Shown: in pieces, positions 1 through 64,000 of the stretch
Position numbering within the stretch: the stretch's first letter is position 1
How the letters are laid out: each line of letters opens with the position of its first letter
Origin: Bythopirellula goksoeyrii
GTDB taxonomy: Bacteria > Planctomycetota > Planctomycetia > Pirellulales > Lacipirellulaceae
DNA: 64,000 bases
Assembly: GCF_008065115.1 (NCBI RefSeq)
Contig: NZ_CP042913.1
Coordinates: 2,826,338-2,890,337 of the forward strand
Direction of reading: 5' to 3'
Position numbers and translations under genes: made by a program
The notes under the pieces: generated by a model
What the model was told of the DNA's origin: nothing
What the model saw: only the letters and a program-made list of their open reading frames with translations
Databases searched by the model: none

Positions 1-667
1 CTACGCTCAGTCCACCGATCGCATAGCCGCGAAAATCTAATGAGACCAGTGCTTTCGCACAACTCTGGCGCAACTCTGGGTCGAGTCCCCCCTGAACGAT
101 CCCCAGCAGCATCTGGTCCTCGCGCTGAGCGGCCTCCAGGCATCGTTCGGCCCAGCGGACGCTTCGCCAGGTAGCATCCTCAATGACCTCACGCTTATTG
201 GGAAGCGCTACGACATGGTCGAAAGCCATCGCGAAATCGCTCCCTAATTCCTCTTGAATCGCAATCGATCGCTCCGGAGTGATTTCCAACGCTGAGCCAT
301 CGATGTGCGATCGAAACGAGACGCCTTTCTCGGTTACTTTGACCCTCTCGGCCAAGCTGAAGACTTGGAACCCCCCACTATCAGTGAGGATTGGCCCCTG
401 CCATCCCATGAATACATGGAGTCCACCCAATTCGGCAACCACATTGGCTCCAGGGCGCAAAGCCAAATGATAGGTGTTGCCCAGAACGATCTGAGCGCCG
501 GTCTCACGGAGTCGAGCGATGTCGACACCCTTAACGGTACCCAACGTGCCAACAGGCATGAACGTCGGCAATTCAACAGTTCCGTGCGGAGTATGCAGGC
601 GCCCCCGCCGTGCATCGCAACCGGTGTCAGAGTGCAGCAATTCGAATCGGAAAGGCGAGGAGGCCAT
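1..667 (-). CDS. tgt: Queuine tRNA-ribosyltransferase (C-terminal part cut by window edge)
   Basis: Tgt exchanges the guanine at position 34 of GU(N)-anticodon tRNAs for queuine or its precursor preQ1. Translating back from the ATG at 665-667 gives 222 residues, about 60% of the usual 370 or so, before the window ends. Visible family marks are [12 protein letters not shown] near the start, [10 protein letters not shown], the DSGGFQVF segment with the catalytic Asp, a GIVQGG loop, and GYAIGGLSV at the cut. The zinc-binding Cys/His cluster lies outside the window. The gene starts 14 bp after the stop of the TPR/alpha-CTD gene on the same strand, so the two may be cotranscribed. The family is certain; the missing end is not visible. 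Confidence 0.95.
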
Positions 668-681
668 CGTTACAGAGTGGC

Positions 682-2007
682 TCAATCTCCACGCAACTTC
701 AAGTTGGCCTGGGTGAGTTTCTCACGGACCTCATTGAGGCTCGTAACTCCGAAATTCTTGCATTCTAAGAGATCATCACCCGTGCGACGAACCAGTTCGC
801 CAATAGTTGAGAGTCCCAATCGCACCATGCACTTGCGGGCACGTACAGAAAGATTCAGGTCGGCAATGGGTCGATCCAGCAGAGCACGTTCGTCGTCGCT
901 GAGGACTTCGGGATCATACGTTGGCTCCTCTTCTTTCCATGTCGCGGCAAACTGACCAAGTTCGAGTCCCTTGGAAGAAAGCATTTCCCGAATCTCAACA
1001 AGCGAAGTCTCGCCAAAATTCTTACTTGCCAACAGTTCTTGCTCGGAAGTCTCGCACAGATCGCCGAGGGTCATAATCCCCATTTTCTGCAAGCAATTGC
1101 GACTTCGGACCGACAGTTCAAAGTCGCTCACCGGCACGCTCAACATCTGAGCCATGCGATCTTGTCGACGCCGCGCTTCCTCATCGTAATACATATCGCG
1201 CGAAGCATCGGCATCCTTGAAGTAGAGTCGGGCGCGAGGATGGTCGGGATAAGTATCCAGGATTCGTTGGTAGCACTGCTTGGAGCGTTCAAAGTGCTCG
1301 ATATCTTCGTAGAGCAATCCGAGATTTAGCAACGTACCGACATGCGTGGGAAACTGGGCGGCTGCCCGTTCGTAAAGTTGACGAGCGTAGTCATCATTGC
1401 CATGACGATCATTCTCCATCGCCAAGCCAAAGAGTGCTCCCGAATGGGTGTTGTCGGATTCGACAGCTCTCTCTAAGAGGGCCACTACTTCCTCGGGGTT
1501 TCCACCCGTTGCAGAGACTGTCGCAGAACGTTGGTAAAGATAATCGGCCGTTTGCTCGATTGCTCCCGAAAGATTGTCAAGTATCAACATGGCATCTTGG
1601 GGCTTACCGCAATAGCGAAGTGCCTCACTCTTGGCCAGGGCAACATCGTCGCGATTATAGCCAGCTCGTTCGGAAGACTCGAAAGCAGTGAAGGCTTCTT
1701 CATATTTGTCGAGTGCCATCAATGCTTTGCCAAGATAGAAGTGCGTCAGCGCGCCCCCATCGGCACTCCGCAGAGTCCCAACTGCGTCGGAGTAGCGACC
1801 AAGCAGGTATTGGCAAACTCCCAGACGCACCGAAGCGGCTGGAGTGCGAGTTTCCTGCTGTTGCATTTCTCCTACTGCGTCCCGCAACAGACGGAAGTTA
1901 TTGTAATCCGATGAGATCGCTTTCACGATCTGTTTGATTTCATTGGGTCCAAAGGTGCTGTTCGAGAGAACAATTTGTTTGAGATCGATATCGAGGACTT
2001 GTGACAT
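682..2007 (-). CDS. TPR protein with two RNA polymerase alpha C-terminal domains
   Basis: This 441-residue soluble protein has tetratricopeptide-like helical repeats over residues 50-280, followed by two copies of the RNA polymerase alpha-subunit C-terminal fold (about 291-350 and 379-441). Copy 1 reads [11 protein letters not shown] and [15 protein letters not shown]. This matches the E. coli alpha-CTD pattern around Arg265, Asn268 and the LGxxSLxEI helix. Copy 2 keeps the Arg (LSVRARKC) but has Lys where Asn268 would be. No polymerase-assembly (alpha-NTD) domain is present. Proteins of this layout are known from planctomycetes, but I know of no assigned function. A role in contacting DNA UP-elements or transcription factors is inference. 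It is probably transcribed with tgt just downstream. Confidence 0.85.
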
Positions 2008-2049
2008 AACGGGGCATGCTCCTGAAAAACGCCGGCAAAAACTAAGGTC

Positions 2050-2157
2050 CTAGTGCTTCGTCATTTGACAAACTTCGGGTGCCAACTGACAGGACATATT
2101 GTTGGGCAAGTGGTTCTGTCAGATAGCACCCAAAAAACGAAATTGTCAAAGCACTAG
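2050..2157. repeat. 108-bp imperfect inverted repeat (MITE-like or structured element)
   Basis: Four nested pairs of complementary segments fold the whole stretch into one hairpin: CTAGTGCTT (2050-2058) with AAGCACTAG (2149-2157), TTGACAA (2065-2071) with TTGTCAA (2143-2149), GGGTGC (2077-2082) with GCACCC (2126-2131), and CTGACAG (2086-2092) with CTGTCAG (2116-2122). The second pair shares one base with the first. The element contains no reading frame and lies between the TPR/alpha-CTD gene start and tRNA-Thr. It could be a mobile miniature element or a non-coding RNA. Confidence 0.6.
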
Positions 2158-2241
2158 TGTAGCAGGTAGGCCTTCTCACCTAAAAGCCCGCCACGGTATT
2201 CATCAACGACCGCTCGCAATCTGAGCCGGCCCACACGTAAG

Positions 2242-2315
2242 AGCCAGCGGCGGGAGTCGAACCCGCAACCCCCGCATTACGAATGCGGTGCTCTGCCAAT
2301 TGAAGCTACGCTGGC
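2242..2315 (-). tRNA. tRNA-Thr (anticodon CGT)
   Basis: A full cloverleaf of 74 nt can be drawn. The 7-bp acceptor stem is GCCAGCG/CGCTGGC, the D-arm is GCTT/GAGC, and the anticodon stem is CCGCA/TGCGG with loop TTCGTAA (anticodon CGT, reading ACG). A 5-nt variable loop follows, then a T-arm GCGGG/CCCGC with the TTCGACT loop. The discriminator base is T and the CCA end is not encoded. It stands alone, with no other tRNA nearby. Confidence 0.95.
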
Positions 2316-2495
2316 AAGTTGCCGAAACCTGCCAAAATACAGCATTTCCGCTACTCAGGCAATGGGCGATCAGTGGGGGGCATTGGGTATTGAGAAGGCT
2401 TGCTGGAGCTCTTGATGGCCGTTGTCGGAACGGGATTGTTGGTTTTGGCCAAACCATCGCCTTCCCGGGCTAAGAAAGAAGGAGCGGAGCGGCTC
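2316..2495. other. Intergenic spacer
   Basis: This stretch between tRNA-Thr and the end of the FixJ-like gene shows no coding frame with family resemblance and no clear hairpin. Reading frames here on both strands run through the tRNA or neighbouring genes and look accidental. Confidence 0.5.
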
Positions 2496-3134
2496 TTACA
2501 CTAAGTTCGGCACAATTCCCAATGCGACCGCCATCCGAACCAACTCAGCCAGTGAGTCGGCTTCCATCTTATGGAAAACCTTTTGTCGATGGTTTTCTAT
2601 AGTTCGGATACTACAGTCCAGCTTGCGGGCGATAACTTTATTGGCATCTCCTGCGATCATGAGATGGAGAACTTCCAGCTCTTTCGGAGTCAGATTGTCA
2701 AGCCGCTGTTTGAGTGAACTGCGCTGAAGCTCGAGTTGATAGTTTTGGAGATCGCTTGCCAGGCCTGCGCGAATTGCATTCCAGAGTTCTTCGTCATTGC
2801 TTGGCTTCTCCATTAGGGTGAGTGCTCCATTGCGCATTGCTCTCACAGTCGTAGGAGTCGTTGCAAAAGCAGTGAGTACAATAACCGACATCGATACTCC
2901 GAGTTGCAACAAACGTTCCTGCAGTTCTAACCCGCTCATGCCTAGCATCCGGACGTCGGTCACTAGGCAGGCAGGACGCCGTCCCTCAAACGCTTGTAAG
3001 AAATCTTCAGCGCTGGGATAGGCCTCGCTTGCGACACCCATGGCCTGTACTAAAGCCACAAGTCCTTTGCGAACTTGTTCGTCGTCATCCACGATATATA
3101 CTATGGCTTGCTCAATCGCAGAGGTTCCATTCAT
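2496..3134 (-). CDS. FixJ-type two-component response regulator
   Basis: A 212-residue regulator with an N-terminal receiver domain (about 10-125) and a C-terminal LuxR/FixJ helix-turn-helix (about 145-205). The acidic pocket IVDDDEQ, the phospho-acceptor Asp in LVTDVRM, the Thr in VLTAF and the Lys in LMEKP are all present. The HTH shows the typical LTPKELEVLHLMIAGDANK pattern. Its ATG overlaps the stop of the upstream kinase gene as ATGA, so the two are translationally coupled. The protein is presumed to bind DNA as a dimer once phosphorylated by that kinase. Target genes cannot be read from the sequence. Confidence 0.92.
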   Translation of the reverse strand: MNGTSAIEQAIVYIVDDDEQVRKGLVALVQAMGVASEAYPSAEDFLQAFEGRRPACLVTDVRMLGMSGLELQERLLQLGVSMSVIVLTAFATTPTTVRAMRNGALTLMEKPSNDEELWNAIRAGLASDLQNYQLELQRSSLKQRLDNLTPKELEVLHLMIAGDANKVIARKLDCSIRTIENHRQKVFHKMEADSLAELVRMAVALGIVPNLV

Positions 3135-5104
3135 AACTTCTTCCTTTCTGCTATGGGAAGTCGCATCGCAAATGTCATTCCCTGAGTCGGATTCTTGGAA
3201 GCGATTACTTTGGCATGGTGCGTTTCCGCAATCGTTTTGCAGATCGAGAGCCCCATTCCTAAGCGTCCAGGTTTCGTGCTGTAAAATGCATCGAACAATC
3301 GCTCAGTATTCTCAATATCGGTACCCGCTCCATTGTCACACAACTCCACTACCAACTCTCTCCGGTCACGACGTGTAGCTATTGCGAGATGTCGGTTTTC
3401 ACGGTCATTTCCGCTCATGGCTTCAAAAGCGTTCCGAAACCAATCGACGAATAGTTGTAGCATTTGGACTCTGTCTGCATTGACCGAAATTGAACGCTTC
3501 TGTAGCGCATAATGCAATTTAACTTCTGCTTTTCTGATTTCATAGCTCAAGATCGCGGCAACTTCGTGAAGGACTTCATTGATATCCAACAACTCAAACT
3601 TACTCGGCTTAGTCGTTGTAAACGAGTGCAATTGGCGGATGATCGTTGCAGTACGAGAGATAGAATTCGTGATTTCACGCGTACAATCAATAGCGGTTGA
3701 AATGTTAGCCACACCTTCCATTTCAAGATTACGCCGCGTGGCCTCCGCAAAGAGTTGGGCCGCATGCAGCGGCTGATGAATCTCGTGGGCGATGCCAGAA
3801 ATCAATTCCCCCATGGTTGCCAAGCGAGACACTCGCATGAGATGGTCTTCGCGATCTTGAACCAAGTCCTCTGCTTGCTTTAGGTCAGTAATGTCTCGTC
3901 CAACAGATTGATATCCCCTGAGAATACCTTGTTCATCGAATAGTGCCCGGTTTGTCCAGTGGTGCCAACGAAGATTCTTGTCCGCATCCAGCACTCGGTG
4001 CTCACTTGTCACGGCTGGCTCTTGGGGAGTGAGTCCCGCGATTTCGGCGAGCACACGACCGCGATCTTCTTCAACGATATCTGGCAGAAAGGAAGCACCA
4101 AGTAACTCACTCGCCGGCATATTCATGTAACGACAGTATGCCTCGTTGACGAACGTATAGACCCCTCCTTCATTCCAACGACAAATGAATTCCGTTTGAT
4201 CCTCGACAACGCTCCGATAACGTGATTCGCTTTCTGCAAGCTGGACGTTGATCTGACTAAGTTCTTGAGTTCGCTCTCGGACCCGCACCTCTAACTCTTC
4301 TTTAAGCCGACGCAATTCCTCAGCGTTCTGAGTAATCTCAGTGATATCTTTGGCGATTCCTTCCATCAGCAAATACTGACCTTCGGGTGAAAACACCGGT
4401 CGTTGCTGAATTTCAAGGAGTCTCTTTTCACCAGATGCGTGAGCAACTTCCGTAGTAAACTTGTAGAACCGAACCCCTGCCTGGAGATCAGCCAAAACCT
4501 GATCCGCCGTTTCTCGGCCTGAAAAGTCCTCGCCAATGAGTTCCCGCCAATTGAGTCCCATTAACTCGTGCGGCAGATACCCTAGTATCTCCTCGACCGA
4601 AGGGCTCACATAAGTCAGTTCTCCATTGGGGAGATGCGTGTAGATGGCATAGTCCCCCCCCAATCCCTCCACTAGACGGCGATATTTCCGTTCGCCTTGG
4701 CTTAATTTGACCGCGGCATTAACGTAGTGCGTTACGTCTACGGCCAATCCTTCCGATCCTCCCGAAGTCTCTTCAGAACTTGGAAGTACACGCTCTTGGA
4801 GCTCGAGGATCGCTATCTCACCGTTGTTCTGCCGTACTATGGCACAGCGAGTATTGCTTTTCGAACTTTGATGACCATCCTTCTGCTGATCCAGCGCAAA
4901 TAAACCCAAAGAATGTTCGAGATCGAATATGTCTTGAAACGACTTGCCTACAACCTCAGAACGTGGAACACCTAACAAGCCTTCCAAGGCGGGACTTATA
5001 AAAGTGAAACAACCTGCTGAGTCCACTCGGTAATAAAGGCAAACGGATTCGAAAAACGATCCTCCCTGAAGGGACAAATCAACGTTTCTCTCTGTGACGC
5101 TCAT
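3131..5104 (-). CDS. PAS-domain sensor histidine kinase (FixL-like)
   Basis: A 657-residue kinase without membrane segments, so probably cytoplasmic. It has three PAS domains (about 12-130, 140-262, 292-410), a short coiled coil between the second and third, a HisKA dimerisation helix (about 425-490) and an HATPase domain (530-650). The H-box reads GIAHEIHQPL; most FixL-like kinases have HELNQPL. The N-box is WFRNAFEAM, with DNGAG and GMGLSICK as nucleotide-binding motifs. The gene overlaps the FixJ-like regulator by 4 bp, which makes that its partner. I see no heme-binding His signature that I would trust, so the signal is unknown. Confidence 0.92.
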   Translation of the reverse strand: MSVTERNVDLSLQGGSFFESVCLYYRVDSAGCFTFISPALEGLLGVPRSEVVGKSFQDIFDLEHSLGLFALDQQKDGHQSSKSNTRCAIVRQNNGEIAILELQERVLPSSEETSGGSEGLAVDVTHYVNAAVKLSQGERKYRRLVEGLGGDYAIYTHLPNGELTYVSPSVEEILGYLPHELMGLNWRELIGEDFSGRETADQVLADLQAGVRFYKFTTEVAHASGEKRLLEIQQRPVFSPEGQYLLMEGIAKDITEITQNAEELRRLKEELEVRVRERTQELSQINVQLAESESRYRSVVEDQTEFICRWNEGGVYTFVNEAYCRYMNMPASELLGASFLPDIVEEDRGRVLAEIAGLTPQEPAVTSEHRVLDADKNLRWHHWTNRALFDEQGILRGYQSVGRDITDLKQAEDLVQDREDHLMRVSRLATMGELISGIAHEIHQPLHAAQLFAEATRRNLEMEGVANISTAIDCTREITNSISRTATIIRQLHSFTTTKPSKFELLDINEVLHEVAAILSYEIRKAEVKLHYALQKRSISVNADRVQMLQLFVDWFRNAFEAMSGNDRENRHLAIATRRDRRELVVELCDNGAGTDIENTERLFDAFYSTKPGRLGMGLSICKTIAETHHAKVIASKNPTQGMTFAMRLPIAERKKL

Positions 5105-5186
5105 TTTGCCGATAGAACAGGGTTTCGTGATTCAGCGGAAAGATTTCTCTTCTATTGAGTGTAACATGCCATACTGCGACTATGTG

Positions 5187-6494
5187 CTACAAAGTCGCAG
5201 TCTTTTCTGTAATCAAGGTTCGGTAAAGACCCAATGTTTGCTCTGCCATCGCCGAGACATGGTACTTGTTTTCAATTCCAAGTTTGCCTTGTTCCCCCAG
5301 GTCCTTTGCGAGACTGGTATTGGAGAGGACTTCAAACAGTTTTTCTGCCAAGTCCGCCGTATCGTGGGGCTTAAAAAGCAATCCTCCACTTGTAGCTTCC
5401 AACATCTCTGGAAAGGATCCATGCCCAGGGAGTACCACCGGAACGGCATTCGCCTGAGCCTCTAGGGCTGGAAGTCCTTTGCTTTCTTGATAGACCGTGG
5501 GGGTGCTGAAGACGTCCAGGGATTGAAGGAACTTAATCTTTTCTTCACGATTCAATTCCCCATGATAGTGAAATCGTTTTGCCAATGGCCCGTCAGCAAC
5601 TCTGCTTTCAATTTTACGAAGATAATCTCGGTCTCCCTTACCGAGATACCCGGCGGCATGGAGTTCAAACGCGGGACATTCGGGCCGAGTGCAGAGAAGT
5701 TCGCAGGCCTCGACTAACAGGTGCAACCCCTTGTCAGCGCAGATGCGTGCAAGAAAGCCAATGCGTCGCGGCTCATTTTCTTGTTGTCCATTCCGCACTC
5801 CATGTCCCGCCAAATCGAGTCCGTGGGGAATGACGTGAACCCGTTCGCGCGGAACTTCCAGATACTTACTCATTTCATCCGCATAATATTTGTTCAGCGC
5901 AACAAAAGCATCGATTTCCGTAGCCCGTTCGCACAACAATTGACGAGCTTGCGAATAGAATGGCTCGGATAGTTTCTCTAAGAAAATATCTTCGCCCGAT
6001 AGGGAACAAACCACCGGAGGTCCAAACCGCTCAGCGATCATGCGCGCCAGCCCAAGCATCATCGAATTCGAGAGATGAACTACCTCTGGCCGCACTTCAT
6101 CGATCAGCCAATCCACCAGTTTCTCCAATTCTTTTCGCTGGTTACCCTGTTCCCCTTGAAGCATTGAGACGGTTAAATCACCCAATTGCGTGGGATCAAC
6201 GTTTCCGGAAAAGTGGCTAATCGTCCGCAAGAGGGCAGGGTGGTCTAGAAACCAGTCAAGCCAACGAGATGTCCTTCGAAACAAAGCCCACTTCTGCTGC
6301 ATGTAAACATTGATGCCACCATAGAAGACCTTGCGATGGCTAACATTCACTTCATCAGTTCGCAGCGGTGTATAGATTGGAACGAGAATCACATCCTCGC
6401 CCATCCGCAGCAACTCCGCGGCGAGTGTGTTGTCGTGCAAACAACTCCCACAATACATGCCAGCGGCACCGGCGGCTAGGTAAGCGATTCTCAC
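5187..6494 (-). CDS. GT4-family glycosyltransferase
   Basis: A 435-residue GT-B fold enzyme. The N-terminal half begins RIAYLAAGAAGMYCGSCLHD, a form of the nucleotide-sugar glycosyltransferase start in which Cys replaces the usual residues of the glycine-rich loop. The C-terminal half has GFLARICADKGLHLLVEA and the E-x7-E element ESKGLPALEAQA that binds the donor sugar nucleotide. The start is a GTG at 6492-6494 that overlaps the stop of the TM2 gene (TAGTG), so translation is coupled. Acceptor and sugar are unknown. It ends a minus-strand run of genes that includes isoprenoid enzymes, so a lipid or natural-product acceptor is possible, but this is inference. Confidence 0.88.
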   Translation of the reverse strand: MRIAYLAAGAAGMYCGSCLHDNTLAAELLRMGEDVILVPIYTPLRTDEVNVSHRKVFYGGINVYMQQKWALFRRTSRWLDWFLDHPALLRTISHFSGNVDPTQLGDLTVSMLQGEQGNQRKELEKLVDWLIDEVRPEVVHLSNSMMLGLARMIAERFGPPVVCSLSGEDIFLEKLSEPFYSQARQLLCERATEIDAFVALNKYYADEMSKYLEVPRERVHVIPHGLDLAGHGVRNGQQENEPRRIGFLARICADKGLHLLVEACELLCTRPECPAFELHAAGYLGKGDRDYLRKIESRVADGPLAKRFHYHGELNREEKIKFLQSLDVFSTPTVYQESKGLPALEAQANAVPVVLPGHGSFPEMLEATSGGLLFKPHDTADLAEKLFEVLSNTSLAKDLGEQGKLGIENKYHVSAMAEQTLGLYRTLITEKTATL

Positions 6495-6928
6495 TAGACG
6501 TAAAACCCATTCATTTCATCGACCTGCTCATTAAGCGTCCAAAAGTCATAGAGGATGCCTACGAGGAATAGGCCACCGGTTACCAAGTAGAGAATTCCGG
6601 TGAACCATTTGCCTAGGTAGAAACGGTGTACGCCAAACAGGCCGAGGAATGTAAGTAGAAACCAAGCTGCCGTGTAGCTAGTCGGTCCAGCCAAATATCG
6701 CCGATTGGCACTTCTGTCCATGCTTGGAATCAACAGCAAGTCAATAAGCCAACCGATGCCCAAAAGGCCAAGAGTGAAAAACCAAATCGTTCCCGAGACA
6801 GGCTTACCATAATAGAAGCGGTGAGATCCTGTGAAACCGAAAATCCACAGCAGGTATCCAATGACGAGACTGTGCGTATCGAGATCGGGGGAGTATGGAT
6901 TTTGGCCGTATTCGTATTGTTGACCCAT
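6494..6928 (-). CDS. Small membrane protein with two TM2 domains
   Basis: A 144-residue protein holding two tandem TM2 units (about 17-70 and 85-135). Each has two hydrophobic helices and the family's HRFYxGK turn (HRFYYGKPV and HRFYLGKWF). The ATG at 6926-6928 is preferred because the frame extended upstream would run into the oxidoreductase gene with a non-hydrophobic, unrelated tail. The stop overlaps the GTG of the glycosyltransferase by one base. TM2 proteins are widespread and mostly uncharacterised. The protein is presumed to sit in the cytoplasmic membrane. Confidence 0.88.
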   Translation of the reverse strand: MGQQYEYGQNPYSPDLDTHSLVIGYLLWIFGFTGSHRFYYGKPVSGTIWFFTLGLLGIGWLIDLLLIPSMDRSANRRYLAGPTSYTAAWFLLTFLGLFGVHRFYLGKWFTGILYLVTGGLFLVGILYDFWTLNEQVDEMNGFYV

Positions 6929-6938
6929 GCCAGTGCTA

Positions 6939-8198
6939 TTATTCCGATGTGGGTATCGATTCCTTCGACATCCGTCCTTCCAGCCACGGGTCAAGATCAT
7001 CAAAAATCTTCCCGGGTCGTCCATCGAAGACTCGACCGATTAGCAGGTCTACCAACTCTGCCTGGTGTTCGGGGTATTCAGTCACAAACTGGCCGACGCG
7101 AAATTCGCCCGAGTAGAAAGCATGCACCAGTTTGCGGATGAGATTCGTTTGGCGTGAAAAACCTTCTACCCAGCGTCCCAGCGTCCTGGAAGACAAGTCA
7201 TTTGCGCGGAGACCGTCTACAATCGCGTCGGCAGCTAGCTCACCGGATTTCAAAGCGAAATATACGCCCGAGGAATAAATTGGATCGATAAATCCCCATG
7301 CATCTCCTACAAGCACCCAGCCGGGGCCCGCTGACTGATTCGTGGTGTAGGAGAATTCCTTCACGACACGAAGTTCTTCAGTTGGTTCTGCATCGGCTAG
7401 CCAATCCGATAGCGTTGGGCAATTGGCCAACTCTTCGGTGAAAACGTCAGAAGGCAATCCTCGGCCTTTCAGCAAATAGTCATTGTCTCCTACCAGCCCG
7501 ACACTTACCAAGTTGTCAGTTTGCGGAATGTACCAGAACCAACTTCGATTCTCGGTCGTCTGCAAGATAACCGTCTTAACTCCGCCCCCTTCGGTATCGA
7601 CTTTTCCTCCTCGAAAATGACCCCATATGGAGGCTTTCCGTAGCGTGGGATTCATTTGCTTCAGGCCAAGCTTGGAGGCCAACAGGCACTGTTGACCCGT
7701 TGCGTCAACGACGACACGGGCAGCGACGTCGTGAGCTTTTCCGCCAGATGCCTGAAGTCGAACTCCAACGGCTTGATCCTCCTCAAGTAGCACATCAAGG
7801 GCGCGGGTTTGATCTTTACATTCAGCCCCGTGCTTCTCAGCATTATCAAACATCAGTTTGTCGAAGTCGGCCCGATCGACATGCCAAGTTTCGCTGCATT
7901 CGCGGTCGTCATGAGAACGAAAGTAGAAAGGCGCCGATTCCTTGCCCGAACTGCTAACGAATTGTACGCCAACTTTCCTGGCGTAGTCGTCGCGTTTTAG
8001 CTGTGGCAAGATCCCCAGTCGCTCGAAAATCCAATAAGTTTCCGGCATCAACGATTCACCGACATGTGGCCGCGGCATTTCGGCTCGTTCGACAAGAAGA
8101 GTTCGAAATCCTGCTGCCGCAACCAAGGTCGCCACTGTAGATCCGGCGGGACCAGCGCCCAATACAACACAATCGTAGGCAGATTTCAATTCGCTCAT
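6939..8198 (-). CDS. FAD-dependent oxidoreductase, flavin-dependent halogenase-like
   Basis: A 419-residue flavoprotein. The FAD-binding loop VVLGAGPAGST is at residues 12-22, followed by PRPHVGESLMP as in the halogenase/geranylgeranyl reductase superfamily. It carries the flavin-dependent halogenase signatures: WFWYIP fits W-x-W-x-I-P, and FIDPIYSSG fits F-x2-P-x2-S-x-G after a GDAWG dinucleotide motif. A Lys near residue 80 (ARKVGVQF) could be the halogenating lysine. These motifs also occur in relatives not shown to halogenate, so oxidation or reduction of a prenyl or aromatic substrate remains possible. The chorismate-lyase-like gene lies only 17 bp upstream on the same strand and is probably co-expressed. 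Confidence 0.82.
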   Translation of the reverse strand: MSELKSAYDCVVLGAGPAGSTVATLVAAAGFRTLLVERAEMPRPHVGESLMPETYWIFERLGILPQLKRDDYARKVGVQFVSSSGKESAPFYFRSHDDRECSETWHVDRADFDKLMFDNAEKHGAECKDQTRALDVLLEEDQAVGVRLQASGGKAHDVAARVVVDATGQQCLLASKLGLKQMNPTLRKASIWGHFRGGKVDTEGGGVKTVILQTTENRSWFWYIPQTDNLVSVGLVGDNDYLLKGRGLPSDVFTEELANCPTLSDWLADAEPTEELRVVKEFSYTTNQSAGPGWVLVGDAWGFIDPIYSSGVYFALKSGELAADAIVDGLRANDLSSRTLGRWVEGFSRQTNLIRKLVHAFYSGEFRVGQFVTEYPEHQAELVDLLIGRVFDGRPGKIFDDLDPWLEGRMSKESIPTSE

Positions 8199-8215
8199 CT
8201 TTTAGCCAGTATCTC

Positions 8216-8731
8216 TCAAGGCGCGACAATTTCTAGCAATTCCACGGCAGGTTTCTTGTCAACCAGAATCCGTGCCGTACGTCCGAAACAAGTATCTCCT
8301 GGCTTCAATTTCAGATATTTACAAAGTTCCGGGCCTGCAGTGATGCGCCAAAGCTGTTCAAGTTCTACATCTCGCATCAGATGATGGCGGATCATGATAC
8401 GTCCTAAGGGAAGTGCCTGAGACTCGATTTCCATGCGGACAATTTGGGGAAGTCCTGCCAGAGAGATGCGCATGATCCCAAACTGGACGGGGCAGCCGTC
8501 GCGCTGCAGAGACAGTAAAATTCGACGCGAGTAGAAATCTTTGTCATGATGTTCACTAAGCACACTTAGCTTCACCAGACTGTTGTGCCAAGCCTCAACG
8601 GTCACCGTCATGTGGTCGTCATGTGCCAAGAGCGCTTTGAACTGATCGGGAAGTTCACCGGCGGCTACCTCCTCAAAAGCCCCAACTTCGGCAGTCGTCG
8701 GGTAGAACAACTCACATAATTCTTCAATCAT
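8216..8731 (-). CDS. Chorismate pyruvate-lyase-like protein (UbiC/DUF98 type)
   Basis: The 171-residue frame from the ATG at 8729-8731 resembles the UbiC/DUF98 fold. It has an Arg pair at the start of a central strand (YSRRILLSL), a PLGRIMIRHHLMR segment equivalent to the family's conserved Leu-Gly loop and following helix, and a final strand ending VELLEIV. UbiC enzymes release pyruvate from chorismate to give 4-hydroxybenzoate. An upstream TTG (8753-8755) would add eight residues; I prefer the ATG but neither has a strong ribosome site. Next to a halogenase-like and a polyprenyl synthase gene, an aromatic precursor role makes sense, but this remains an inference. Confidence 0.65.
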   Translation of the reverse strand: MIEELCELFYPTTAEVGAFEEVAAGELPDQFKALLAHDDHMTVTVEAWHNSLVKLSVLSEHHDKDFYSRRILLSLQRDGCPVQFGIMRISLAGLPQIVRMEIESQALPLGRIMIRHHLMRDVELEQLWRITAGPELCKYLKLKPGDTCFGRTARILVDKKPAVELLEIVAP

Positions 8732-8857
8732 GGGGTTTACATCATTTCTCGTCAAAGTGTAAACGGAGAGAGTTGTCAGGGGCTTTGCAAATCTGTGTGG
8801 GCTATGGTCAAGATGTCATATGATTTAGCACACACTTGAGACGGTGACGCCCAATCA

Positions 8858-8871
8858 ACAAGTATACTTGT
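8858..8871. promoter_or_regulatory. Perfect 14-bp palindrome upstream of the lyase/halogenase genes
   Basis: ACAAGTATACTTGT is fully self-complementary. It lies in the 158-bp gap between the polyprenyl synthase stop and the preferred lyase start, about 130 bp before that start. It could be an operator. No matching regulator is visible in the window. Confidence 0.35.
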
Positions 8872-8889
8872 GCGGTGCTATCGCTTATT

Positions 8890-10653
8890 CTACCCCTCTG
8901 CGTTTGGTTGGGAAACAGACTCTGCGATCTTGGCAGAGCCAAAAAGTACCGTTTCAACCAAGTATTGCAACAAACGTTGAAGGCACGCGGGTTCGATTTC
9001 ATTGGCAATGGAAAGAGCTTGCGTTTGATACTGTGCAACCAACTGATCCGCTTGGGAAAAAACATGGGACTGTACATATAGTTCCCGCACTTTCTCAACC
9101 TTTTCGTTGCTAGGAAGCGAAGTACCTACGAGTTGCATCAATTCCTGGCAATGACTTTCAGAGAGTCCGTCGATGGCCAATGCCCATAGCACGGTAGGTC
9201 GACCACCGAGAGTATCGAGCCCGGCATGCAACTTATTGTCTTGGTCACCTTGCCAATCTTTTAGATCATTCAGAATTTGAAATGCGATTCCCAAATATCG
9301 ACAGAACTCTCGGAGTCGCGATTGGTTTTCTCCCAGCGGGCCTGCGCATCGCAGGCCGCTAAGCAAAGCCGCCTCAAACGCGGGTGAAGTTTTCAGTGCG
9401 TAGATTTCTAAGGCATCTTGGACCGAGAGCAGTTTGTTCCGCGCATCTCGCCATAGTAACTCGGCCCCTTGCCCCTCGCTGAGTCGCAGATGGGCATCGG
9501 CTAAAATATCGACAATATCGCCCACAACATCGGCCCCAAGCGAAGCCGACTCACGACTCACTAGGCTATAGCCCAAGCCAATCAAATAATCGCCCACGTT
9601 GATGGCGGTAGGCAAGCCATGTGCACGATGCAACGTAGGCCTGCCGTACCGGAACTCATCAGCATCCTCGATGTCATCATGTACAAGCGATGCCTTGTGG
9701 AAAATCTCAATCGATAAGGCAACCCGGCGAACCGCATCAGGGATTTCTGGCTGACCATTTGATGTGGACCGATCTGACTCCGTTGGTTGGCTCATAGCTT
9801 GATAGGCGGCCAACGTGATGAAAGGTCGGGCATACTTTCCACCCAAAGCGAGAAAGTCATGGGCGATCGTTTCAGTCGCCGCAATTGGTTCCAATGCCGA
9901 AGCGCCCGCTCCATTCACTTCAGCGAGGCTAGGCCCGCCTCTCAGTCGAGGTACAAGTCGCACCAACTCTGCAGGTTCAAACATGGATCGAGCGGATCGC
10001 AAGATGGTCGCGTACCTGGATTCACGACTACAATGATCCAATGGAGTCCATCGCAATAGTTCAGCTACCCACTCGGAATCAAACGGGGAGCCACTTTCTT
10101 CATCCAATAGTGGGACTGCTAACGCGGGAACCCCTGAGAGTAGGATCATATCGAGTGCCTTCTCCAAGACGTCGAGACTCGCCACTCCCACGATCGCTTC
10201 GATCGAGTTGCTGAACAAGAGCTGCATGACTTCAGGCGAAGCCTCAGCAACATGTACCGTCACGCCCAAGGACTCCGCCTGGGAACGAACTTGGTCGAAC
10301 TCGCCATTGTTGACAGACTCTTTTGGCAACAGCATGAGCCGCCTCGGAAGAGGAACTGCTGTTACCCGAGTTCGCCAAAACTCGTTGGACAGCACAACCA
10401 TCGTCCAGCCGACATAGCATTCAGGAAGCTGGAGCTTTATGAGAATCAGTCGGGCAGCGGCTTCTAATTCTTCTTTGGAAAGACCTTGAGAGGGCTCGAA
10501 TTGCAACGAATGTTGAACGCATTCGCTACGGATAGTGTCGCGCAGATCAAGGTTCTCAGGAACCTGTTTCAGAAGACCTGCCGAGGCAGGATCCCCAGCG
10601 GAGAGTCCTCCCAACGACTCCTGAACCTGGACTTCGGTAGGATTCCCCGCCAC
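8890..10653 (-). CDS. DUF116-like domain fused to polyprenyl diphosphate synthase
   Basis: Residues 1-235 of this 587-residue protein resemble DUF116 (LMLLP, EAIVGVASLDVLEKAL, GVPALAVPLL) but lack the Cys cluster that DUF116 proteins usually carry. Residues 255-585 are a trans-type isoprenyl diphosphate synthase. The first Asp-rich motif is DDIED (residues 326-330) with the RYGRPTLH loop, and the second is reduced to NDLKD. Such enzymes build linear prenyl diphosphates from IPP. The start is GTG at 10651-10653, with an AGGA ribosome site about 8 nt before it. The neighbouring cyclase-like gene could take its product. Chain length cannot be judged reliably. Confidence 0.85.
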   Translation of the reverse strand: MAGNPTEVQVQESLGGLSAGDPASAGLLKQVPENLDLRDTIRSECVQHSLQFEPSQGLSKEELEAAARLILIKLQLPECYVGWTMVVLSNEFWRTRVTAVPLPRRLMLLPKESVNNGEFDQVRSQAESLGVTVHVAEASPEVMQLLFSNSIEAIVGVASLDVLEKALDMILLSGVPALAVPLLDEESGSPFDSEWVAELLRWTPLDHCSRESRYATILRSARSMFEPAELVRLVPRLRGGPSLAEVNGAGASALEPIAATETIAHDFLALGGKYARPFITLAAYQAMSQPTESDRSTSNGQPEIPDAVRRVALSIEIFHKASLVHDDIEDADEFRYGRPTLHRAHGLPTAINVGDYLIGLGYSLVSRESASLGADVVGDIVDILADAHLRLSEGQGAELLWRDARNKLLSVQDALEIYALKTSPAFEAALLSGLRCAGPLGENQSRLREFCRYLGIAFQILNDLKDWQGDQDNKLHAGLDTLGGRPTVLWALAIDGLSESHCQELMQLVGTSLPSNEKVEKVRELYVQSHVFSQADQLVAQYQTQALSIANEIEPACLQRLLQYLVETVLFGSAKIAESVSQPNAEG

Positions 10654-10800
10654 AGTTGTTTCCTCTTTCCTTCGAGAGTCCAGTCAATCCCACAACAATT
10701 CGATTCACAGCAACATCAACAAAGGCTGTGAATTCAACACATTACATATGCCTAAGAAAGCCGTCCATGGTCTACCAATCAATCTCGGGCGGCGACTTTC

Positions 10801-12753
10801 CTAAACGTGAACCGTATCAACGTCGGCCGTTTTAACCTCGTTAGCTCGACATGCCGCAGCCAACGTGTTTACGGCCAAGGAGCAAGCAAGCTGGCGATCA
10901 TGATACCATACTTTAGGGGGATATAAAGCGACAAGGGTGGGATCGAGCTGAGATAGGGTAGATGCAGCTTCGATCAGCCAAGAAAGACCGTCGTTGACGC
11001 TTGTCTGGACCGCCGGGATCCGGGCGGCAAAAGGTAGCAGGGACTTAATTGCGATGGCAGTTTCTTCAACGCTTCCGACAGAATGGACTTCGCGTTCTAC
11101 TGGCTTCTTACGGGTTACGGATTTAGGTGAGGGAACATGGCCGCTTCCCCAGCTACCAGAAGGAAACTGTACGTCGACTAGCCAGCGAACAGCACGTTGG
11201 GCCATTGTCGTTTGCCAAACCTGCATTTCGCTAAAGACACGCAAGACTTGTGCGGTGCCGATCACGGGATTGGCTCCTTGCGGATGGAACTCACTTCCAC
11301 TCCAAAGCGGCCACCAACTCCCCTCGGGCCTCTGCTGCGAATCAAGAAAGGCAAGGCCCTTGAGCAGATCACGTTCGATCGACTGGATCAAGGGATGGCT
11401 AGAGGCCGACTTGCGAAGAACCTTTTTCCACGCATTGAGTGCCAGCATGGCTTGGCATGTAACATCCGTCGAACTGATTTCCTGGGCCATCTTGCCCGAT
11501 CCGCGGAACGAAAGGGCCCAACCACCATCGCGGTTCTGCCTCTCAATCAACCAGCGAACTCCATCGAGTGCGGCCCCTGTGATTTCTGCAGTTCGGCATC
11601 GCGGCCACCGTCGTCGCCACTCGGCAAGAGCTATTAATGCACCTGCCGTGTCGAATGAATTTCCTACGGCTCCGGGGCAATGGGAACTCGGCCAACCAGC
11701 TGCATCGCCAGACCTGGAGGTGTCTTCTGACATTTGTGCCGACATCAACCAGCGGAGCGCTGCCTCTGCCTCGGGGGAAGGTTCGCCCGCCTGGCTGGAA
11801 GGTTCACCAAGATTCCAACCCAATGCCTGGAGTGCCAGCACGGTATTCGAAACATCCTTGTCAGGGCACACCGACCAACTCCCATCAGAACGCACCTTGC
11901 TCAAGAGATAGTTGGTACCCTTGCGAACTTGTGGATCTTCTGACTGTCCTTGGCTAGCGAGACATGCAATCACAAAGCTCGTGTAAAGTGTTGAACCAGA
12001 GAAACTACCATCAGCTGCTTGCACGCGAGCGAGTGCCACGTGACTTGGGCCCTCTGCTTGATGGCGAAGCCCTTTCGCAAGCGGATTGCGTGACGGAGAA
12101 TGATGATTCTTTGCTTGTCCTACTGCTACAACCAGCGGCAGCATGGAGCCGAATCCGGCAAGCCTTTGCATGCGGAAAAAAGATTCAGGTAAGCAGGCCA
12201 GCTCAAACGGCAGCGAAGGAACCTTGCGCCAAGGGACGATGTCTGCCATCGCACAGATTGCCAGTATTGCAGCCACAAAGGGTTTGTCGTCTGAAAAATG
12301 CTTTTTCAGGCCAGCGATGTCTCCTTGGGCTTCGATGTAGCTCTCTGCACTATGCAGCAAATTGGCATACTTGGCAGGAACCCCGGTCAGATGAAATGCT
12401 GCTTTGACCATCAAGGTTGCAGCCAACGTCGAATGGCCGCAATCAGCATCTCCCCAGCCACCATCTTCGTTTTGCTGCTCGGCAAGCCACCGGAGACTCT
12501 GGGAGAATAATTCGGACAACTCACTACGGACAAGCATGCCTGAGTGCCAACTATGCTCCAGCGCTGAGCCCTCTTCGGGTGTGTCATCCACATGCCGCTC
12601 GGCTAGCACCAGCGCACTAATAGCTGCAGCAGTACACAGAGGTGAACTCGATAGCTCCCCCGTCCAGTGATCGTGTTTGCGCTCTGCCAGAAGTTTCTGG
12701 CGTGCGGTAGAGTGAGCAGCGGCAAGCTGTTCACGTTCGACATGCATGGTCAT
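10801..12753 (-). CDS. Squalene/prenyl cyclase-like repeat protein lacking the DxDD acid
   Basis: A 650-residue alpha/alpha-barrel protein with several QW-type repeats (QQNEDGGWGD near 93-102, QNRDGGWAL, DVQFPSGSWGSG), as in squalene-hopene cyclases. It has SSSPLCTAAA near the start, a segment seen in planctomycete cyclase relatives. At the place of the protonating DxDD motif it reads DVSN (D300-V-S-N303), so the catalytic Asp is Ser. Chemistry different from squalene cyclisation is therefore likely. No membrane or signal segment is evident. Two in-frame ATGs (12753 and 12747) compete as the start. It is probably the first gene of the isoprenoid run, 147 bp upstream of the polyprenyl synthase. 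Confidence 0.8.
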   Translation of the reverse strand: MTMHVEREQLAAAHSTARQKLLAERKHDHWTGELSSSPLCTAAAISALVLAERHVDDTPEEGSALEHSWHSGMLVRSELSELFSQSLRWLAEQQNEDGGWGDADCGHSTLAATLMVKAAFHLTGVPAKYANLLHSAESYIEAQGDIAGLKKHFSDDKPFVAAILAICAMADIVPWRKVPSLPFELACLPESFFRMQRLAGFGSMLPLVVAVGQAKNHHSPSRNPLAKGLRHQAEGPSHVALARVQAADGSFSGSTLYTSFVIACLASQGQSEDPQVRKGTNYLLSKVRSDGSWSVCPDKDVSNTVLALQALGWNLGEPSSQAGEPSPEAEAALRWLMSAQMSEDTSRSGDAAGWPSSHCPGAVGNSFDTAGALIALAEWRRRWPRCRTAEITGAALDGVRWLIERQNRDGGWALSFRGSGKMAQEISSTDVTCQAMLALNAWKKVLRKSASSHPLIQSIERDLLKGLAFLDSQQRPEGSWWPLWSGSEFHPQGANPVIGTAQVLRVFSEMQVWQTTMAQRAVRWLVDVQFPSGSWGSGHVPSPKSVTRKKPVEREVHSVGSVEETAIAIKSLLPFAARIPAVQTSVNDGLSWLIEAASTLSQLDPTLVALYPPKVWYHDRQLACSLAVNTLAAACRANEVKTADVDTVHV

Positions 12754-12988
12754 ACGAGCCGATTGGCTCCGGGGTTGGCGGGACTGCCAGTGCTGCCCAC
12801 CGGCGTGTCCTCCATTTTAGGCATGCGGTGCGGACCTGTCGAGCAGCCTCGAATTGCTCGTTTCTCCGGGGATTTACAACGATTTGCTCGACCTGCTCCC
12901 TATCCAGTCGCTTGCATTGCCCCCTATGATGTAGGGGATTTCTTGGATCTCTTTCGATTTTTCGCTATTTTCAGTAAGGACATTGAAC

Positions 12989-14344
12989 ATGCAAGACCGC
13001 TACGCCGCTCGGCTTTCGGCCCTTGGTTTATCTATCATTCTTCTGGCAATCTCTGTTCCGCATACGATTGCTTCGGATTGGTCACGTTTTCGCGGGCCTA
13101 ATGGCTCAGGTGTGAGTCCCGACACCGAAACAATGCCTGCAACCTGGACAGACACCGAAAACGTCAAGTGGAGTATCGACCTGCCGGGGCCCGGCTCCTC
13201 GTGCCCCATCGTTGTGGGAGACAAAGTGTTCGTCACTTGCTGGAGTGGCTACGGGCTGGACCGCAACGAGCCAGGCGATCAGGAGGATCTCAAACGCCAT
13301 CTTGTATGCGTTAACCGTGAGAATGGTAAAGTGCTCTGGGATAAGTCGATTGATCCTTATCTCCCGGAGGATGAATATGGTGGTATGTTTGCCGAGCACG
13401 GCTATGCCTCACATACCCCAGTCTCCGACGGTGAAAAAGTCTATGCCTTCTTCGGCAAGACCGGCGTCGTCGCGTTTGATATGGATGGCAACAAGCTCTG
13501 GCAGACCAGCGTTGGCATGGAATCTGGGATTCAAAACTGGGGTACCGCTTCGAGTCCTTTGCTTTACAAGAATCTAGTCATCGTACCTGCTGCTGCTGAA
13601 AACCATGCGCTTGTGGCGCTCGACAAAGAAACGGGTAGTGAGGTCTGGAAGCAGGAGGCGGAAGGGTTTGCAGGAACCTGGGGCTCTCCCATTCTTGTTG
13701 ACGGACCGGACGGAGACAAACAGGTCGTTCTGGCTGTTCCCGGCGAAATATGGGCCTTTAATTCTGACAGTGGCAAACTCAAATGGTACTCCAAAGGCCC
13801 TGGCGATAATTCCTACACTTCGAGTGTGGTCACCTCCGACGGCAACATTTTCGCCCTCGGCAATCGTGATGGAGACACCATTGCCGTCAAAGTAGGGGGG
13901 AAAGGAGACGTCTCTGAATCGAACATCCTTTGGACAAGCCGCGAACGTGGCGGCATCGGCTCTCCGCTTGTGCATGATGGCCTGATCTACTGGATCAGCC
14001 GCGATATCGCCACCTGCATCGACGCCGCCACGGGTGAAGAAGTGTACCAGGAGCGCCTTGAAACTCCGCCAGCTGATGAGACTGCAGCAGAAGAAGCCGG
14101 AGGTCGGCGTGGTCGATTCTCCAACTCGAGTTATTCCTCCGTCGTCGCAGCCGATGGCAAACTGTACTTCATCACCCGGCAGGGACTGTGTTACGTATTG
14201 AAACTTGGGCCGGAGTTTGAACAGCTGGCAGTCAATAGATTCGGCAATGACGAAGGTGATTTTTCGGCGACCCCAGCGATCAGCGACGGAGAGCTATTTA
14301 TTCGGTCGAGTGAGAAGTTGTATTGTGTGGCGGAAAAGAAATGA
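12989..14344 (+). CDS. Secreted PQQ-like beta-propeller repeat protein
   Basis: The ATG at 12989 follows AAGGA by 8 nt, better than the in-frame TTG at 12983. The 451-residue product starts with a signal peptide (LGLSIILLAISVPHTIA) and continues into WSRFRGPNGSG, the usual opening of planctomycete PQQ-repeat proteins. Repeats of the form ALDKETGSEVWKQ and AFDMDGNKLWQTS build a beta-propeller as in BamB and quinoprotein dehydrogenases. The calcium and PQQ ligands of the dehydrogenases are not recognisable, so a structural or binding role is more likely than an enzyme. It is transcribed alone, divergently from the cyclase-like gene. Confidence 0.88.
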   Translation: MQDRYAARLSALGLSIILLAISVPHTIASDWSRFRGPNGSGVSPDTETMPATWTDTENVKWSIDLPGPGSSCPIVVGDKVFVTCWSGYGLDRNEPGDQEDLKRHLVCVNRENGKVLWDKSIDPYLPEDEYGGMFAEHGYASHTPVSDGEKVYAFFGKTGVVAFDMDGNKLWQTSVGMESGIQNWGTASSPLLYKNLVIVPAAAENHALVALDKETGSEVWKQEAEGFAGTWGSPILVDGPDGDKQVVLAVPGEIWAFNSDSGKLKWYSKGPGDNSYTSSVVTSDGNIFALGNRDGDTIAVKVGGKGDVSESNILWTSRERGGIGSPLVHDGLIYWISRDIATCIDAATGEEVYQERLETPPADETAAEEAGGRRGRFSNSSYSSVVAADGKLYFITRQGLCYVLKLGPEFEQLAVNRFGNDEGDFSATPAISDGELFIRSSEKLYCVAEKK

Positions 14345-14362
14345 ATACTGCGGAATCCAATG

Positions 14363-14609
14363 GTGTCTGCTGCAATAATCGTATGGCCCACACCAGACAA
14401 AACCCCGCCCGAATGGTTTGCTGAGTTCGAGGTGTCGCGAAAACCCACCCTGAAAGAACGGTTCCGCTATGGTTTCGTCCGCACCTATCGCCCTTGCTAG
14501 ACGATGCCCCGTATCGCTCGTTCGACTCGATGGAAGAATACCGGCAGTGGTGCGAAGAAAATCTCCCAGATTGGTTGGCTATGGTCGCGAAAGCAGCGCT
14601 GAGGCTTGA
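14363..14609 (+). pseudogene. Decayed remnant of a small gene
   Basis: Downstream of the PQQ-repeat gene, translated pieces look like protein but lie in different frames. From GTG 14363, one frame gives a run ending RYGF before a stop. A second frame gives LLDDAPYRSFDSMEEYRQW followed by ENLPDW. That peptide would continue as LGYG if one base were restored near 14578. The pattern fits a short planctomycete gene broken by at least two frameshifts. Product and function are unknown, and the reading relies on memory of similar peptides rather than a search. Confidence 0.4.
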
Positions 14610-14629
14610 GTCATGACATTCCCCCTTAG

Positions 14630-14650
14630 CCGGACCGCCACGCGGTCCGG
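14630..14650. repeat. GC-rich extragenic palindrome
   Basis: CCGGACCGC, loop CAC, then GCGGTCCGG: a perfect 9-bp stem with a 3-nt loop. It is followed at once by a second palindrome. It belongs to a set of CCGG-ended hairpins also found on the far side of the BlaR1/BlaI-type pair. Confidence 0.7.
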
Positions 14651-14656
14651 GATTTC

Positions 14657-14678
14657 CCGGAGGGCAGTGGCCCTCCGG
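14657..14678. repeat. GC-rich extragenic palindrome (CCGGAGGGC type)
   Basis: CCGGAGGGC, loop AGTG, GCCCTCCGG: a 9-bp perfect stem. A third small stem, CTAGGA/TCCTAG (14679-14696), follows and includes the end of the M56 peptidase gene. The same CCGGAGGG/CCCTCCGG core recurs at 17910-17930. It may act as a terminator for the converging transcripts, but no T-run follows. Confidence 0.7.
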
Positions 14679-14692
14679 CTAGGAGCGAAATC

Positions 14693-17461
14693 CTAGCGTT
14701 GAATCGGTGTCTTGTCTTCAAAAACGCCATTCTCATAGGCGTCATCGTCCAGGGCTTCGATCCCAATATCCAATTTCTCGTTTAATTTCTCAGGGTCCTC
14801 CGGCACAAAGACGCCATTTTCGTATGAATCACGGTCCGCACCATCTGCAGGGGGTGTCGCAGGAGTGAATTCAGTTGATTTCCGCGGGTGGGATTTTTTC
14901 TCATCGTCACTCGGTGGTGGGGATTGCATCAGTCTGCCCTTTGCTATTTCTTGTTCCTTTTGCATCCGCAATTCTAACTCCAACACTTCGCCTTCTTTGA
15001 GCTCGTGTGTGGGCAATGCATCCCTATCCTCTTCGGTGCGGATATTATCATACGTGGTAGCTTGCCAGCCCGGCTGGCCCTCGCTGCCCGGCACACTGGC
15101 ATAAAACAGATAGTTCCCCGCAGGAACTTGTTTCTCGCCGATGCCCTCCGGAGAGAATTCCACTATGTTTGGAGTGAAGTAATGGTGGTTGCGACGGGGC
15201 CGTGGCGAGGGATTCACAAATCCTTTGGTTGGCTTTTCAAAATTAAGGGGCTCACCTGTTTTGTCGTCAATCAACTGAATCCGGACGCGCCCGCCGCGAG
15301 TCATCAATAAATCAGGTGTCTCGGTCGTCTCACCGCGTTTTAGCGCGACACCTTCGATACCTTGTGTGACCCAGCCAGCAGTTTCAGCTACACATGAATA
15401 CTTTCCAGAGGGAAGCGACTCGAAACGGTAATTTCCCTCTTTGTCAGTTCGGGCTCCGGTGGTCTGGAAATTGAACTCCCATCCCCAGTCAGGGGTCATG
15501 TCACGTTGCAAGCGAACGTCGACATTTTTGGCAGGTTCGGGAGCCTTTCCTGCCTCCTGCGTGACCACTCGTCCCGTTAGCACAGCCCCGGGCTGCAATT
15601 CTACGTCTATACGACCCGGAATCTTGTCGATCGCTACCCGCTTCATGGCGAAGTCTGGATGCTTGACCCATAGCCAGCGGACCCAGGGTTTACCATCGTT
15701 TCCTGCGTAGGTTGACATGGCCGAACTGCCAGCCTGTTGGCTCTGCTCGAAATCACGTTTCATTTGTTCGGCATCGTAGGCAGCCAAATCGTCGATAGCA
15801 TACTCGCCATTCGAGTCCGTCATTGCGGTGTTGATGTCGCCTGGAATACCACGAATCCTAGGCAAGGTACCTGCACTAACCCGGGCACCGACGACTGGCT
15901 CCCCTTGTCCATCGACAATCCGTCCTCGAAGGGGTTGAGCTGGAGGCATCTGATGGACGTAGGCCTCGCCATGTCGAGCAACTTCTGAGGACATTGAATT
16001 TCCGACGAAACCTGGCACGCGATTTGGCTCTCGGGAAATCACTGTAATGACGCGAATATTCTTGGGAAGAAAATAGTTATTGTCCGGCAATCCATCGGGG
16101 AATTCTTTCTCGATATCGATCACATCTTTAAACCAATATCTTCCTTCAGAATCTGTCGCGGTTGAGAAAATCACTTGCGATTCTCCATCTATACCCCTAA
16201 AGCGAGCGGCATACACCTCGACTCTTGTGTTAGGAAGTGGCTTGCCATTCTCATTGACGCAAATACCGAAGATCGTATTTGGCTGACGATTCTCGTAGAG
16301 CTTTGAGAAAAGTTTGTTTGTTCTTTCCCAGGCAGTATTCTCCGCTGCAGGTGTTTCCTTTATTACAGGTTGAGTTTCCTCTGTCTCGGCTACCTCCGCT
16401 TGCGACTCAAATGTCGGCTCCGCCGGCGTCAAAGTCACCAGTGACAACCCTCCCGCCAGCCCCAGCAGCACAACCAAAGACCCTACCCACCACTGCCGTG
16501 AACAACTCCGCAGGATCGTCAGTTTTTCATCCAACAACAGCGCTAACCGCTGCTTGAGCTGCGAGCGGGTCTCCCACAGCCCCACCGACGAAGCCAATCT
16601 CGGCACGCGACTTGTACTCGTATAACGAGCCAACTCCACCAACTCCTCGGCATACACGCTGCGGCTGGTAAGCTCTGCGGCAGCGGTGTCGGCAAGCACT
16701 TCTTGGTCGAGTCGCACTCGGCGTCGCCATAGCCAAAAGAGTGGGTGCGCCCACAGCACAACCATCAGCATTCGCAGTCCGGCCATCAACGACAGGTCGC
16801 GATGTTGCAGGTGGGCAAGTTCATGGGCCAGCACAGAGCGTATCTGACCGGTGCGAGCTTGTTCGACCAACGTGCGCGGCAGCAAGATAACCGGATCGAT
16901 CAGTCCTACAGCAACCGCTACAGGCAGCTTGCTTAGCACTTTTACCGAAGGAATCGGTCTCTCCGCTGGTGTCAACTCAGTGAGTAGTATCTGTATCTTC
17001 TCAGGCGCCACCTCACCGACTCTTCGCAATCGCCGCACTTGCCATGCCCCTAGGGCAAGCCAGACAACGACGATTGCCGAACCAATCAAGTACAAATAGA
17101 TCGAAACTGCAGCCCAATCGATCTCGATAGGTTGCACCTCCGAGACCGTGCCTCTTGAGTTTTGGACAGACATGTTCTGGGCCTGCGGCGTTGGAAAATC
17201 TGTGATTTGATTTTCAGGCACATTCGTGATCAGAGTCCGCGTCGCAACCAATGGGGCAGGGGAGCGCAAATGCCAGGTGGACCAACTGGGGAGTGCGCAC
17301 AATAGGGCGAGCAAACCGAGACCACCCGCCGTCGCCCAGGCGAGTGCCATTCGTCGGGCGGGTTGACCCGCGAAGAGGCAAGCCAAGAGTTCGGCCCCCA
17401 GGAGCAGCGTCGCCAACAAGTAAAAATCTCCGAGCCACCGCGTAACTTCGAGCGTGTTCAT
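14693..17461 (-). CDS. BlaR1-type M56 metallopeptidase with C-terminal carboxypeptidase-regulatory-like domains
   Basis: A 922-residue membrane protein. Membrane helices lie at about 12-32, 40-58 and 117-139. A cytoplasmic zinc-peptidase segment has HELAHLQH (HELAH at 213-217), and another helix lies near 330-350. Instead of a penicillin-sensing domain, the outer part (about 400-830) holds several carboxypeptidase-regulatory-like beta-sandwich units (ICVNENGKPLPNTRVEV, IVDGQGEPVVGARVS). In BlaR1 systems ligand sensing activates the protease, which removes the BlaI repressor. The matching repressor gene is 3 bp upstream. The signal here is unknown, and beta-lactam sensing is not supported. Confidence 0.85.
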   Translation of the reverse strand: MNTLEVTRWLGDFYLLATLLLGAELLACLFAGQPARRMALAWATAGGLGLLALLCALPSWSTWHLRSPAPLVATRTLITNVPENQITDFPTPQAQNMSVQNSRGTVSEVQPIEIDWAAVSIYLYLIGSAIVVVWLALGAWQVRRLRRVGEVAPEKIQILLTELTPAERPIPSVKVLSKLPVAVAVGLIDPVILLPRTLVEQARTGQIRSVLAHELAHLQHRDLSLMAGLRMLMVVLWAHPLFWLWRRRVRLDQEVLADTAAAELTSRSVYAEELVELARYTSTSRVPRLASSVGLWETRSQLKQRLALLLDEKLTILRSCSRQWWVGSLVVLLGLAGGLSLVTLTPAEPTFESQAEVAETEETQPVIKETPAAENTAWERTNKLFSKLYENRQPNTIFGICVNENGKPLPNTRVEVYAARFRGIDGESQVIFSTATDSEGRYWFKDVIDIEKEFPDGLPDNNYFLPKNIRVITVISREPNRVPGFVGNSMSSEVARHGEAYVHQMPPAQPLRGRIVDGQGEPVVGARVSAGTLPRIRGIPGDINTAMTDSNGEYAIDDLAAYDAEQMKRDFEQSQQAGSSAMSTYAGNDGKPWVRWLWVKHPDFAMKRVAIDKIPGRIDVELQPGAVLTGRVVTQEAGKAPEPAKNVDVRLQRDMTPDWGWEFNFQTTGARTDKEGNYRFESLPSGKYSCVAETAGWVTQGIEGVALKRGETTETPDLLMTRGGRVRIQLIDDKTGEPLNFEKPTKGFVNPSPRPRRNHHYFTPNIVEFSPEGIGEKQVPAGNYLFYASVPGSEGQPGWQATTYDNIRTEEDRDALPTHELKEGEVLELELRMQKEQEIAKGRLMQSPPPSDDEKKSHPRKSTEFTPATPPADGADRDSYENGVFVPEDPEKLNEKLDIGIEALDDDAYENGVFEDKTPIQR

Positions 17462-17464
17462 GGC

Positions 17465-17866
17465 CTATACCTTCTTGTTTTTGCAGTGGGATCTTTCTTT
17501 AGCTTCCGCCAGCATCGCTTCCAGCTGAGCCAATTCGTCGGCAGTAATCTTGCGTTTTCCCAGCGCGTGGACGAGATATTCATCGAGAGCCCCGTCGAAC
17601 ACTCGGTCGAGAAAGCCGGTCGCCAGTTGGCGGAGCGTTTTTTCGCGGGTGATCGCGGGGAGATAGACGTAGGCTTTCCCTTCGCTGCGGTGAGTGACCA
17701 AGCCCTTCTGTTCCATTACTTGCAAAAGTGACAGCACCGTGGTGTAAGCCAGATCCTCCCCACTGGCATTTAGGGAGTCGCAAATCTCACGCACTGTAGC
17801 TTCGTCGTGCTCCCAGAGCACTTTGAGGGCTTCCAATTCACGGTCAGTGGGCTGAATGTCATTCAT
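17465..17866 (-). CDS. BlaI/MecI-family transcriptional repressor
   Basis: A 133-residue winged-helix repressor. It opens with PTDRELEALKVLW and has ATVREICDSLN as the recognition region, then YTTVLSLLQVMEQKGLV, all typical of the Penicillinase_R family. A C-terminal dimerisation helix follows. Two 18-bp dyads (17972-17989 and 18004-18021) lie 106-155 bp upstream of its start and are good candidates for its own operators, so the operon would be self-repressed. The M56 protease gene follows after 3 bp and presumably cleaves this protein upon signal. Confidence 0.93.
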   Translation of the reverse strand: MNDIQPTDRELEALKVLWEHDEATVREICDSLNASGEDLAYTTVLSLLQVMEQKGLVTHRSEGKAYVYLPAITREKTLRQLATGFLDRVFDGALDEYLVHALGKRKITADELAQLEAMLAEAKERSHCKNKKV

Positions 17867-17909
17867 CTCTGCTCTTTCTTATTCGATTCCTTCAGCCTCT
17901 GCATCCCAG

Positions 17910-17930
17910 CCGGAGGGCCACACCCTCCGG
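17910..17930. repeat. GC-rich extragenic palindrome (CCGGAGGG type)
   Basis: CCGGAGGG, loop CCACA, CCCTCCGG. The stem is the same as in the palindrome at 14657-14678, on the other side of the BlaR1/BlaI-type pair. Confidence 0.7.
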
Positions 17931-17937
17931 TCCATTC

Positions 17938-17959
17938 CCGGAGCCAAGGGTGGCTCCGG
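17938..17959. repeat. GC-rich extragenic palindrome
   Basis: CCGGAGCCA, loop AGGG, TGGCTCCGG: a perfect 9-bp stem lying 8 bp after the previous palindrome and 12 bp before the first BlaI-type dyad. It is a member of the same repeat family. Confidence 0.7.
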
Positions 17960-17971
17960 CTAAGGGATTGT

Positions 17972-17989
17972 CTACTGGTCGTCCAGTAG
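17972..17989. promoter_or_regulatory. Putative BlaI-type operator 1
   Basis: CTACTGGTCGTCCAGTAG is a dyad with a 7-bp half-site CTACTGG and its complement. A second, almost identical copy lies 32 bp away centre to centre, about three helical turns. Both lie upstream of the BlaI-family gene, as expected for self-regulation. Confidence 0.65.
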
Positions 17990-18003
17990 GTTCTTCGCTC
18001 ATT

Positions 18004-18021
18004 CTACTGGTTGACCAGTAG
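18004..18021. promoter_or_regulatory. Putative BlaI-type operator 2
   Basis: CTACTGGTTGACCAGTAG matches operator 1 at 16 of 18 positions and its dyad extends to 8 bp per arm. The pair with operator 1 suggests two repressor dimers on the same face of the helix, controlling the blaI/blaR1-like operon. Confidence 0.65.
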
Positions 18022-18061
18022 GTGTCAAGAAAGAATTTGAGAATTGTTCAGAAAAGTGTAG

Positions 18062-18143
18062 GCCGGAACAAGCCGTGCGCAGTTCCGGCAATGCGAATCA
18101 GATTGTGATGGCCCGCCGGAACAGCGTTAACGCTCGTTCCGGC
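18062..18143. repeat. Two GCCGGAAC-ended palindromes
   Basis: GCCGGAAC/GTTCCGGC frames two hairpins: 18062-18089, and 18115-18143. The second encloses the perfect palindrome AGCGTTAACGCT. They lie between the operators and the end of the nuclease gene. They differ in sequence from the CCGGAGG elements but share the CCGG-rich design, and could reduce read-through from either side. Confidence 0.65.
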
Positions 18144-18162
18144 TTACGAAGAACTCTAGCCG

Positions 18163-19458
18163 CTAACGCAGCTGGTTCGCCTGAGGTCTCGCGAGCAAGA
18201 GAAAACTGATAAGTAGCATGCAACCGGTAGCTGGTTCGGGAACAGGCGCGACCTGAACGCCCAAGTTATTGTGTTGCCGCTGCCAGATTAGATAATCTCG
18301 GCCATCGACGTCCCCGTCTCGGTCGGCGTCGCCAATGCCACGAGAGGCCCCGCTCGGGGTTCCGAAGCCAGTTTGCCAAGTGCTGAGGTCTGCCCCGTCC
18401 ACACCACGGCTGAAATTGAAATCGCTATCGGCAAAATCGAAGAGGCGAAAATCAACTACCACGGGCAAGTGATCGAAGTTGGATGAGGAATTCCCGATGG
18501 TCACATCCAGCCGTTCCAAGCCTGTAGCTAATCTTTGAGCGGAAGTCATACTCACGGTATTGAGTACGAACTTGTTGCCCACGTCCAGGGCGCTGTCAGA
18601 ATAGATTATGTAGTCGAGCCTTCCTGGATCGAAGGAGGAAAAGTCATTTCGCCATGTATAGTCAGTTGAGCCTGTTGCGTTGTGGATCGGGTGGGGATCC
18701 GTGAGAGTGCTCCCATCCCAATCGGGAGGCGAGTCGCTGCCGTAGAACCATTCTTCGTAGATGTTGCCATCAAGGAGCGTGTTGAGTGGTCCCTGTCCAC
18801 CAACAATATTGAGATCCCCCAAAATGGCAAACGGCGTACCTGGAGCTAGATTCACAAGCCCCCCTGGTGTGCGCGCATCATGAAGCCAACTGACGATCGT
18901 GTCCGACTGCTGTTGTCGGAGGGCATCCTCACTGCTCCCTACTCCGCCACAACACTTATAGTGGTTGTTCATCAAGTAAAAATCAGAGGGAAACTGATCG
19001 TCAGGTAAATCCACCAACGCAATGGCTTGGGATTTGTTGCCTCCAGGATTCGTATTAGTACGTTTTAGCGACAGAGGATATTTGCTAACGATCACATTGT
19101 CGCCACCCATGTGGACATACCACGAGGCACCACCAGCGAGCGGAGCGACGGTATTCATGAGGTTCAGAAGCTCAAGGTCCGTTTTTGGAGGGTCTTCACC
19201 ATAAGGAAAGCCAATCTCTTGAAGATTCAGAAGATCAGGATCAAGCGCATTCACTACCCGTGCAAACTTGGTAGCCTGCACAGCATCGCGATCGGGGAAG
19301 ATGCTGTCCCACAACACATTGTAAGACACCACGCGCAAATCGGTCGTCTGCTGACGATCAATGAATGTCCCCGTGTTGCCCAACGCACAATCATGGGGTT
19401 GTTGCCAAAAAATACAGGCTAAGAATCCCCAACTAGCAAACCTACTCAAGATATTCAT
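18163..19458 (-). CDS. Secreted endonuclease/exonuclease/phosphatase protein with dockerin-like segment and PEP-CTERM tail
   Basis: A 431-residue protein with a signal peptide (FASWGFLACIFW) and an EEP-fold catalytic domain (about 40-345). Catalytic motifs are VSYNVLW, NLQEIG (metal-binding Glu), GDLNIVGG (Asp/Asn), LDYIIY and the final SNFDHLPVV with the catalytic His. A dockerin-like calcium-loop segment follows (DFNFSRGVDGADLSTWQ, DADRDGDVDGRDYLIWQ). The last 25 residues contain PVPEPATG plus a hydrophobic stretch, the PEP-CTERM sorting signal. The substrate may be nucleic acid or a phospholipid/phosphodiester; motifs do not decide. The protein is probably exported and anchored or processed at the cell surface. 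Confidence 0.88.
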   Translation of the reverse strand: MNILSRFASWGFLACIFWQQPHDCALGNTGTFIDRQQTTDLRVVSYNVLWDSIFPDRDAVQATKFARVVNALDPDLLNLQEIGFPYGEDPPKTDLELLNLMNTVAPLAGGASWYVHMGGDNVIVSKYPLSLKRTNTNPGGNKSQAIALVDLPDDQFPSDFYLMNNHYKCCGGVGSSEDALRQQQSDTIVSWLHDARTPGGLVNLAPGTPFAILGDLNIVGGQGPLNTLLDGNIYEEWFYGSDSPPDWDGSTLTDPHPIHNATGSTDYTWRNDFSSFDPGRLDYIIYSDSALDVGNKFVLNTVSMTSAQRLATGLERLDVTIGNSSSNFDHLPVVVDFRLFDFADSDFNFSRGVDGADLSTWQTGFGTPSGASRGIGDADRDGDVDGRDYLIWQRQHNNLGVQVAPVPEPATGCMLLISFLLLARPQANQLR

Positions 19459-19616
19459 CTAATCCTATTCTGCATATCGAACCTGGCTTAGTGACTGAGC
19501 CTCTTTGTATTTGAAAGATTGCACTCCCTATTAGGCACATTGTACTCACCAGTCGCATTTGCGATACTGACCGGCTTCATTCTAACCCGTTAAACACAGT
19601 AGTATTTACCGCAAAT

Positions 19617-23315
<3,699 letters not shown>

Positions 23316-23356
23316 ACCAACAGCCCGGGGATTGCCACCCACGTGCGTTTGGCAAG

Positions 23357-24514
23357 TTAAGGTGTTTCGGCGGGTTCCTTTTCCTGTGCCGGTTTCTCCG
23401 CTTTCTGGAAGTTGAGCGCGGCAGAGTTCATGCAGTAGCGAAGACCTGTTGGTTGGGGGCCATCGTCGAATACATGTCCTAGGTGGGCATCGCAACGCGC
23501 ACAGCGGATCTCGGTGCGAACCGAGAAGAATGATCGGTCCGAATGCTCAGTGACGTTTTTCACGTCAATGGGCTTGAAAAAACTGGGCCAGCCGGTGCCC
23601 GATTCATACTTGGTTTCCGAACTGTACAAAGGCAATCCACAGCGGACACACTTATACAGACCGGGCTTCTTGTTGTCCCAATACTCGTTCTTGAAAGGCC
23701 GCTCCGTCCCCGCCTCGGTGGTTACGTGGTATTGTTCACGGGTAAGTTTCGCTTTCCAATTGACGTTTTTCCAATCGACCTCGTCGGGGTTCTTCGCTTC
23801 CGCTTCCGTCTCTTCCATCGCGGCAATTTCCTTCCGCGTTTTTAGCTTGTCGTGAAAAACATTGCGAAACTTCTTTAGTTTCGGCTGAATCACGCGCCTG
23901 CAATAGGGTTCACGGTGGTTCAAAGCAAAGTAGTCTTGATGGTAGTCCTCGGCTGGATAGAAGGAGTCAAACTTGGTGATCTCGGTAACAATCGGATTGG
24001 AAAAAGCACCCGAGTCATCGAGTTTCTGTTTGTATTCTTCAGCCAAACGGCGTTGCTCATCATTGTGGTAGAACACGGCCGACCGATATTGCGTTCCTAC
24101 GTCCGCGCCTTGCTGATTCAAAGTTGTGGGATCGTGTGTCTTCCAGAAGACTTCGAGCAATTCTTCAAAACTAATCTCCTGGGGATCGTACTTCACTTGG
24201 ATCACTTCGGCATGCCCGGTTAGCCCGGTCGAAACTTCCTTGTACGTAGGGTCCTTGGATCTGCCGCCACTGTATCCGGAAATAGCGCTATGAACCCCCT
24301 TGAGTTCGCGAAACACCGCTTCGGTACACCAAAAACAACCATTAGCAAGTGTGGCTGTTACCAGATTCTCTATAGAGTCAGTTTTTTCTTTTTCTTGCAT
24401 ATCAGGTGTCTCCGCGAGAACGATTGGTGTAGGTTGCGAGATTAGCGCCGCCCCACCGAAGAACCCAGCTATAGCCAGGGAAAATAGTATGAATCGAGTG
24501 TTTTGCTTAGTCAT
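23357..24514 (-). CDS. msrAB: Exported bifunctional peptide methionine sulfoxide reductase MsrA/MsrB
   Basis: A 385-residue fusion that repairs oxidised methionine in proteins. A signal peptide ([17 protein letters not shown]) sends it out of the cytoplasm. The MsrA part (about 50-210) has [11 protein letters not shown] with the catalytic Cys. The MsrB part (about 245-370) has two CxxC zinc knuckles (CVRCG, CARCD), SGTGWPSF and RYCMNSAAL with the catalytic Cys. Both S- and R-epimers of methionine sulfoxide should thus be reduced. It stands alone and converges with metH, ending 41 bp from it. The electron donor in the periplasm is not encoded nearby. Confidence 0.95.
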
Positions 24515-24680
24515 CTAGAACCTCCGCAAAAGGGAATCGAGAGTCTACGCGGCGCTCTGCCACCTTAGCTTTAGACGCCGTAAACTGATCATTCTTACGG
24601 ATTATATCCCCAGAACAGGGAAAAGTCACACCGATTTCAGCAAAAGGCACATCGAGTGTGCATGTCATTAAACTGGACGC

Positions 24681-25499
24681 TTATTCAGAACGAACCAAGA
24701 TCGAGCGCTCACCGTCGTTCACGCGCCCCGGGCGAGCTGGAGGAGCTTGTGGCTTAGGGGGAGGCAACTGCTCGGCCGTACTTTCCGTTATGTCGCTTGG
24801 ACCCGGGCCCGCAGGCGCATCGGAGGTCTCTGCAGCATTGCCCAGCTTTGGACCGACTGTGCGATTGGCCAGCTCGGCCAAAATTCCCCGCGTCTGGGCA
24901 AAGCTCGCCAGGCTCGATATTTGAGAGAATGCTGGGTTCTTGGCCACGCGATTAAACCGATCCAGGGAGACTTCTAGTGCATCTGGATCCACTGCCTGTT
25001 CGTCGACGACTTCGGGCGGCAACTCGAGAAACCCTTGCCAGCTCTCTGCCGAGCTGAATTGGTTTAACTCGTTCTGCAAGGCGCCATCGACATTAGCCAG
25101 CGCAGTCTGCAAGCCATCCATGTCTAAAGCAGCCAAGTCAGCAATTGAAAAATTGGGAATCAGGGGTGCTCGTGTCGCAGTCGCCTGCCTCAAACCAGAT
25201 GCAGCCCGACGCGAGGCTAAATCTCTCGCCGGTGCTCCAGCTTCCTTCGCATCAGGAGACGCCGGTGTAGGCTGTTTGTCTTCCTGGGCGACGAGGTCCT
25301 CTTGAGCCCGAAGTCGCCTTGCCAGTAGTCCCCGCAGGCGCGGAATCGGAGCGGCAGCAGGATCTCCTGGTGTGGCCTCGGGCGCCAAAGCTGCCGCGCG
25401 ACGCTCACGCAGCCGACGAATGATCTGACCTTCCACCTGGGATACCAGGAGAGTGTGAGAAAACAACAATAGTAGAATACATGCAAAACGGCGAGACAT
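24681..25499 (-). CDS. Secreted protein of unknown function, Ala/Arg/Pro-rich
   Basis: This 272-residue protein has a clear signal peptide (ACILLLLFSHTLLVSQVEG) followed by an Arg/Ala-rich part (RRLRERRAAALAPEA, LLARRLRAQ) and a more ordered helical middle (about 120-210). The tail is Pro-rich (PPPKPQAPPARPG). I recognise no domain. Its length, signal peptide and amino-acid balance argue that it is real. It stands alone, 166 bp before msrAB on the same strand, and could share its transcript. Confidence 0.65.
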   Translation of the reverse strand: MSRRFACILLLLFSHTLLVSQVEGQIIRRLRERRAAALAPEATPGDPAAAPIPRLRGLLARRLRAQEDLVAQEDKQPTPASPDAKEAGAPARDLASRRAASGLRQATATRAPLIPNFSIADLAALDMDGLQTALANVDGALQNELNQFSSAESWQGFLELPPEVVDEQAVDPDALEVSLDRFNRVAKNPAFSQISSLASFAQTRGILAELANRTVGPKLGNAAETSDAPAGPGPSDITESTAEQLPPPKPQAPPARPGRVNDGERSILVRSE

Positions 25500-25654
25500 G
25501 GTGGAATCCCTTCACAACGAAGTTGAATGACTTGATAAGTCGGCAGGATGTTTTCGGAGGGCTCTCATTGTAGCGAATCAGGCGTCAAAAGGGCAGAGGG
25601 CTCATTCCCCTGAAAATCAGCCGATTTACCCCGAAATCCTAAGTATTGGCCCAC

Positions 25655-27166
25655 CTAAAACCCTCGACCGTCGGTGAATCCTCGGCTGCTGAACCCGGGC
25701 CTTCCTTTTTGACGCCGCTGTTCTTGCCGAATCGGACTGCGGCGTTGCATGCCACGGCGCGCCGCATTTTCAAGTGCTTGTCCAGCAATGTCCAACAGCA
25801 CTCGCATCAAGACATGGGAGAAATCCCCCTGATAATGTCGGTCCCTTCGCGTGGGGGGTTGGTCGTACCAGGGAGGAGCGAACTCCTGGGCAGATCGAAT
25901 GGCAGACCAGAGTTGGTCACGGTCGATACGGCCACGCACGAACTCTTCCAAATAGGATTCAATTGAAAAATCATAGGGGAAGTAAGAGCGGCTCGAATCG
26001 AAGTCCCCTCGATGGAACTGCTGCCAGACTGCTTGCAGATCAGAAGTGCGTTCTCTCCAAACTTGATGTTCGTGAGTCAGTTTCGAGGCTTCTTGTTTAT
26101 TCTCATTTAGTTCCTTGCCAAGCCGCACAATCTCTGCCACGATCTCGTCGTCATCGGGTTCAGGGGTCGAACGCGAGGCATTTTCCAACCGCCAGTCTTC
26201 AAGATTCGAGAGGAACACCTTCATGCGACTCACGGCTTCCTGGTAGTATTCGTTTTGCGAACCTTCCAAGGTGATAAGTTCTTGACGATGTTTATCGGTG
26301 AGCGCTTGTTGATTGGAGATCGCAGCAACCACGCGATCCCGTCGGTCGCCAACTTCCTGCCCCTCACGCATGACCGTTGTTAACCCCACCTCGTCGTCAT
26401 AGCGATCCTCGATCGCCTCGACCTGTTCCATGAGTCCGTTGAATTGGTCGCGGCGGCGGATCACTTCTTGAGCGACCAGTTCGGGTGTCACTCGAAGAAA
26501 ATCATAACTTCGCCTCGCACGTGGATACTTGATCATCTTGGCAACCCAGCCATCGAGCGTCTTCGTTAATCCCGTCTTCATGTATTCGGATGTTCCATAC
26601 GCACGATCGTGGAGATATTTGAACAGGCGACTCTTCTCATAGGAAGGCAGCTTCTCAGCGGCTTCTGACTGAATTTCCGCAACTCGTTGCTCGTTGCGAT
26701 TGAGTTCCTTCTCGGCAATGAGCGCTTCCTTACTTAATCGCTGGAACTCTTCATCTGTTTCCAAACGTTGGGCGACTACTTTCTCTAATTCTTCTCGTCG
26801 AGCCACTTTCTCATTCAGCCGCTCGGTGATTTCCTCAAGCTCCGTTTCCAGGCGTGATTCTTCGGCAGCATCGGCCTGGAGAGTTCTTTCGATTTCCCGC
26901 TCATGTCTTTGCTTCCTGCCGAGTATATCTGCGAGTTGATTACGGACTTCGCCAAAGCTCCCTGCGATAGTCTGCTGATCAATATTTGGCAAATAGTGCT
27001 GTGCCAGATGCAATAGCGATTGTCCGCGCCGTTCGACTAGCTCACTCATTGAGCGTTCGTGTTGGTTCATCGCAGATTGACATTCCAGCAGGTGATTGTT
27101 CACCCCGGAAACGGCCTGCTGGATCGCATGGCCTACCGATCTTCCCGATCGCGCATTCACACTCAT
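25655..27166 (-). CDS. Coiled-coil protein of unknown function
   Basis: The 503-residue reading starts at an ATG (27164-27166) that overlaps the stop of the upstream membrane-protein gene as ATGA. An upstream in-frame start would add an unlikely Cys-rich tail. Residues 60-190 and 260-380 are strongly charged heptad-like helices (EERLNEKVARREELEKVV-type), with a conserved-looking folded part around 180-260. The last 35 residues are basic and Gly/Arg-rich. No membrane segment or enzyme motif is seen. Coupled translation with the anchored protein upstream suggests that they form a complex. Confidence 0.72.
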   Translation of the reverse strand: MSVNARSGRSVGHAIQQAVSGVNNHLLECQSAMNQHERSMSELVERRGQSLLHLAQHYLPNIDQQTIAGSFGEVRNQLADILGRKQRHEREIERTLQADAAEESRLETELEEITERLNEKVARREELEKVVAQRLETDEEFQRLSKEALIAEKELNRNEQRVAEIQSEAAEKLPSYEKSRLFKYLHDRAYGTSEYMKTGLTKTLDGWVAKMIKYPRARRSYDFLRVTPELVAQEVIRRRDQFNGLMEQVEAIEDRYDDEVGLTTVMREGQEVGDRRDRVVAAISNQQALTDKHRQELITLEGSQNEYYQEAVSRMKVFLSNLEDWRLENASRSTPEPDDDEIVAEIVRLGKELNENKQEASKLTHEHQVWRERTSDLQAVWQQFHRGDFDSSRSYFPYDFSIESYLEEFVRGRIDRDQLWSAIRSAQEFAPPWYDQPPTRRDRHYQGDFSHVLMRVLLDIAGQALENAARRGMQRRSPIRQEQRRQKGRPGFSSRGFTDGRGF

Positions 27167-27723
27167 GTTGCCCGCTGCCCCTGTAGAGTTGCAACTGCTT
27201 GGCAGGCGGCAAGTGAGCGGGTTCCGAAAGCAGGACGGGCACACCTGCCCGTCTTCGTTTCAGCGGCCAAGAGTGGCCGTTCTACGGGCAACATGACAGC
27301 GATCAACAGGGTCCACAGCAGGGCCACAATGGCGCCGATCCCAATTGCCCACTTGATGATGGTTGCTCGTCGCACGTAGATCTGCGCCATGAGCACTGAG
27401 AAGCTCCACTTGGGTTCTTCGAAAGTGTGTAGCTTGTCGTAATAGTTCTCGATTGCCGTATCGATCTGCTCGGCCGTCACCCGCTCGCCGGTCACTTTGG
27501 CCGCTTCCAGAAGTCGCTCTCTCAAACGGACTTTGATTTGGTCCAGGTTTAATTGCTCCTCGACCACATCGTGTTCTTTGCGCAGCGTCGTGGCCACGTC
27601 CATGATTCGCAGCAATTCCTCTAGGCTGAGCTGCTTTGGTTCGGTTGTGCCTATTTCCTCGGTCTTCTCGACCGGCGGATCTTGCTGTTGGGCAGGTGGT
27701 TGGGCGATTTGAATCTGTGGCAT
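27163..27723 (-). CDS. Single-pass membrane protein of unknown function
   Basis: A 186-residue protein: a Pro/Gln-rich cytoplasmic start, an acidic helical region (about 28-115, LSLEELLRIMDVATTLRKE), one hydrophobic helix (IIKWAIGIGAIVALLWTLLIA, about 122-145) and a short positively charged tail. The long N-terminal region and single helix suggest a membrane anchor with a cytoplasmic interaction domain. It overlaps the coiled-coil gene by 4 bp and is divergent from the TelA-like gene, which begins about 205 bp away. The three look like one functional group, by position only. Confidence 0.7.
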   Translation of the reverse strand: MPQIQIAQPPAQQQDPPVEKTEEIGTTEPKQLSLEELLRIMDVATTLRKEHDVVEEQLNLDQIKVRLRERLLEAAKVTGERVTAEQIDTAIENYYDKLHTFEEPKWSFSVLMAQIYVRRATIIKWAIGIGAIVALLWTLLIAVMLPVERPLLAAETKTGRCARPAFGTRSLAACQAVATLQGQRAT

Positions 27724-27928
27724 TGTGGAATGGCCGTCTAGGGAAATACTGTTTCTGATCCAACGGACTTGCTACAATCTAACGTCGTCTCCACGTAGGC
27801 AGAGATGGTCGTGAAATGGATTCCCGTCTGCGTGGTAAAGACGTAAAGACCTAATCTATCAGTTTTGAAAGCATTTTCACAACTACCATAATATCCAAAT
27901 CTCGAAACCCAGTATTGCGAGAAACTAG

Positions 27929-29143
27929 ATGGCTGCCCAAGCAACACAAAAAAAGACCGCTTCCCAGAAGTCTGAAACAAAAACCGAAAAAGGGATGCAG
28001 AAGTACCTGGACAAGGCCGTCGACGTACTCGAAAAATTTGGCATCACCAAGGACCAAGAAGTTCCTGCGGAACTGATCAAGTTGCTTGAGGAAGTACGCC
28101 ATATTGATGAACCGAAGGCACTGGCTATTGCACGTACAGTCCAGCATATGAGTGCCTTCAACAAGCTCGTGCGAGACAACGTCGAGAATATCAACGTGGG
28201 GAATCGCTATCTGGAGATCAGCCAGATGTTCGATTCGATTCGCGAAGATTCCAAGAAAATGATCGACCAACTCGACGACGGCAAAATCGGCGTCACCGAG
28301 AAGATATCCAACCTCTGGATGCGATTGAACCGCGGCACTCCGCATGCCCGTTTCGAAAACATTGTCGAAGTCTATCGCGATGTCTGCGCGGATACGAAGG
28401 ATCAGCTCAATCGCGAGCAGACGATTATGGATGGCTACATCGATTTCCGCTTTGCCCTCAAGGAAGCTGAGATTCTGGCTCGCGAATTGTTGGAGGAACA
28501 GTTGCCGCATTTGGAGAAAGCCAAGGCAGCACTTGCCACCTCCCAACAGGCAATCGACGAACACGAGGGGGATGAAAGTGAACTAGGCCGATTGGAGCTT
28601 GCCCGTGATGAAGCTCGCAATGAATTTCAGAAGCAAGACCGCCTTTACCAACTGGTCAAAGACATCTCAGAGAATCTGTCGATTGGTTATGACGTTGGTG
28701 AGACCCTGATCACCAAGCTCAAACAGACACATGATGTAAAAGACCAGGTTTATCGCCGGGCGGTTACTTTTTTTACTACCAACGAGCATGTTTTCACGAT
28801 TCTCGGCACCGTGTACACTTCGCAGCAGGGCTTGCACGAAGCGGTCGAATCGACCGAGGCCTTGAAGCGGGGCGTGAACAAGAGCCTCGAAGACGTTGCC
28901 GAATTAGGACGAGAGTTGGAACGCGAGGCCCTCAAGGCTGGCTACGGTTCGACCGTCAATGCCGAGTCACTGGAGAAATTAGTGAGGGCGATCTCAGACT
29001 ATCAGGTCGAATCATTGCAGATGATCGCTGAGCTACGCAAAGAAAGTGAAGAGAACGCCCGCGAAATCCGCAAGGTTGTCGAAGCGGGAAAGAAGCAATA
29101 TCAGGACACGCTGGCGAAGTTTGCACGGGGAGATGAGATCTGA
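27929..29143 (+). CDS. TelA/KlaA-like all-helical protein
   Basis: A 404-residue, almost wholly helical, charged protein without signal or membrane segments. Its layout resembles TelA (toxic anion resistance): helical pairs with a RFALKEAEILARELLEEQL segment, a region with VFTILGTVYTSQQGLHEA that corresponds to the TelA helix before its transition, and a final AELRKESEENAREIRKVVE helix. The similarity is by pattern, not by decisive motif. TelA-like proteins accompany tellurite and envelope-stress systems. Here the gene is divergent from the membrane/coiled-coil pair, suggesting a shared regulatory region (27724-27928). Confidence 0.6.
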   Translation: MAAQATQKKTASQKSETKTEKGMQKYLDKAVDVLEKFGITKDQEVPAELIKLLEEVRHIDEPKALAIARTVQHMSAFNKLVRDNVENINVGNRYLEISQMFDSIREDSKKMIDQLDDGKIGVTEKISNLWMRLNRGTPHARFENIVEVYRDVCADTKDQLNREQTIMDGYIDFRFALKEAEILARELLEEQLPHLEKAKAALATSQQAIDEHEGDESELGRLELARDEARNEFQKQDRLYQLVKDISENLSIGYDVGETLITKLKQTHDVKDQVYRRAVTFFTTNEHVFTILGTVYTSQQGLHEAVESTEALKRGVNKSLEDVAELGRELEREALKAGYGSTVNAESLEKLVRAISDYQVESLQMIAELRKESEENAREIRKVVEAGKKQYQDTLAKFARGDEI

Positions 29144-29281
29144 AGTTAGCCGGCGTCGTCTCAATGCCGTGCGGACTGGTACAAGTGTTCGCATCATTGA
29201 TTGCAAGCAGCTATAATGGCCCGAAGAGCTCACTCTTCGGGTGAGACAGCCAGCAAGTGCAATCCACTGCGGGACCTTGCG

Positions 29282-30490
29282 ATGAAATCTAGACTATGGC
29301 ACTTCTCTGGTAGTTATCACCACTCGTTTCGTCGGGGCACCACGCTCTTGGAACTTGCCATCGTGATGATGGTAATCGGGTTTAGTTTGTTTCTGTTGAT
29401 CCCGGCACTCTTGAAGGCCAACGAGGAATCCCGCGAACAACGCTGCTCAAACCGACTTCGTAAGATCATGAGAGGAGTGAGCTGCTACGAACGTGCCAAC
29501 GGTCGGTTTCCGCCTGGACGACAATTCCCCGATTTGACAAGAAATGGTTTCATCCTCGGCGGATATACCAGCTATTCTGGCTTCTCGCAAACGACAGAGT
29601 ATACTACAGGCTTCTACTCTGTGCACGTGTGGATTCTTCCCTATGTCGATCAGCAGGACGTTTATAAATTGATTGATTTCGAACGTGCTCAGGCCAAGCA
29701 AATGTTGTCCAACGGCCAGCCGTACAATATCAACTACGATGCCTACTCCCAGCCAATGCCTCTCTATCTCTGCCCCAGCGATCCCAATACTACGGACAAC
29801 GGCATAGGCGAAAATAATTATCGCTACAATTTCGGTGGTGAGGGGCCCGGGGCAGGAACTCGCACACAATCGATGACTCAACGTGAGCCACGCCCAAGCG
29901 ATCGCTATCATCCCGGGGGGAATGGAGCATTTACGATCGGTGAACAAGGATTAGAAATCCAGGAGTATTCAGACGGACTGTCACGAACCGTGTTCTTTTC
30001 TGAGCGTACGAAAGGTAATGCTACGGATCCTCTCCAAGTGATGGTGGACGACACGGCTATTGTCTTGTCTGGTCCTCTTGCAGTTACTATTAGCAACGAT
30101 GTGATGCTCCAGGGATGTTTGGAATACACGCCATCGCTTTCACCATTTAACTTCACGGCAGCCGGTAGATGGCCTGCCAATAGCGATTATTGCAACGGCT
30201 GGCCTTTTGCGGGCTACGACTCGACAGAGTACAACCATGTGGCTCCGCCGAACTGGGAGGGCATTGATTGTGGGGTGAGTTTTATTCCCGACACGCCGGC
30301 CGAGCACGCGATCATAGCTGCTCGCAGTCTGCATCGCGACAGCGTGAATGTTGCTTTTGGAGATGGCAGCGTGAAGGCGATCAAGGACGATGTGGACCTC
30401 ACCTTATGGCGAGCCATCGGCACGCGGAACGGTGCGGAACTTCTCCCGGGACAGCGAGGTCGCCCTGCGCGGAGAAACGGCTACCGTTAG
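29282..30490 (+). CDS. DUF1559 prepilin-like protein
   Basis: The start at 29282 gives about 402 residues and places the prepilin-type signal RRGTTLLELAIVMMVIGFSLFLL shortly after the start. The conserved Glu follows the processed residue and a hydrophobic helix follows in turn. The remainder is a DUF1559 domain ending in HRDSVNVAFGDGSVKAI, the H-X9-DG motif of this family, which is greatly expanded in planctomycetes. Such proteins are thought to be pilin-like or secretion-system pseudopilins. No other pilus gene is next to it. The upstream in-frame ATGs would add an unlikely leader. Confidence 0.88.
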   Translation: MKSRLWHFSGSYHHSFRRGTTLLELAIVMMVIGFSLFLLIPALLKANEESREQRCSNRLRKIMRGVSCYERANGRFPPGRQFPDLTRNGFILGGYTSYSGFSQTTEYTTGFYSVHVWILPYVDQQDVYKLIDFERAQAKQMLSNGQPYNINYDAYSQPMPLYLCPSDPNTTDNGIGENNYRYNFGGEGPGAGTRTQSMTQREPRPSDRYHPGGNGAFTIGEQGLEIQEYSDGLSRTVFFSERTKGNATDPLQVMVDDTAIVLSGPLAVTISNDVMLQGCLEYTPSLSPFNFTAAGRWPANSDYCNGWPFAGYDSTEYNHVAPPNWEGIDCGVSFIPDTPAEHAIIAARSLHRDSVNVAFGDGSVKAIKDDVDLTLWRAIGTRNGAELLPGQRGRPARRNGYR

Positions 30491-30523
30491 CCGATATTGC
30501 ACTTTCTTGCTTTCAACCAGTGC

Positions 30524-32050
30524 TCACGCGAATATCTCTGTACCCTTGAGCGCCGGCTCAGGAAATGGTTCTGCACAACGGGCACAAGTATCACGATTCC
30601 GCGGAACTTCCTGCCCGCAACTGGCACACTTCGCCACCGGCGAACCTCGGAAATGCAGCCAGTACGCCACCAGCCCCGGCACTCCTAATAGGAATACGAA
30701 CGTGGTCCACAAGATTCCTCCAGAAAGATAGTGCCGCTTGTGCCAACGCATCGCCTGCCACGCTGCAATCGTAGAGAGCAAGAGCACCGTCACACACGCG
30801 GGCCATGTTTCCCGCCAAGTGCGACTAATCGCAGGCTGATAAGAAAGTACTTCTCGAGAGTTCATAAGGGCAAAAGGTCGACCGATAAACTCATAAAAAC
30901 CCCATAAGGCGGGAACTGGTGCCGTTCCGGCCATCTGCCAGGCTTGGGTTCGCGGATTCGGTGGTACATAGCCCACTAGCTTAAGATTCTCGTTCCTGAC
31001 TTCGGTCCCAGCTTCGTCCAACCAAATTAACTCCAGCCTCGAACCTCGCTCCCAATGCCCGTGAATAAGTTGAATTAGCATTTGCCCATTTCCGAGGGAT
31101 AAGGCTCGCAAATCTGCCTGACGAAGTCTATCCGGAAGTGTGAAGACTTTCTTTGATTCTGCCGTTGGATTCCACACCTCAATCCGATCTGTATGTCTGA
31201 CAGCGAGCCGGCGAACTGTTTTGCGTCGCGATTCCTCTAACGCCTGCTCCAATTTGTCATTCTGTTTTTCTTCTCCTGCTAGTGACGGCAACGGTTCGGT
31301 TATCATTGTGATTGAAATAGCGTCGGAGGTTGTCTCGAAAATACTAAGTGTGCGTTCTCGCAAATCAATCCGCCAGATGTGATCATCATCGAGTAGAAAA
31401 ATGATCCAGTAGGGGGGAACTATTTCGGAGGAACCTCGCATATATCGAAACTGAGGGTTGGTACTGGGCGGTTCCATGTATCCGTTGCTCGCGAAATAAA
31501 AAGGTGAGTAGCCAGCAAGACCTCCTTGAAGGTTGAATAAATCTACGTTTTGTGGAAGTGTCTCATGAAATCCTTTGCGGTCAAAATATCCGATCAAGTG
31601 TTGGGACTGACTCTCATAACCAGCCAAATAGGCATGTCCTTCAAGTGATTTATCGCGTATCAAGTACCAATAGACTGCGGGATTTCCTGTGTCTGTCGTA
31701 CCGCCAATGCGCGACCGCCACTCGATCGGGTAAGAAAGCAGAGCAGGCTGCTTGGGGCGATTCTGCAATCCTTGGAAATAGAGGGAATTCTCTTCCTCTT
31801 GAAGCTCCACTTTCTTTCCATTCAGAGTTCGATAAGTTCTTTTTGCGTCGTAATTACCACCACTAGTTGTGACGATCAATACGGTACCATCTAAGGCTAC
31901 ATGCAAAGATTCATTGGCCTGGCGTTCCGAGCCTATCAGCCCACGCATTAACTGACCTCCGATGCCCCATAGAAAAGCCCATGCGATTGAGATACCTACT
32001 CCTACTACAATCGCAGACATGATCAAGGGCGTCTTGGATTCTCTCAACAT
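30524..32050 (-). CDS. Membrane protein with C-terminal zinc ribbon, last gene of the ABC operon
   Basis: A 508-residue protein: an N-terminal helix (about 10-30), a large outer or soluble part (40-400), two C-terminal helices (VTVLLLSTIAAWQAM, WTTFVFLLGVPGLVAYWL) and a final zinc ribbon with two Cys pairs (CASCG and CARCA). No enzyme motif is recognised. It begins 12 bp after the ABC permease stop, and the four genes GntR, ATPase, permease and this one are tightly packed. It is probably an accessory part of the transporter. Its end faces the DUF1559 gene, 33 bp away. Confidence 0.75.
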   Translation of the reverse strand: MLRESKTPLIMSAIVVGVGISIAWAFLWGIGGQLMRGLIGSERQANESLHVALDGTVLIVTTSGGNYDAKRTYRTLNGKKVELQEEENSLYFQGLQNRPKQPALLSYPIEWRSRIGGTTDTGNPAVYWYLIRDKSLEGHAYLAGYESQSQHLIGYFDRKGFHETLPQNVDLFNLQGGLAGYSPFYFASNGYMEPPSTNPQFRYMRGSSEIVPPYWIIFLLDDDHIWRIDLRERTLSIFETTSDAISITMITEPLPSLAGEEKQNDKLEQALEESRRKTVRRLAVRHTDRIEVWNPTAESKKVFTLPDRLRQADLRALSLGNGQMLIQLIHGHWERGSRLELIWLDEAGTEVRNENLKLVGYVPPNPRTQAWQMAGTAPVPALWGFYEFIGRPFALMNSREVLSYQPAISRTWRETWPACVTVLLLSTIAAWQAMRWHKRHYLSGGILWTTFVFLLGVPGLVAYWLHFRGSPVAKCASCGQEVPRNRDTCARCAEPFPEPALKGTEIFA

Positions 32051-32062
32051 GGATCATTTCCT

Positions 32063-32713
32063 CTAAAAGTCTCGCTCACCAGCGTAGTAGAAAATACTGA
32101 CCGTGAAACAGATCACCGATGCCAGCCAAATAATCGCCGACAACCACCACCAAGGCATCAGATGAACGGCATAGCCTGCAGCGATACCAGCGATGGCTGG
32201 AAGAAGTCGCGAACCAAACCACTGACCAGGTCGCATACCACTCAGGAAGGCTCCCAGGTACACAGGTATGATCGCCAGCCCCAGTTTCCAGGCAGGCAAT
32301 GTCATCGACCAGAAGTACGGAGTTGGTTGCGTCTCGGGCGTAGCCGCCCACCACCCATAAATGCCAATGAAGACTGCATTTAGGAGCAGCACCAAAACAG
32401 TACCCACGAGTAGCTTGACGATGAACACTATTTTGCGCGGTAATGGTCGATGCAACACAAAGAAAAACGTACCGTTATGCAATTCCCAGGCAGTCTGGCG
32501 GAAACCCAAGAGCAGTGCAAAGGCCCCCAAGCAGAGCGACTGACTAAAGGTTTGAGCGCCGGCCGAGAACGGAAAGTAGGTTTGTCCCGCATAGGTCCAA
32601 GGGAGCAACGCGACCCCAATTAGATCGAGAAATACATACCCCAATCCTAATACCGCCAAGGCAACGATCCCCAACGACTCACGCAGCTCCTTGATCGCTA
32701 GTGCTTTGAGCAT
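32063..32713 (-). CDS. ABC-2-type transporter membrane subunit
   Basis: A 216-residue membrane protein with six hydrophobic helices. The ATG at 32711-32713 follows a good GGAG ribosome site by 7 nt; a TTG 18 bp upstream is less likely. The gene overlaps the end of the ATPase gene by 35 bp, so translation is coupled and the two are partners. The product resembles the permeases of YtrA-regulated operons in Gram-positive bacteria. The substrate is unknown. Confidence 0.82.
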   Translation of the reverse strand: MLKALAIKELRESLGIVALAVLGLGYVFLDLIGVALLPWTYAGQTYFPFSAGAQTFSQSLCLGAFALLLGFRQTAWELHNGTFFFVLHRPLPRKIVFIVKLLVGTVLVLLLNAVFIGIYGWWAATPETQPTPYFWSMTLPAWKLGLAIIPVYLGAFLSGMRPGQWFGSRLLPAIAGIAAGYAVHLMPWWWLSAIIWLASVICFTVSIFYYAGERDF

Positions 32714-33641
32714 CGCGTTTCTCCTGTCCAAAGAGGGGTAGCGACCGGCGGCGGCCGCGAGTGTATTCGATAAAGGCTTCTTCTAGGTTCAAGTCGACGA
32801 CTTCGATGTTCCGCGGTCCGAGTGCCTCGATTGCCGACCGCTGAAGATCGTCGTAGCCTACCAATACGAGTTCCAATTGATTGCCCAGATTCCAGCTTTG
32901 TACGAGTCCCGGGCAAGCAAACCCCTCTGGGGCTGGACCCGTGAAATCGAGCACCAGTTTTTTCACCGACTCGCGGAACTGATCGGTAGGACAATCGACA
33001 CGTAAAACGCCATCGACCAGGATGCCGATGCGGTCAGCCACTCGTTCGACATCTCCTAGGATGTGTGAACTGAACAGGATTGTACGTCCCTCGCGATGAA
33101 TGATTTGAATCAAGGATTCGAGGAAATCTCGCCGGACTACGGTATCAAGCCCCAGGGTAGGATCGTCGAGGATCAACAACTCAGGCTCAGGGGCGACTGC
33201 CAGCGCCAGTGACACCTGCGCCCGCTGTCCGCAGGAGAGCCGCCTTAGTTTTCGCTTCGTCGGTAGTTCAAAGTGATCGAGAATCTGTTCGACGAGCGTG
33301 TCATTCCAGAGGGGATAAAATGCTCGCGTAAACCGCACCGCTTCCCCGATGGTCATCCAGTTGTATAGCGGATGGCCTTCAGCGATGTACGCAATCCGCG
33401 CGCGGGTTTCAGGCGTAATCTCAGCGACCGGTTCACCCAAGAGCTCCGCCGTGCCGCTGTCGGGCTGGACCATGCCCATCAGCATCTTGATCGTGGTACT
33501 TTTACCTGCCCCATTCCGGCCGAGGAATCCATAGACTTGTCCCCGCTGGACCCGCAGGTTGAGTGAATCGACCACTCGCTGCGAGCCGTAGTGTTTTGTC
33601 AGACGATGGGTGCGAATCGCATCAGATGTCTCTTTAGGCAT
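32679..33641 (-). CDS. ABC transporter ATP-binding protein
   Basis: A 320-residue ATPase. The Walker A is GRNGAGKSTTIK (about 39-50), the Q-loop lies in AEGHPLYN, the signature is LSCGQRAQVSLA, and the Walker B is LLILDDPTLGLD, followed by an H-loop (SSHIL). About 100 residues after the core form an accessory C-terminal domain as in ABC-2 exporters. The ATG overlaps the GntR gene's stop by one base and its 3' end overlaps the permease gene. Presumably it powers export by the permease just downstream. Confidence 0.95.
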   Translation of the reverse strand: MPKETSDAIRTHRLTKHYGSQRVVDSLNLRVQRGQVYGFLGRNGAGKSTTIKMLMGMVQPDSGTAELLGEPVAEITPETRARIAYIAEGHPLYNWMTIGEAVRFTRAFYPLWNDTLVEQILDHFELPTKRKLRRLSCGQRAQVSLALAVAPEPELLILDDPTLGLDTVVRRDFLESLIQIIHREGRTILFSSHILGDVERVADRIGILVDGVLRVDCPTDQFRESVKKLVLDFTGPAPEGFACPGLVQSWNLGNQLELVLVGYDDLQRSAIEALGPRNIEVVDLNLEEAFIEYTRGRRRSLPLFGQEKRDAQSTSDQGAA

Positions 33642-34042
33642 TATGAGGGATTCTCCTCGACAGAAAACGTAAATCGCTCCTGCCGTTTGTGGATGAGCTG
33701 AAGGAGTTCCTCGGCAGAAAAACCGAGATGGACCGCTTCGACAAAAAGTTGGTCGAGATGTTCTTCGAGTTGTTTTTGCCTGGCCCGCTTGGTGAGATCA
33801 TTTCGCGGCTCGGCGACAAACACGCCGCGCCCCTGTTGAGTGACCAGCGTCCCCTCGCGTTCTAGCTCGGTATAGGCCCGGGCAACCGTGTTTGGATTCA
33901 CCACCAGTTCCCGCGATAATTGACGCACCGAGGGGAGCCGATCCCCAGGCTGGATACGACCCCTGGCCACGGCCGCGCGGACCTGATCGGTCAACTGGCG
34001 GTAAATCGGGGTCCGACTGGCTGTATCGCATTGGAATTGCAT
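33641..34042 (-). CDS. GntR-family regulator, YtrA subfamily
   Basis: At 133 residues it has a winged helix-turn-helix (about 10-80: PIYRQLTDQVRAAVARGRI, GDRLPSVRQLSRELVVNPNT, YTELEREGTLV) and then only a short helical tail. This is the mark of the YtrA group rather than of FadR, HutC or MocR types. It heads the ABC operon. Ten bp before its start codon is an inverted repeat ACTGTA-N13-TACAGT, equal in spacing to the published B. subtilis YtrA site AGTGTA-N13-TACACT. Autorepression is therefore very likely. The inducing signal is unknown. Confidence 0.93.
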   Translation of the reverse strand: MQFQCDTASRTPIYRQLTDQVRAAVARGRIQPGDRLPSVRQLSRELVVNPNTVARAYTELEREGTLVTQQGRGVFVAEPRNDLTKRARQKQLEEHLDQLFVEAVHLGFSAEELLQLIHKRQERFTFSVEENPS

Positions 34043-34051
34043 GAGTGCCTC

Positions 34052-34076
34052 ACTGTATTATTTGTATTAGTACAGT
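34052..34076. promoter_or_regulatory. Putative YtrA-type operator
   Basis: ACTGTA (34052-34057) and TACAGT (34071-34076) are exact complements 13 bp apart. With the next three bases of each arm (TTA/TAG) the dyad reaches 8 of 9 matches. It lies directly before the GntR gene start and would cover or flank its promoter. Confidence 0.7.
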
Positions 34077-34119
34077 CGTGACACGTCAATACCTCTTTTT
34101 TGAGAAAGCATCGTCGACG

Positions 34120-34815
34120 CTAAAATTTCACCCCAATCGCCTTGCACAAGAATGCCATATATGGCTTCGTGGTACGAAACACCGCGATCATATCCTGCAC
34201 TATTGTCGGCTGCAGCAAGTCCTCATGATCCCAACTGCAAAGAGCAATGTGATCCTTCCGCTTCAAATCCTCTAAGAGCGGGTGATCGGCCTCGTATCCC
34301 CGGGGTGGCCGCTTGAGGCTCTCGCCTCCTAGTTCAAACTGAGCCCGGAAAGCCTTGTTACCCTTGACCCGTTTCCATGCGGTTTGCTCGTCGTCAATCG
34401 CCTCGCGGATATTGCTGAGTGTTTCTGAATCGGGATGCCACACTCCCGCACCGAGAAACACTTCCCGCGGATCAACATGGAAGTAGAAACCCGGGGCATG
34501 AACATCTTTTCCTGCTACATGGCGAAAATGGATCCCCAAATTCGTCTTGTAGGGCTTCTTGTCTTTCGAAAACCTCAAATCGCGATGAATCCGCATGAGC
34601 GATCCGCCGGCCTTTTTCGGTATTGCAGCGAAATGCGGCGAGAGCTTCATAAGCGGCCCGGCCATCGCCGCAATGAACTCGAGTGCAGGCCCGCGAACCG
34701 AGTCTTCATACCGCTGGCGATTTGCCTCGAACCACGTGCGATTGTTGTGGCGAGAAAGTTCGCCGAGAAACTTTACCAAGTCCGCAGGGAAACCCTGAAA
34801 GGAATGTTTTGCCAT
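34120..34815 (-). CDS. DUF2461 family protein
   Basis: A 231-residue soluble protein of the DUF2461 (TIGR02453) family. It has FLGELSRHNNRTWFEANRQRY near the start, then RIHRDLRFSKDKKPYKTNL and GFYFHVDP in the middle, all characteristic. Length is normal for the family, whose biochemical role is not established. It stands alone: the GntR operon lies downstream on the same strand after 77 bp, and the upstream region has palindromic repeats. Confidence 0.9.
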   Translation of the reverse strand: MAKHSFQGFPADLVKFLGELSRHNNRTWFEANRQRYEDSVRGPALEFIAAMAGPLMKLSPHFAAIPKKAGGSLMRIHRDLRFSKDKKPYKTNLGIHFRHVAGKDVHAPGFYFHVDPREVFLGAGVWHPDSETLSNIREAIDDEQTAWKRVKGNKAFRAQFELGGESLKRPPRGYEADHPLLEDLKRKDHIALCSWDHEDLLQPTIVQDMIAVFRTTKPYMAFLCKAIGVKF

Positions 34816-35134
34816 TTTTAGTGGTCCTTTTGTCTTCTCGTGCCTAGGCTCAGCCTAGTTACGCGATGGATTCGAGGCTCCGCCTCCTTCTTTTTCACAC
34901 CTTCAAGCCACGTTGTAGGCGGGCTGCTTTCCCAGAGATGGTACCTGTTGGGCATAGCATTCTCAGGCAGTGCCTGGGAACAAGTCGATTTGACGCTGGA
35001 GAGTTTACCTCACAGACGTCGATACCAATACTACAACCCTCCCGACCGTATGGAAGCGCGCCGGTAGAGTTTACCCCACCCGCACCCTCTGGTGCCACAA
35101 CCAGCACAGTCTTCAAAGCTTAACAGGTCCAAGG
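34816..35134. repeat. Gene-free stretch with three short palindromes
   Basis: No plausible gene lies here. Three hairpins stand out: CTAGGCT-C-AGCCTAG (34844-34858), GAGGC-TCC-GCCTC (34874-34886) and CAGGCA-G-TGCCTG (34964-34976). Short frames across them encode repeat-like peptides and are not credible. The mix of several palindromes in about 130 bp resembles compound extragenic repeats of planctomycete genomes. Promoters for both neighbours must lie here also. Confidence 0.55.
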
Positions 35135-36058
35135 ATGGACACTCGCCAACGCAACCAAATGCTTGCGCTCACCTTGCTTACTTTTTCGGTAGGTTGCGGC
35201 CTCAATACGGCTGTCCTGCAGAAAGGTGGTAACGGTCGGTGCGGCGTCTTATTGAATTACTCTTGCGGGGCCAATCCGTGCGATCCCATCGATCCGTCGA
35301 AGCCGACGATTGTCATCACGCATGGCTGGAACCCATTGCCAAACAAGATCCATACGACGTTTGGCTCATCCAGTGCACAGGCCCTCCGATGCCGTTGCGG
35401 CGACAGCTACAACATTCTCAGTTGGGACTGGAATGCCGTAAAGATCTCCACCTTTAAGGACGAGCCCCAGCGTGTGGGACGACAACAAGGACGCATGTTG
35501 GCTTGTGCCCTCCGAGCACGCGGCGTAAATCCCCGCTGCACACAGATAATCGCCCATAGCCTCGGCACACTTGCTGCCGCACAAACTGCTTGTTGCATGA
35601 GCGATCAAGGACCTTTTGCCCAATTGACGTTGCTCGACCCACCAACTGGCATGCACGATGAGATCTTCTGTAAACTGGCCGTCTCCCACCATGCGCGGAT
35701 CGTCGAGAATTACTGGGCCCCCGGCATCAGTGGCTACGGTGAAGAAGTCTGCTGCCCGGGAGTTAGGAACTACTGTGTTGAGGGGGACCACCCAGTGCTC
35801 GGCATCGTTGACCTGAGCATCTCCAACCACGTCGGCGTCATGCGTTGGTACTACGACACGATGCGTTGCCCCAACATGCCCTGTGGCTTTCAAAACAGCG
35901 TTTTCGTGAACTGTTGTGGATGTGAACACTGTGTCTGCCCCGGGTGCGTGCAGGGTGAACGGACAGCCGTTCCCACGGAGCCTCCCGTCCCTCCAAGCGA
36001 CTATCAACCAGACTTGGCCGAGGTAGAGATTCTTGAAGGAAGCGATCTGCTGAACTAA
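35135..36058 (+). CDS. Cys-rich alpha/beta-hydrolase (lipase-like), probable lipoprotein
   Basis: A 307-residue protein with a hydrophobic start (LALTLLTFSVGCG) in which the Cys could be lipidated, though Ser at -3 is unusual. The alpha/beta-hydrolase marks are VITHGW (oxyanion strand), IIAHSLGT with the nucleophile Ser, LLDPP for the acid and SNHVGV for the His, similar to pancreatic-lipase-like proteins. It is unusually rich in Cys (GCEHCVCPGC, VNCCGC), which points to disulfides or metal binding outside the cytoplasm. Its last 4 bp overlap the toxin gene on the other strand. The substrate is unknown. Confidence 0.78.
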   Translation: MDTRQRNQMLALTLLTFSVGCGLNTAVLQKGGNGRCGVLLNYSCGANPCDPIDPSKPTIVITHGWNPLPNKIHTTFGSSSAQALRCRCGDSYNILSWDWNAVKISTFKDEPQRVGRQQGRMLACALRARGVNPRCTQIIAHSLGTLAAAQTACCMSDQGPFAQLTLLDPPTGMHDEIFCKLAVSHHARIVENYWAPGISGYGEEVCCPGVRNYCVEGDHPVLGIVDLSISNHVGVMRWYYDTMRCPNMPCGFQNSVFVNCCGCEHCVCPGCVQGERTAVPTEPPVPPSDYQPDLAEVEILEGSDLLN

Positions 36059-36369
36059 TGATCCTTCAGTGGTGCCTGGCCCGGCCCACGCAAGCGATAG
36101 ATCGTCACCTGGTCTTCATCTACCCGAAATAGGAGCCGATAGGTAAGCCCACTGCGAGTTCTAAACAGAAGTTGCCGCAGTGCGAAATCGAAGTGATTGC
36201 TCTCTTCAGCTAATCCGTAGATTTGCGGATCCTTTTCGAGTCGTGTGAGGGCTGCTTCATATGCAGCCTCCCAACTCTCGGCACTTTGAGGTGAGCGATC
36301 ATGTATGTAATCAAAGATTCGTCTACGCTCTTGAGCTGCGACAGGGAGGATCCGTACAGTGTAGCTCAA
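36055..36369 (-). CDS. RelE/ParE-type toxin
   Basis: A 104-residue protein of the RelE/ParE fold. It has an N-terminal helix pair (AAQERRRIFDYIHDRSPQSAE), a central strand with LRQLLFRTRSGLTYRLLF and a final strand VTIYRLRGPG. The start is TTG (36367-36369), overlapping the stop of the upstream gene as TTGA, which is typical of coupled toxin-antitoxin pairs. Whether it cuts mRNA (RelE) or targets gyrase (ParE) cannot be decided. Its tail overlaps the lipase-like gene by 4 bp. Confidence 0.85.
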   Translation of the reverse strand: MSYTVRILPVAAQERRRIFDYIHDRSPQSAESWEAAYEAALTRLEKDPQIYGLAEESNHFDFALRQLLFRTRSGLTYRLLFRVDEDQVTIYRLRGPGQAPLKDH

Positions 36370-36608
36370 GCCTTTTTTCCTGCTGAGCGTTCCGCTCGGA
36401 AATTTGCAAGCTCCGTGCGGGCTAACTCACCACGGTGACCCGATTCATATTCTGCATGTGCTTCTTGAATCGCTAGAAGGTCTTCACCGCCGTGTCGCTC
36501 TTGCCACCAGCGATCATAGATAACGTCGAGCGAAATGTCGTCACCTTCCCGCTTAGTTATGGTCAGTGCGAAAGCGGCAAAATCGTTAATTTGATCGATA
36601 GTTGACAT
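36366..36608 (-). CDS. Putative antitoxin partner of the RelE/ParE toxin
   Basis: An 80-residue acidic protein directly upstream of the toxin gene and overlapping it by 4 bp. It contains DDISLDVIYDRWWQERHGGE and a charged C-terminal helix. It does not show a clear ribbon-helix-helix, Xre or PHD domain, so the antitoxin role rests on position and size. The start is an ATG at 36606-36608. Confidence 0.7.
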   Translation of the reverse strand: MSTIDQINDFAAFALTITKREGDDISLDVIYDRWWQERHGGEDLLAIQEAHAEYESGHRGELARTELANFRAERSAGKKA

Positions 36609-36965
36609 AATACAAGTCTAATATTGAGCTAAATGTGCGTCAAACTGCGATCATTGCAAGTTGCTGGAAATTTTTGTTGTCAGTGAAGCCCCGGTAAACT
36701 AATCCTTGTTGGAGCACCTTCTCATGTGTGTGCCAAAGTAGCAGTTTCATGGTTCAACTATTATCTTGCTGCTGGTTCGCCGCGCCAACAAAAAAAGGTC
36801 AGGGCAAGTCGATCCGTCGTCTTGCCCTGACCTCTATCCTGAAGCAAAACACGGCTGTGTTTCGCCCTCCCGTTTGTATTGATAGTATCGGCTAACTCAC
36901 CCTGCGGACTGTAGACCAATTCTGCCGATACCGCGGTGCTGGCAGTCTATGATGCGACCAGATTT
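36609..36965. other. Intergenic stretch
   Basis: 357 bp with no credible gene. It holds the strong hairpin terminator at 36790-36833 and a smaller hairpin AAACAC/GTGTTT near 36846-36861. The toxin-antitoxin promoter presumably lies at the left end. No other structure was seen. Confidence 0.5.
36790..36833 (-). terminator. Rho-independent terminator for the ABC-2 permease gene
   Basis: On the minus strand, AGGTCAGGGCAAG pairs with CTTGCCCTGACCT in a perfect 13-bp stem with a 12-nt loop, followed by seven T. The stop of the permease gene is about 130 nt upstream. This is the clearest terminator in the window. Confidence 0.8.
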
Positions 36966-38429
36966 CTATGCCAAATCGCGGTCTTCGAAGAATAGCAATG
37001 CGAGCAGCATGGCAGCGGCGCAGTAGAGCAGGCTGTAGAGCAGGGCTAGCAGCAAATACTCCGAAGGAACGGACGAAGCGCCAGCAATCGCGCCTTCGAT
37101 TTCGTAGTGGTCGAGTACTGGGAGGACAATTGATATGAGCCGTCCGATAAACTTAACGAATACAATTTCTCCAGCGGAAGATTTCACGATCAACGGACCG
37201 AGGTGGCCGAGAACGTAGATTGAGCCGCAGATAATCAAGTTGGGGAGCATAGCCAACCGTGTTGAGATCGCCACACTGATAGCGGCCATGACCACGGCTT
37301 CGTAGAAGGCCAAGATCAATCCTGGAATAATGCGAACCACCTCGATGAAGCAGTCGTTCCAGATGGGTGTCGTCTTTGCCGATTCGCGGGCGTCGTAGAC
37401 GACTTTGTAGGAGACGGTCAGGAGGAATACTGTTCCCAGGATGAGAAACATAAGTAGAATTGGCCAAACAATGCCGAGAAACTTGCCGAGAATGAACTGG
37501 CGGCGGCTTACTGGTTTGGAAAGTACTGTGAGCGCAGTACGGCCCTCGATCTCGTCTGCGACTGACACACTTGCGGTCCAAAGGGCAAAGATGATGGCCA
37601 GGACTTTGATGGTCGCCATGCCGGAGGTTTTGAGCATCTTTACGTCTTCGCCAAAGGTGTTGTAGGGCACATAGACATACAGCACCAAGGCAGCGATTCC
37701 AATTAAGATTAGCAGCAAGAAGAGCGGCTGGGAGATTGCTTCTTTCGAGGTAGCGGACGCGATGATTGCGGCCTTGGGAGCGAGGAGAGTAATCAGCAGA
37801 TACCCGAGATACAATCCTATTACGCTTAACGCTGCCAAGGGGAGATAGTGGACTTCTGGCATGGCAACATCGCTGGTGATGATTGCTGTCATCTTACTGG
37901 GTAGATCGGTTTCATTGGTGAAATAAAGAGTATCTACTTCGTCTTCGAAGCCACGTGGCAAGCTGCTGCCAGGGGACCATTGATAAAGTTGATTACCTTC
38001 GATCTGCAGTACGGGTTCTATGTAACCCTTGCCCTTTTCGACGTTGATTGCCAAGTCTTGATCGCTGTCAAAAGAGTATTCTTGGAGTTCATCAGGCCGG
38101 AAAGAGATTTCAATTGGGTAGTCTGGCGTATTAGCTGGTATCGTTTCGGTGATCTCAACTTGGCCTACGTCAGTAAGTCGCTTGAGTGAGTTGACCAACT
38201 CACTGGGATCCATGGTTGGCGTAGCCAACAGGGCCAAGAATCCCAAAGCCGCCAAGGTGTAGGTTACTGGCAGGAGAATGCCTTCCCGGACAGAATTCCC
38301 CACGGCAATCGCAGCGCGGCGATTCACAAGGTAGAGAATTCCCCAAAGAACGATCAGAATTGCCAGTCCAGCAGTGGTGCCCAGTGAGAGTAGCCAGATT
38401 GGTTTGAGCCAGATGGAGAGATTCGACAT
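36966..38429 (-). CDS. ABC-2-type transporter permease, planctomycete type
   Basis: A 487-residue membrane protein. Helices lie at about 14-34 and 52-68. A region of about 120 residues outside the membrane (80-200, acidic, beta-rich) follows. Six or more further helices fill 200-480 (ALSVIGLYLGYLLITLLAP, LLLILIGIAALVLYVYVP, ILLMFLILGTVFLLTV). Middle motifs EIEGRTALTVLSKPVSRRQFILGKF match ABC-2 permeases. No ATPase gene is next to it, so the energy partner is encoded elsewhere. A perfect terminator follows the stop. Confidence 0.85.
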   Translation of the reverse strand: MSNLSIWLKPIWLLSLGTTAGLAILIVLWGILYLVNRRAAIAVGNSVREGILLPVTYTLAALGFLALLATPTMDPSELVNSLKRLTDVGQVEITETIPANTPDYPIEISFRPDELQEYSFDSDQDLAINVEKGKGYIEPVLQIEGNQLYQWSPGSSLPRGFEDEVDTLYFTNETDLPSKMTAIITSDVAMPEVHYLPLAALSVIGLYLGYLLITLLAPKAAIIASATSKEAISQPLFLLLILIGIAALVLYVYVPYNTFGEDVKMLKTSGMATIKVLAIIFALWTASVSVADEIEGRTALTVLSKPVSRRQFILGKFLGIVWPILLMFLILGTVFLLTVSYKVVYDARESAKTTPIWNDCFIEVVRIIPGLILAFYEAVVMAAISVAISTRLAMLPNLIICGSIYVLGHLGPLIVKSSAGEIVFVKFIGRLISIVLPVLDHYEIEGAIAGASSVPSEYLLLALLYSLLYCAAAMLLALLFFEDRDLA

Positions 38430-38491
38430 AGAGTTGCCAACTAAGCTAGATGAATGTAAGTGTTATGGGACGAAACTAGGTATAAATACGA

Positions 38492-38767
38492 CTAATGGCG
38501 AATGCGAAATGTGTGGAATTCTCCGGTGGGAGGACGTCGGTCGACAGCAGTGCTACGAATGCAATTAGCTAGTCGTTCGTCGATCGCTTGCAAAAATGCC
38601 TGCAATTCTTCGGTCGTTCCTTCGACATTCAGTTCCACTCGACCGTCGGGAAGGTTCTGCACAAAACCGGTGACAGCATAATTGTTGGCTATTTTCCTCG
38701 TTGTGTAGCGGAAACCTACTCCCTGCACTCGGCCAGAATAGAAGACTTGGCGCCTTTCGAGGTCCAT
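38492..38767 (-). CDS. acyP: Acylphosphatase
   Basis: The 91-residue sequence covers the whole family. It hydrolyses acyl phosphates such as acetyl or carbamoyl phosphate. The phosphate cradle with the essential Arg is VQGVGFRYT, and the catalytic Asn is in GFVQNLPDGRVE. It stands alone, 62 bp before the ABC-2 permease on the same strand. The family is certain. Confidence 0.95.
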   Translation of the reverse strand: MDLERRQVFYSGRVQGVGFRYTTRKIANNYAVTGFVQNLPDGRVELNVEGTTEELQAFLQAIDERLANCIRSTAVDRRPPTGEFHTFRIRH

Positions 38768-38977
38768 CTATCCATTCCTTTTCTGCACTCACGCCTTCTC
38801 ATATTGAGAACTGCAAACATTCTAATATAGCTAGCGGAGGGGGCTTGTTCCAGGCTTGGCTGAAATACGTCAGGCTCAGGCTATAGGGATTCCAGGTTGC
38901 AACCTAGGTTCCCGTCTAGAGATAGAGGCTAAGGCCATCTTGACCCTCTACACAGGGTTTCGTAGCCTCAGCGAACC

Positions 38978-40108
38978 ATGGATGGGAGATTACCAGCTCG
39001 GGGCGCTAGAAGTCAGTATCTAAGACTGCGCTTGTTCTTAGCTGGTGTCCTCCTGACAATAGTCGCAGGAATCTTCTCCCCCACTGAAGCATCTGAGAGT
39101 GCCCCTCAAGCTGGCCTCTTGGTTCTCACCAACGGGAGCGTCCTAGAAGGTGTGGTCAGCCTGGAGGGCGAACACTATCGCGTCATGCTGCCCAAAGGCG
39201 AATTGCAGGTTCGAGTGACCCAGGTTGATTTTTTCTGCAAAAACCTAGACGAAGCTTACGAACGCCGACAGGAACGAAGTCGGGGAAACTCGGTTGACTC
39301 GCATGTTGAGCTAGCCCAGTGGTGTGTGCAACAAGGGATGTTGGAGCATGCCATGGAAGAAATCTCGCTGGCTCGGTCACTCGATTCGCAACATCGGATG
39401 CTGGAAGTTCTTACGAGGCAGGTCGATCAATTGCGATCTAATAATACCAAAATTGTCGATACAGAATTGGAGCCCGCCACAAATCCAACAGAAAGTGAGT
39501 CCACACAGGTCACAACTGTTTCAACTGCTCACGAGATTCCGCAGTGGGCACGAGTGGAATTCGTACGGCGCATTCAGCCGATGTTGATTCACACTTGTGC
39601 TACTGGAGGCTGCCACTATCCGGGCTCGTCATCCAAAATGCAATTGGATCGTGAAGCACTCGCGGGAATTGGAAATCCTGACCTGATTCAGCAGAACCTA
39701 GATTCAGTTGTGCGACAACTTAGCTTTGATGATTCAGAATCGAGTCCTCTGTTGGCTCGCGGGCTTGCGGTGCATGGCAAAGAGGGACAGAAGCAATCTG
39801 AGGCATTCACGCCGCGGCAAGTAGCCATCCTGAGAGCATGGTTTACGCAGCTTGTCAGCGAGCAGATCGATATGGAGGAGTCATTATACACTGGGACAAA
39901 GCAAAACGAATCTGCCACGAATTCGGGAAGTATCGCGCAGCAACAGCATGAAGGTGCTAAATCCAGACACTCTGGGGCGCGAGATCCTTTTGACCCCACC
40001 CAATTCAATGACCGACAGGCTTTGCCGGCGGACAAACCTACCGCCGCTACTCCATTACCTCAGGAATTGGAACACCAACTGGATCGCCCAACGGTGGCAA
40101 TTCCCTAG
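38978..40108 (+). CDS. Secreted protein with a CX4CH cytochrome-like motif
   Basis: A 376-residue protein with a signal-anchor segment (LRLFLAGVLLTIVAGIFSP). Residues 45-90 look like a small beta domain (LVLTNGSVLEGVVSLEGEHY), followed by a helical TPR-like stretch (105-155). Then comes a domain beginning VRRIQPMLIHTCATGGCHYPG: Cys207 and Cys212 are four residues apart and His213 follows. This resembles planctomycete cytochrome-like domains with a longer spacer than the usual CXXCH. The tail is low-complexity. Its last 62 bp overlap the lipoprotein gene on the other strand. Heme attachment is not proven by the motif. Confidence 0.72.
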   Translation: MDGRLPARGARSQYLRLRLFLAGVLLTIVAGIFSPTEASESAPQAGLLVLTNGSVLEGVVSLEGEHYRVMLPKGELQVRVTQVDFFCKNLDEAYERRQERSRGNSVDSHVELAQWCVQQGMLEHAMEEISLARSLDSQHRMLEVLTRQVDQLRSNNTKIVDTELEPATNPTESESTQVTTVSTAHEIPQWARVEFVRRIQPMLIHTCATGGCHYPGSSSKMQLDREALAGIGNPDLIQQNLDSVVRQLSFDDSESSPLLARGLAVHGKEGQKQSEAFTPRQVAILRAWFTQLVSEQIDMEESLYTGTKQNESATNSGSIAQQQHEGAKSRHSGARDPFDPTQFNDRQALPADKPTAATPLPQELEHQLDRPTVAIP

Positions 40109-40286
40109 CTGGGCCGTAGGCTGCAGATTGATAGCCGCCCGAGAGAACCGATCCAGCCCTTCCCTGCACGTGGGAATAAGGCCCGTCGAGAACAGGCTTT
40201 CCATAATCGGTATAGCTGCAACACATTTTGCAGCCTGTAAAAAGCAGCATCGCTAATAGCGTAGCCGCACATTTCATGCGTGACAT
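40047..40286 (-). CDS. Small lipoprotein of unknown function
   Basis: A 79-residue reading with an ATG preceded by a G-rich ribosome site. It has a lipoprotein signal (AATLLAMLLFTGCK), so the Cys would be lipidated, and then a Cys/Tyr-rich mature part (CCSYTDYGKPVLDGPYS) common in small planctomycete lipoproteins. The last 62 bp overlap the end of the CX4CH gene on the other strand. Compact secretory design argues that it is real. Confidence 0.7.
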   Translation of the reverse strand: MSRMKCAATLLAMLLFTGCKMCCSYTDYGKPVLDGPYSHVQGRAGSVLSGGYQSAAYGPARELPPLGDPVGVPIPEVME

Positions 40287-40440
40287 GGCAGTAGTTCCCC
40301 CCTGAAAGCCATGAATTACCGATGCGCACCAGCGGCGCATCAGAATAGGACGTCACTGTTGCATCGACATTTTGGAGCAGATGCGCTCAGAGAAATGATT
40401 GGGGTGCTAGCAGATGGGCCGGCGATGCCTAGCAGCGCGG

Positions 40441-41802
40441 TTATTTGATTTGAATTGTGTTCAGCACTTCGTCAAGGCATTCCACCATGAAGTCAGCATC
40501 TTCTTTGGTGATGCACATGGGGGGTTTGATACGCAAGGTGTTGCCGAAGAGGCCACCCTTGCCGACGATCAGGCCGCGGTTTTTGCACTCTTCCATTACA
40601 GCGGCTGCTTCCGTATTGGCGGGTTCCTTGGTCTTTCGATCCCGCACGAGTTCCACACCGAGCATAAGGCCTAATCCACGGACTTCACCGATGAGCGGTT
40701 GCTTTTCTTGCAATTCCAAAAGCCGATTCTTAAGATGCGAACCGACTTCAAGGGCATTCTGCTGGATGTTTTGTTCGTCGATAACTTCTAGCGTGGCGAG
40801 TCCCTGGGTCATGCTGATCGGATTGCCACCGAAGGTGTTGAAGTGGATGCGGTTCTTCATCACTTCAGAGATTGGCTCGGAGGTGGTGAAGCCACCTAGA
40901 GGAATTCCATTGCCAATACCTTTGGCCATCGAGATACCGTCGGGGACCACGTCGTAATTCTGGTGGGACCAGTAGTGGTGTCCTGTACGGCCAAAGCCAC
41001 CCTGGACTTCGTCGGCAAAGCAGAGGCCGCCGTGCTGACGGACGATTTCGTAAACCACTTTGAAGAAATCTTTAGGGGGCGTGACTGTGCCGCCGACCCC
41101 CTGAATTGGTTCGCCGATAAAGCAGGCGATTTCGCCTGGTGACTGATATTGAATTACATTCTTCACGTCGTAGGCACATTTCAGATCACAGGAAGGATAT
41201 TCCAAGTCGTAAGGACAGCGATAACAATACCCCGGGTTGGTGTGGAGGACGTTGAGCTGCGGATTGGATTTGAACTTCCAATTGCCGTGGGCTGTGAGCC
41301 CCATGGGGATCGAAGTGCCGCCGTGGTAGCCATTGCGTAAGGCGATCACCGGTTCATTGCCAGTGTATTCGCGGGCTGAGAGAATCGCTACTTCGTTTGC
41401 TTCGCTGCCGCTGTTGGTAAAGTAGCTTCGGGTGAGCCCTTCCGGCATCTTGCTGGCTAGCTTCTCAGCAAATTGGGCAATCGCAGGGTGCAGATAGATG
41501 GTGGTCGTGTGTTGCAGGCGCCCCGTTTGTGCTTGTACTTTTTCAATAATCGTTGGATGACAATGGCCGACGCTTACGGTGACAATCCCTGCGAAGCCGT
41601 CGAGATAGCGTTTACCTTTTTCATCCCACAGATATTGCATATTCCCTTCGACGATCATGAGGGGATCTTGATAGTAAGTTAGCACGCCGGGCGATACATA
41701 CTGGTGCCGTAGGGCAATGACCTCGTCTCGCGTTGGGCCTTCGTAGGGCGTAGGAGTATGATCGCAGATGGGGAGTTGTAGGCTATCGTTGGTGGCACTC
41801 AT
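40441..41802 (-). CDS. Class III aminotransferase, probable beta-alanine or alanine-glyoxylate type
   Basis: A 453-residue PLP enzyme. Motifs are FTNSGSEANEVA, the GYHGGT loop, DEVQGGFGRTG with the pyridine Asp, SMAKGIGNGIPLGG with the PLP Lys, and FNTFGGNPIS. Overall it resembles AGXT2-type enzymes. Its neighbours (beta-ureidopropionase-like nitrilase, NCS1 permease, CoA-acylating semialdehyde dehydrogenase) suggest that it converts beta-alanine to malonate semialdehyde in pyrimidine breakdown. An unusual insert with a Cys cluster (YCYRCPYDLEYPSCDLKC) could bind a metal. It is divergent from the permease gene, with starts about 205 bp apart. Confidence 0.88.
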   Translation of the reverse strand: MSATNDSLQLPICDHTPTPYEGPTRDEVIALRHQYVSPGVLTYYQDPLMIVEGNMQYLWDEKGKRYLDGFAGIVTVSVGHCHPTIIEKVQAQTGRLQHTTTIYLHPAIAQFAEKLASKMPEGLTRSYFTNSGSEANEVAILSAREYTGNEPVIALRNGYHGGTSIPMGLTAHGNWKFKSNPQLNVLHTNPGYCYRCPYDLEYPSCDLKCAYDVKNVIQYQSPGEIACFIGEPIQGVGGTVTPPKDFFKVVYEIVRQHGGLCFADEVQGGFGRTGHHYWSHQNYDVVPDGISMAKGIGNGIPLGGFTTSEPISEVMKNRIHFNTFGGNPISMTQGLATLEVIDEQNIQQNALEVGSHLKNRLLELQEKQPLIGEVRGLGLMLGVELVRDRKTKEPANTEAAAVMEECKNRGLIVGKGGLFGNTLRIKPPMCITKEDADFMVECLDEVLNTIQIK

Positions 41803-42008
41803 TGCGATTCCTCAGCGAGAGAGAGGATAAGGGACGGAGAATCTCTCTCCTAATTCTAACGACTGCCATTGACCCTGCCCAGCACAGTGAATTAACTGGA
41901 GGCATCCAAAAAGGCTACTTTGCGGGAAACGCTTATTCGCTTTCACAATTTGCGATTCCAAACTCTTTAGCTTGCCGATCAATTCTGAATATTTAGGAAA
42001 CGAAGAAC

Positions 42009-43523
42009 ATGGCCAATCCATCGGCTGACCAAGTCGCGCACGACGATGGGATCCAAGAACTTACGACCGATCTGTCGCATTCCCCATACTATAGCCATGA
42101 TATGGCCCCAGTTCCGCGCTCTGGTCGAAGGTGGTCGACCCGCGACATGGCCGTGTTATGGATCTCGATGGCGGCTTGCGTGCCGACGTATATGCTCGCC
42201 TCGGGTATGATTGATGAAGGAATGAATTGGTGGCAAGCAATTATCACGATATTCCTCGGCAATGTGATCGTTCTTGTTCCCATGATTCTAAACGCACATG
42301 CTGGCACGAAATACGGCATACCCTTTCCTGTCTATTGCAGGCCCTCGTTTGGAATTCTTGGTGCCAACGTGCCGGCATTGCTTAGGGCGCTGGTAGCCTG
42401 CGGGTGGTTTGGTATTCAAGCTTGGATTGGCGGGGCAGCGATTTACCAAATCATCGTCTCGTTCGTGCCCGCGTGGAGTTCGTTGGAAAACCTCCCATTC
42501 ATCGATATCAATCTCGCGGAGGTCGCCTGTTTCATGTTTTTTTGGGCTATCAACATGTGGGTGATCTACATGGGTGTGGAATCGATTCGAGTTCTCTTGA
42601 ACATCAAAGCGCCCCTTTTGATTGGGCTGGGCCTCGCACTCTTAGCGTGGGCCTACGATGAGGCCAATGGATTTGGAACCATGCTCTCGAAACCCTCGGC
42701 CTTTGAAGTAGGCGGCTCGAAGGCTGGAATGTTTTGGCCTTTCTTCTTTGCTTCTCTGACAGCGAATGTCGGATTTTGGGCGACACTTTCGCTCAATATT
42801 CCTGACTTTAGCCGCTATGCCTATTCACAGCGCGATCAGGCACTGGGCCAGGCATTGGGACTGCCAACTACGATGGCGTTGTTTTCGTTCATCGGGATTG
42901 CTGTCACCGGAGCGACGGCGGTCATCTATGGCGAAACTATTTGGGATCCCGTCATCTTGCTCACCAAATTCAAAAATCCCGTTGTGCTTGTCGTGGCGAT
43001 GGTAGCGCTTTGCATCGCCACGCTCGCCACTAACATCGCCGCCAACGTTGTTAGTCCTGCCAACGACTTTGCCCATCTTGCCCCTCGGTGGATATCTTTT
43101 CGCACAGGGGGATTCATCACGGGATTGATCGGGATACTGATGCAACCTTGGAAATTGATCGCCGATCCCACCGGGTACATCTTTCGCTGGTTGGTGGCGT
43201 ACTCAGCTTTGCTGGGAGCCGTGGGAGGCGTACTGCTTGCCGACTATCTAGTTCTACGAAAGACTCAACTTGATCTGGACGGGCTTTACCGCCGCGAGGG
43301 ACCCTACTGGTATCGGAGAGGATTTAACCCCATGGCGATCATCGCGATGGTGCTCGGTATTGCGCCCTGCGTGCCGGGATTTCTTGCCGCGGTATCTGAT
43401 CATTGGAAAGAATCTGTCCCCGTGTTTTGGGCTGATCTCTACCACTACGCCTGGTTCATCAGTTTTGGGGTGTCGTTTGTGGCGTATCTGGTGCTAATGA
43501 AGATGAAACCTGTTAAAATGTGA
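42009..43523 (+). CDS. NCS1-family nucleobase:cation symporter
   Basis: A 504-residue transporter with about 12 hydrophobic helices. NCS1 family marks include STRDMAVLWISMAACVPTY, GIPFPVYCRPSFGILGANV and WFGIQAWIGGAAIY, as in the uracil/allantoin/hydantoin permeases. It likely imports uracil or a related ring compound, matching the neighbouring beta-ureidopropionase-like and beta-alanine genes. Substrate choice cannot be fixed by motif. A nucleotidyltransferase-like gene follows after 21 bp. Confidence 0.9.
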   Translation: MANPSADQVAHDDGIQELTTDLSHSPYYSHDMAPVPRSGRRWSTRDMAVLWISMAACVPTYMLASGMIDEGMNWWQAIITIFLGNVIVLVPMILNAHAGTKYGIPFPVYCRPSFGILGANVPALLRALVACGWFGIQAWIGGAAIYQIIVSFVPAWSSLENLPFIDINLAEVACFMFFWAINMWVIYMGVESIRVLLNIKAPLLIGLGLALLAWAYDEANGFGTMLSKPSAFEVGGSKAGMFWPFFFASLTANVGFWATLSLNIPDFSRYAYSQRDQALGQALGLPTTMALFSFIGIAVTGATAVIYGETIWDPVILLTKFKNPVVLVVAMVALCIATLATNIAANVVSPANDFAHLAPRWISFRTGGFITGLIGILMQPWKLIADPTGYIFRWLVAYSALLGAVGGVLLADYLVLRKTQLDLDGLYRREGPYWYRRGFNPMAIIAMVLGIAPCVPGFLAAVSDHWKESVPVFWADLYHYAWFISFGVSFVAYLVLMKMKPVKM

Positions 43524-43544
43524 TAGGGCTGCAGGAGGTTATCC

Positions 43545-44156
43545 ATGAGTACCAGCGAACGAACACCAACAGTGGTTTCTTTTGGCGAAGACGTCTTAGA
43601 TAGGATGGTTTTGGCAGTGGAGAACGTACGTGATCGTTTGCGAAGGGCTACCGTTGCCTTGGAGGCAGCAAATGTGCCCTATGCTGTAATTGGTGGCAAT
43701 GCAGTTGGAGCCTGGGTCTCGAAAGTCGACCCTACGATCGCCCGCAATACTGTAGACGTTGATCTGCTGGTCAACCGTACAGATTTTGATTTAGTGAAAG
43801 CAGCTTTGGAAAAAGCCGGATTCGTTTATCGCCATGTAAAGAGCATTGACATGTTTCTCGATGGCCCTGGTGCCCGCGCGCGAGATGCTTTGCATATTCT
43901 GTATGCAGGTGAAAAGGTACGAGGAGATGATCTTTCACCCGCTCCTTCTCTGGATATCTCTGCGAGTCACGACTCCTATCGATTGCTTGACCTGGAACCG
44001 CTCTTGATGATGAAGCTGACCTCTTTTCGACGCAAGGATCAAGTCCACATACAAGATTTGATCCAAGCCGGCCTCATCGACAACTCCTGGATTGCTAAGT
44101 TTCCACCAGAACTTGCAATGAGATTACAAGCAATCTTGGATGATCCTGAGGGTTAA
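43545..44156 (+). CDS. Nucleotidyltransferase-fold protein
   Basis: A 203-residue protein with a nucleotidyltransferase core: YAVIGGNAVGAWVSKVDP (GG-x loop) and VDVDLLVNR carrying the metal Asp pair. A helical part follows. It resembles the AbiEii/MNT-like group, but I see no neighbouring antitoxin gene. It starts 21 bp after the permease stop and stops 2 bp before the nitrilase stop on the other strand. It does not obviously belong to the catabolic pathway. Confidence 0.75.
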   Translation: MSTSERTPTVVSFGEDVLDRMVLAVENVRDRLRRATVALEAANVPYAVIGGNAVGAWVSKVDPTIARNTVDVDLLVNRTDFDLVKAALEKAGFVYRHVKSIDMFLDGPGARARDALHILYAGEKVRGDDLSPAPSLDISASHDSYRLLDLEPLLMMKLTSFRRKDQVHIQDLIQAGLIDNSWIAKFPPELAMRLQAILDDPEG

Positions 44157-44158
44157 AA

Positions 44159-45028
44159 TCACCCAGCCACAATCTCGTCGTAGCTATCCGGCCGTCGATC
44201 GCGGAAGAATTGCCAGGTATTGCGCACCTCGCGGATCATGTCCAGGTCCATGTCGGCAATCACGATGGCGTCGCCGGAACGGTCGGCTTGGGCGACGAAC
44301 TGGCCGCGGGGGTCGCAGAAATAACTTTGGCCATAGAACTCGCCGATTCGCCAGGGTTCTTCAAAGCCAGGGCGATTGATGGCACCCATGTAGTACTGAT
44401 TTGCCACAGCGTGTGCAGGCTGTTCAATCTTCCATAGATACTCGCTCAAGCCTGCAACGGTCGCCGACGGATTAAAAACAATTTCGGCTCCGTTGAGTCC
44501 CAGGCAGCGTGCTCCTTCGGGAAAGTGGCGGTCGTAGCAAATGTAGACACCGACTTTGCCAACTTTCGTTTCGAACACTGGGTACCCTAAATTGCCGGGA
44601 CGGAAGTAAAACTTTTCCCAAAAGCCAGGATTGCAATGGGGAATGTGCATCTTGCGGAATTTGCCGAGGTACTCGCCTGTCGAGTCGATGACTGACGCTG
44701 TGTTGTAATACACGCCAGTGAGGTCTTCCTCGTACATGGGGACAACGATGACCATCTTATGCTTCTTGGCCAGGTCTTGCATCAGCTTGGTGGTTGGACC
44801 GTCTGGTATTCTTTCTGTCAGTTCATACCACTTGGGATCCTGCTCGGCACAGAAATAGGGGCCATAAAAAAGTTCCTGCATGCATACGACTTCGGCCCCC
44901 TTATCGGCAGCCTGGGCGAGCAGGTCGACATGCTTGTCGATCATCGCCTGCTTCACTTTTTCAACACCTGAGGTGACCGGCTCACAAAGGGTCGCTTGAA
45001 TCAAGGCACCGCGGACATTTCTGGGCAT
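44159..45028 (-). CDS. Nitrilase-superfamily carbamoyl amidohydrolase, probable beta-ureidopropionase
   Basis: A 289-residue hydrolase of the CN-hydrolase fold. The catalytic Glu is in CMQELFYGPYF, the Lys in KFRKMHIPH and the Cys in VYICYDRHFPEG. The sequence is close to N-carbamoyl-beta-alanine/N-carbamoylputrescine amidohydrolases, and its context of beta-alanine aminotransferase and NCS1 permease favours beta-ureidopropionase. The reaction would free beta-alanine, CO2 and ammonia from N-carbamoyl-beta-alanine. It is transcribed divergently from the semialdehyde dehydrogenase, with 234 bp between their starts. Confidence 0.85.
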   Translation of the reverse strand: MPRNVRGALIQATLCEPVTSGVEKVKQAMIDKHVDLLAQAADKGAEVVCMQELFYGPYFCAEQDPKWYELTERIPDGPTTKLMQDLAKKHKMVIVVPMYEEDLTGVYYNTASVIDSTGEYLGKFRKMHIPHCNPGFWEKFYFRPGNLGYPVFETKVGKVGVYICYDRHFPEGARCLGLNGAEIVFNPSATVAGLSEYLWKIEQPAHAVANQYYMGAINRPGFEEPWRIGEFYGQSYFCDPRGQFVAQADRSGDAIVIADMDLDMIREVRNTWQFFRDRRPDSYDEIVAG

Positions 45029-45262
45029 CGGAATGCCTCCTCATAAAATCAGGCAAAGGAACTTAACGAGACCATACGTACCAACCGCAAGTTGGCAGTT
45101 AAATGTCTAACTACGACTGTAAGTACCGAATTCACTAGGGTATGATAACCGTATGAATTCTAGCTGACTACTACCCATTGCTATTGTCAATGGTGTATAC
45201 CCGCAAGCGTTTCAACTAAAAGCTTTTCCATAGAAGCAGATCATTCACTTAGAGGTGAAATC

Positions 45263-46774
45263 ATGTCTAGCGTCGCAGATGCCGCCATACCCGTCGTTCC
45301 CGTTCTTCAATCTGGCAAGTGGCACAAACACTCCAGCAATGCGGGAGGCGATGTCTACAATCCCTCCACAGGTCAGGTGATTGCTCGAGTGCCGTTTTGC
45401 AACACCGACGAAACAGCCGGCGTGGTCGCAGCAGCGGCCGAGGCTTTGCCAGCTTGGGGCGAAACTCCTGCGGTAGAACGGGCCCGAGTAATGTTTCGCT
45501 TCCGCGATCTGGTCGCTGAGAATTTTGAGGAGCTTGCTGCATTGGTCACACGCGAGCATGGCAAAACGCTTCCTGAGTCTCGAGCGGAAGTGCAACGCGG
45601 GATGGAGATGATCGAATACGCGTGCAGTGTTCCCACAATGCTGATGGGAGACACGCTATCTAACATCGCTTCGAGTGTCGATGCCGAAACGGTTAGACAC
45701 CCCGTCGGGGTGTGTGTTGGTATTACACCTTACAATTTTCCTTTCATGGTGCCCTTGTGGATGTTTCCCGTGGCGATCGCCTGCGGCAACACATTTGTGC
45801 TGAAGCCATCGGAGAAAGTCCCTCTGTCATCTGTTCGACTGGGTGAGTTGTTGACCGAGGCGGGTCTGCCGCCTGGAGTTTTCAACATTGTGCATGGCGA
45901 TCGGCATTGTGTTGAGGTGTTGCTCACTCATCCGCAAGTAGCCGCGATTTCATTCGTCGGATCGACGGCGATAGCCAAGTACATCTATGAAACCGGAACA
46001 AAGAATGGCAAGCGAGTGCAGGCCGCGGGCGGTGCGAAGAATCATCTGATTATCATGCCTGATGCCGATCTCGACCAATCGGTGAAGGCCTTGTCGGCAT
46101 CTGCCTATGGCTGCGCGGGACAACGCTGTATGGCGGGGAGCGTGGCAGTAGCCGTCGGCAAAGTAGCTGATCCGCTAGTGGAAGGTTTGTGTGATCATGC
46201 AGGAGGTTTTCGGGTCGGTCCAACCGACGGCAATGAGAGTGTCGATATGGGGCCATTGATCCGCCGTGAACACCTGGAGCGGGTGGCGGGATACTTGGAC
46301 ATTGCAGCGACCGATGGTGCACGAGTGGCGCTTGATGGTCGTCGGGATTTTGATGGCGACGGTTTTCTCTTGGGTCCCAGCGTGTTGGATCAGGTGGAAA
46401 CAGGGATGCGGGTGGCACAGGAAGAGATATTTGGTCCCGTGCTGTCAGTGATTCGTGTGGATGATTTGGAGAGTGCGCTCGAAGTGGGACGAAACTGCCC
46501 CTATGGCAATGGGGCATCGATCTTCACCTCAAGCGGCTATGCCGCACGCCAGTTCAAACACCATTTCAACGCGGGCATGATCGGCATCAACGTCGGCGTG
46601 CCAGCCCCCATGGCGTGGTTCCCATTCACCGGCTGGAATCAGTCCTTCTTTGGCGACTTGCACATTCAAGGAACCGAGAGTGTGCATTTTTATACTCGCC
46701 AAAAAATGACGCTTACCCGTTGGTTTGCCTCGGCGGAAGAATCGCACCACGATCCAGTATGGAAGACAAAATGA
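45263..46774 (+). CDS. mmsA: CoA-acylating methylmalonate/malonate-semialdehyde dehydrogenase
   Basis: A 503-residue aldehyde dehydrogenase. Visible are the N-terminal WGETPAVERARVMFRFRDL pattern, GITPYNFPFMVPLWMFP, the NAD-site FVGSTAIAKYI and the catalytic Cys in GCAGQRCMAGS, typical of MmsA-type enzymes. These turn (methyl)malonate semialdehyde into propionyl- or acetyl-CoA with NAD and CoA. With a probable beta-alanine aminotransferase nearby, malonate semialdehyde from beta-alanine is the likely substrate. A secreted D-aminoacylase-like gene follows 66 bp later. Confidence 0.92.
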   Translation: MSSVADAAIPVVPVLQSGKWHKHSSNAGGDVYNPSTGQVIARVPFCNTDETAGVVAAAAEALPAWGETPAVERARVMFRFRDLVAENFEELAALVTREHGKTLPESRAEVQRGMEMIEYACSVPTMLMGDTLSNIASSVDAETVRHPVGVCVGITPYNFPFMVPLWMFPVAIACGNTFVLKPSEKVPLSSVRLGELLTEAGLPPGVFNIVHGDRHCVEVLLTHPQVAAISFVGSTAIAKYIYETGTKNGKRVQAAGGAKNHLIIMPDADLDQSVKALSASAYGCAGQRCMAGSVAVAVGKVADPLVEGLCDHAGGFRVGPTDGNESVDMGPLIRREHLERVAGYLDIAATDGARVALDGRRDFDGDGFLLGPSVLDQVETGMRVAQEEIFGPVLSVIRVDDLESALEVGRNCPYGNGASIFTSSGYAARQFKHHFNAGMIGINVGVPAPMAWFPFTGWNQSFFGDLHIQGTESVHFYTRQKMTLTRWFASAEESHHDPVWKTK

Positions 46775-46840
46775 TTGAATACTCTACTAGGAATAACATG
46801 TTGCGACAGCGAGACAAAAAGGGATAGTTAGGATTCTTTC

Positions 46841-48481
46841 ATGCAGTACATAATTCACTTGCGAAGTTCGTCGGTCCCATTCCTGTTTTCCTGGCTACTC
46901 TTTCTGAGTCCTGGGATCTCGCATTCCGTAGCCGAACCAGTTGATGCAGATTATTTGTTGGTTGATGGAAAGATCATGGATGGCTCAGGAGAAGTCAGTC
47001 GTGTCGGCAGTGTTGCCATTCTTGGTGACCGGATCATTGCTGTTGGCGACTTCGAGAGAGGTTCGATAGGAAAGACCATCTCATGTAAAGGACTGATCCT
47101 CGCTCCCGGCTTTATCGACTTGCATAACCACAGCGATTCCTCGATCGAGGTTACCGACGACCAAACAGGCGAGACGAAAACTTCGCGTCCCATACTGGCA
47201 GATTCCACACGTGATGCGGAATGCTATCTCAGGCAGGGCTGCACGACCTTGGTCACAGGCAATTGTGGTGGCGGAGCATTGCTTGTCGGAGAATTTTACG
47301 ATTCGTTGACTGAAGCGTCCCCCGGGTTGAATGTCGCTCAACTTTTGCCGCAAGGTGAATTGCGTGAAAAAGTGATCGGCTCGACCCGTCGAGCGCCGAC
47401 GGATACCGAGCTGGCAGAAATGAAGAAGTTGGCTAATCAGGCCATGGAAGAGGGAGCCTGGGGAATGACGACCGGCTTGCAGTATGTCCCTAGTTCATTT
47501 GCCGACAGTGCAGAAATTGCGGCAATCGCAAGAGTTGTTGGTCAGCACGGAGGCATCTACGCCAGTCACATTCGCAATGAGGGGGATTTCTTGTTGGAGG
47601 CCATCGAGGAGGCTATTGAGATTGGACGAGAGGGAAACTTGCCCGTACATATCTCACATCTCAAATCGAGCCAACGCCCGAATTGGGGGAAAGTCCGTGC
47701 AGCAGCGGCTCTTGTTGAACGAGCCAGAGCAGAGGGTATGCAAGTGACTGCTGATCAATACCCCTATGATGCCAGTAGCACAACCATTACTGCTATGTTG
47801 CTGCCCGATGAGGAACGCGAAGGGGGAGAAAAAGCGCTGCTTGAGCGGCTCAATGATCCTGAGCAGGTGCCACGGCTGCAGAAGCTCATTGAAGAATCTC
47901 TCGAAGCAAGGGGTGCGGTGATGATTGCCCGCTGTCCCAAGCATCCTTCCTGGGTTGGCAAAATGATTCGCGAAGTGGCAAAGGCCGAGAATCGCAAACC
48001 AGCCGAAATCGCACTCGAGGTTCTGCGTTCCGGAGATGAACAAGGTGTGAGCTTCAGCATGAACGAGGAAGACGTGCGATATGTAATGACGCTTCCTTGG
48101 GTTGCCACAGCCTCGGACGGTGGAGTGAAAGTCAATGATGGGACGCGCCCGCATCCTCGCAGCTTTGGTACCTTCCCCCGAAAAATCGGTTACTTTGCCA
48201 TTGAGGAAGGGGTGCTTGCTCCAGAAAATGCGATTCGTAGTGCCAGTGGCCTGCCTGCCGACATCTTGAATTTGCCCGACCGAGGCTACTTGAAGCCGGG
48301 CTACTTCGCCGACGTCGTGGCATTCGATCCTGCCACGTTTCGCGATCACGCTACGTATCAAGAGCCATTTGAACAATCCACAGGAGTGCGCTGGTTATTC
48401 GTCAACGGACAGGTGGCAATTGAAGACGGAAAACTGGGAACTACGAATGCCGGCCGGGCCTTGGTAAAGAACGCGGATTGA
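46841..48481 (+). CDS. Exported N-acyl-D-amino-acid deacylase-like amidohydrolase
   Basis: A 546-residue amidohydrolase with a signal peptide (FLFSWLLFLSPGISHSVAE). The metal-binding DLHNHSDSS motif, then GNCGGGALL, SHIRNEGDF, HISHLKSSQ, TADQYPYDASST and the final PGYFADVVAFDP are the pattern of D-aminoacylases. A good AGGA ribosome site lies 8 nt before the ATG. Dihydropyrimidinase would be the expected enzyme in pyrimidine breakdown, but this is a different family. A role in hydrolysing N-acylated D-amino acids outside the cytoplasm is more likely. Confidence 0.85.
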   Translation: MQYIIHLRSSSVPFLFSWLLFLSPGISHSVAEPVDADYLLVDGKIMDGSGEVSRVGSVAILGDRIIAVGDFERGSIGKTISCKGLILAPGFIDLHNHSDSSIEVTDDQTGETKTSRPILADSTRDAECYLRQGCTTLVTGNCGGGALLVGEFYDSLTEASPGLNVAQLLPQGELREKVIGSTRRAPTDTELAEMKKLANQAMEEGAWGMTTGLQYVPSSFADSAEIAAIARVVGQHGGIYASHIRNEGDFLLEAIEEAIEIGREGNLPVHISHLKSSQRPNWGKVRAAAALVERARAEGMQVTADQYPYDASSTTITAMLLPDEEREGGEKALLERLNDPEQVPRLQKLIEESLEARGAVMIARCPKHPSWVGKMIREVAKAENRKPAEIALEVLRSGDEQGVSFSMNEEDVRYVMTLPWVATASDGGVKVNDGTRPHPRSFGTFPRKIGYFAIEEGVLAPENAIRSASGLPADILNLPDRGYLKPGYFADVVAFDPATFRDHATYQEPFEQSTGVRWLFVNGQVAIEDGKLGTTNAGRALVKNAD

Positions 48482-48557
48482 TGCGAGGCGGCTTGAACGT
48501 GGCCAATCTCCCTTTTTAACAAATTGCCAACGATGGCTTCTCCCCACTTTGGCTCAA

Positions 48558-49529
48558 TTACGGATTCGCCAAGCCTTCTCGCCAAACCTCGGCCAAGCGA
48601 AAGCCCGCCTGTATGGCTCGCACATGCGCAAGTTTCTTGGCAAATTCAACGTACTGGTGAGACAGATAGAGCGTAGGCAATGAAGCACGCTCTTTGATAG
48701 CGGCCTTCAGAGGCCCTAAAACTTCATGAGAGTAGGTAAAATCTTGTGCCAGCGTGCGACTCTCGCCTAGCCACCACAAGGGGTGAGAAGCTGCGGAATC
48801 TTCAAGGCTCTTTAGCCCAAATCTGACATAGCGCGGGTCTTCACTGATAGACCGCAATTGTTTTTCAAGTTGTTCTTCATTGAATTCTGCGCCAAGCAAC
48901 GAATCCCAAAGAGCATGCATATTTTCACTCTGTAGCGTCGGAATTCGGTTCGCCCCCCGATCTCCGTCAGGAAATAAACCTTCGGCGTAGAGGCTTCCTG
49001 CATGGCATGGTTGGTGAGCATCTCCGACCAGATGTGCCAACCAACAGAGGGAAAGGGCTCGGTCGCTGGGTCGTCCTTCTCTGGAGGCAAAAATCTTCTT
49101 ACAGAGTTCGATCGCTTGCGCAATGTAAAGCTCTTGAGTATCGAGCGACGCATCCAATGGCAACGGGCCAGGAGTCTCGGGGACACTCAATCGAGTCAGA
49201 TCGCCAAGCTTGATCGTAGCCCCGAGTTGATAGTGCCAAGATGGACGATTGTAGATCGGTTGATCCCGGGCAATGTCGGGCCAGTAGCCTGCTGTGCCAA
49301 TCCTCCACCGATCGGCATCGCTGATTGTCACGGGAGGTGTAAAATCCTCGTGATAGCGGGGGTGAGCTGCCAGAATCTCAAGTAGTTGCTGTTGCTCATG
49401 GGGCGTGAGTTGATCAAATGCCAATAAGGCCACGAGATGATGGCCTGACTCGAACCAGGAGAATGTCTGAGTGGGGGATACTCCCAAAGCAGCAAGAAGT
49501 GCCAGCAATAATCTCAATAGTTGTTTCAT
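48558..49529 (-). CDS. Secreted S1/P1-type nuclease
   Basis: The 323-residue product has a signal peptide (LLLALLAALGVSP) ending before FSWFESGHHLVA, where Trp and His of the mature start bind zinc in this family. Further zinc ligands are HLVGDAHQPCH, the D-G-D-x-G-x-N element in FPDGDRGANR and MHALWD. The ATG at 49527-49529 is chosen over an upstream GTG because it starts directly before the signal peptide. S1/P1 nucleases cut single-stranded nucleic acids and 3'-nucleotides. Here it might scavenge nucleotides from outside, near a pyrimidine-type catabolic locus. Confidence 0.92.
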   Translation of the reverse strand: MKQLLRLLLALLAALGVSPTQTFSWFESGHHLVALLAFDQLTPHEQQQLLEILAAHPRYHEDFTPPVTISDADRWRIGTAGYWPDIARDQPIYNRPSWHYQLGATIKLGDLTRLSVPETPGPLPLDASLDTQELYIAQAIELCKKIFASREGRPSDRALSLCWLAHLVGDAHQPCHAGSLYAEGLFPDGDRGANRIPTLQSENMHALWDSLLGAEFNEEQLEKQLRSISEDPRYVRFGLKSLEDSAASHPLWWLGESRTLAQDFTYSHEVLGPLKAAIKERASLPTLYLSHQYVEFAKKLAHVRAIQAGFRLAEVWREGLANP

Positions 49530-49584
49530 GGTTCCATTGTCACGAATAACCACGTATTCGGCAACTATTCACCTTGCTGGCCAT

Positions 49585-50451
49585 ATGACCTCAAACTCGG
49601 ATTCCTCTAGCCACGGTGCTCTACGTTTCGACGTTACCCAATTCTTCGAGTTCAAAGTAAAGAACTGGGTTTTCCCTTCGTCGCAGGGTCTTACAATAGT
49701 TCGCATGAGAGCCAACGATGAAAACTTGATCGATGTTCCCGAAGTGACATTGCGAATCCCAGGTAGTTGGTCGGGTCCCGAGGAGTTTGCCGAACGATTG
49801 CCGCGTGGATGTGATCTAACTTCTGATAGACTTGTACTTGCGGATGGGTCGTCCTATGAACTCAACGCTTTGCCAGCAGACCAAGAATTTGCCGGTGTCT
49901 TCGCCAGTAGTTGTACCAAGCTGCCGAGCGAAACGGAGCGTAAAGCGATTGAAGACTACAAGGTGAACGTCTGTGTGACGGGTCGCGGTGGGAGCATCGC
50001 CGCGGCCACTGAGCTAATGGCTGCAGGAGCCGCCGTCATCGCAGCGGGTGGCGCAGGAGTGTTTGTGGACAACAGTGGCATTGCCCACGGCGCGAGTGAC
50101 TGGCTAACCCTCCGCGAAAGTGCCGACAGTGGTGGCGTCTATTGGGCTTTCGTCAGCACGGTGCGCGCCAATGAGGAGCTCTATTCGGTCGGCATGCACA
50201 TCTTGGGGTTCCGTGAAGCGATTATTCCATTGACGGGCAACGACGAGTTCGACTATCGCACGCTCCACAGTTTTCTCGGCTATACAGCATTCAGCGGCAA
50301 CACGCTTCACGAAGGCGAAGTCGTTGGCGACCCTGTGCTCCCTACATTCATCGTTCATTCCGAACCGTACGACCGATTCCCCGAGCACGCACCGATGTAC
50401 AACCCGTACGGTCAGTGGCGTCTTACGCCTTTCAATAGTGAGTTGAATTGA
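49585..50451 (+). CDS. Protein of unknown function, DUF4261-like tail
   Basis: A 288-residue cytoplasmic protein from the ATG at 49585. I recognise no enzyme motif. The second half (about 140-285) is Ala/Gly-rich (ELMAAGAAVIAAGGAGVFVD) and resembles DUF4261 by layout (YSVGMHILGFREAI), but this is a weak impression. The gene is divergent from the nuclease gene and converges with an enoyl-CoA hydratase gene. Confidence 0.6.
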   Translation: MTSNSDSSSHGALRFDVTQFFEFKVKNWVFPSSQGLTIVRMRANDENLIDVPEVTLRIPGSWSGPEEFAERLPRGCDLTSDRLVLADGSSYELNALPADQEFAGVFASSCTKLPSETERKAIEDYKVNVCVTGRGGSIAAATELMAAGAAVIAAGGAGVFVDNSGIAHGASDWLTLRESADSGGVYWAFVSTVRANEELYSVGMHILGFREAIIPLTGNDEFDYRTLHSFLGYTAFSGNTLHEGEVVGDPVLPTFIVHSEPYDRFPEHAPMYNPYGQWRLTPFNSELN

Positions 50452-50491
50452 GTCTCACGAAACTCTGTTAGAAGGATTGTGGAAATACTTC

Positions 50492-51262
50492 CTACAGGTG
50501 AAATCTGGGAGGTCGTTTTTCTTTGAAAGCTTGCACCCCTTCAAGAAACTGAGGGTGAGTGAGCAAAGGGACGGCGTGCCGCATCTCAATATCGAGGGCT
50601 TGTTTGAGCGGATGCTCGATGCCTTGCCAAACGGCAAGCTTAATTGCTCCGATCGCGGCACTCGCACCTTGGGCGAGCTGCTCGGCATATTCGTGGGTGC
50701 TGCGCGCAGCATCAGGGAGCGGAAACAATCGGTCCACGATGCCCAGCTCATGAGCTTCGGAAGGCTTGAGGCGGCGAGCATCGAATAAGAGTTCCATGGC
50801 CTTCGTGGGACCTACGAGACGCGCGAGTCTTTGAGTTCCGCCATTCCCAGGCATGATGCCGAGACCTGCCTCGGGCAGGCCAATGAAATAGTTGCCTATC
50901 GCAGCAAAGCGGAAGTCGCAGGCGAGCGCAATTTCCAAACCACCGCCGAGCGTATGCCCTTCGAGCAACGCGATGAATGGTTTGGGGATTTCGGCAATTC
51001 TGCTGAGTGTAGCGTGGGCACACTGGGCAAGGAGGAGGTTATTCTCCTCTGGGGTTTCGGTAAGATAGCGAACATCGGCTCCTAGGCAGAAGAGTGCTCG
51101 AATGCCACTCCGTAGAATAATCACCCGCGAGGCGGTGTCACTGGCCGCGGTTTGAATCGCCTGGTCGAGCTCCTTCATGCCACTGAGGTCGTAGTTATTT
51201 CCAGGTGGGCTATTTAGCGTTATATAGCCTACGGCACCCTGGCAAGCATAGTCGATCGACAT
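50492..51262 (-). CDS. Enoyl-CoA hydratase/isomerase family protein
   Basis: The 256-residue protein from the ATG at 51260-51262 (AGGA site 6 nt before) is a crotonase-fold enzyme. The oxyanion-hole and active-site segments are FCLGADVRYL, HTLGGGLEIALACDFRF and LPEAGLGIMPGNGGTQRL. The Glu residues of the typical hydratase are present in GLEIA and PEAGL. It may hydrate enoyl-CoA in lipid or amino-acid breakdown. Its closeness to the polyketide-type locus may be accidental. It is divergent from the condensation-type acyltransferase. Confidence 0.9.
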   Translation of the reverse strand: MSIDYACQGAVGYITLNSPPGNNYDLSGMKELDQAIQTAASDTASRVIILRSGIRALFCLGADVRYLTETPEENNLLLAQCAHATLSRIAEIPKPFIALLEGHTLGGGLEIALACDFRFAAIGNYFIGLPEAGLGIMPGNGGTQRLARLVGPTKAMELLFDARRLKPSEAHELGIVDRLFPLPDAARSTHEYAEQLAQGASAAIGAIKLAVWQGIEHPLKQALDIEMRHAVPLLTHPQFLEGVQAFKEKRPPRFHL

Positions 51263-51443
51263 GGCAAGTCCTGGAGAAATGATTTTTTTGCCATCAAGTT
51301 GTTGTGGCAAGTAAACTAGTATTATACCAACGGTCGTATCAGGTGTCAGGCAATTCATGTCCTGGTAGAGTATAGCACATTACATTTTTCCAAAGGGGCC
51401 ATGCGCCGCACCGCGGCACGGCCAATAGAAGGCAAAGAAAGCC

Positions 51444-52769
51444 ATGGCCGACGAGCTGTTTCCTTTGCCCCTAACGCCTTTTGAATTCTACTACTGGTGC
51501 GACGATCGCCCAGAGTATCCTACGACGTTTCCAATGGAACTCGTGTTTCGGGGGCCTCTGAATCGCGAATCGCTGGAGACTGCGATTCACGTTTGTCTTG
51601 ATCGCCATCCGCTGTTGGCAGCGAACGTTGATGATTTAGGTAGATATCCCCAGTGGATCGCCGCACAGGATAAGTCACTCACTCTCGATTGGCGTGACGA
51701 TTTGACATCGATCGATATTGCAAGAATGCGTTTCATGGATCTTACGAAGCGAATCGGCGTGCGTCTCTCCGTGAGGACGACCGTTGAGCGCAGTCGATTG
51801 GTGTTGCAATTTCATCATGCCTGCTGTGATGCCCTAGGTGCTTTGCAGTTTGTTGCTGACTTACTGGTGGCTTACGACTCAGCAGTAGCAGGCGAAAATC
51901 CAGTATCGAAGCTAGAGCCTCTGGAAGCAGACCGGCTGAAGATGCGTGGCGACTATGGACTCACAGAAGCTGGTTATACTCCGAATTGGGGGGATGCCTG
52001 GCGGACTGCTCGATTTTGGATGGGTCGCATGATGTGCCGACCAGCCGTAGTAGCCTCGCCGCGTAACGGAGAACTGAAACCAGCAGGTAGTGCTGACCTC
52101 GGATATGTCACGCACGTATTGAGCAAGAAAGATCGCAATAGCTTGCTGCAGCGGGCTGTCGAGGCGGATTCGAGTATCAATGATCTGTTGCTTGCAGAGT
52201 TCTTAGTGACGCTAAAGGAGTGGAACCAGGAGTGTGGTAGTAAGAATCGCCAGTTCGTCGTGAATGTGCCAGTCAGTTTAAGATCCCGGAGCGACCAACG
52301 ACTTCCCGCAGCAAATGTGCTGGGTTTTTGGTTCTTGCAGCGCAATCCTAATGAGTGTAGCAACGCGACAGCTCTTCTGCCTGGAATACACAAGGAGTTG
52401 GAGGCTGTTAAGAAGTGGCGATTACCGCTCTTTTTCATCGGTGGTCTGGGATATGCCTACCAGTTTCCTGGCTTCATGCGCCGAGTCTTGCGAGGAAATA
52501 AATCCTTCGCTACGGCGGTACTCAGCAATTCAGGCAGAGCCTTAGCAAGGTTGCCCCTTAAGCACGAGCATCGAAAGTGGATTTCGGGTGGCGCGGTCTT
52601 GGAACGAATTACTGGAGTGCCACCAGTCCGGCCGGGGACGCGGGTTTCTATAATCATCGCCAACTATGCCTATGACACGACTGTCAATCTGCACTGGGAC
52701 CAACATGAACTTGATGAAACGGCGGCTCGCGAGTTGTTGGCTGCCTATGTGAGGCGGATTAAGGGATAG
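51444..52769 (+). CDS. Condensation-domain-like acyltransferase
   Basis: A 441-residue protein of the chloramphenicol acetyltransferase-like superfamily, as in NRPS condensation domains, PapA and wax-ester synthases. The catalytic motif is HHACCDA (H124-H125, D129), the superfamily's HHxxxDG with Ala for the last Gly. A second conserved part around 270-300 (FVVNVPVSLRSR) matches the structural core. It could join an acyl chain from the neighbouring synthase to an alcohol or amine. Its last 11 bp overlap the end of the operon's last gene on the other strand. Confidence 0.75.
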   Translation: MADELFPLPLTPFEFYYWCDDRPEYPTTFPMELVFRGPLNRESLETAIHVCLDRHPLLAANVDDLGRYPQWIAAQDKSLTLDWRDDLTSIDIARMRFMDLTKRIGVRLSVRTTVERSRLVLQFHHACCDALGALQFVADLLVAYDSAVAGENPVSKLEPLEADRLKMRGDYGLTEAGYTPNWGDAWRTARFWMGRMMCRPAVVASPRNGELKPAGSADLGYVTHVLSKKDRNSLLQRAVEADSSINDLLLAEFLVTLKEWNQECGSKNRQFVVNVPVSLRSRSDQRLPAANVLGFWFLQRNPNECSNATALLPGIHKELEAVKKWRLPLFFIGGLGYAYQFPGFMRRVLRGNKSFATAVLSNSGRALARLPLKHEHRKWISGGAVLERITGVPPVRPGTRVSIIIANYAYDTTVNLHWDQHELDETAARELLAAYVRRIKG

Positions 52770-54444
52770 GGTGTGAGTCTTGAGCGAAAAGGTTGAAGGG
52801 TTCTAAGGACTCTTGCCAACCATTTGGTGCAATCAAGTTTTGTATTGAGGACAATCTCGCAATCATGAATGTCACAACGCTCTGTACTGCTTGGTCGGAT
52901 GTACCATTAGTTTCCTTCCCGGGCAGATCACATGTTAGTTGTAGCCACTCATCTTCGGCGGAAGCAGTAGCGAAATGAAGGCTGGCACGGGCAGGCCAAG
53001 TCGAAGGAGTGGGGAATTCGATCATCTCGAATTCGGCGGGGAAGACTCGCTCAAAGCGGCGGCGAAGCATGCTACGGAAAACCTGAAAGCGGACCCCTAC
53101 TTTTCCGACTTCATTTTCAGAGCCGAGCGGTGAGATCCCTATGCGGTCAAGACGCGTGCCGAGAAGCTTACCTTCAGAAGTGCTAAGTTCATATGCGGCG
53201 CTCAGTCGAGCACCGGGAATCTTCTTCTGACCAACTGTAAATCCACGCGCCTCCAGTATCACCGTAGCAACGCCTTCTTGGAACTCGAAACGAAGTGGTT
53301 TCTCATCCGCGAAGTCGATAGACCAGAGATTTGCTGAATCCTCAGGTTCGAGCCCTGGGAGTTTTCGTCCAAGACGTTCTTCCAGTTCTTCAGCTACCTC
53401 GTCTTCGCGGAAGTTGCGACCGCCGAACATTCCATCTGCAAAGTTATTTAGGGCCGAGTGATGCAGTCTCAGCACCATATCGCGAGTTTGTGGCTGCTCG
53501 AGGGGCGTTGGAAATTCGGTTAGGGCACCGAGTTCGTCGTCAGTAGCCTGGAGAAAGGTAAGTTCTATACGGTCGTCAGTGGAGCGTTTTGACATCAGTT
53601 GTGGAAGTTGTCCGCGCTCGATGAGAGGCTGACGGAAGTTACGATCCAAGTCTTCTTCCCACGAGTCAAGCATTTCTTGGGTAGTGCTATCAAACTCTGA
53701 GCGAGTTCGCTGCTCGGCACGACGGGCAACACTGTATCGCACAGACCCGCTCTGCTGATAGGCACTACTTCGTGCTCGACGCTGCGCAATCCGACGGCCA
53801 ATTATGCGGTTGGACCTAACACCAGTGATTCGAGAGCTCGTTCTCGCGTTTGCCTCGGTTGGTTTGAGTACCCAACCATTATCATCATAGGAAGCTTGTT
53901 TGATGGCGTTGATGTGGGTGGTGCTTGCGCTCGAGACAGTCGTTCTTTGCTGAGTTGTGCGAGAGTTGGACTTGACCGTTACATTTAAGTCGAGGCCGAG
54001 CGCAATTGCGTTCTCTGCGGGCAGTGTGCGAATATTAAGTTGAGTATCTCGCGTACTCATGCCTCGGTAGCGGGAACCTCTGATGATTTCGCTAAAGGGC
54101 CCCTGAGTCCGGGTATTCGAGCCAAGAGCAGCATTTAGCAGGTCCTCGGACGCTTCGAGATGGACATTGGGAAACCGATATCCTGTAGAAGCGGATTCTG
54201 TCGAAGTGGGCACTGTTAAAGCGGGCCCTTTCGGAGCGGACTCTTCCTGAGGTGGCTGTCTCTCAGTCGGCACTGCCGAAGTGGGCACTTCTGGAACAGG
54301 CTCTGTCGAAGAGGGTACTTCCAAAACAGGCTCTGCCGAAGTTGGCTCTTCCGGTGCGTTGATAGCATCCGGCAAATAGGCAGACGCAGCACAAACGAAT
54401 ACAACCAGGAGCATTAAGCCAGTAGATAGAAAAGTTCGAATCAT
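52759..54444 (-). CDS. Secreted protein with a pentapeptide-periodic low-complexity region
   Basis: A 561-residue protein with a signal peptide (GLMLLVVFVCAASAYLP), then about 50 residues of near-repeats of 5 (EVPTS, TEPVP, SAVPT). A longer folded part of unknown class (about 80-560) follows, with a helical, Arg/Gln-rich segment near 190-250. No domain is recognised. It is the last gene of the synthase operon, 4 bp after the 540-residue secreted protein, so it may help in handling or exporting the product. This is inference from position. Confidence 0.72.
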   Translation of the reverse strand: MIRTFLSTGLMLLVVFVCAASAYLPDAINAPEEPTSAEPVLEVPSSTEPVPEVPTSAVPTERQPPQEESAPKGPALTVPTSTESASTGYRFPNVHLEASEDLLNAALGSNTRTQGPFSEIIRGSRYRGMSTRDTQLNIRTLPAENAIALGLDLNVTVKSNSRTTQQRTTVSSASTTHINAIKQASYDDNGWVLKPTEANARTSSRITGVRSNRIIGRRIAQRRARSSAYQQSGSVRYSVARRAEQRTRSEFDSTTQEMLDSWEEDLDRNFRQPLIERGQLPQLMSKRSTDDRIELTFLQATDDELGALTEFPTPLEQPQTRDMVLRLHHSALNNFADGMFGGRNFREDEVAEELEERLGRKLPGLEPEDSANLWSIDFADEKPLRFEFQEGVATVILEARGFTVGQKKIPGARLSAAYELSTSEGKLLGTRLDRIGISPLGSENEVGKVGVRFQVFRSMLRRRFERVFPAEFEMIEFPTPSTWPARASLHFATASAEDEWLQLTCDLPGKETNGTSDQAVQSVVTFMIARLSSIQNLIAPNGWQESLEPFNLFAQDSHPIP

Positions 54445-54448
54445 GATG

Positions 54449-56068
54449 TTACTTTACTTCCTTTCCTACAAAATCTTGTAGTAGCCAGCCATCTTCAGTT
54501 TGATTGACAAACCCGAAGCCGGAGGCGATGAAATTGGGGAGGACATTACTATTTGGGAGTTGGGCTAAATTGAGAACGTGCTGTTCACTCTCAGGATCTC
54601 CAAGGAGTTGGCCCAAGTCGACTTCACCCCGCTTGCGAAGACCTTCGTATATTGGACGCAACCCAGCGGCACTCGGAGAAATGTGCGTTCGGATCGTGTT
54701 TTCAGCGAGATGGTCTTTCAATTGACGTTCAAGTTCTTCACTGTGGAACTGCTTGGTGCTTGGTTTGTCTTCAAGAAGGGCTATAAGAGCGTCTTCAGAG
54801 GTGGCAACAAAAAAGTATCCATGGGCTGCCGCCAAAGAGTAATTTGCAAGGTCGGGGCCCATTGGCTGGCCCACGTCGGGATCGGTAATGGCATCTTTGA
54901 AAACCCACAATTCAAATGAGCTCGCGGACTTTTTCTCTACACCTTTGTCCGGGCCAAACATCCGCTGGAGGGCATCGACCATCCTTTCTTCATCGGAGAT
55001 CCTTACGGCATAAACGGTTGCCGTGAGACCATCGTCGAGAGTTTTTGAGAGCCGCAGCACTGGACCGGCTTGTATTCCCATGAGGGCCATGACATCGACC
55101 TGGGGACCCGTTGGCTCCTTGAGAATGTCATCTAGAACAGCATCAAATGTTCCTTCGACTTCCTCGGCATAGGCTGCATCAAAGTAAGAACCATAGCCAG
55201 CAAGCGCACCTGCGAGGTTCCATTGGATCCGTGACACAGAGTCGATCTCGCCAGGGACCCATTTGGGAAGTGGGTCGTCTCGGAGCGACGCGAAATCAAG
55301 TAATCTCGAAGCTTTCTGCCGTTCACCAGGTGCATAGATGAAACACTGATTTTCAACATCATATTCGTTTGTGCTCAGAGTCATCGCTCCACCTATGGCC
55401 TGAACAACCTTGAATCCGTTATCGGCGAGCAACTGCCAAGTTTGTCCCAATTCCTCGGAACCAGACCGCATGGCGAGCGATCGGAATGCCCAGGGCTTCA
55501 GGTACCAAGTGAGCATTGCCGCAGTAGAATAAGAGTGTTCTGCAACGGTTGCAAACTGTTCGTTTGACGCCAAACTCTCGGACGGTGCAATGGCAAATTC
55601 CTGCCGATTGGTAATGCCGAGTATGCCTTCTTCGAGGAAGTAAGTGCGGGAAGTCGCCTGCGCTCGTAACTCGGCGACGAGTTGGGTAGCTTCGTCCTTG
55701 TGGCCGGAGACGTCTACCAACAGCAGAAAACCTACGTCATCTCCCAGTGGCGCCAGCGCCCAGCACGCTTCCCCCGAGGCGATGTTAAGGAGTTGCTGCC
55801 AGCTTATGCCGAGGAGTGATACCTCGCTTCCCGAACTGATCCGTGTCGCTTCATGAAATGCTTTTCTAAAGTCAGCAAAGTCTTCGCTTTGCCATAGGTG
55901 AGCGAAACTCGTCGCGGACCATTGTGAGTCGAACTCTGTGAGATCCGGCGTAGCGATGAAGACAATTGCATCAGCTGGTACGTAAGCGGTAAGCAAAGAT
56001 TCGCGCGCGAACGCAGACAGCCCCGTAAAGACTATCACAACATAGAGTAAACTGATGAAGGCTTTCAT
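54449..56068 (-). CDS. Secreted protein of unknown function, DUF3352-like
   Basis: About 539 residues from the ATG at 56066-56068; a GTG 12 bp upstream would add four residues. A signal peptide (FISLLYVVIVFTGLSAFA) is clear. The mature part shows repeated units of about 200 residues in the style of planctomycete DUF3352 proteins (YVPADAIVFIATPD, GVEKKSASSFELWVFK, AAHGYFFVATSEDALIALL). No enzyme motif is seen. It follows the enoyl-reductase-like SDR by 15 bp and belongs to the operon that begins with the giant synthase. Confidence 0.72.
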   Translation of the reverse strand: MKAFISLLYVVIVFTGLSAFARESLLTAYVPADAIVFIATPDLTEFDSQWSATSFAHLWQSEDFADFRKAFHEATRISSGSEVSLLGISWQQLLNIASGEACWALAPLGDDVGFLLLVDVSGHKDEATQLVAELRAQATSRTYFLEEGILGITNRQEFAIAPSESLASNEQFATVAEHSYSTAAMLTWYLKPWAFRSLAMRSGSEELGQTWQLLADNGFKVVQAIGGAMTLSTNEYDVENQCFIYAPGERQKASRLLDFASLRDDPLPKWVPGEIDSVSRIQWNLAGALAGYGSYFDAAYAEEVEGTFDAVLDDILKEPTGPQVDVMALMGIQAGPVLRLSKTLDDGLTATVYAVRISDEERMVDALQRMFGPDKGVEKKSASSFELWVFKDAITDPDVGQPMGPDLANYSLAAAHGYFFVATSEDALIALLEDKPSTKQFHSEELERQLKDHLAENTIRTHISPSAAGLRPIYEGLRKRGEVDLGQLLGDPESEQHVLNLAQLPNSNVLPNFIASGFGFVNQTEDGWLLQDFVGKEVK

Positions 56069-56083
56069 CGCAGAACTCACGGT

Positions 56084-56848
56084 TTATACATGGACTTGCG
56101 CGCCGCAGTCGACAGTAAGGGTTTCCCCCTGAACCATGTCGCTCAAAGGGCTTGCCAGGAACAGCACCGCATTAGCGACATCTTCTTTCTCAACAAAGCG
56201 ATCGCCAGTCATACTGCGCCACTTACGCCCTTCGAACATCATGTCGGCGTAGGGAAGATTCGAGGTGGAGTCGGTAGCTACCAAACCAGCTCGAACTATA
56301 TTGACATTGATTCCACGATCACCGAGTTCAAGTGCCAAGTGGCGCGCGAAGCTTTCCAATGCCGCCTTGGAGCCACCGACGCAGCCATACATTGGAACTG
56401 CCATATTCGCCCCGTGACTGGAAAGCCCGATCACTTTTGCTCGCCCTGGCGACTTTTCCAAGAGTCGTGATGCGACTTGTACCAGTTGAATCATGGCGAG
56501 GACGTTCGTTTTCATGGTGCCGACGAAATTTGTAGGGGTGATCGACATCATCGAGCGGAATCCGCCAGAAGCGGCGTTCGAGACGACTATGTCGAGCCGC
56601 CCAAAGTGGTCCTCGATGAATTCGATGAGCGATTCGATGTCGTCCCGCTCCGAGACATCAGCTTTCACTACCGCGACACGCCTGCCGAGTGCTTGGATTT
56701 GTTCGGCCACTTTGTCGGCGGCTGTACGAGAGGTGCAGTAATTGAGGACAATATCGGCACCAGCCTCTGCCAATCGCATAGCACAAGTAGCGCCGATGCC
56801 ACGGGAGCTGCCGGTCACGAGAGCTACGTTTCCGGTTAGGTCGATCAT
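56084..56848 (-). CDS. SDR-family enoyl-ACP reductase-like protein (FabL type)
   Basis: A 254-residue short-chain dehydrogenase. The cofactor loop is TGSSRGIG (residues 12-19) and NAASGG follows. The catalytic tyrosine and lysine are separated by six residues (YGCVGGSK), as in enoyl-ACP reductases; ordinary ketoreductases have a three-residue gap. FabL-type enzymes reduce the double bond of an enoyl chain on a carrier protein. The giant synthase has no enoyl-reductase domain in the visible part, so this gene could supply it in trans. Its ATG overlaps the stop of the PPTase gene as ATGA. Confidence 0.85.
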   Translation of the reverse strand: MIDLTGNVALVTGSSRGIGATCAMRLAEAGADIVLNYCTSRTAADKVAEQIQALGRRVAVVKADVSERDDIESLIEFIEDHFGRLDIVVSNAASGGFRSMMSITPTNFVGTMKTNVLAMIQLVQVASRLLEKSPGRAKVIGLSSHGANMAVPMYGCVGGSKAALESFARHLALELGDRGINVNIVRAGLVATDSTSNLPYADMMFEGRKWRSMTGDRFVEKEDVANAVLFLASPLSDMVQGETLTVDCGAQVHV

Positions 56849-57615
56849 AGTTCGTTTCTCGAAAGAGTTTGTGGTACAGAAGTCGAAGGAATAGTTACGA
56901 GTGCATCATGATTGTCGAAATGCGATTTAGGCAATTTGTCGAGTCGCTGATAGGTGGCGACGGCAGCTATCTGCCCTCGGAATCGCCAAACGCGCACCTT
57001 GCAACGATCGCTAATGTCTTTGCCACGGTAGAAAACGATGATGCCATCAGGTTCTGGACAGATCTCGACGTTGCGCGGTGCAAAAGATTCGCCGTTGTGA
57101 ACGGCCTTATAGACAGCCTCTTTCATCGCCCAGATATCGGCGACGGTCAGATGGTCTTTGTTTTTGTGCAGCAACGCGATTTCGGTATCTGTGAGCCAAC
57201 TCCTTTCGAACCCTGCACTCAGAGATCGCATCTCGACCAGATCGACCCCTACGGAGACTCCGGATCGATTGGTACCACCCACGAGTACAGCGTCGCACGT
57301 GTGCGATATCGACAACGAATATCCAAGTCGATTTTCTCCAAACTTGATATAGGGTCGAACTCCCGACGAAACATTGTTGCTGCAGATCGTTATCTGTGAT
57401 GGAGCCGTAAACCATGCCGTACAGTGCTGAGCCCGCAACAGTCGTTTCGCGAGGATGCGGCCGGCAAGAAAAGTGTTGCGGCGGACATCCGAACGAAAAG
57501 TGCGCCACGATTCGAGTTCGTCCTGTGAAAGCCAGTCCGTACCAGTGGTACTTCTTTGAAGCTGCAAATCGGAAAACGGCGCGTAGCGGAGATCGCATTG
57601 GGCGGAGACGATCAT
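56845..57615 (-). CDS. 4'-Phosphopantetheinyl transferase
   Basis: A 256-residue Sfp-type enzyme. The magnesium-binding motif is SVGVDLVEM, the second core motif is WAMKEAVYKAV, and an earlier ISHTCD segment precedes them. It transfers the phosphopantetheine arm of CoA to the serine of carrier domains. The three carrier domains of the protein just upstream are the obvious targets. Both ends overlap neighbours by ATGA, so it is translated with them. Confidence 0.93.
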   Translation of the reverse strand: MIVSAQCDLRYAPFSDLQLQRSTTGTDWLSQDELESWRTFRSDVRRNTFLAGRILAKRLLRAQHCTAWFTAPSQITICSNNVSSGVRPYIKFGENRLGYSLSISHTCDAVLVGGTNRSGVSVGVDLVEMRSLSAGFERSWLTDTEIALLHKNKDHLTVADIWAMKEAVYKAVHNGESFAPRNVEICPEPDGIIVFYRGKDISDRCKVRVWRFRGQIAAVATYQRLDKLPKSHFDNHDALVTIPSTSVPQTLSRNEL

Positions 57616-60600
57616 GAGGTTTCGCCTCCGACACGAATCGTACGGTATCCTATGGTTTCAAGAATAGGAGTTCCATCGACTCCGTAGAGCGTAAAGTCGA
57701 ACTTGCTGTGCCGGGCGTCGCGAGATCGGAAAAGGTAACGTACCATGCAGACTTCGTCCGGATGAGGCTGGCGTGCCCAGCGCATCTGCTCGAAGCCGTG
57801 CGGCACTTCTAGGGCACCACCGAATTGGAGGAACAAGAAACTACCGCAGCAGACTAAGCAGGCATCAAGCACCGCGGTGGGTAGAATCCACCCGGAATCG
57901 GAACGTGGACCGGCTAGTTCGGCCAACGGGGGAGCGACAATTTCACCCCAGCCACCCTCGTACTGAATTCCGTAGCTTTTTAGGCATCGCAGTCGAGAGC
58001 CATGATAGATCAGGGAGTCGTCAGAATAGGCAAAGGGATGCATCCCTAAGGCGGGTTTACTTGCCGTAGAAGGAGCCAGTGGAGCGGGGGTGCCAAAGTA
58101 TACCGCGGCTCGGACATGAACTCGGTTTGGATCAATGACCTGGCCGGCACGATTGCGGAACTCGCTGGTGAGCTGCGTTTCGACCGCATTCCCGTTGATG
58201 GAAAGATGGACTTTCGTTGCAATTGGGTCGTCGGTACGGAACATAAGGCCGTTGATGATTTCGACGTCGCGGACTTCGGCGATTTGTTGGTCTGGTTGAG
58301 AGAGGACTGCCGCTTCCAAGACGGTTTCCAATCCGATCACACCCGGCAGGAACGGGCGCTGCTTTAATAGATGTTCGACAAGGAAGGGATCGTGAGTGGG
58401 ATCAAATGTGACTTTCGCGAGGCCAGAACCATCGGGGTTCGTATCGAGCGAGTCAATCAAAGGGCGGTCTGTATCAGGGCTTGTCGATGGTTGGGGTTGA
58501 GCAGTAGGAGAAACCGATGATGGAGGGTCGGCACACATAATCGAATAGGGATAGAACGACTTTTCGAAATAGTCGTCGGCGATGAGGACCTCGGATTCAG
58601 GAGCACCAGCGCGGATTTCCTCAATCATGTGCTCGATACCTTCCTCGGGCTGCATAAACTCCATCTTGAAAGAACTCTTGGTGATGTCGACGGCATCGGC
58701 GAGCAACGCCATGCCGAAGCGATCCCAAGTTTGCCAGTGGAAACAGGTGGTGGCACAATCGGGACGCTGCTTACGGTACCAGTCGCACATCTTGGCAAGC
58801 ATTTCGTTGGCTGCCGAGTAATCACTCAGCCCATTTCCTCCATAGCGTCCGCTCAAGGAACCAAATGCTAGGAAGTACCGCAAAGGATCCTTCATTGTCA
58901 GGCGCATGAGTGCCGCAGTTCCGTCGGCTTTGGGACCGAATGTGAGACGAAGGCGATCACCGACACGACTCTCAAAACGGGCCGCTTTGGCATACCCGGC
59001 TCCGTGGATGACTCCTTGAATGGGTCCATCTATACGACGGATTTCGTCTAATACCTTCTCAAGAGAGGCTTCATCGGTAATGTCGCAACTATGGTAGTGG
59101 GTTTCGACACCAGCCTCGGCGTATTTACCGAGAACTATTTCGATTTCACGAGCCTTGCGGATGCGGCCCCAATCCTCTTCAGGTGATCGTCCGGCAGCAA
59201 TAGCCTCGCGGACGATTGCGGCCTTGTATTTCTTCACCTCTTCTTCACTGCATGTCAGCCAGGGGGCTGTCTTGTCGGGCGCGGGACTCTTGCCAATCAT
59301 GTGGATCTTGAGTCCATAGCGTCGAGCAAGCATACACGCAGCATAGGAGGTGATTCCTCGACCACCCCCCGTGACAACCCACGCACCGCCAAAGGGTACA
59401 TCACGTTTCGGAAGTTCTTCGATTGGAGCGGTGTAGATCGTTACAGTCTGTCGATTGCCACGTGACCAGGAAACTTCTACTTCGGGCGCGTCAGAGGCAA
59501 GTTCAGCGCAAATCGCAGTGGCGAGATCGGTAGGTGTTTCCTCCGCAGGGCTGTCTATTACTTTCACGCGAAACCGGCTGTGCTTGTGCCGGGAGTCTTC
59601 GACATAGACGCTCTTTAGCAAGCCACAGAGTGCGCCGCTCTCGGGTGCTTTCGCTTGGTCCTTGAAGCCAAAGTCACCACCCAGAGAGGTAACTGCCACG
59701 AGATTCGCCGGTTCGTTGAACGGTAATTCGGAGACTAACTGGAACCATCGCTGCGTCAATTGAAACGGCAAATAGACGCCTCGTTGCATACGTCGGCGGA
59801 ATGTCTCAGCAGTTTGGAAATCGCTGGCGTCGGTGTCACGGGCAGTAAGCAGGAACAAGTTTCGAGCCGGTTGTGATTTCCAAGCGGATTCTAAGGCGGC
59901 AATTGTGGTTTCCGAGTCGTCATTGACGGGAAGTACATGCACCGTGATGCCTTTGGAAGTGAGTTTGTCGCGTAAAGCCAATGCGTCGGCGTTGTCACCG
60001 AGGATGAAGGCGGGGCCCGTGATTCCCGGTTCTTCTGGAGAAACTGTGGACAATGGAGCTGGGGTCATGCGGAGTACATGACGCGAGGCAATCTGCCGAG
60101 GCTTGCGAGTGAGATACTCGATGCGCTTATCGGTGCGGAAATCCTCAGCGATCGCTTCGACATGTTTGGGATAAAAGCGATTGTGGTAGGCACGGTCAGT
60201 AACGAGGACCTCGCTATCGGACTTTTCGGCGTAGAGTTCTCGCAAGAACTGCCGGAGACCTTCCCTCTTTGGCATGAGTTTGAGTCCCGTCGTGTTCTGC
60301 AAAGCAGAACGGGTTTCCGGTCGGTACGCCATGCCGACTTCATCCCACGGATGCCAGTGGAAACCTACTGCATGGCAGGAAGGACGCTGGTTGCCGTACC
60401 ATGAGACGAGCTTGCAAAGCATGTCACTTGCCATGCAGTAATCGACTTGGCCGTTGCTGCCGAAGCGTCCGCTGACAGAGCCAAAACCAATGAAGTAGCC
60501 GATGGGATCCTCGCGAGTAAGCTGCATGAGATTCCATGCGCCGAGGACTTTTGAATCGAAGGTGGCCTGCACGTCTTCAGGTCGTTTCTTTTCCAGTCGG

Positions 60601-63600
60601 CAGGACCGTTCGATTCCTGCACCATGAAGAATCCCCTCGATGGGGCCATGCTCGCGGCGAATTGATTCGAGAACACGACTTAAGACAGCACGGTCGGCTA
60701 CGTTGCAAGTGTGATACGTAATGTCGAGTCCCGCGTCGGCAAATGCACGCAAGTTTTGGTCAATTTCAATTTGCTTCTGGACACGGTCCCAGGCTTCGTT
60801 AGGTTTGTCATTCGTCTCGCGAGCATGCAAGATGGTTTCACTACGCAGGGCAGCACGGCCGGCTTCGTCGAGATTGCGCCAAGCGGGGTCGATCTTAGGC
60901 ACAGAACTGGTACCTAAGAGATGTAACTTCACGCCAAATCGGCGTCCAAGCTCCATGGCACATTCGGCTGTGATACCACGCGCTCCTCCGGTAACAATCC
61001 AGTTGCCATGAGGAGGATTTTCAGGCATCTCCTGAGCATCGGCTTCACGAGGAATTGCCAGTTGAAGATAACGTGCGCCGTGGACATACGAGACCTCGTA
61101 GTCAGGTGTACGGACTGCCAGCTCACCGCAGATGAATCGGGCTATTTGGTAGGGTGCCTCGTCAGCTGGGAAATCGATGGCTTTGGCGAGGAACGAGCGA
61201 TTGCCTCCCATGTGGTTCACTTCGAGATAGAGCGCTTTGACCAGCCCCGTGAGTGCACCAGTAAATGGCAAGGGCGCGTCTCCGCAGAAGCCGAAATCTC
61301 CAGTACAGTTGGCGAGAGCAACGAGCGTACACTTGTCGAGCCATTGCCCTGCGGATGCCAGTTGTACCCAGCGCTGGCAGAGGAAAAATGGCGCCAGAAC
61401 TTGTGATTCGTAGTTGCGCTGCCAAGTGGCAGTGTCGAAATAATCGTCGCCCTTGGTGTCACGCGATGACATCAGGAATAGGTGCATGACCGGCTGGTCA
61501 TCACAAAGTTGTTCCAGAGTATCAACGGCAGCTTGGCGAGATGCGAGTGATTTGAGTCGGTGAACTTTAGCCCCCGCATTTTCCAGCTTCTCAGAGAGGG
61601 CATCGGCGGACGGATTATCTCCAATCACCAGTGCCGGGCCGTTCAGGGTGGGCATTTCAGTTGCGTCGGGAGGCCATGCGATATCGACTAGTCGCATCAC
61701 AAAACGTTCGGCCATACCAGGCTCATCACCTAAGTCGTATGGCTTCACTGCGAATTCGGGACTTTTCGGTTTTGCTTCCTTTGACGTGGTCGCGGCGTTT
61801 TGAAAGTCATCGAGACTAAAGCGAGCGAATTCTTTCTCAATTGGCTCGTGGGCGACGCCACTGTATATGCCCAACTCGCCAGTATTATGGTCGATGAGTA
61901 CGCATAGTTGGTGGTCAGTTTGTACTCCGTAGCCGGTAAGCCCCATCTGCAATTCTTCGGTGGAATACGACGATCCGGTAAGAAAGCGTTGCATAGCTTT
62001 CAGACGATCAGCAGAAGTGCCGGCAATCGCGCCCACATGCTTGCTGTGATTGGCAGCCACGACGAGCTTGTCTTCGATGATCTCTAGAGATCCACCGGTA
62101 CATTCAATGCAAGTTGGCAAACGGTCGGCGGCACTTAGCACCATATTCCATGAGTTTGATTGAGAGGCTTCTTGCAGTTGGGCAAGGGCGGACGGTACAT
62201 CGGCCGCCTCGGACAGTAGTAGCTGCGTGAGCAGAGGATGCCGTTGCGGTGTGCTCTGGTTGGTGCCAAGAATCATACCGCTAGTCACAGCAAGTCCTTT
62301 GGCATTGAGCCCGGATAGTGCGCCAGCACAGCCGGCGTACGTGACGGAGATAGAAGCAAAGCCATTCTTCGGCTGGCGAATTTGAACAACTGGCACTAGA
62401 CAATCGGCTAGTCTTGAGCCCTGAGGCCTCTCGTCGCGAAGACCGTGGCGGACAGTTCTTCCGTTACGCTCGACTTCCACAGCGAACTGAATCGAAGAAC
62501 TGCCGAGTTCTGCAAGCATCGCCAGGTTGAGGGCGACAATGTTCGCTACCGGTACCTGAATAGCATCGGCAATGCCTTCCAGTTCTGCCAACTGATCTTC
62601 TGTGAAAGTCTGTTCGGGTTCCCCGGCAAACTTTGTCCATGAAGAGGCCACTTCGGATGTTGCCATGTCTGCTAAGCGATACAACGCGCGACGAATCTCT
62701 GAGCCGAACGACTGACCATGCTTGACACCCATTTCGTAGGCAGAACCGGCAAGCAGCATTGTGCGAATTGCCTCGTTGGAGTGGGCAACTGTGACCTTCG
62801 ATTGCCCGGCCGTTTGCACAACGGGAGCGACTCCCGCTGGCTCTGGAGTAGGCACTACGGGAGTAGGTGCGACGAATGCTGGTGCCGAGCTATCGAAAGA
62901 TTCTTCCGTGGCGGGAGTGGGGGCCAAGTTGTTGGTCAAATACGAGACCACATGCCGCAATGTTGGGAAATCGTCGAGCGTTAGGTTTTCATCTGGAGTG
63001 ACGTCGAAATACTCCTGGAGCTCGCCGAATAGCTGGGCCTTCTTGATGCTGTCGATTCCCAGATCCGCTTCCAAGTCGGCATCAAGTTCGACCAGATCGG
63101 CCGGATAGCCAGTCTGCTCAACGACAAAGTTGACGAGGAACGCTTCGAGTTCGGCAGTGTTGGAACTGGACTCGGTCGTAGGTGGAGTTGGAGCAGCGGC
63201 AGGTAGAGCAGCCATGCTGGCCACAGGGGGCTCAGGCATAGGTGCCGGTGTAGTTGGCGTGTCGTAGGTGGCATTCTCCGATGGCGCGGACGAGGTCGTA
63301 GTTCGTGCGAGGAAATCGACCACGTGACGCAAAGTCGGGAAATCGTCGAGAGTGAGATTCTCATCTGGCGTGACATCGAAATACTCTTGCAGCTCGCCGA
63401 AAAGCTGGGCTTTTTTGATGCTGTCGATACCCAGATCGGCTTCCAAGTCGGCATCGAGTTCGACGAGCTCGGGTGGGTAGCCGGTTTGCTCGACGACAAA
63501 GTTCACTAGGAATGCTTCCAGCTCCGCAGTGCTTGTATTGGAAGTAGGAGTTGGCGTGACTTCTGCGGGTTCTGGGGACGCTGCCTCGTAGGCGGGAGTT

Positions 63601-64000
63601 GCAGTAGGTACCGGGGTGGACGTGGTTGTAGTCCGTGCCAGGAAGTCGACTACATGTCGCAGAGTTGGGAAATCGTCAAGTGTGAGATTCTCGTCTGGTG
63701 TGACATCGAAATACTCTTGTAATTCGCCAAATAACTGGGCTTTCTTGATACTGTCGATCCCCAGGTCGGCTTCCAAGTCGGCATCGAGTTCGACCACTTC
63801 CGGCGGATAGCCGGTCTGCTCAACTACGAAATTTATTAGAAATGCTTCCAGATCACTCGAATCGACACTTGAGCTAGCATCGGGAGCTTCCATGACTTGA
63901 ACTGCGCTCTCGACAGGCTGAGAGGCGAGTTGAGTCTCGACAGCGAACCCTTCTCCCACTTGCCACATATCCGAAGTACGAGGTTCTGAGACTTCCGCTG
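57612..64000 (-). CDS. Giant multidomain synthase: 3 ACP, C45/AAT-like, 2 KR, DH (N-terminus beyond window)
   Basis: The frame stays open to the right edge and the ATG at 63968 is probably internal. Counting residues from there: ACP1 39-111, ACP2 149-221 and ACP3 273-345, each with DLGIDSIKKAQ (Ser73, 183, 307), separated by Pro/Thr linkers; a C45-peptidase/acyltransferase-like domain (396-715); KR1 (structural half 775-975, catalytic 988-1245); KR2 (1318-1510 and 1528-1790); and a double-hotdog dehydratase (1835-2112, His1866 and Asp2035). Carrier domains of this type resemble those of polyunsaturated fatty acid synthases such as PfaA. Ketosynthase and acyltransferase domains are presumably upstream. 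KR2 has YSAAN and TGGGRGIT, so it should be active. The stop overlaps the PPTase ATG. Confidence 0.88.
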   Translation of the reverse strand, partial: AEVSEPRTSDMWQVGEGFAVETQLASQPVESAVQVMEAPDASSSVDSSDLEAFLINFVVEQTGYPPEVVELDADLEADLGIDSIKKAQLFGELQEYFDVTPDENLTLDDFPTLRHVVDFLARTTTTSTPVPTATPAYEAASPEPAEVTPTPTSNTSTAELEAFLVNFVVEQTGYPPELVELDADLEADLGIDSIKKAQLFGELQEYFDVTPDENLTLDDFPTLRHVVDFLARTTTSSAPSENATYDTPTTPAPMPEPPVASMAALPAAAPTPPTTESSSNTAELEAFLVNFVVEQTGYPADLVELDADLEADLGIDSIKKAQLFGELQEYFDVTPDENLTLDDFPTLRHVVSYLTNNLAPTPATEESFDSSAPAFVAPTPVVPTPEPAGVAPVVQTAGQSKVTVAHSNEAIRTMLLAGSAYEMGVKHGQSFGSEIRRALYRLADMATSEVASSWTKFAGEPEQTFTEDQLAELEGIADAIQVPVANIVALNLAMLAELGSSSIQFAVEVERNGRTVRHGLRDERPQGSRLADCLVPVVQIRQPKNGFASISVTYAGCAGALSGLNAKGLAVTSGMILGTNQSTPQRHPLLTQLLLSEAADVPSALAQLQEASQSNSWNMVLSAADRLPTCIECTGGSLEIIEDKLVVAANHSKHVGAIAGTSADRLKAMQRFLTGSSYSTEELQMGLTGYGVQTDHQLCVLIDHNTGELGIYSGVAHEPIEKEFARFSLDDFQNAATTSKEAKPKSPEFAVKPYDLGDEPGMAERFVMRLVDIAWPPDATEMPTLNGPALVIGDNPSADALSEKLENAGAKVHRLKSLASRQAAVDTLEQLCDDQPVMHLFLMSSRDTKGDDYFDTATWQRNYESQVLAPFFLCQRWVQLASAGQWLDKCTLVALANCTGDFGFCGDAPLPFTGALTGLVKALYLEVNHMGGNRSFLAKAIDFPADEAPYQIARFICGELAVRTPDYEVSYVHGARYLQLAIPREADAQEMPENPPHGNWIVTGGARGITAECAMELGRRFGVKLHLLGTSSVPKIDPAWRNLDEAGRAALRSETILHARETNDKPNEAWDRVQKQIEIDQNLRAFADAGLDITYHTCNVADRAVLSRVLESIRREHGPIEGILHGAGIERSCRLEKKRPEDVQATFDSKVLGAWNLMQLTREDPIGYFIGFGSVSGRFGSNGQVDYCMASDMLCKLVSWYGNQRPSCHAVGFHWHPWDEVGMAYRPETRSALQNTTGLKLMPKREGLRQFLRELYAEKSDSEVLVTDRAYHNRFYPKHVEAIAEDFRTDKRIEYLTRKPRQIASRHVLRMTPAPLSTVSPEEPGITGPAFILGDNADALALRDKLTSKGITVHVLPVNDDSETTIAALESAWKSQPARNLFLLTARDTDASDFQTAETFRRRMQRGVYLPFQLTQRWFQLVSELPFNEPANLVAVTSLGGDFGFKDQAKAPESGALCGLLKSVYVEDSRHKHSRFRVKVIDSPAEETPTDLATAICAELASDAPEVEVSWSRGNRQTVTIYTAPIEELPKRDVPFGGAWVVTGGGRGITSYAACMLARRYGLKIHMIGKSPAPDKTAPWLTCSEEEVKKYKAAIVREAIAAGRSPEEDWGRIRKAREIEIVLGKYAEAGVETHYHSCDITDEASLEKVLDEIRRIDGPIQGVIHGAGYAKAARFESRVGDRLRLTFGPKADGTAALMRLTMKDPLRYFLAFGSLSGRYGGNGLSDYSAANEMLAKMCDWYRKQRPDCATTCFHWQTWDRFGMALLADAVDITKSSFKMEFMQPEEGIEHMIEEIRAGAPESEVLIADDYFEKSFYPYSIMCADPPSSVSPTAQPQPSTSPDTDRPLIDSLDTNPDGSGLAKVTFDPTHDPFLVEHLLKQRPFLPGVIGLETVLEAAVLSQPDQQIAEVRDVEIINGLMFRTDDPIATKVHLSINGNAVETQLTSEFRNRAGQVIDPNRVHVRAAVYFGTPAPLAPSTASKPALGMHPFAYSDDSLIYHGSRLRCLKSYGIQYEGGWGEIVAPPLAELAGPRSDSGWILPTAVLDACLVCCGSFLFLQFGGALEVPHGFEQMRWARQPHPDEVCMVRYLFRSRDARHSKFDFTLYGVDGTPILETIGYRTIRVGGETS
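62934..63854 (-). repeat. Three nearly identical carrier-domain repeats
   Basis: ACP3 (62934-63152), ACP2 (63306-63524) and ACP1 (63636-63854) differ at only a few residues over about 73. All three share LDADLEADLGIDSIKKAQLF and the segment through FDVTPDENLTLDDFPTL. The DNA is clearly more varied at synonymous sites, so selection on protein rather than recent copying keeps them alike. More copies may lie beyond the edge. Confidence 0.85.

Follow-up and report, generated by a model that had tools for sequence, protein, structure and literature searches.

An isopenicillin N acyltransferase-like (C45) domain within a recurrent planctomycete KS-CLF synthase family and its likely loss of catalysis in the Bythopirellula lineage

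Introduction

Polyunsaturated fatty acid synthases of the PfaA type have the order KS-AT-ACPn-KR, without a CLF or a C45 domain. The heterocyst-glycolipid (hgl) synthases of "hglE-KS" clusters use a KS/CLF pair and have a 4'-phosphopantetheinyl transferase (PPTase) and a thioester reductase (TR) as partners. We know of no C45 domain in hgl proteins, nor of an Ntn acylase serving as a release domain in a type I synthase. In isopenicillin N acyltransferase (IAT), a C45 enzyme, the Cys freed by self-cleavage is the nucleophile; Ser can act as the Ntn nucleophile in other families, and we take the Asn-His motif of C45 proteins to be part of the oxyanion region. The accessible text on IAT describes a separate 40-kDa proenzyme that cuts itself between Gly102 and Cys103 (PMC2692852). 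Among related planctomycete systems, the available portion of one report gives a single hglE-KS cluster in a planctomycete (PMC13190842), and the accessible text of Shulse and Allen 2011 (PMC3098273) describes secondary-lipid synthase Types I and J as Pfa-like clusters in planctomycetes, Type J being a pfaD homologue followed by KS-MAT-ACP3-KR. The word "penicillin" is absent from the main text of the latter paper, and in the portion available a KS-KS-AT-ACP-C45-KR-DH chain was not seen.

Here we analyze such a chain in Bythopirellula goksoeyrii, in which a C45 domain is embedded in a megasynthase rather than made as a separate proenzyme and, at this locus, is without its Cys. An original prediction made from the DNA alone had called the arrangement unfamiliar, and we likewise found no description of a C45/AAT domain in such a synthase in the open literature, subscription papers lying outside the search. 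The architecture is undescribed as far as searched; iterative KS-CLF synthases themselves are known.

Results

The window, meaning the whole stretch of 64,000 nucleotides that was analyzed (G000:C1:2826338-2890337, where G000 is the B. goksoeyrii genome), ends within a large synthase gene. One open frame on the minus strand (57612..64000) encodes the C-terminal 2128 residues, and the sequence to the right of position 64000, which the original prediction had proposed obtaining, supplied the N-terminal KS, the CLF-like KS, the first ACP and the AT. The whole gene (G000:C1:2883949-2895144) is complete at 3731 aa in one unbroken frame. Using Pfam profiles and homology-based domain assignment, we read the full protein as KS (residues 10-430), second KS (490-900), ACP (974-1051), AT (1185-1480), three ACPs, C45/AAT, KR, KR, and DH. 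In the window part, all on the minus strand, PF00550 matched three stretches, namely the second ACP of the protein (63633..63851, residues 1653-1725), the third (63285..63524, residues 1756-1835) and the fourth (62937..63164, residues 1880-1960); PF08659 matched two, the cores of the first KR (60318..61040, residues 2590-2830) and the second (58698..59420, residues 3130-3370); and PF21089 matched one, a PKS-type DH (57615..58490, residues 3440-3731) whose His and Asp motifs were placed by eye. Together with the NF040521 match described below, these profiles confirmed the predicted series of three ACPs, a C45-like domain, two KRs and a DH in the visible part. All four ACPs carry the carrier-serine motif GIDSI.

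The KS of the window synthase has its Cys and both His residues; we label the second KS "CLF-like" because Glu replaces the Cys. With regard to what defines a type I iterative KS-CLF synthase, the KS Cys/His/His set was found in 32 of 32 synthases and a second KS without Cys in 31 of 32; since the KS residues are intact throughout, the synthases themselves are not decaying. Searched with the window part only (about 2118 aa), the PfaA model TIGR02813 matched partially in three stretches, best over the ACPs, with 431 bits against a cut-off of 1010. The predicted likeness to PfaA holds as a relationship, KS, AT, tandem ACPs and KR being shared in one chain, but not as membership: the window synthase adds a CLF-like second KS, a C45 insert, two KRs and a PKS-type DH, and layout comparison did not find the PfaA domain order in it. 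The hgl-type synthases can be likened to it in having KS/CLF, PPTase and thioester reductase in common.

The C45/AAT-like domain, with a predicted Ntn-hydrolase fold, occupies 61779..62783 on the minus strand (residues 2009 to about 2330-2343), with the core profile match at 61920-62747 on the same strand (window-part residues 408-683). NF040521 ("C45 family autoproteolytic acyltransferase/hydrolase") scored 89.4 bits on the window part against a cut-off of 85 and 94.6 at the same site in a whole-genome search, which gave three further genomic matches, one of them below the cut-off. The Pfam AAT model PF03417 reported nothing for the window copy when the window part and the whole protein were scanned; at the homologous site it exceeded its cut-off of 23.2 in all five synthases scanned (L044, L208, L209, L210, and L211). 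L044 also lacks the Cys, so the silence of this model in the window is not simply due to a missing Cys. A PDB profile search with the window domain and 13 relatives retrieved isopenicillin N acyltransferase (1.2e-14). An AlphaFold2 model of the window domain built from a 14-row alignment (pLDDT 78, pTM 0.83) had as its best Foldseek match in the PDB the IAT structure 2x1c (E 1.5e-17, TM 0.76; 2x1d is a further IAT entry), with NAAA and acid ceramidase ranking after it. A model of the Cys-bearing domain of L060 (AlphaFold2, pLDDT 87) again matched 2x1c best (TM 0.69). The C45 domain of the window synthase is real, and its modeled fold is of the IAT Ntn-hydrolase type. Domain search and structure prediction, the checks that the original prediction had named, thus found a C45/AAT-like fold between carriers and reductases.

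At the position of the family's catalytic and cleavage-site Cys, alignments place Ser2105 (codon 62493..62495, minus strand) in the window synthase, with Ser-Ser at the Gly-Cys site. Ser is found here in all three genus members read (the window, G402, and G413). The window copy keeps Asn-His (as NHS); Arg-Asp-Glu replaces the neighboring Asn-Glu-Asp motif, a site that varies across the clade, and the Arg-x-Asp-Asn motif is degraded, its Arg and last Asn being gone. Across eight synthases (the window, G402, G413, G477, G485, G444, G472, and G464), Ser occupies the nucleophile position in seven and Asn-His is present in six. The Cys-bearing synthases keep Gly-Cys, Asn-x-Asp (mostly NED), Asn-His and Arg-x-Asp-Asn with few exceptions; like IAT, they have Gly-Cys at the processing site, an Asn-Trp-Asp-like motif and Asn-His.

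A KS-CLF tree of 34 synthases, made by a quick method and with several long branches, contained 14 with the Cys and 20 without. Seventeen of the 20 form one clade that includes the window (SH-aLRT 97); those outside it, G152/L072 (Gly) and G640 (Thr), stand separately, and three changes suffice to explain the distribution of the Cys. Within the window clade, the residue at the nucleophile position is Ser in the window, G402, G477, G485, G472, G464, G515, G205, G381, and G327, Ala in G444, Met in G506, G509, G339, and G121, Val in G333, and Glu in G625, the alignment being loose in G625, G640, and the rows of family f2. Of the 14 Cys rows, 13 have Gly just before the Cys, and G542 has Asn.

We compared evolutionary rates using branch lengths on one fixed topology for 26 of the 34 tree rows; L044, L069, L072, G553, G534, G590, G542, and G640 were excluded because they are divergent or isolated. 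The summed C45/KS branch-length ratio was 4.41 for the rows without Cys (17 rows), 4.11 for the 7 rows around the window and 5.92 for 9 rows of family f2; in two Cys-bearing groups it was 1.26 (5 rows) and 1.53 (2 rows). Between the window and G402, identity was 90% in the KS, 91% in the KR, 77% in the DH and 64% in the C45 domain, the least conserved of the seven domains compared; in the Cys-bearing pair L041 and L062, it was 71% in the KS, 50% in the AT and 66% in the C45 domain. Pairwise Nei-Gojobori estimates of dN/dS over six domains gave the C45 domain 0.13 to 0.23 in eight pairs without Cys, the top value in every pair, and 0.042, level with its neighbors, in the sole close Cys-bearing pair (L041 and L043); these figures are rough because six of the eight pairs lie within family f2 and share members and because dS is mostly high. 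In the least saturated pair without Cys (L048 and L203, dS about 0.4), the C45 domain had 0.176 and the other five domains 0.02 to 0.09; the contrast was weaker in L198/L199 (0.23 versus 0.11 to 0.21). Selection on the domain is relaxed rather than absent, since dN/dS stays well below 1.

The architecture recurs across planctomycete genomes, the comparison that the original prediction had called for. An even sampling of the phylum (392 genomes) gave a C45 match at 1e-5 in 68, of which 13 have it in frames of at least 1700 aa. Among 296 genomes of the order, 77 had a match at 1e-12, and in 36 the frame holding it reached 1300 aa or more; the layout was read in all of these 36 but G600, G636, G635, G566, G608, G519, G560, and G489, with G496 read as L070, which agrees with it in frame length and motifs. 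Three of the 43 genomes of the window's family have the match in such a frame, all from the window's genus (G000, G402, and G413, the last in two contig pieces). A scan of genome contigs with the window's own C45 domain gave no match. In a pattern-based scan with a Cys-type alignment, 11 of the best 80 of 201 relatives lay in frames with synthase domains, nine of these 11 being titled as planctomycetes and two just as "bacterium." The complete frames read follow KS-CLF-AT-(ACPn)-C45-KR(1-2)-DH(1-2), with one or two extra ACPs ahead of the AT in the window, G402, G413, G485, and G444. The KS-CLF synthase with a C45 domain is a recurrent family, so far found in Planctomycetota.

Two layout variants were seen. 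The G553 synthase (L206:3499-14172) has a doubled KS-CLF pair ahead of the AT and C45 domains. In the five synthases scanned with Pfam (L044 and L208 to L211), no PF00550 match was reported and the C45 domain lies close behind the AT; these synthases must either receive their carrier in trans or have one that profiles do not recognize.

Next to the window synthase lie genes for a PPTase that would load the ACPs (56845..57615, minus strand, PF01648), homologues of which adjoin related synthases, and for a FabL-like SDR (56084..56848, minus strand), a probable trans-acting enoyl reductase whose best NCBIfam model is FabL NF005975 (251 bits, below the cut-off of 328). Of 40 synthase loci, the window's own among them, 38 have a homologue of this SDR, the remaining two being contigs of 12.9 and 14.9 kb. 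Farther downstream of the synthase are a frame of 543 aa (54452-56080) with no Pfam match at 0.001 and, on the opposite, plus strand, a condensation-domain-like acyltransferase (51444..52769, PF00668), homologues of which lie close to some of the related synthases. On the upstream side, beyond the window, genes encode a thioester-reductase-like protein (PF07993), an MMPL transporter, a YtnP-like metallo-hydrolase, an acyl-CoA-ligase-like protein, an FAD oxidoreductase, and a fusion of a luciferase-like monooxygenase with an O-methyltransferase. From these surroundings, we infer that the synthase probably makes a reduced lipid for export, with the reductase as the probable means of release. The metallo-hydrolase (L004:3731-4585) is nearest to YtnP quorum-quenching lactonases, below the model cut-off, and its homologues adjoin many of these synthases; the monooxygenase (L004:7388-9520; best model MupA/Atu3671, below cut-off) and the O-methyltransferase share one frame.

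A TR was linked to the synthase in 19 of 19 loci without Cys that were read over at least 20 kb. It was also linked to at least seven Cys-bearing synthases (G553, G542, G600, G369, G291, L070/G496, and G590), so the presence of a TR alone does not explain loss of the Cys, and the idea that the C45 nucleophile was lost only where a TR takes over was rejected. No linked TR was found in five loci of at least 20 kb (G321, G283, L060, L062, and G670), all of which keep the Cys. L072 (Gly) shows no TR, but on a contig of only 10.9 kb, and at L069 the upstream side ends with the contig; G216, L061, L063, L068, L071, G575, G570, and G534 were too short for linkage to be read. A whole-genome search of 20 genomes found a TR-like match in 19; in G321 and G283, the TR-like gene lies elsewhere in the genome, and G670 has none.

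A gene for a GH3-family amide-synthetase-like protein adjoins six Cys-bearing synthases (G216, G321, G283, L060, L062, and L063) and none of the synthases without Cys that were read. In 26 genomes searched, five were positive for GH3, all from one family, and in G291 and G152 the gene is not beside the synthase; G152 has its no-Cys synthase elsewhere in the genome. Given this confinement to one family and the G152 case, GH3 is one lineage's habit and not a test of C45 function, and as a general partner it was rejected. The GH3 gene of G152 is 5 kb away from a gene for a stand-alone C45 protein, in a neighborhood of arginine-biosynthesis-like genes (assigned by eye).

Discussion

Taken together, the account that we consider likely is that of an iterative KS-CLF-type fatty-acyl synthase whose C45 domain once offloaded chains, is dead in the window lineage and is kept there structurally, with a TR releasing the chain. 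The KS and AT would extend the chain on the tandem ACPs, the two KRs and the DH would reduce and dehydrate it, and the separately encoded FabL-like enoyl reductase would complete the cycle. The ancestral C45/AAT insert would have been a chain-offloading Ntn acylase or acyltransferase acting on the neighboring ACPs. In the window lineage, the nucleophilic Cys has been lost together with some of the catalytic environment around it, selection on the domain is relaxed yet purifying, and the domain probably persists as a noncatalytic structural or docking element, the linked TR most likely releasing the chain as an aldehyde or alcohol. As judged from sequence, the window copy has most likely become a pseudoenzyme that is retained for a structural role. 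The original suggestion of chain release or of coupling to an amine is not supported for this copy, which has Ser for Cys and RDE for NED and is the least conserved of the domains compared between the window and G402, and we judge release by it unlikely on nucleophile, motif and rate evidence. Running counter to a dead domain are the Ser at the nucleophile position in seven and the Asn-His in six of the eight synthases compared, the NF040521 cut-off that the copy still passes, and the weak rate contrast in L198/L199.

The window copy might instead be active with a Ser nucleophile, cutting itself before Ser2105 and offloading the chain, with water or an amine as acceptor. The Ser shared by the three genus members and by seven of the eight synthases listed would fit such an enzyme, as would the retained NHS, the intact fold of the predicted model and a dN/dS of 0.13, well below 1. 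We nevertheless consider it quite unlikely, as the position is filled by Ala, Met, Val, or Glu in sister synthases, NED has become RDE at a site that varies in the clade, Arg-x-Asp-Asn is degraded, and C45 branch lengths are four times those of the KS in the seven rows around the window. Another reading is that the domain never offloaded product but was an editing hydrolase that clears stalled or wrong chains from the ACPs and is dispensable in some lineages. Its place directly after the ACPs, or after the AT where no ACP was found, is compatible with this, and Cys-bearing copies occur with and without a linked TR, as expected if C45 is not the sole release step. No sequence feature separates editing from release, however, and the GH3-like gene beside six Cys-bearing synthases fits a released free acid, so this reading seems rather unlikely. 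It is very unlikely that the domain is chiefly a hinge or docking element between the synthase halves in every lineage, the Cys forms being active only incidentally: it does hold the same position in all layouts read and stays even after loss of the Cys, but in Cys-bearing synthases its catalytic motifs are nearly invariant and it changes only 1.3 to 1.5 times as fast as the KS.

On our preferred account of an offloading domain that died in the window lineage, the live question lies with the Cys-bearing kin rather than with the window copy. In these relatives, the C45 domain is probably an active acylase, and for those that keep Gly-Cys, Asn-x-Asp, Asn-His, and Arg-x-Asp-Asn, release or joining to an amine would be the best reading of the sequences. 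The GH3 neighborhood would fit a route in which C45 sets the chain free as an acid and GH3 then couples that acid to an amine. The Gly-Cys pair in 13 of 14 Cys rows also leads us to suggest, tentatively, that the Cys-bearing domain may cut its megasynthase mid-chain at Gly-Cys, the freed Cys then passing the ACP-bound chain to water or an amine, with the window clade having lost this step and its synthases working uncut. If so, the cut synthase would work as KS-CLF-AT-ACP-C45alpha plus C45beta-KR-DH. Such a cut is the most surprising possibility raised here, should family-like maturation hold, and it poses the question of whether a megasynthase can cut itself mid-chain and still work. With complete-looking and burnt-out branches side by side, the family offers a natural experiment on a megasynthase gaining and losing an offloading domain, and it marks a planctomycete lipid class for which no study was found in the open literature.

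C45 relatives also occur outside synthases. Four stand-alone genes (L064:2042-3610, L065:9569-11104, L066:9527-11092, and L216:16330-17820) encode proteins of about 500 aa with an ACP-like N-terminal part and a Cys-bearing C45 domain. Those of L064, L065, and L066 are the closest to the embedded domain among the stand-alone C45 proteins seen in the best 80 of 201 matches of the contig scan, and that of L216 is likewise among the nearest. The carrier Ser is absent by eye from all four ACP-like parts, and PF00550 reached 13 bits in L065, below its cut-off, and was not reported in the other three. By sequence, these proteins resemble a carrier-plus-C45 unit that exists separately from the synthase. 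At L100, a stand-alone C45-like gene (9710-11176) lies less than 3 kb from a 2357-aa frame (13905-20975), and the locus matches KS, AT and KR queries.
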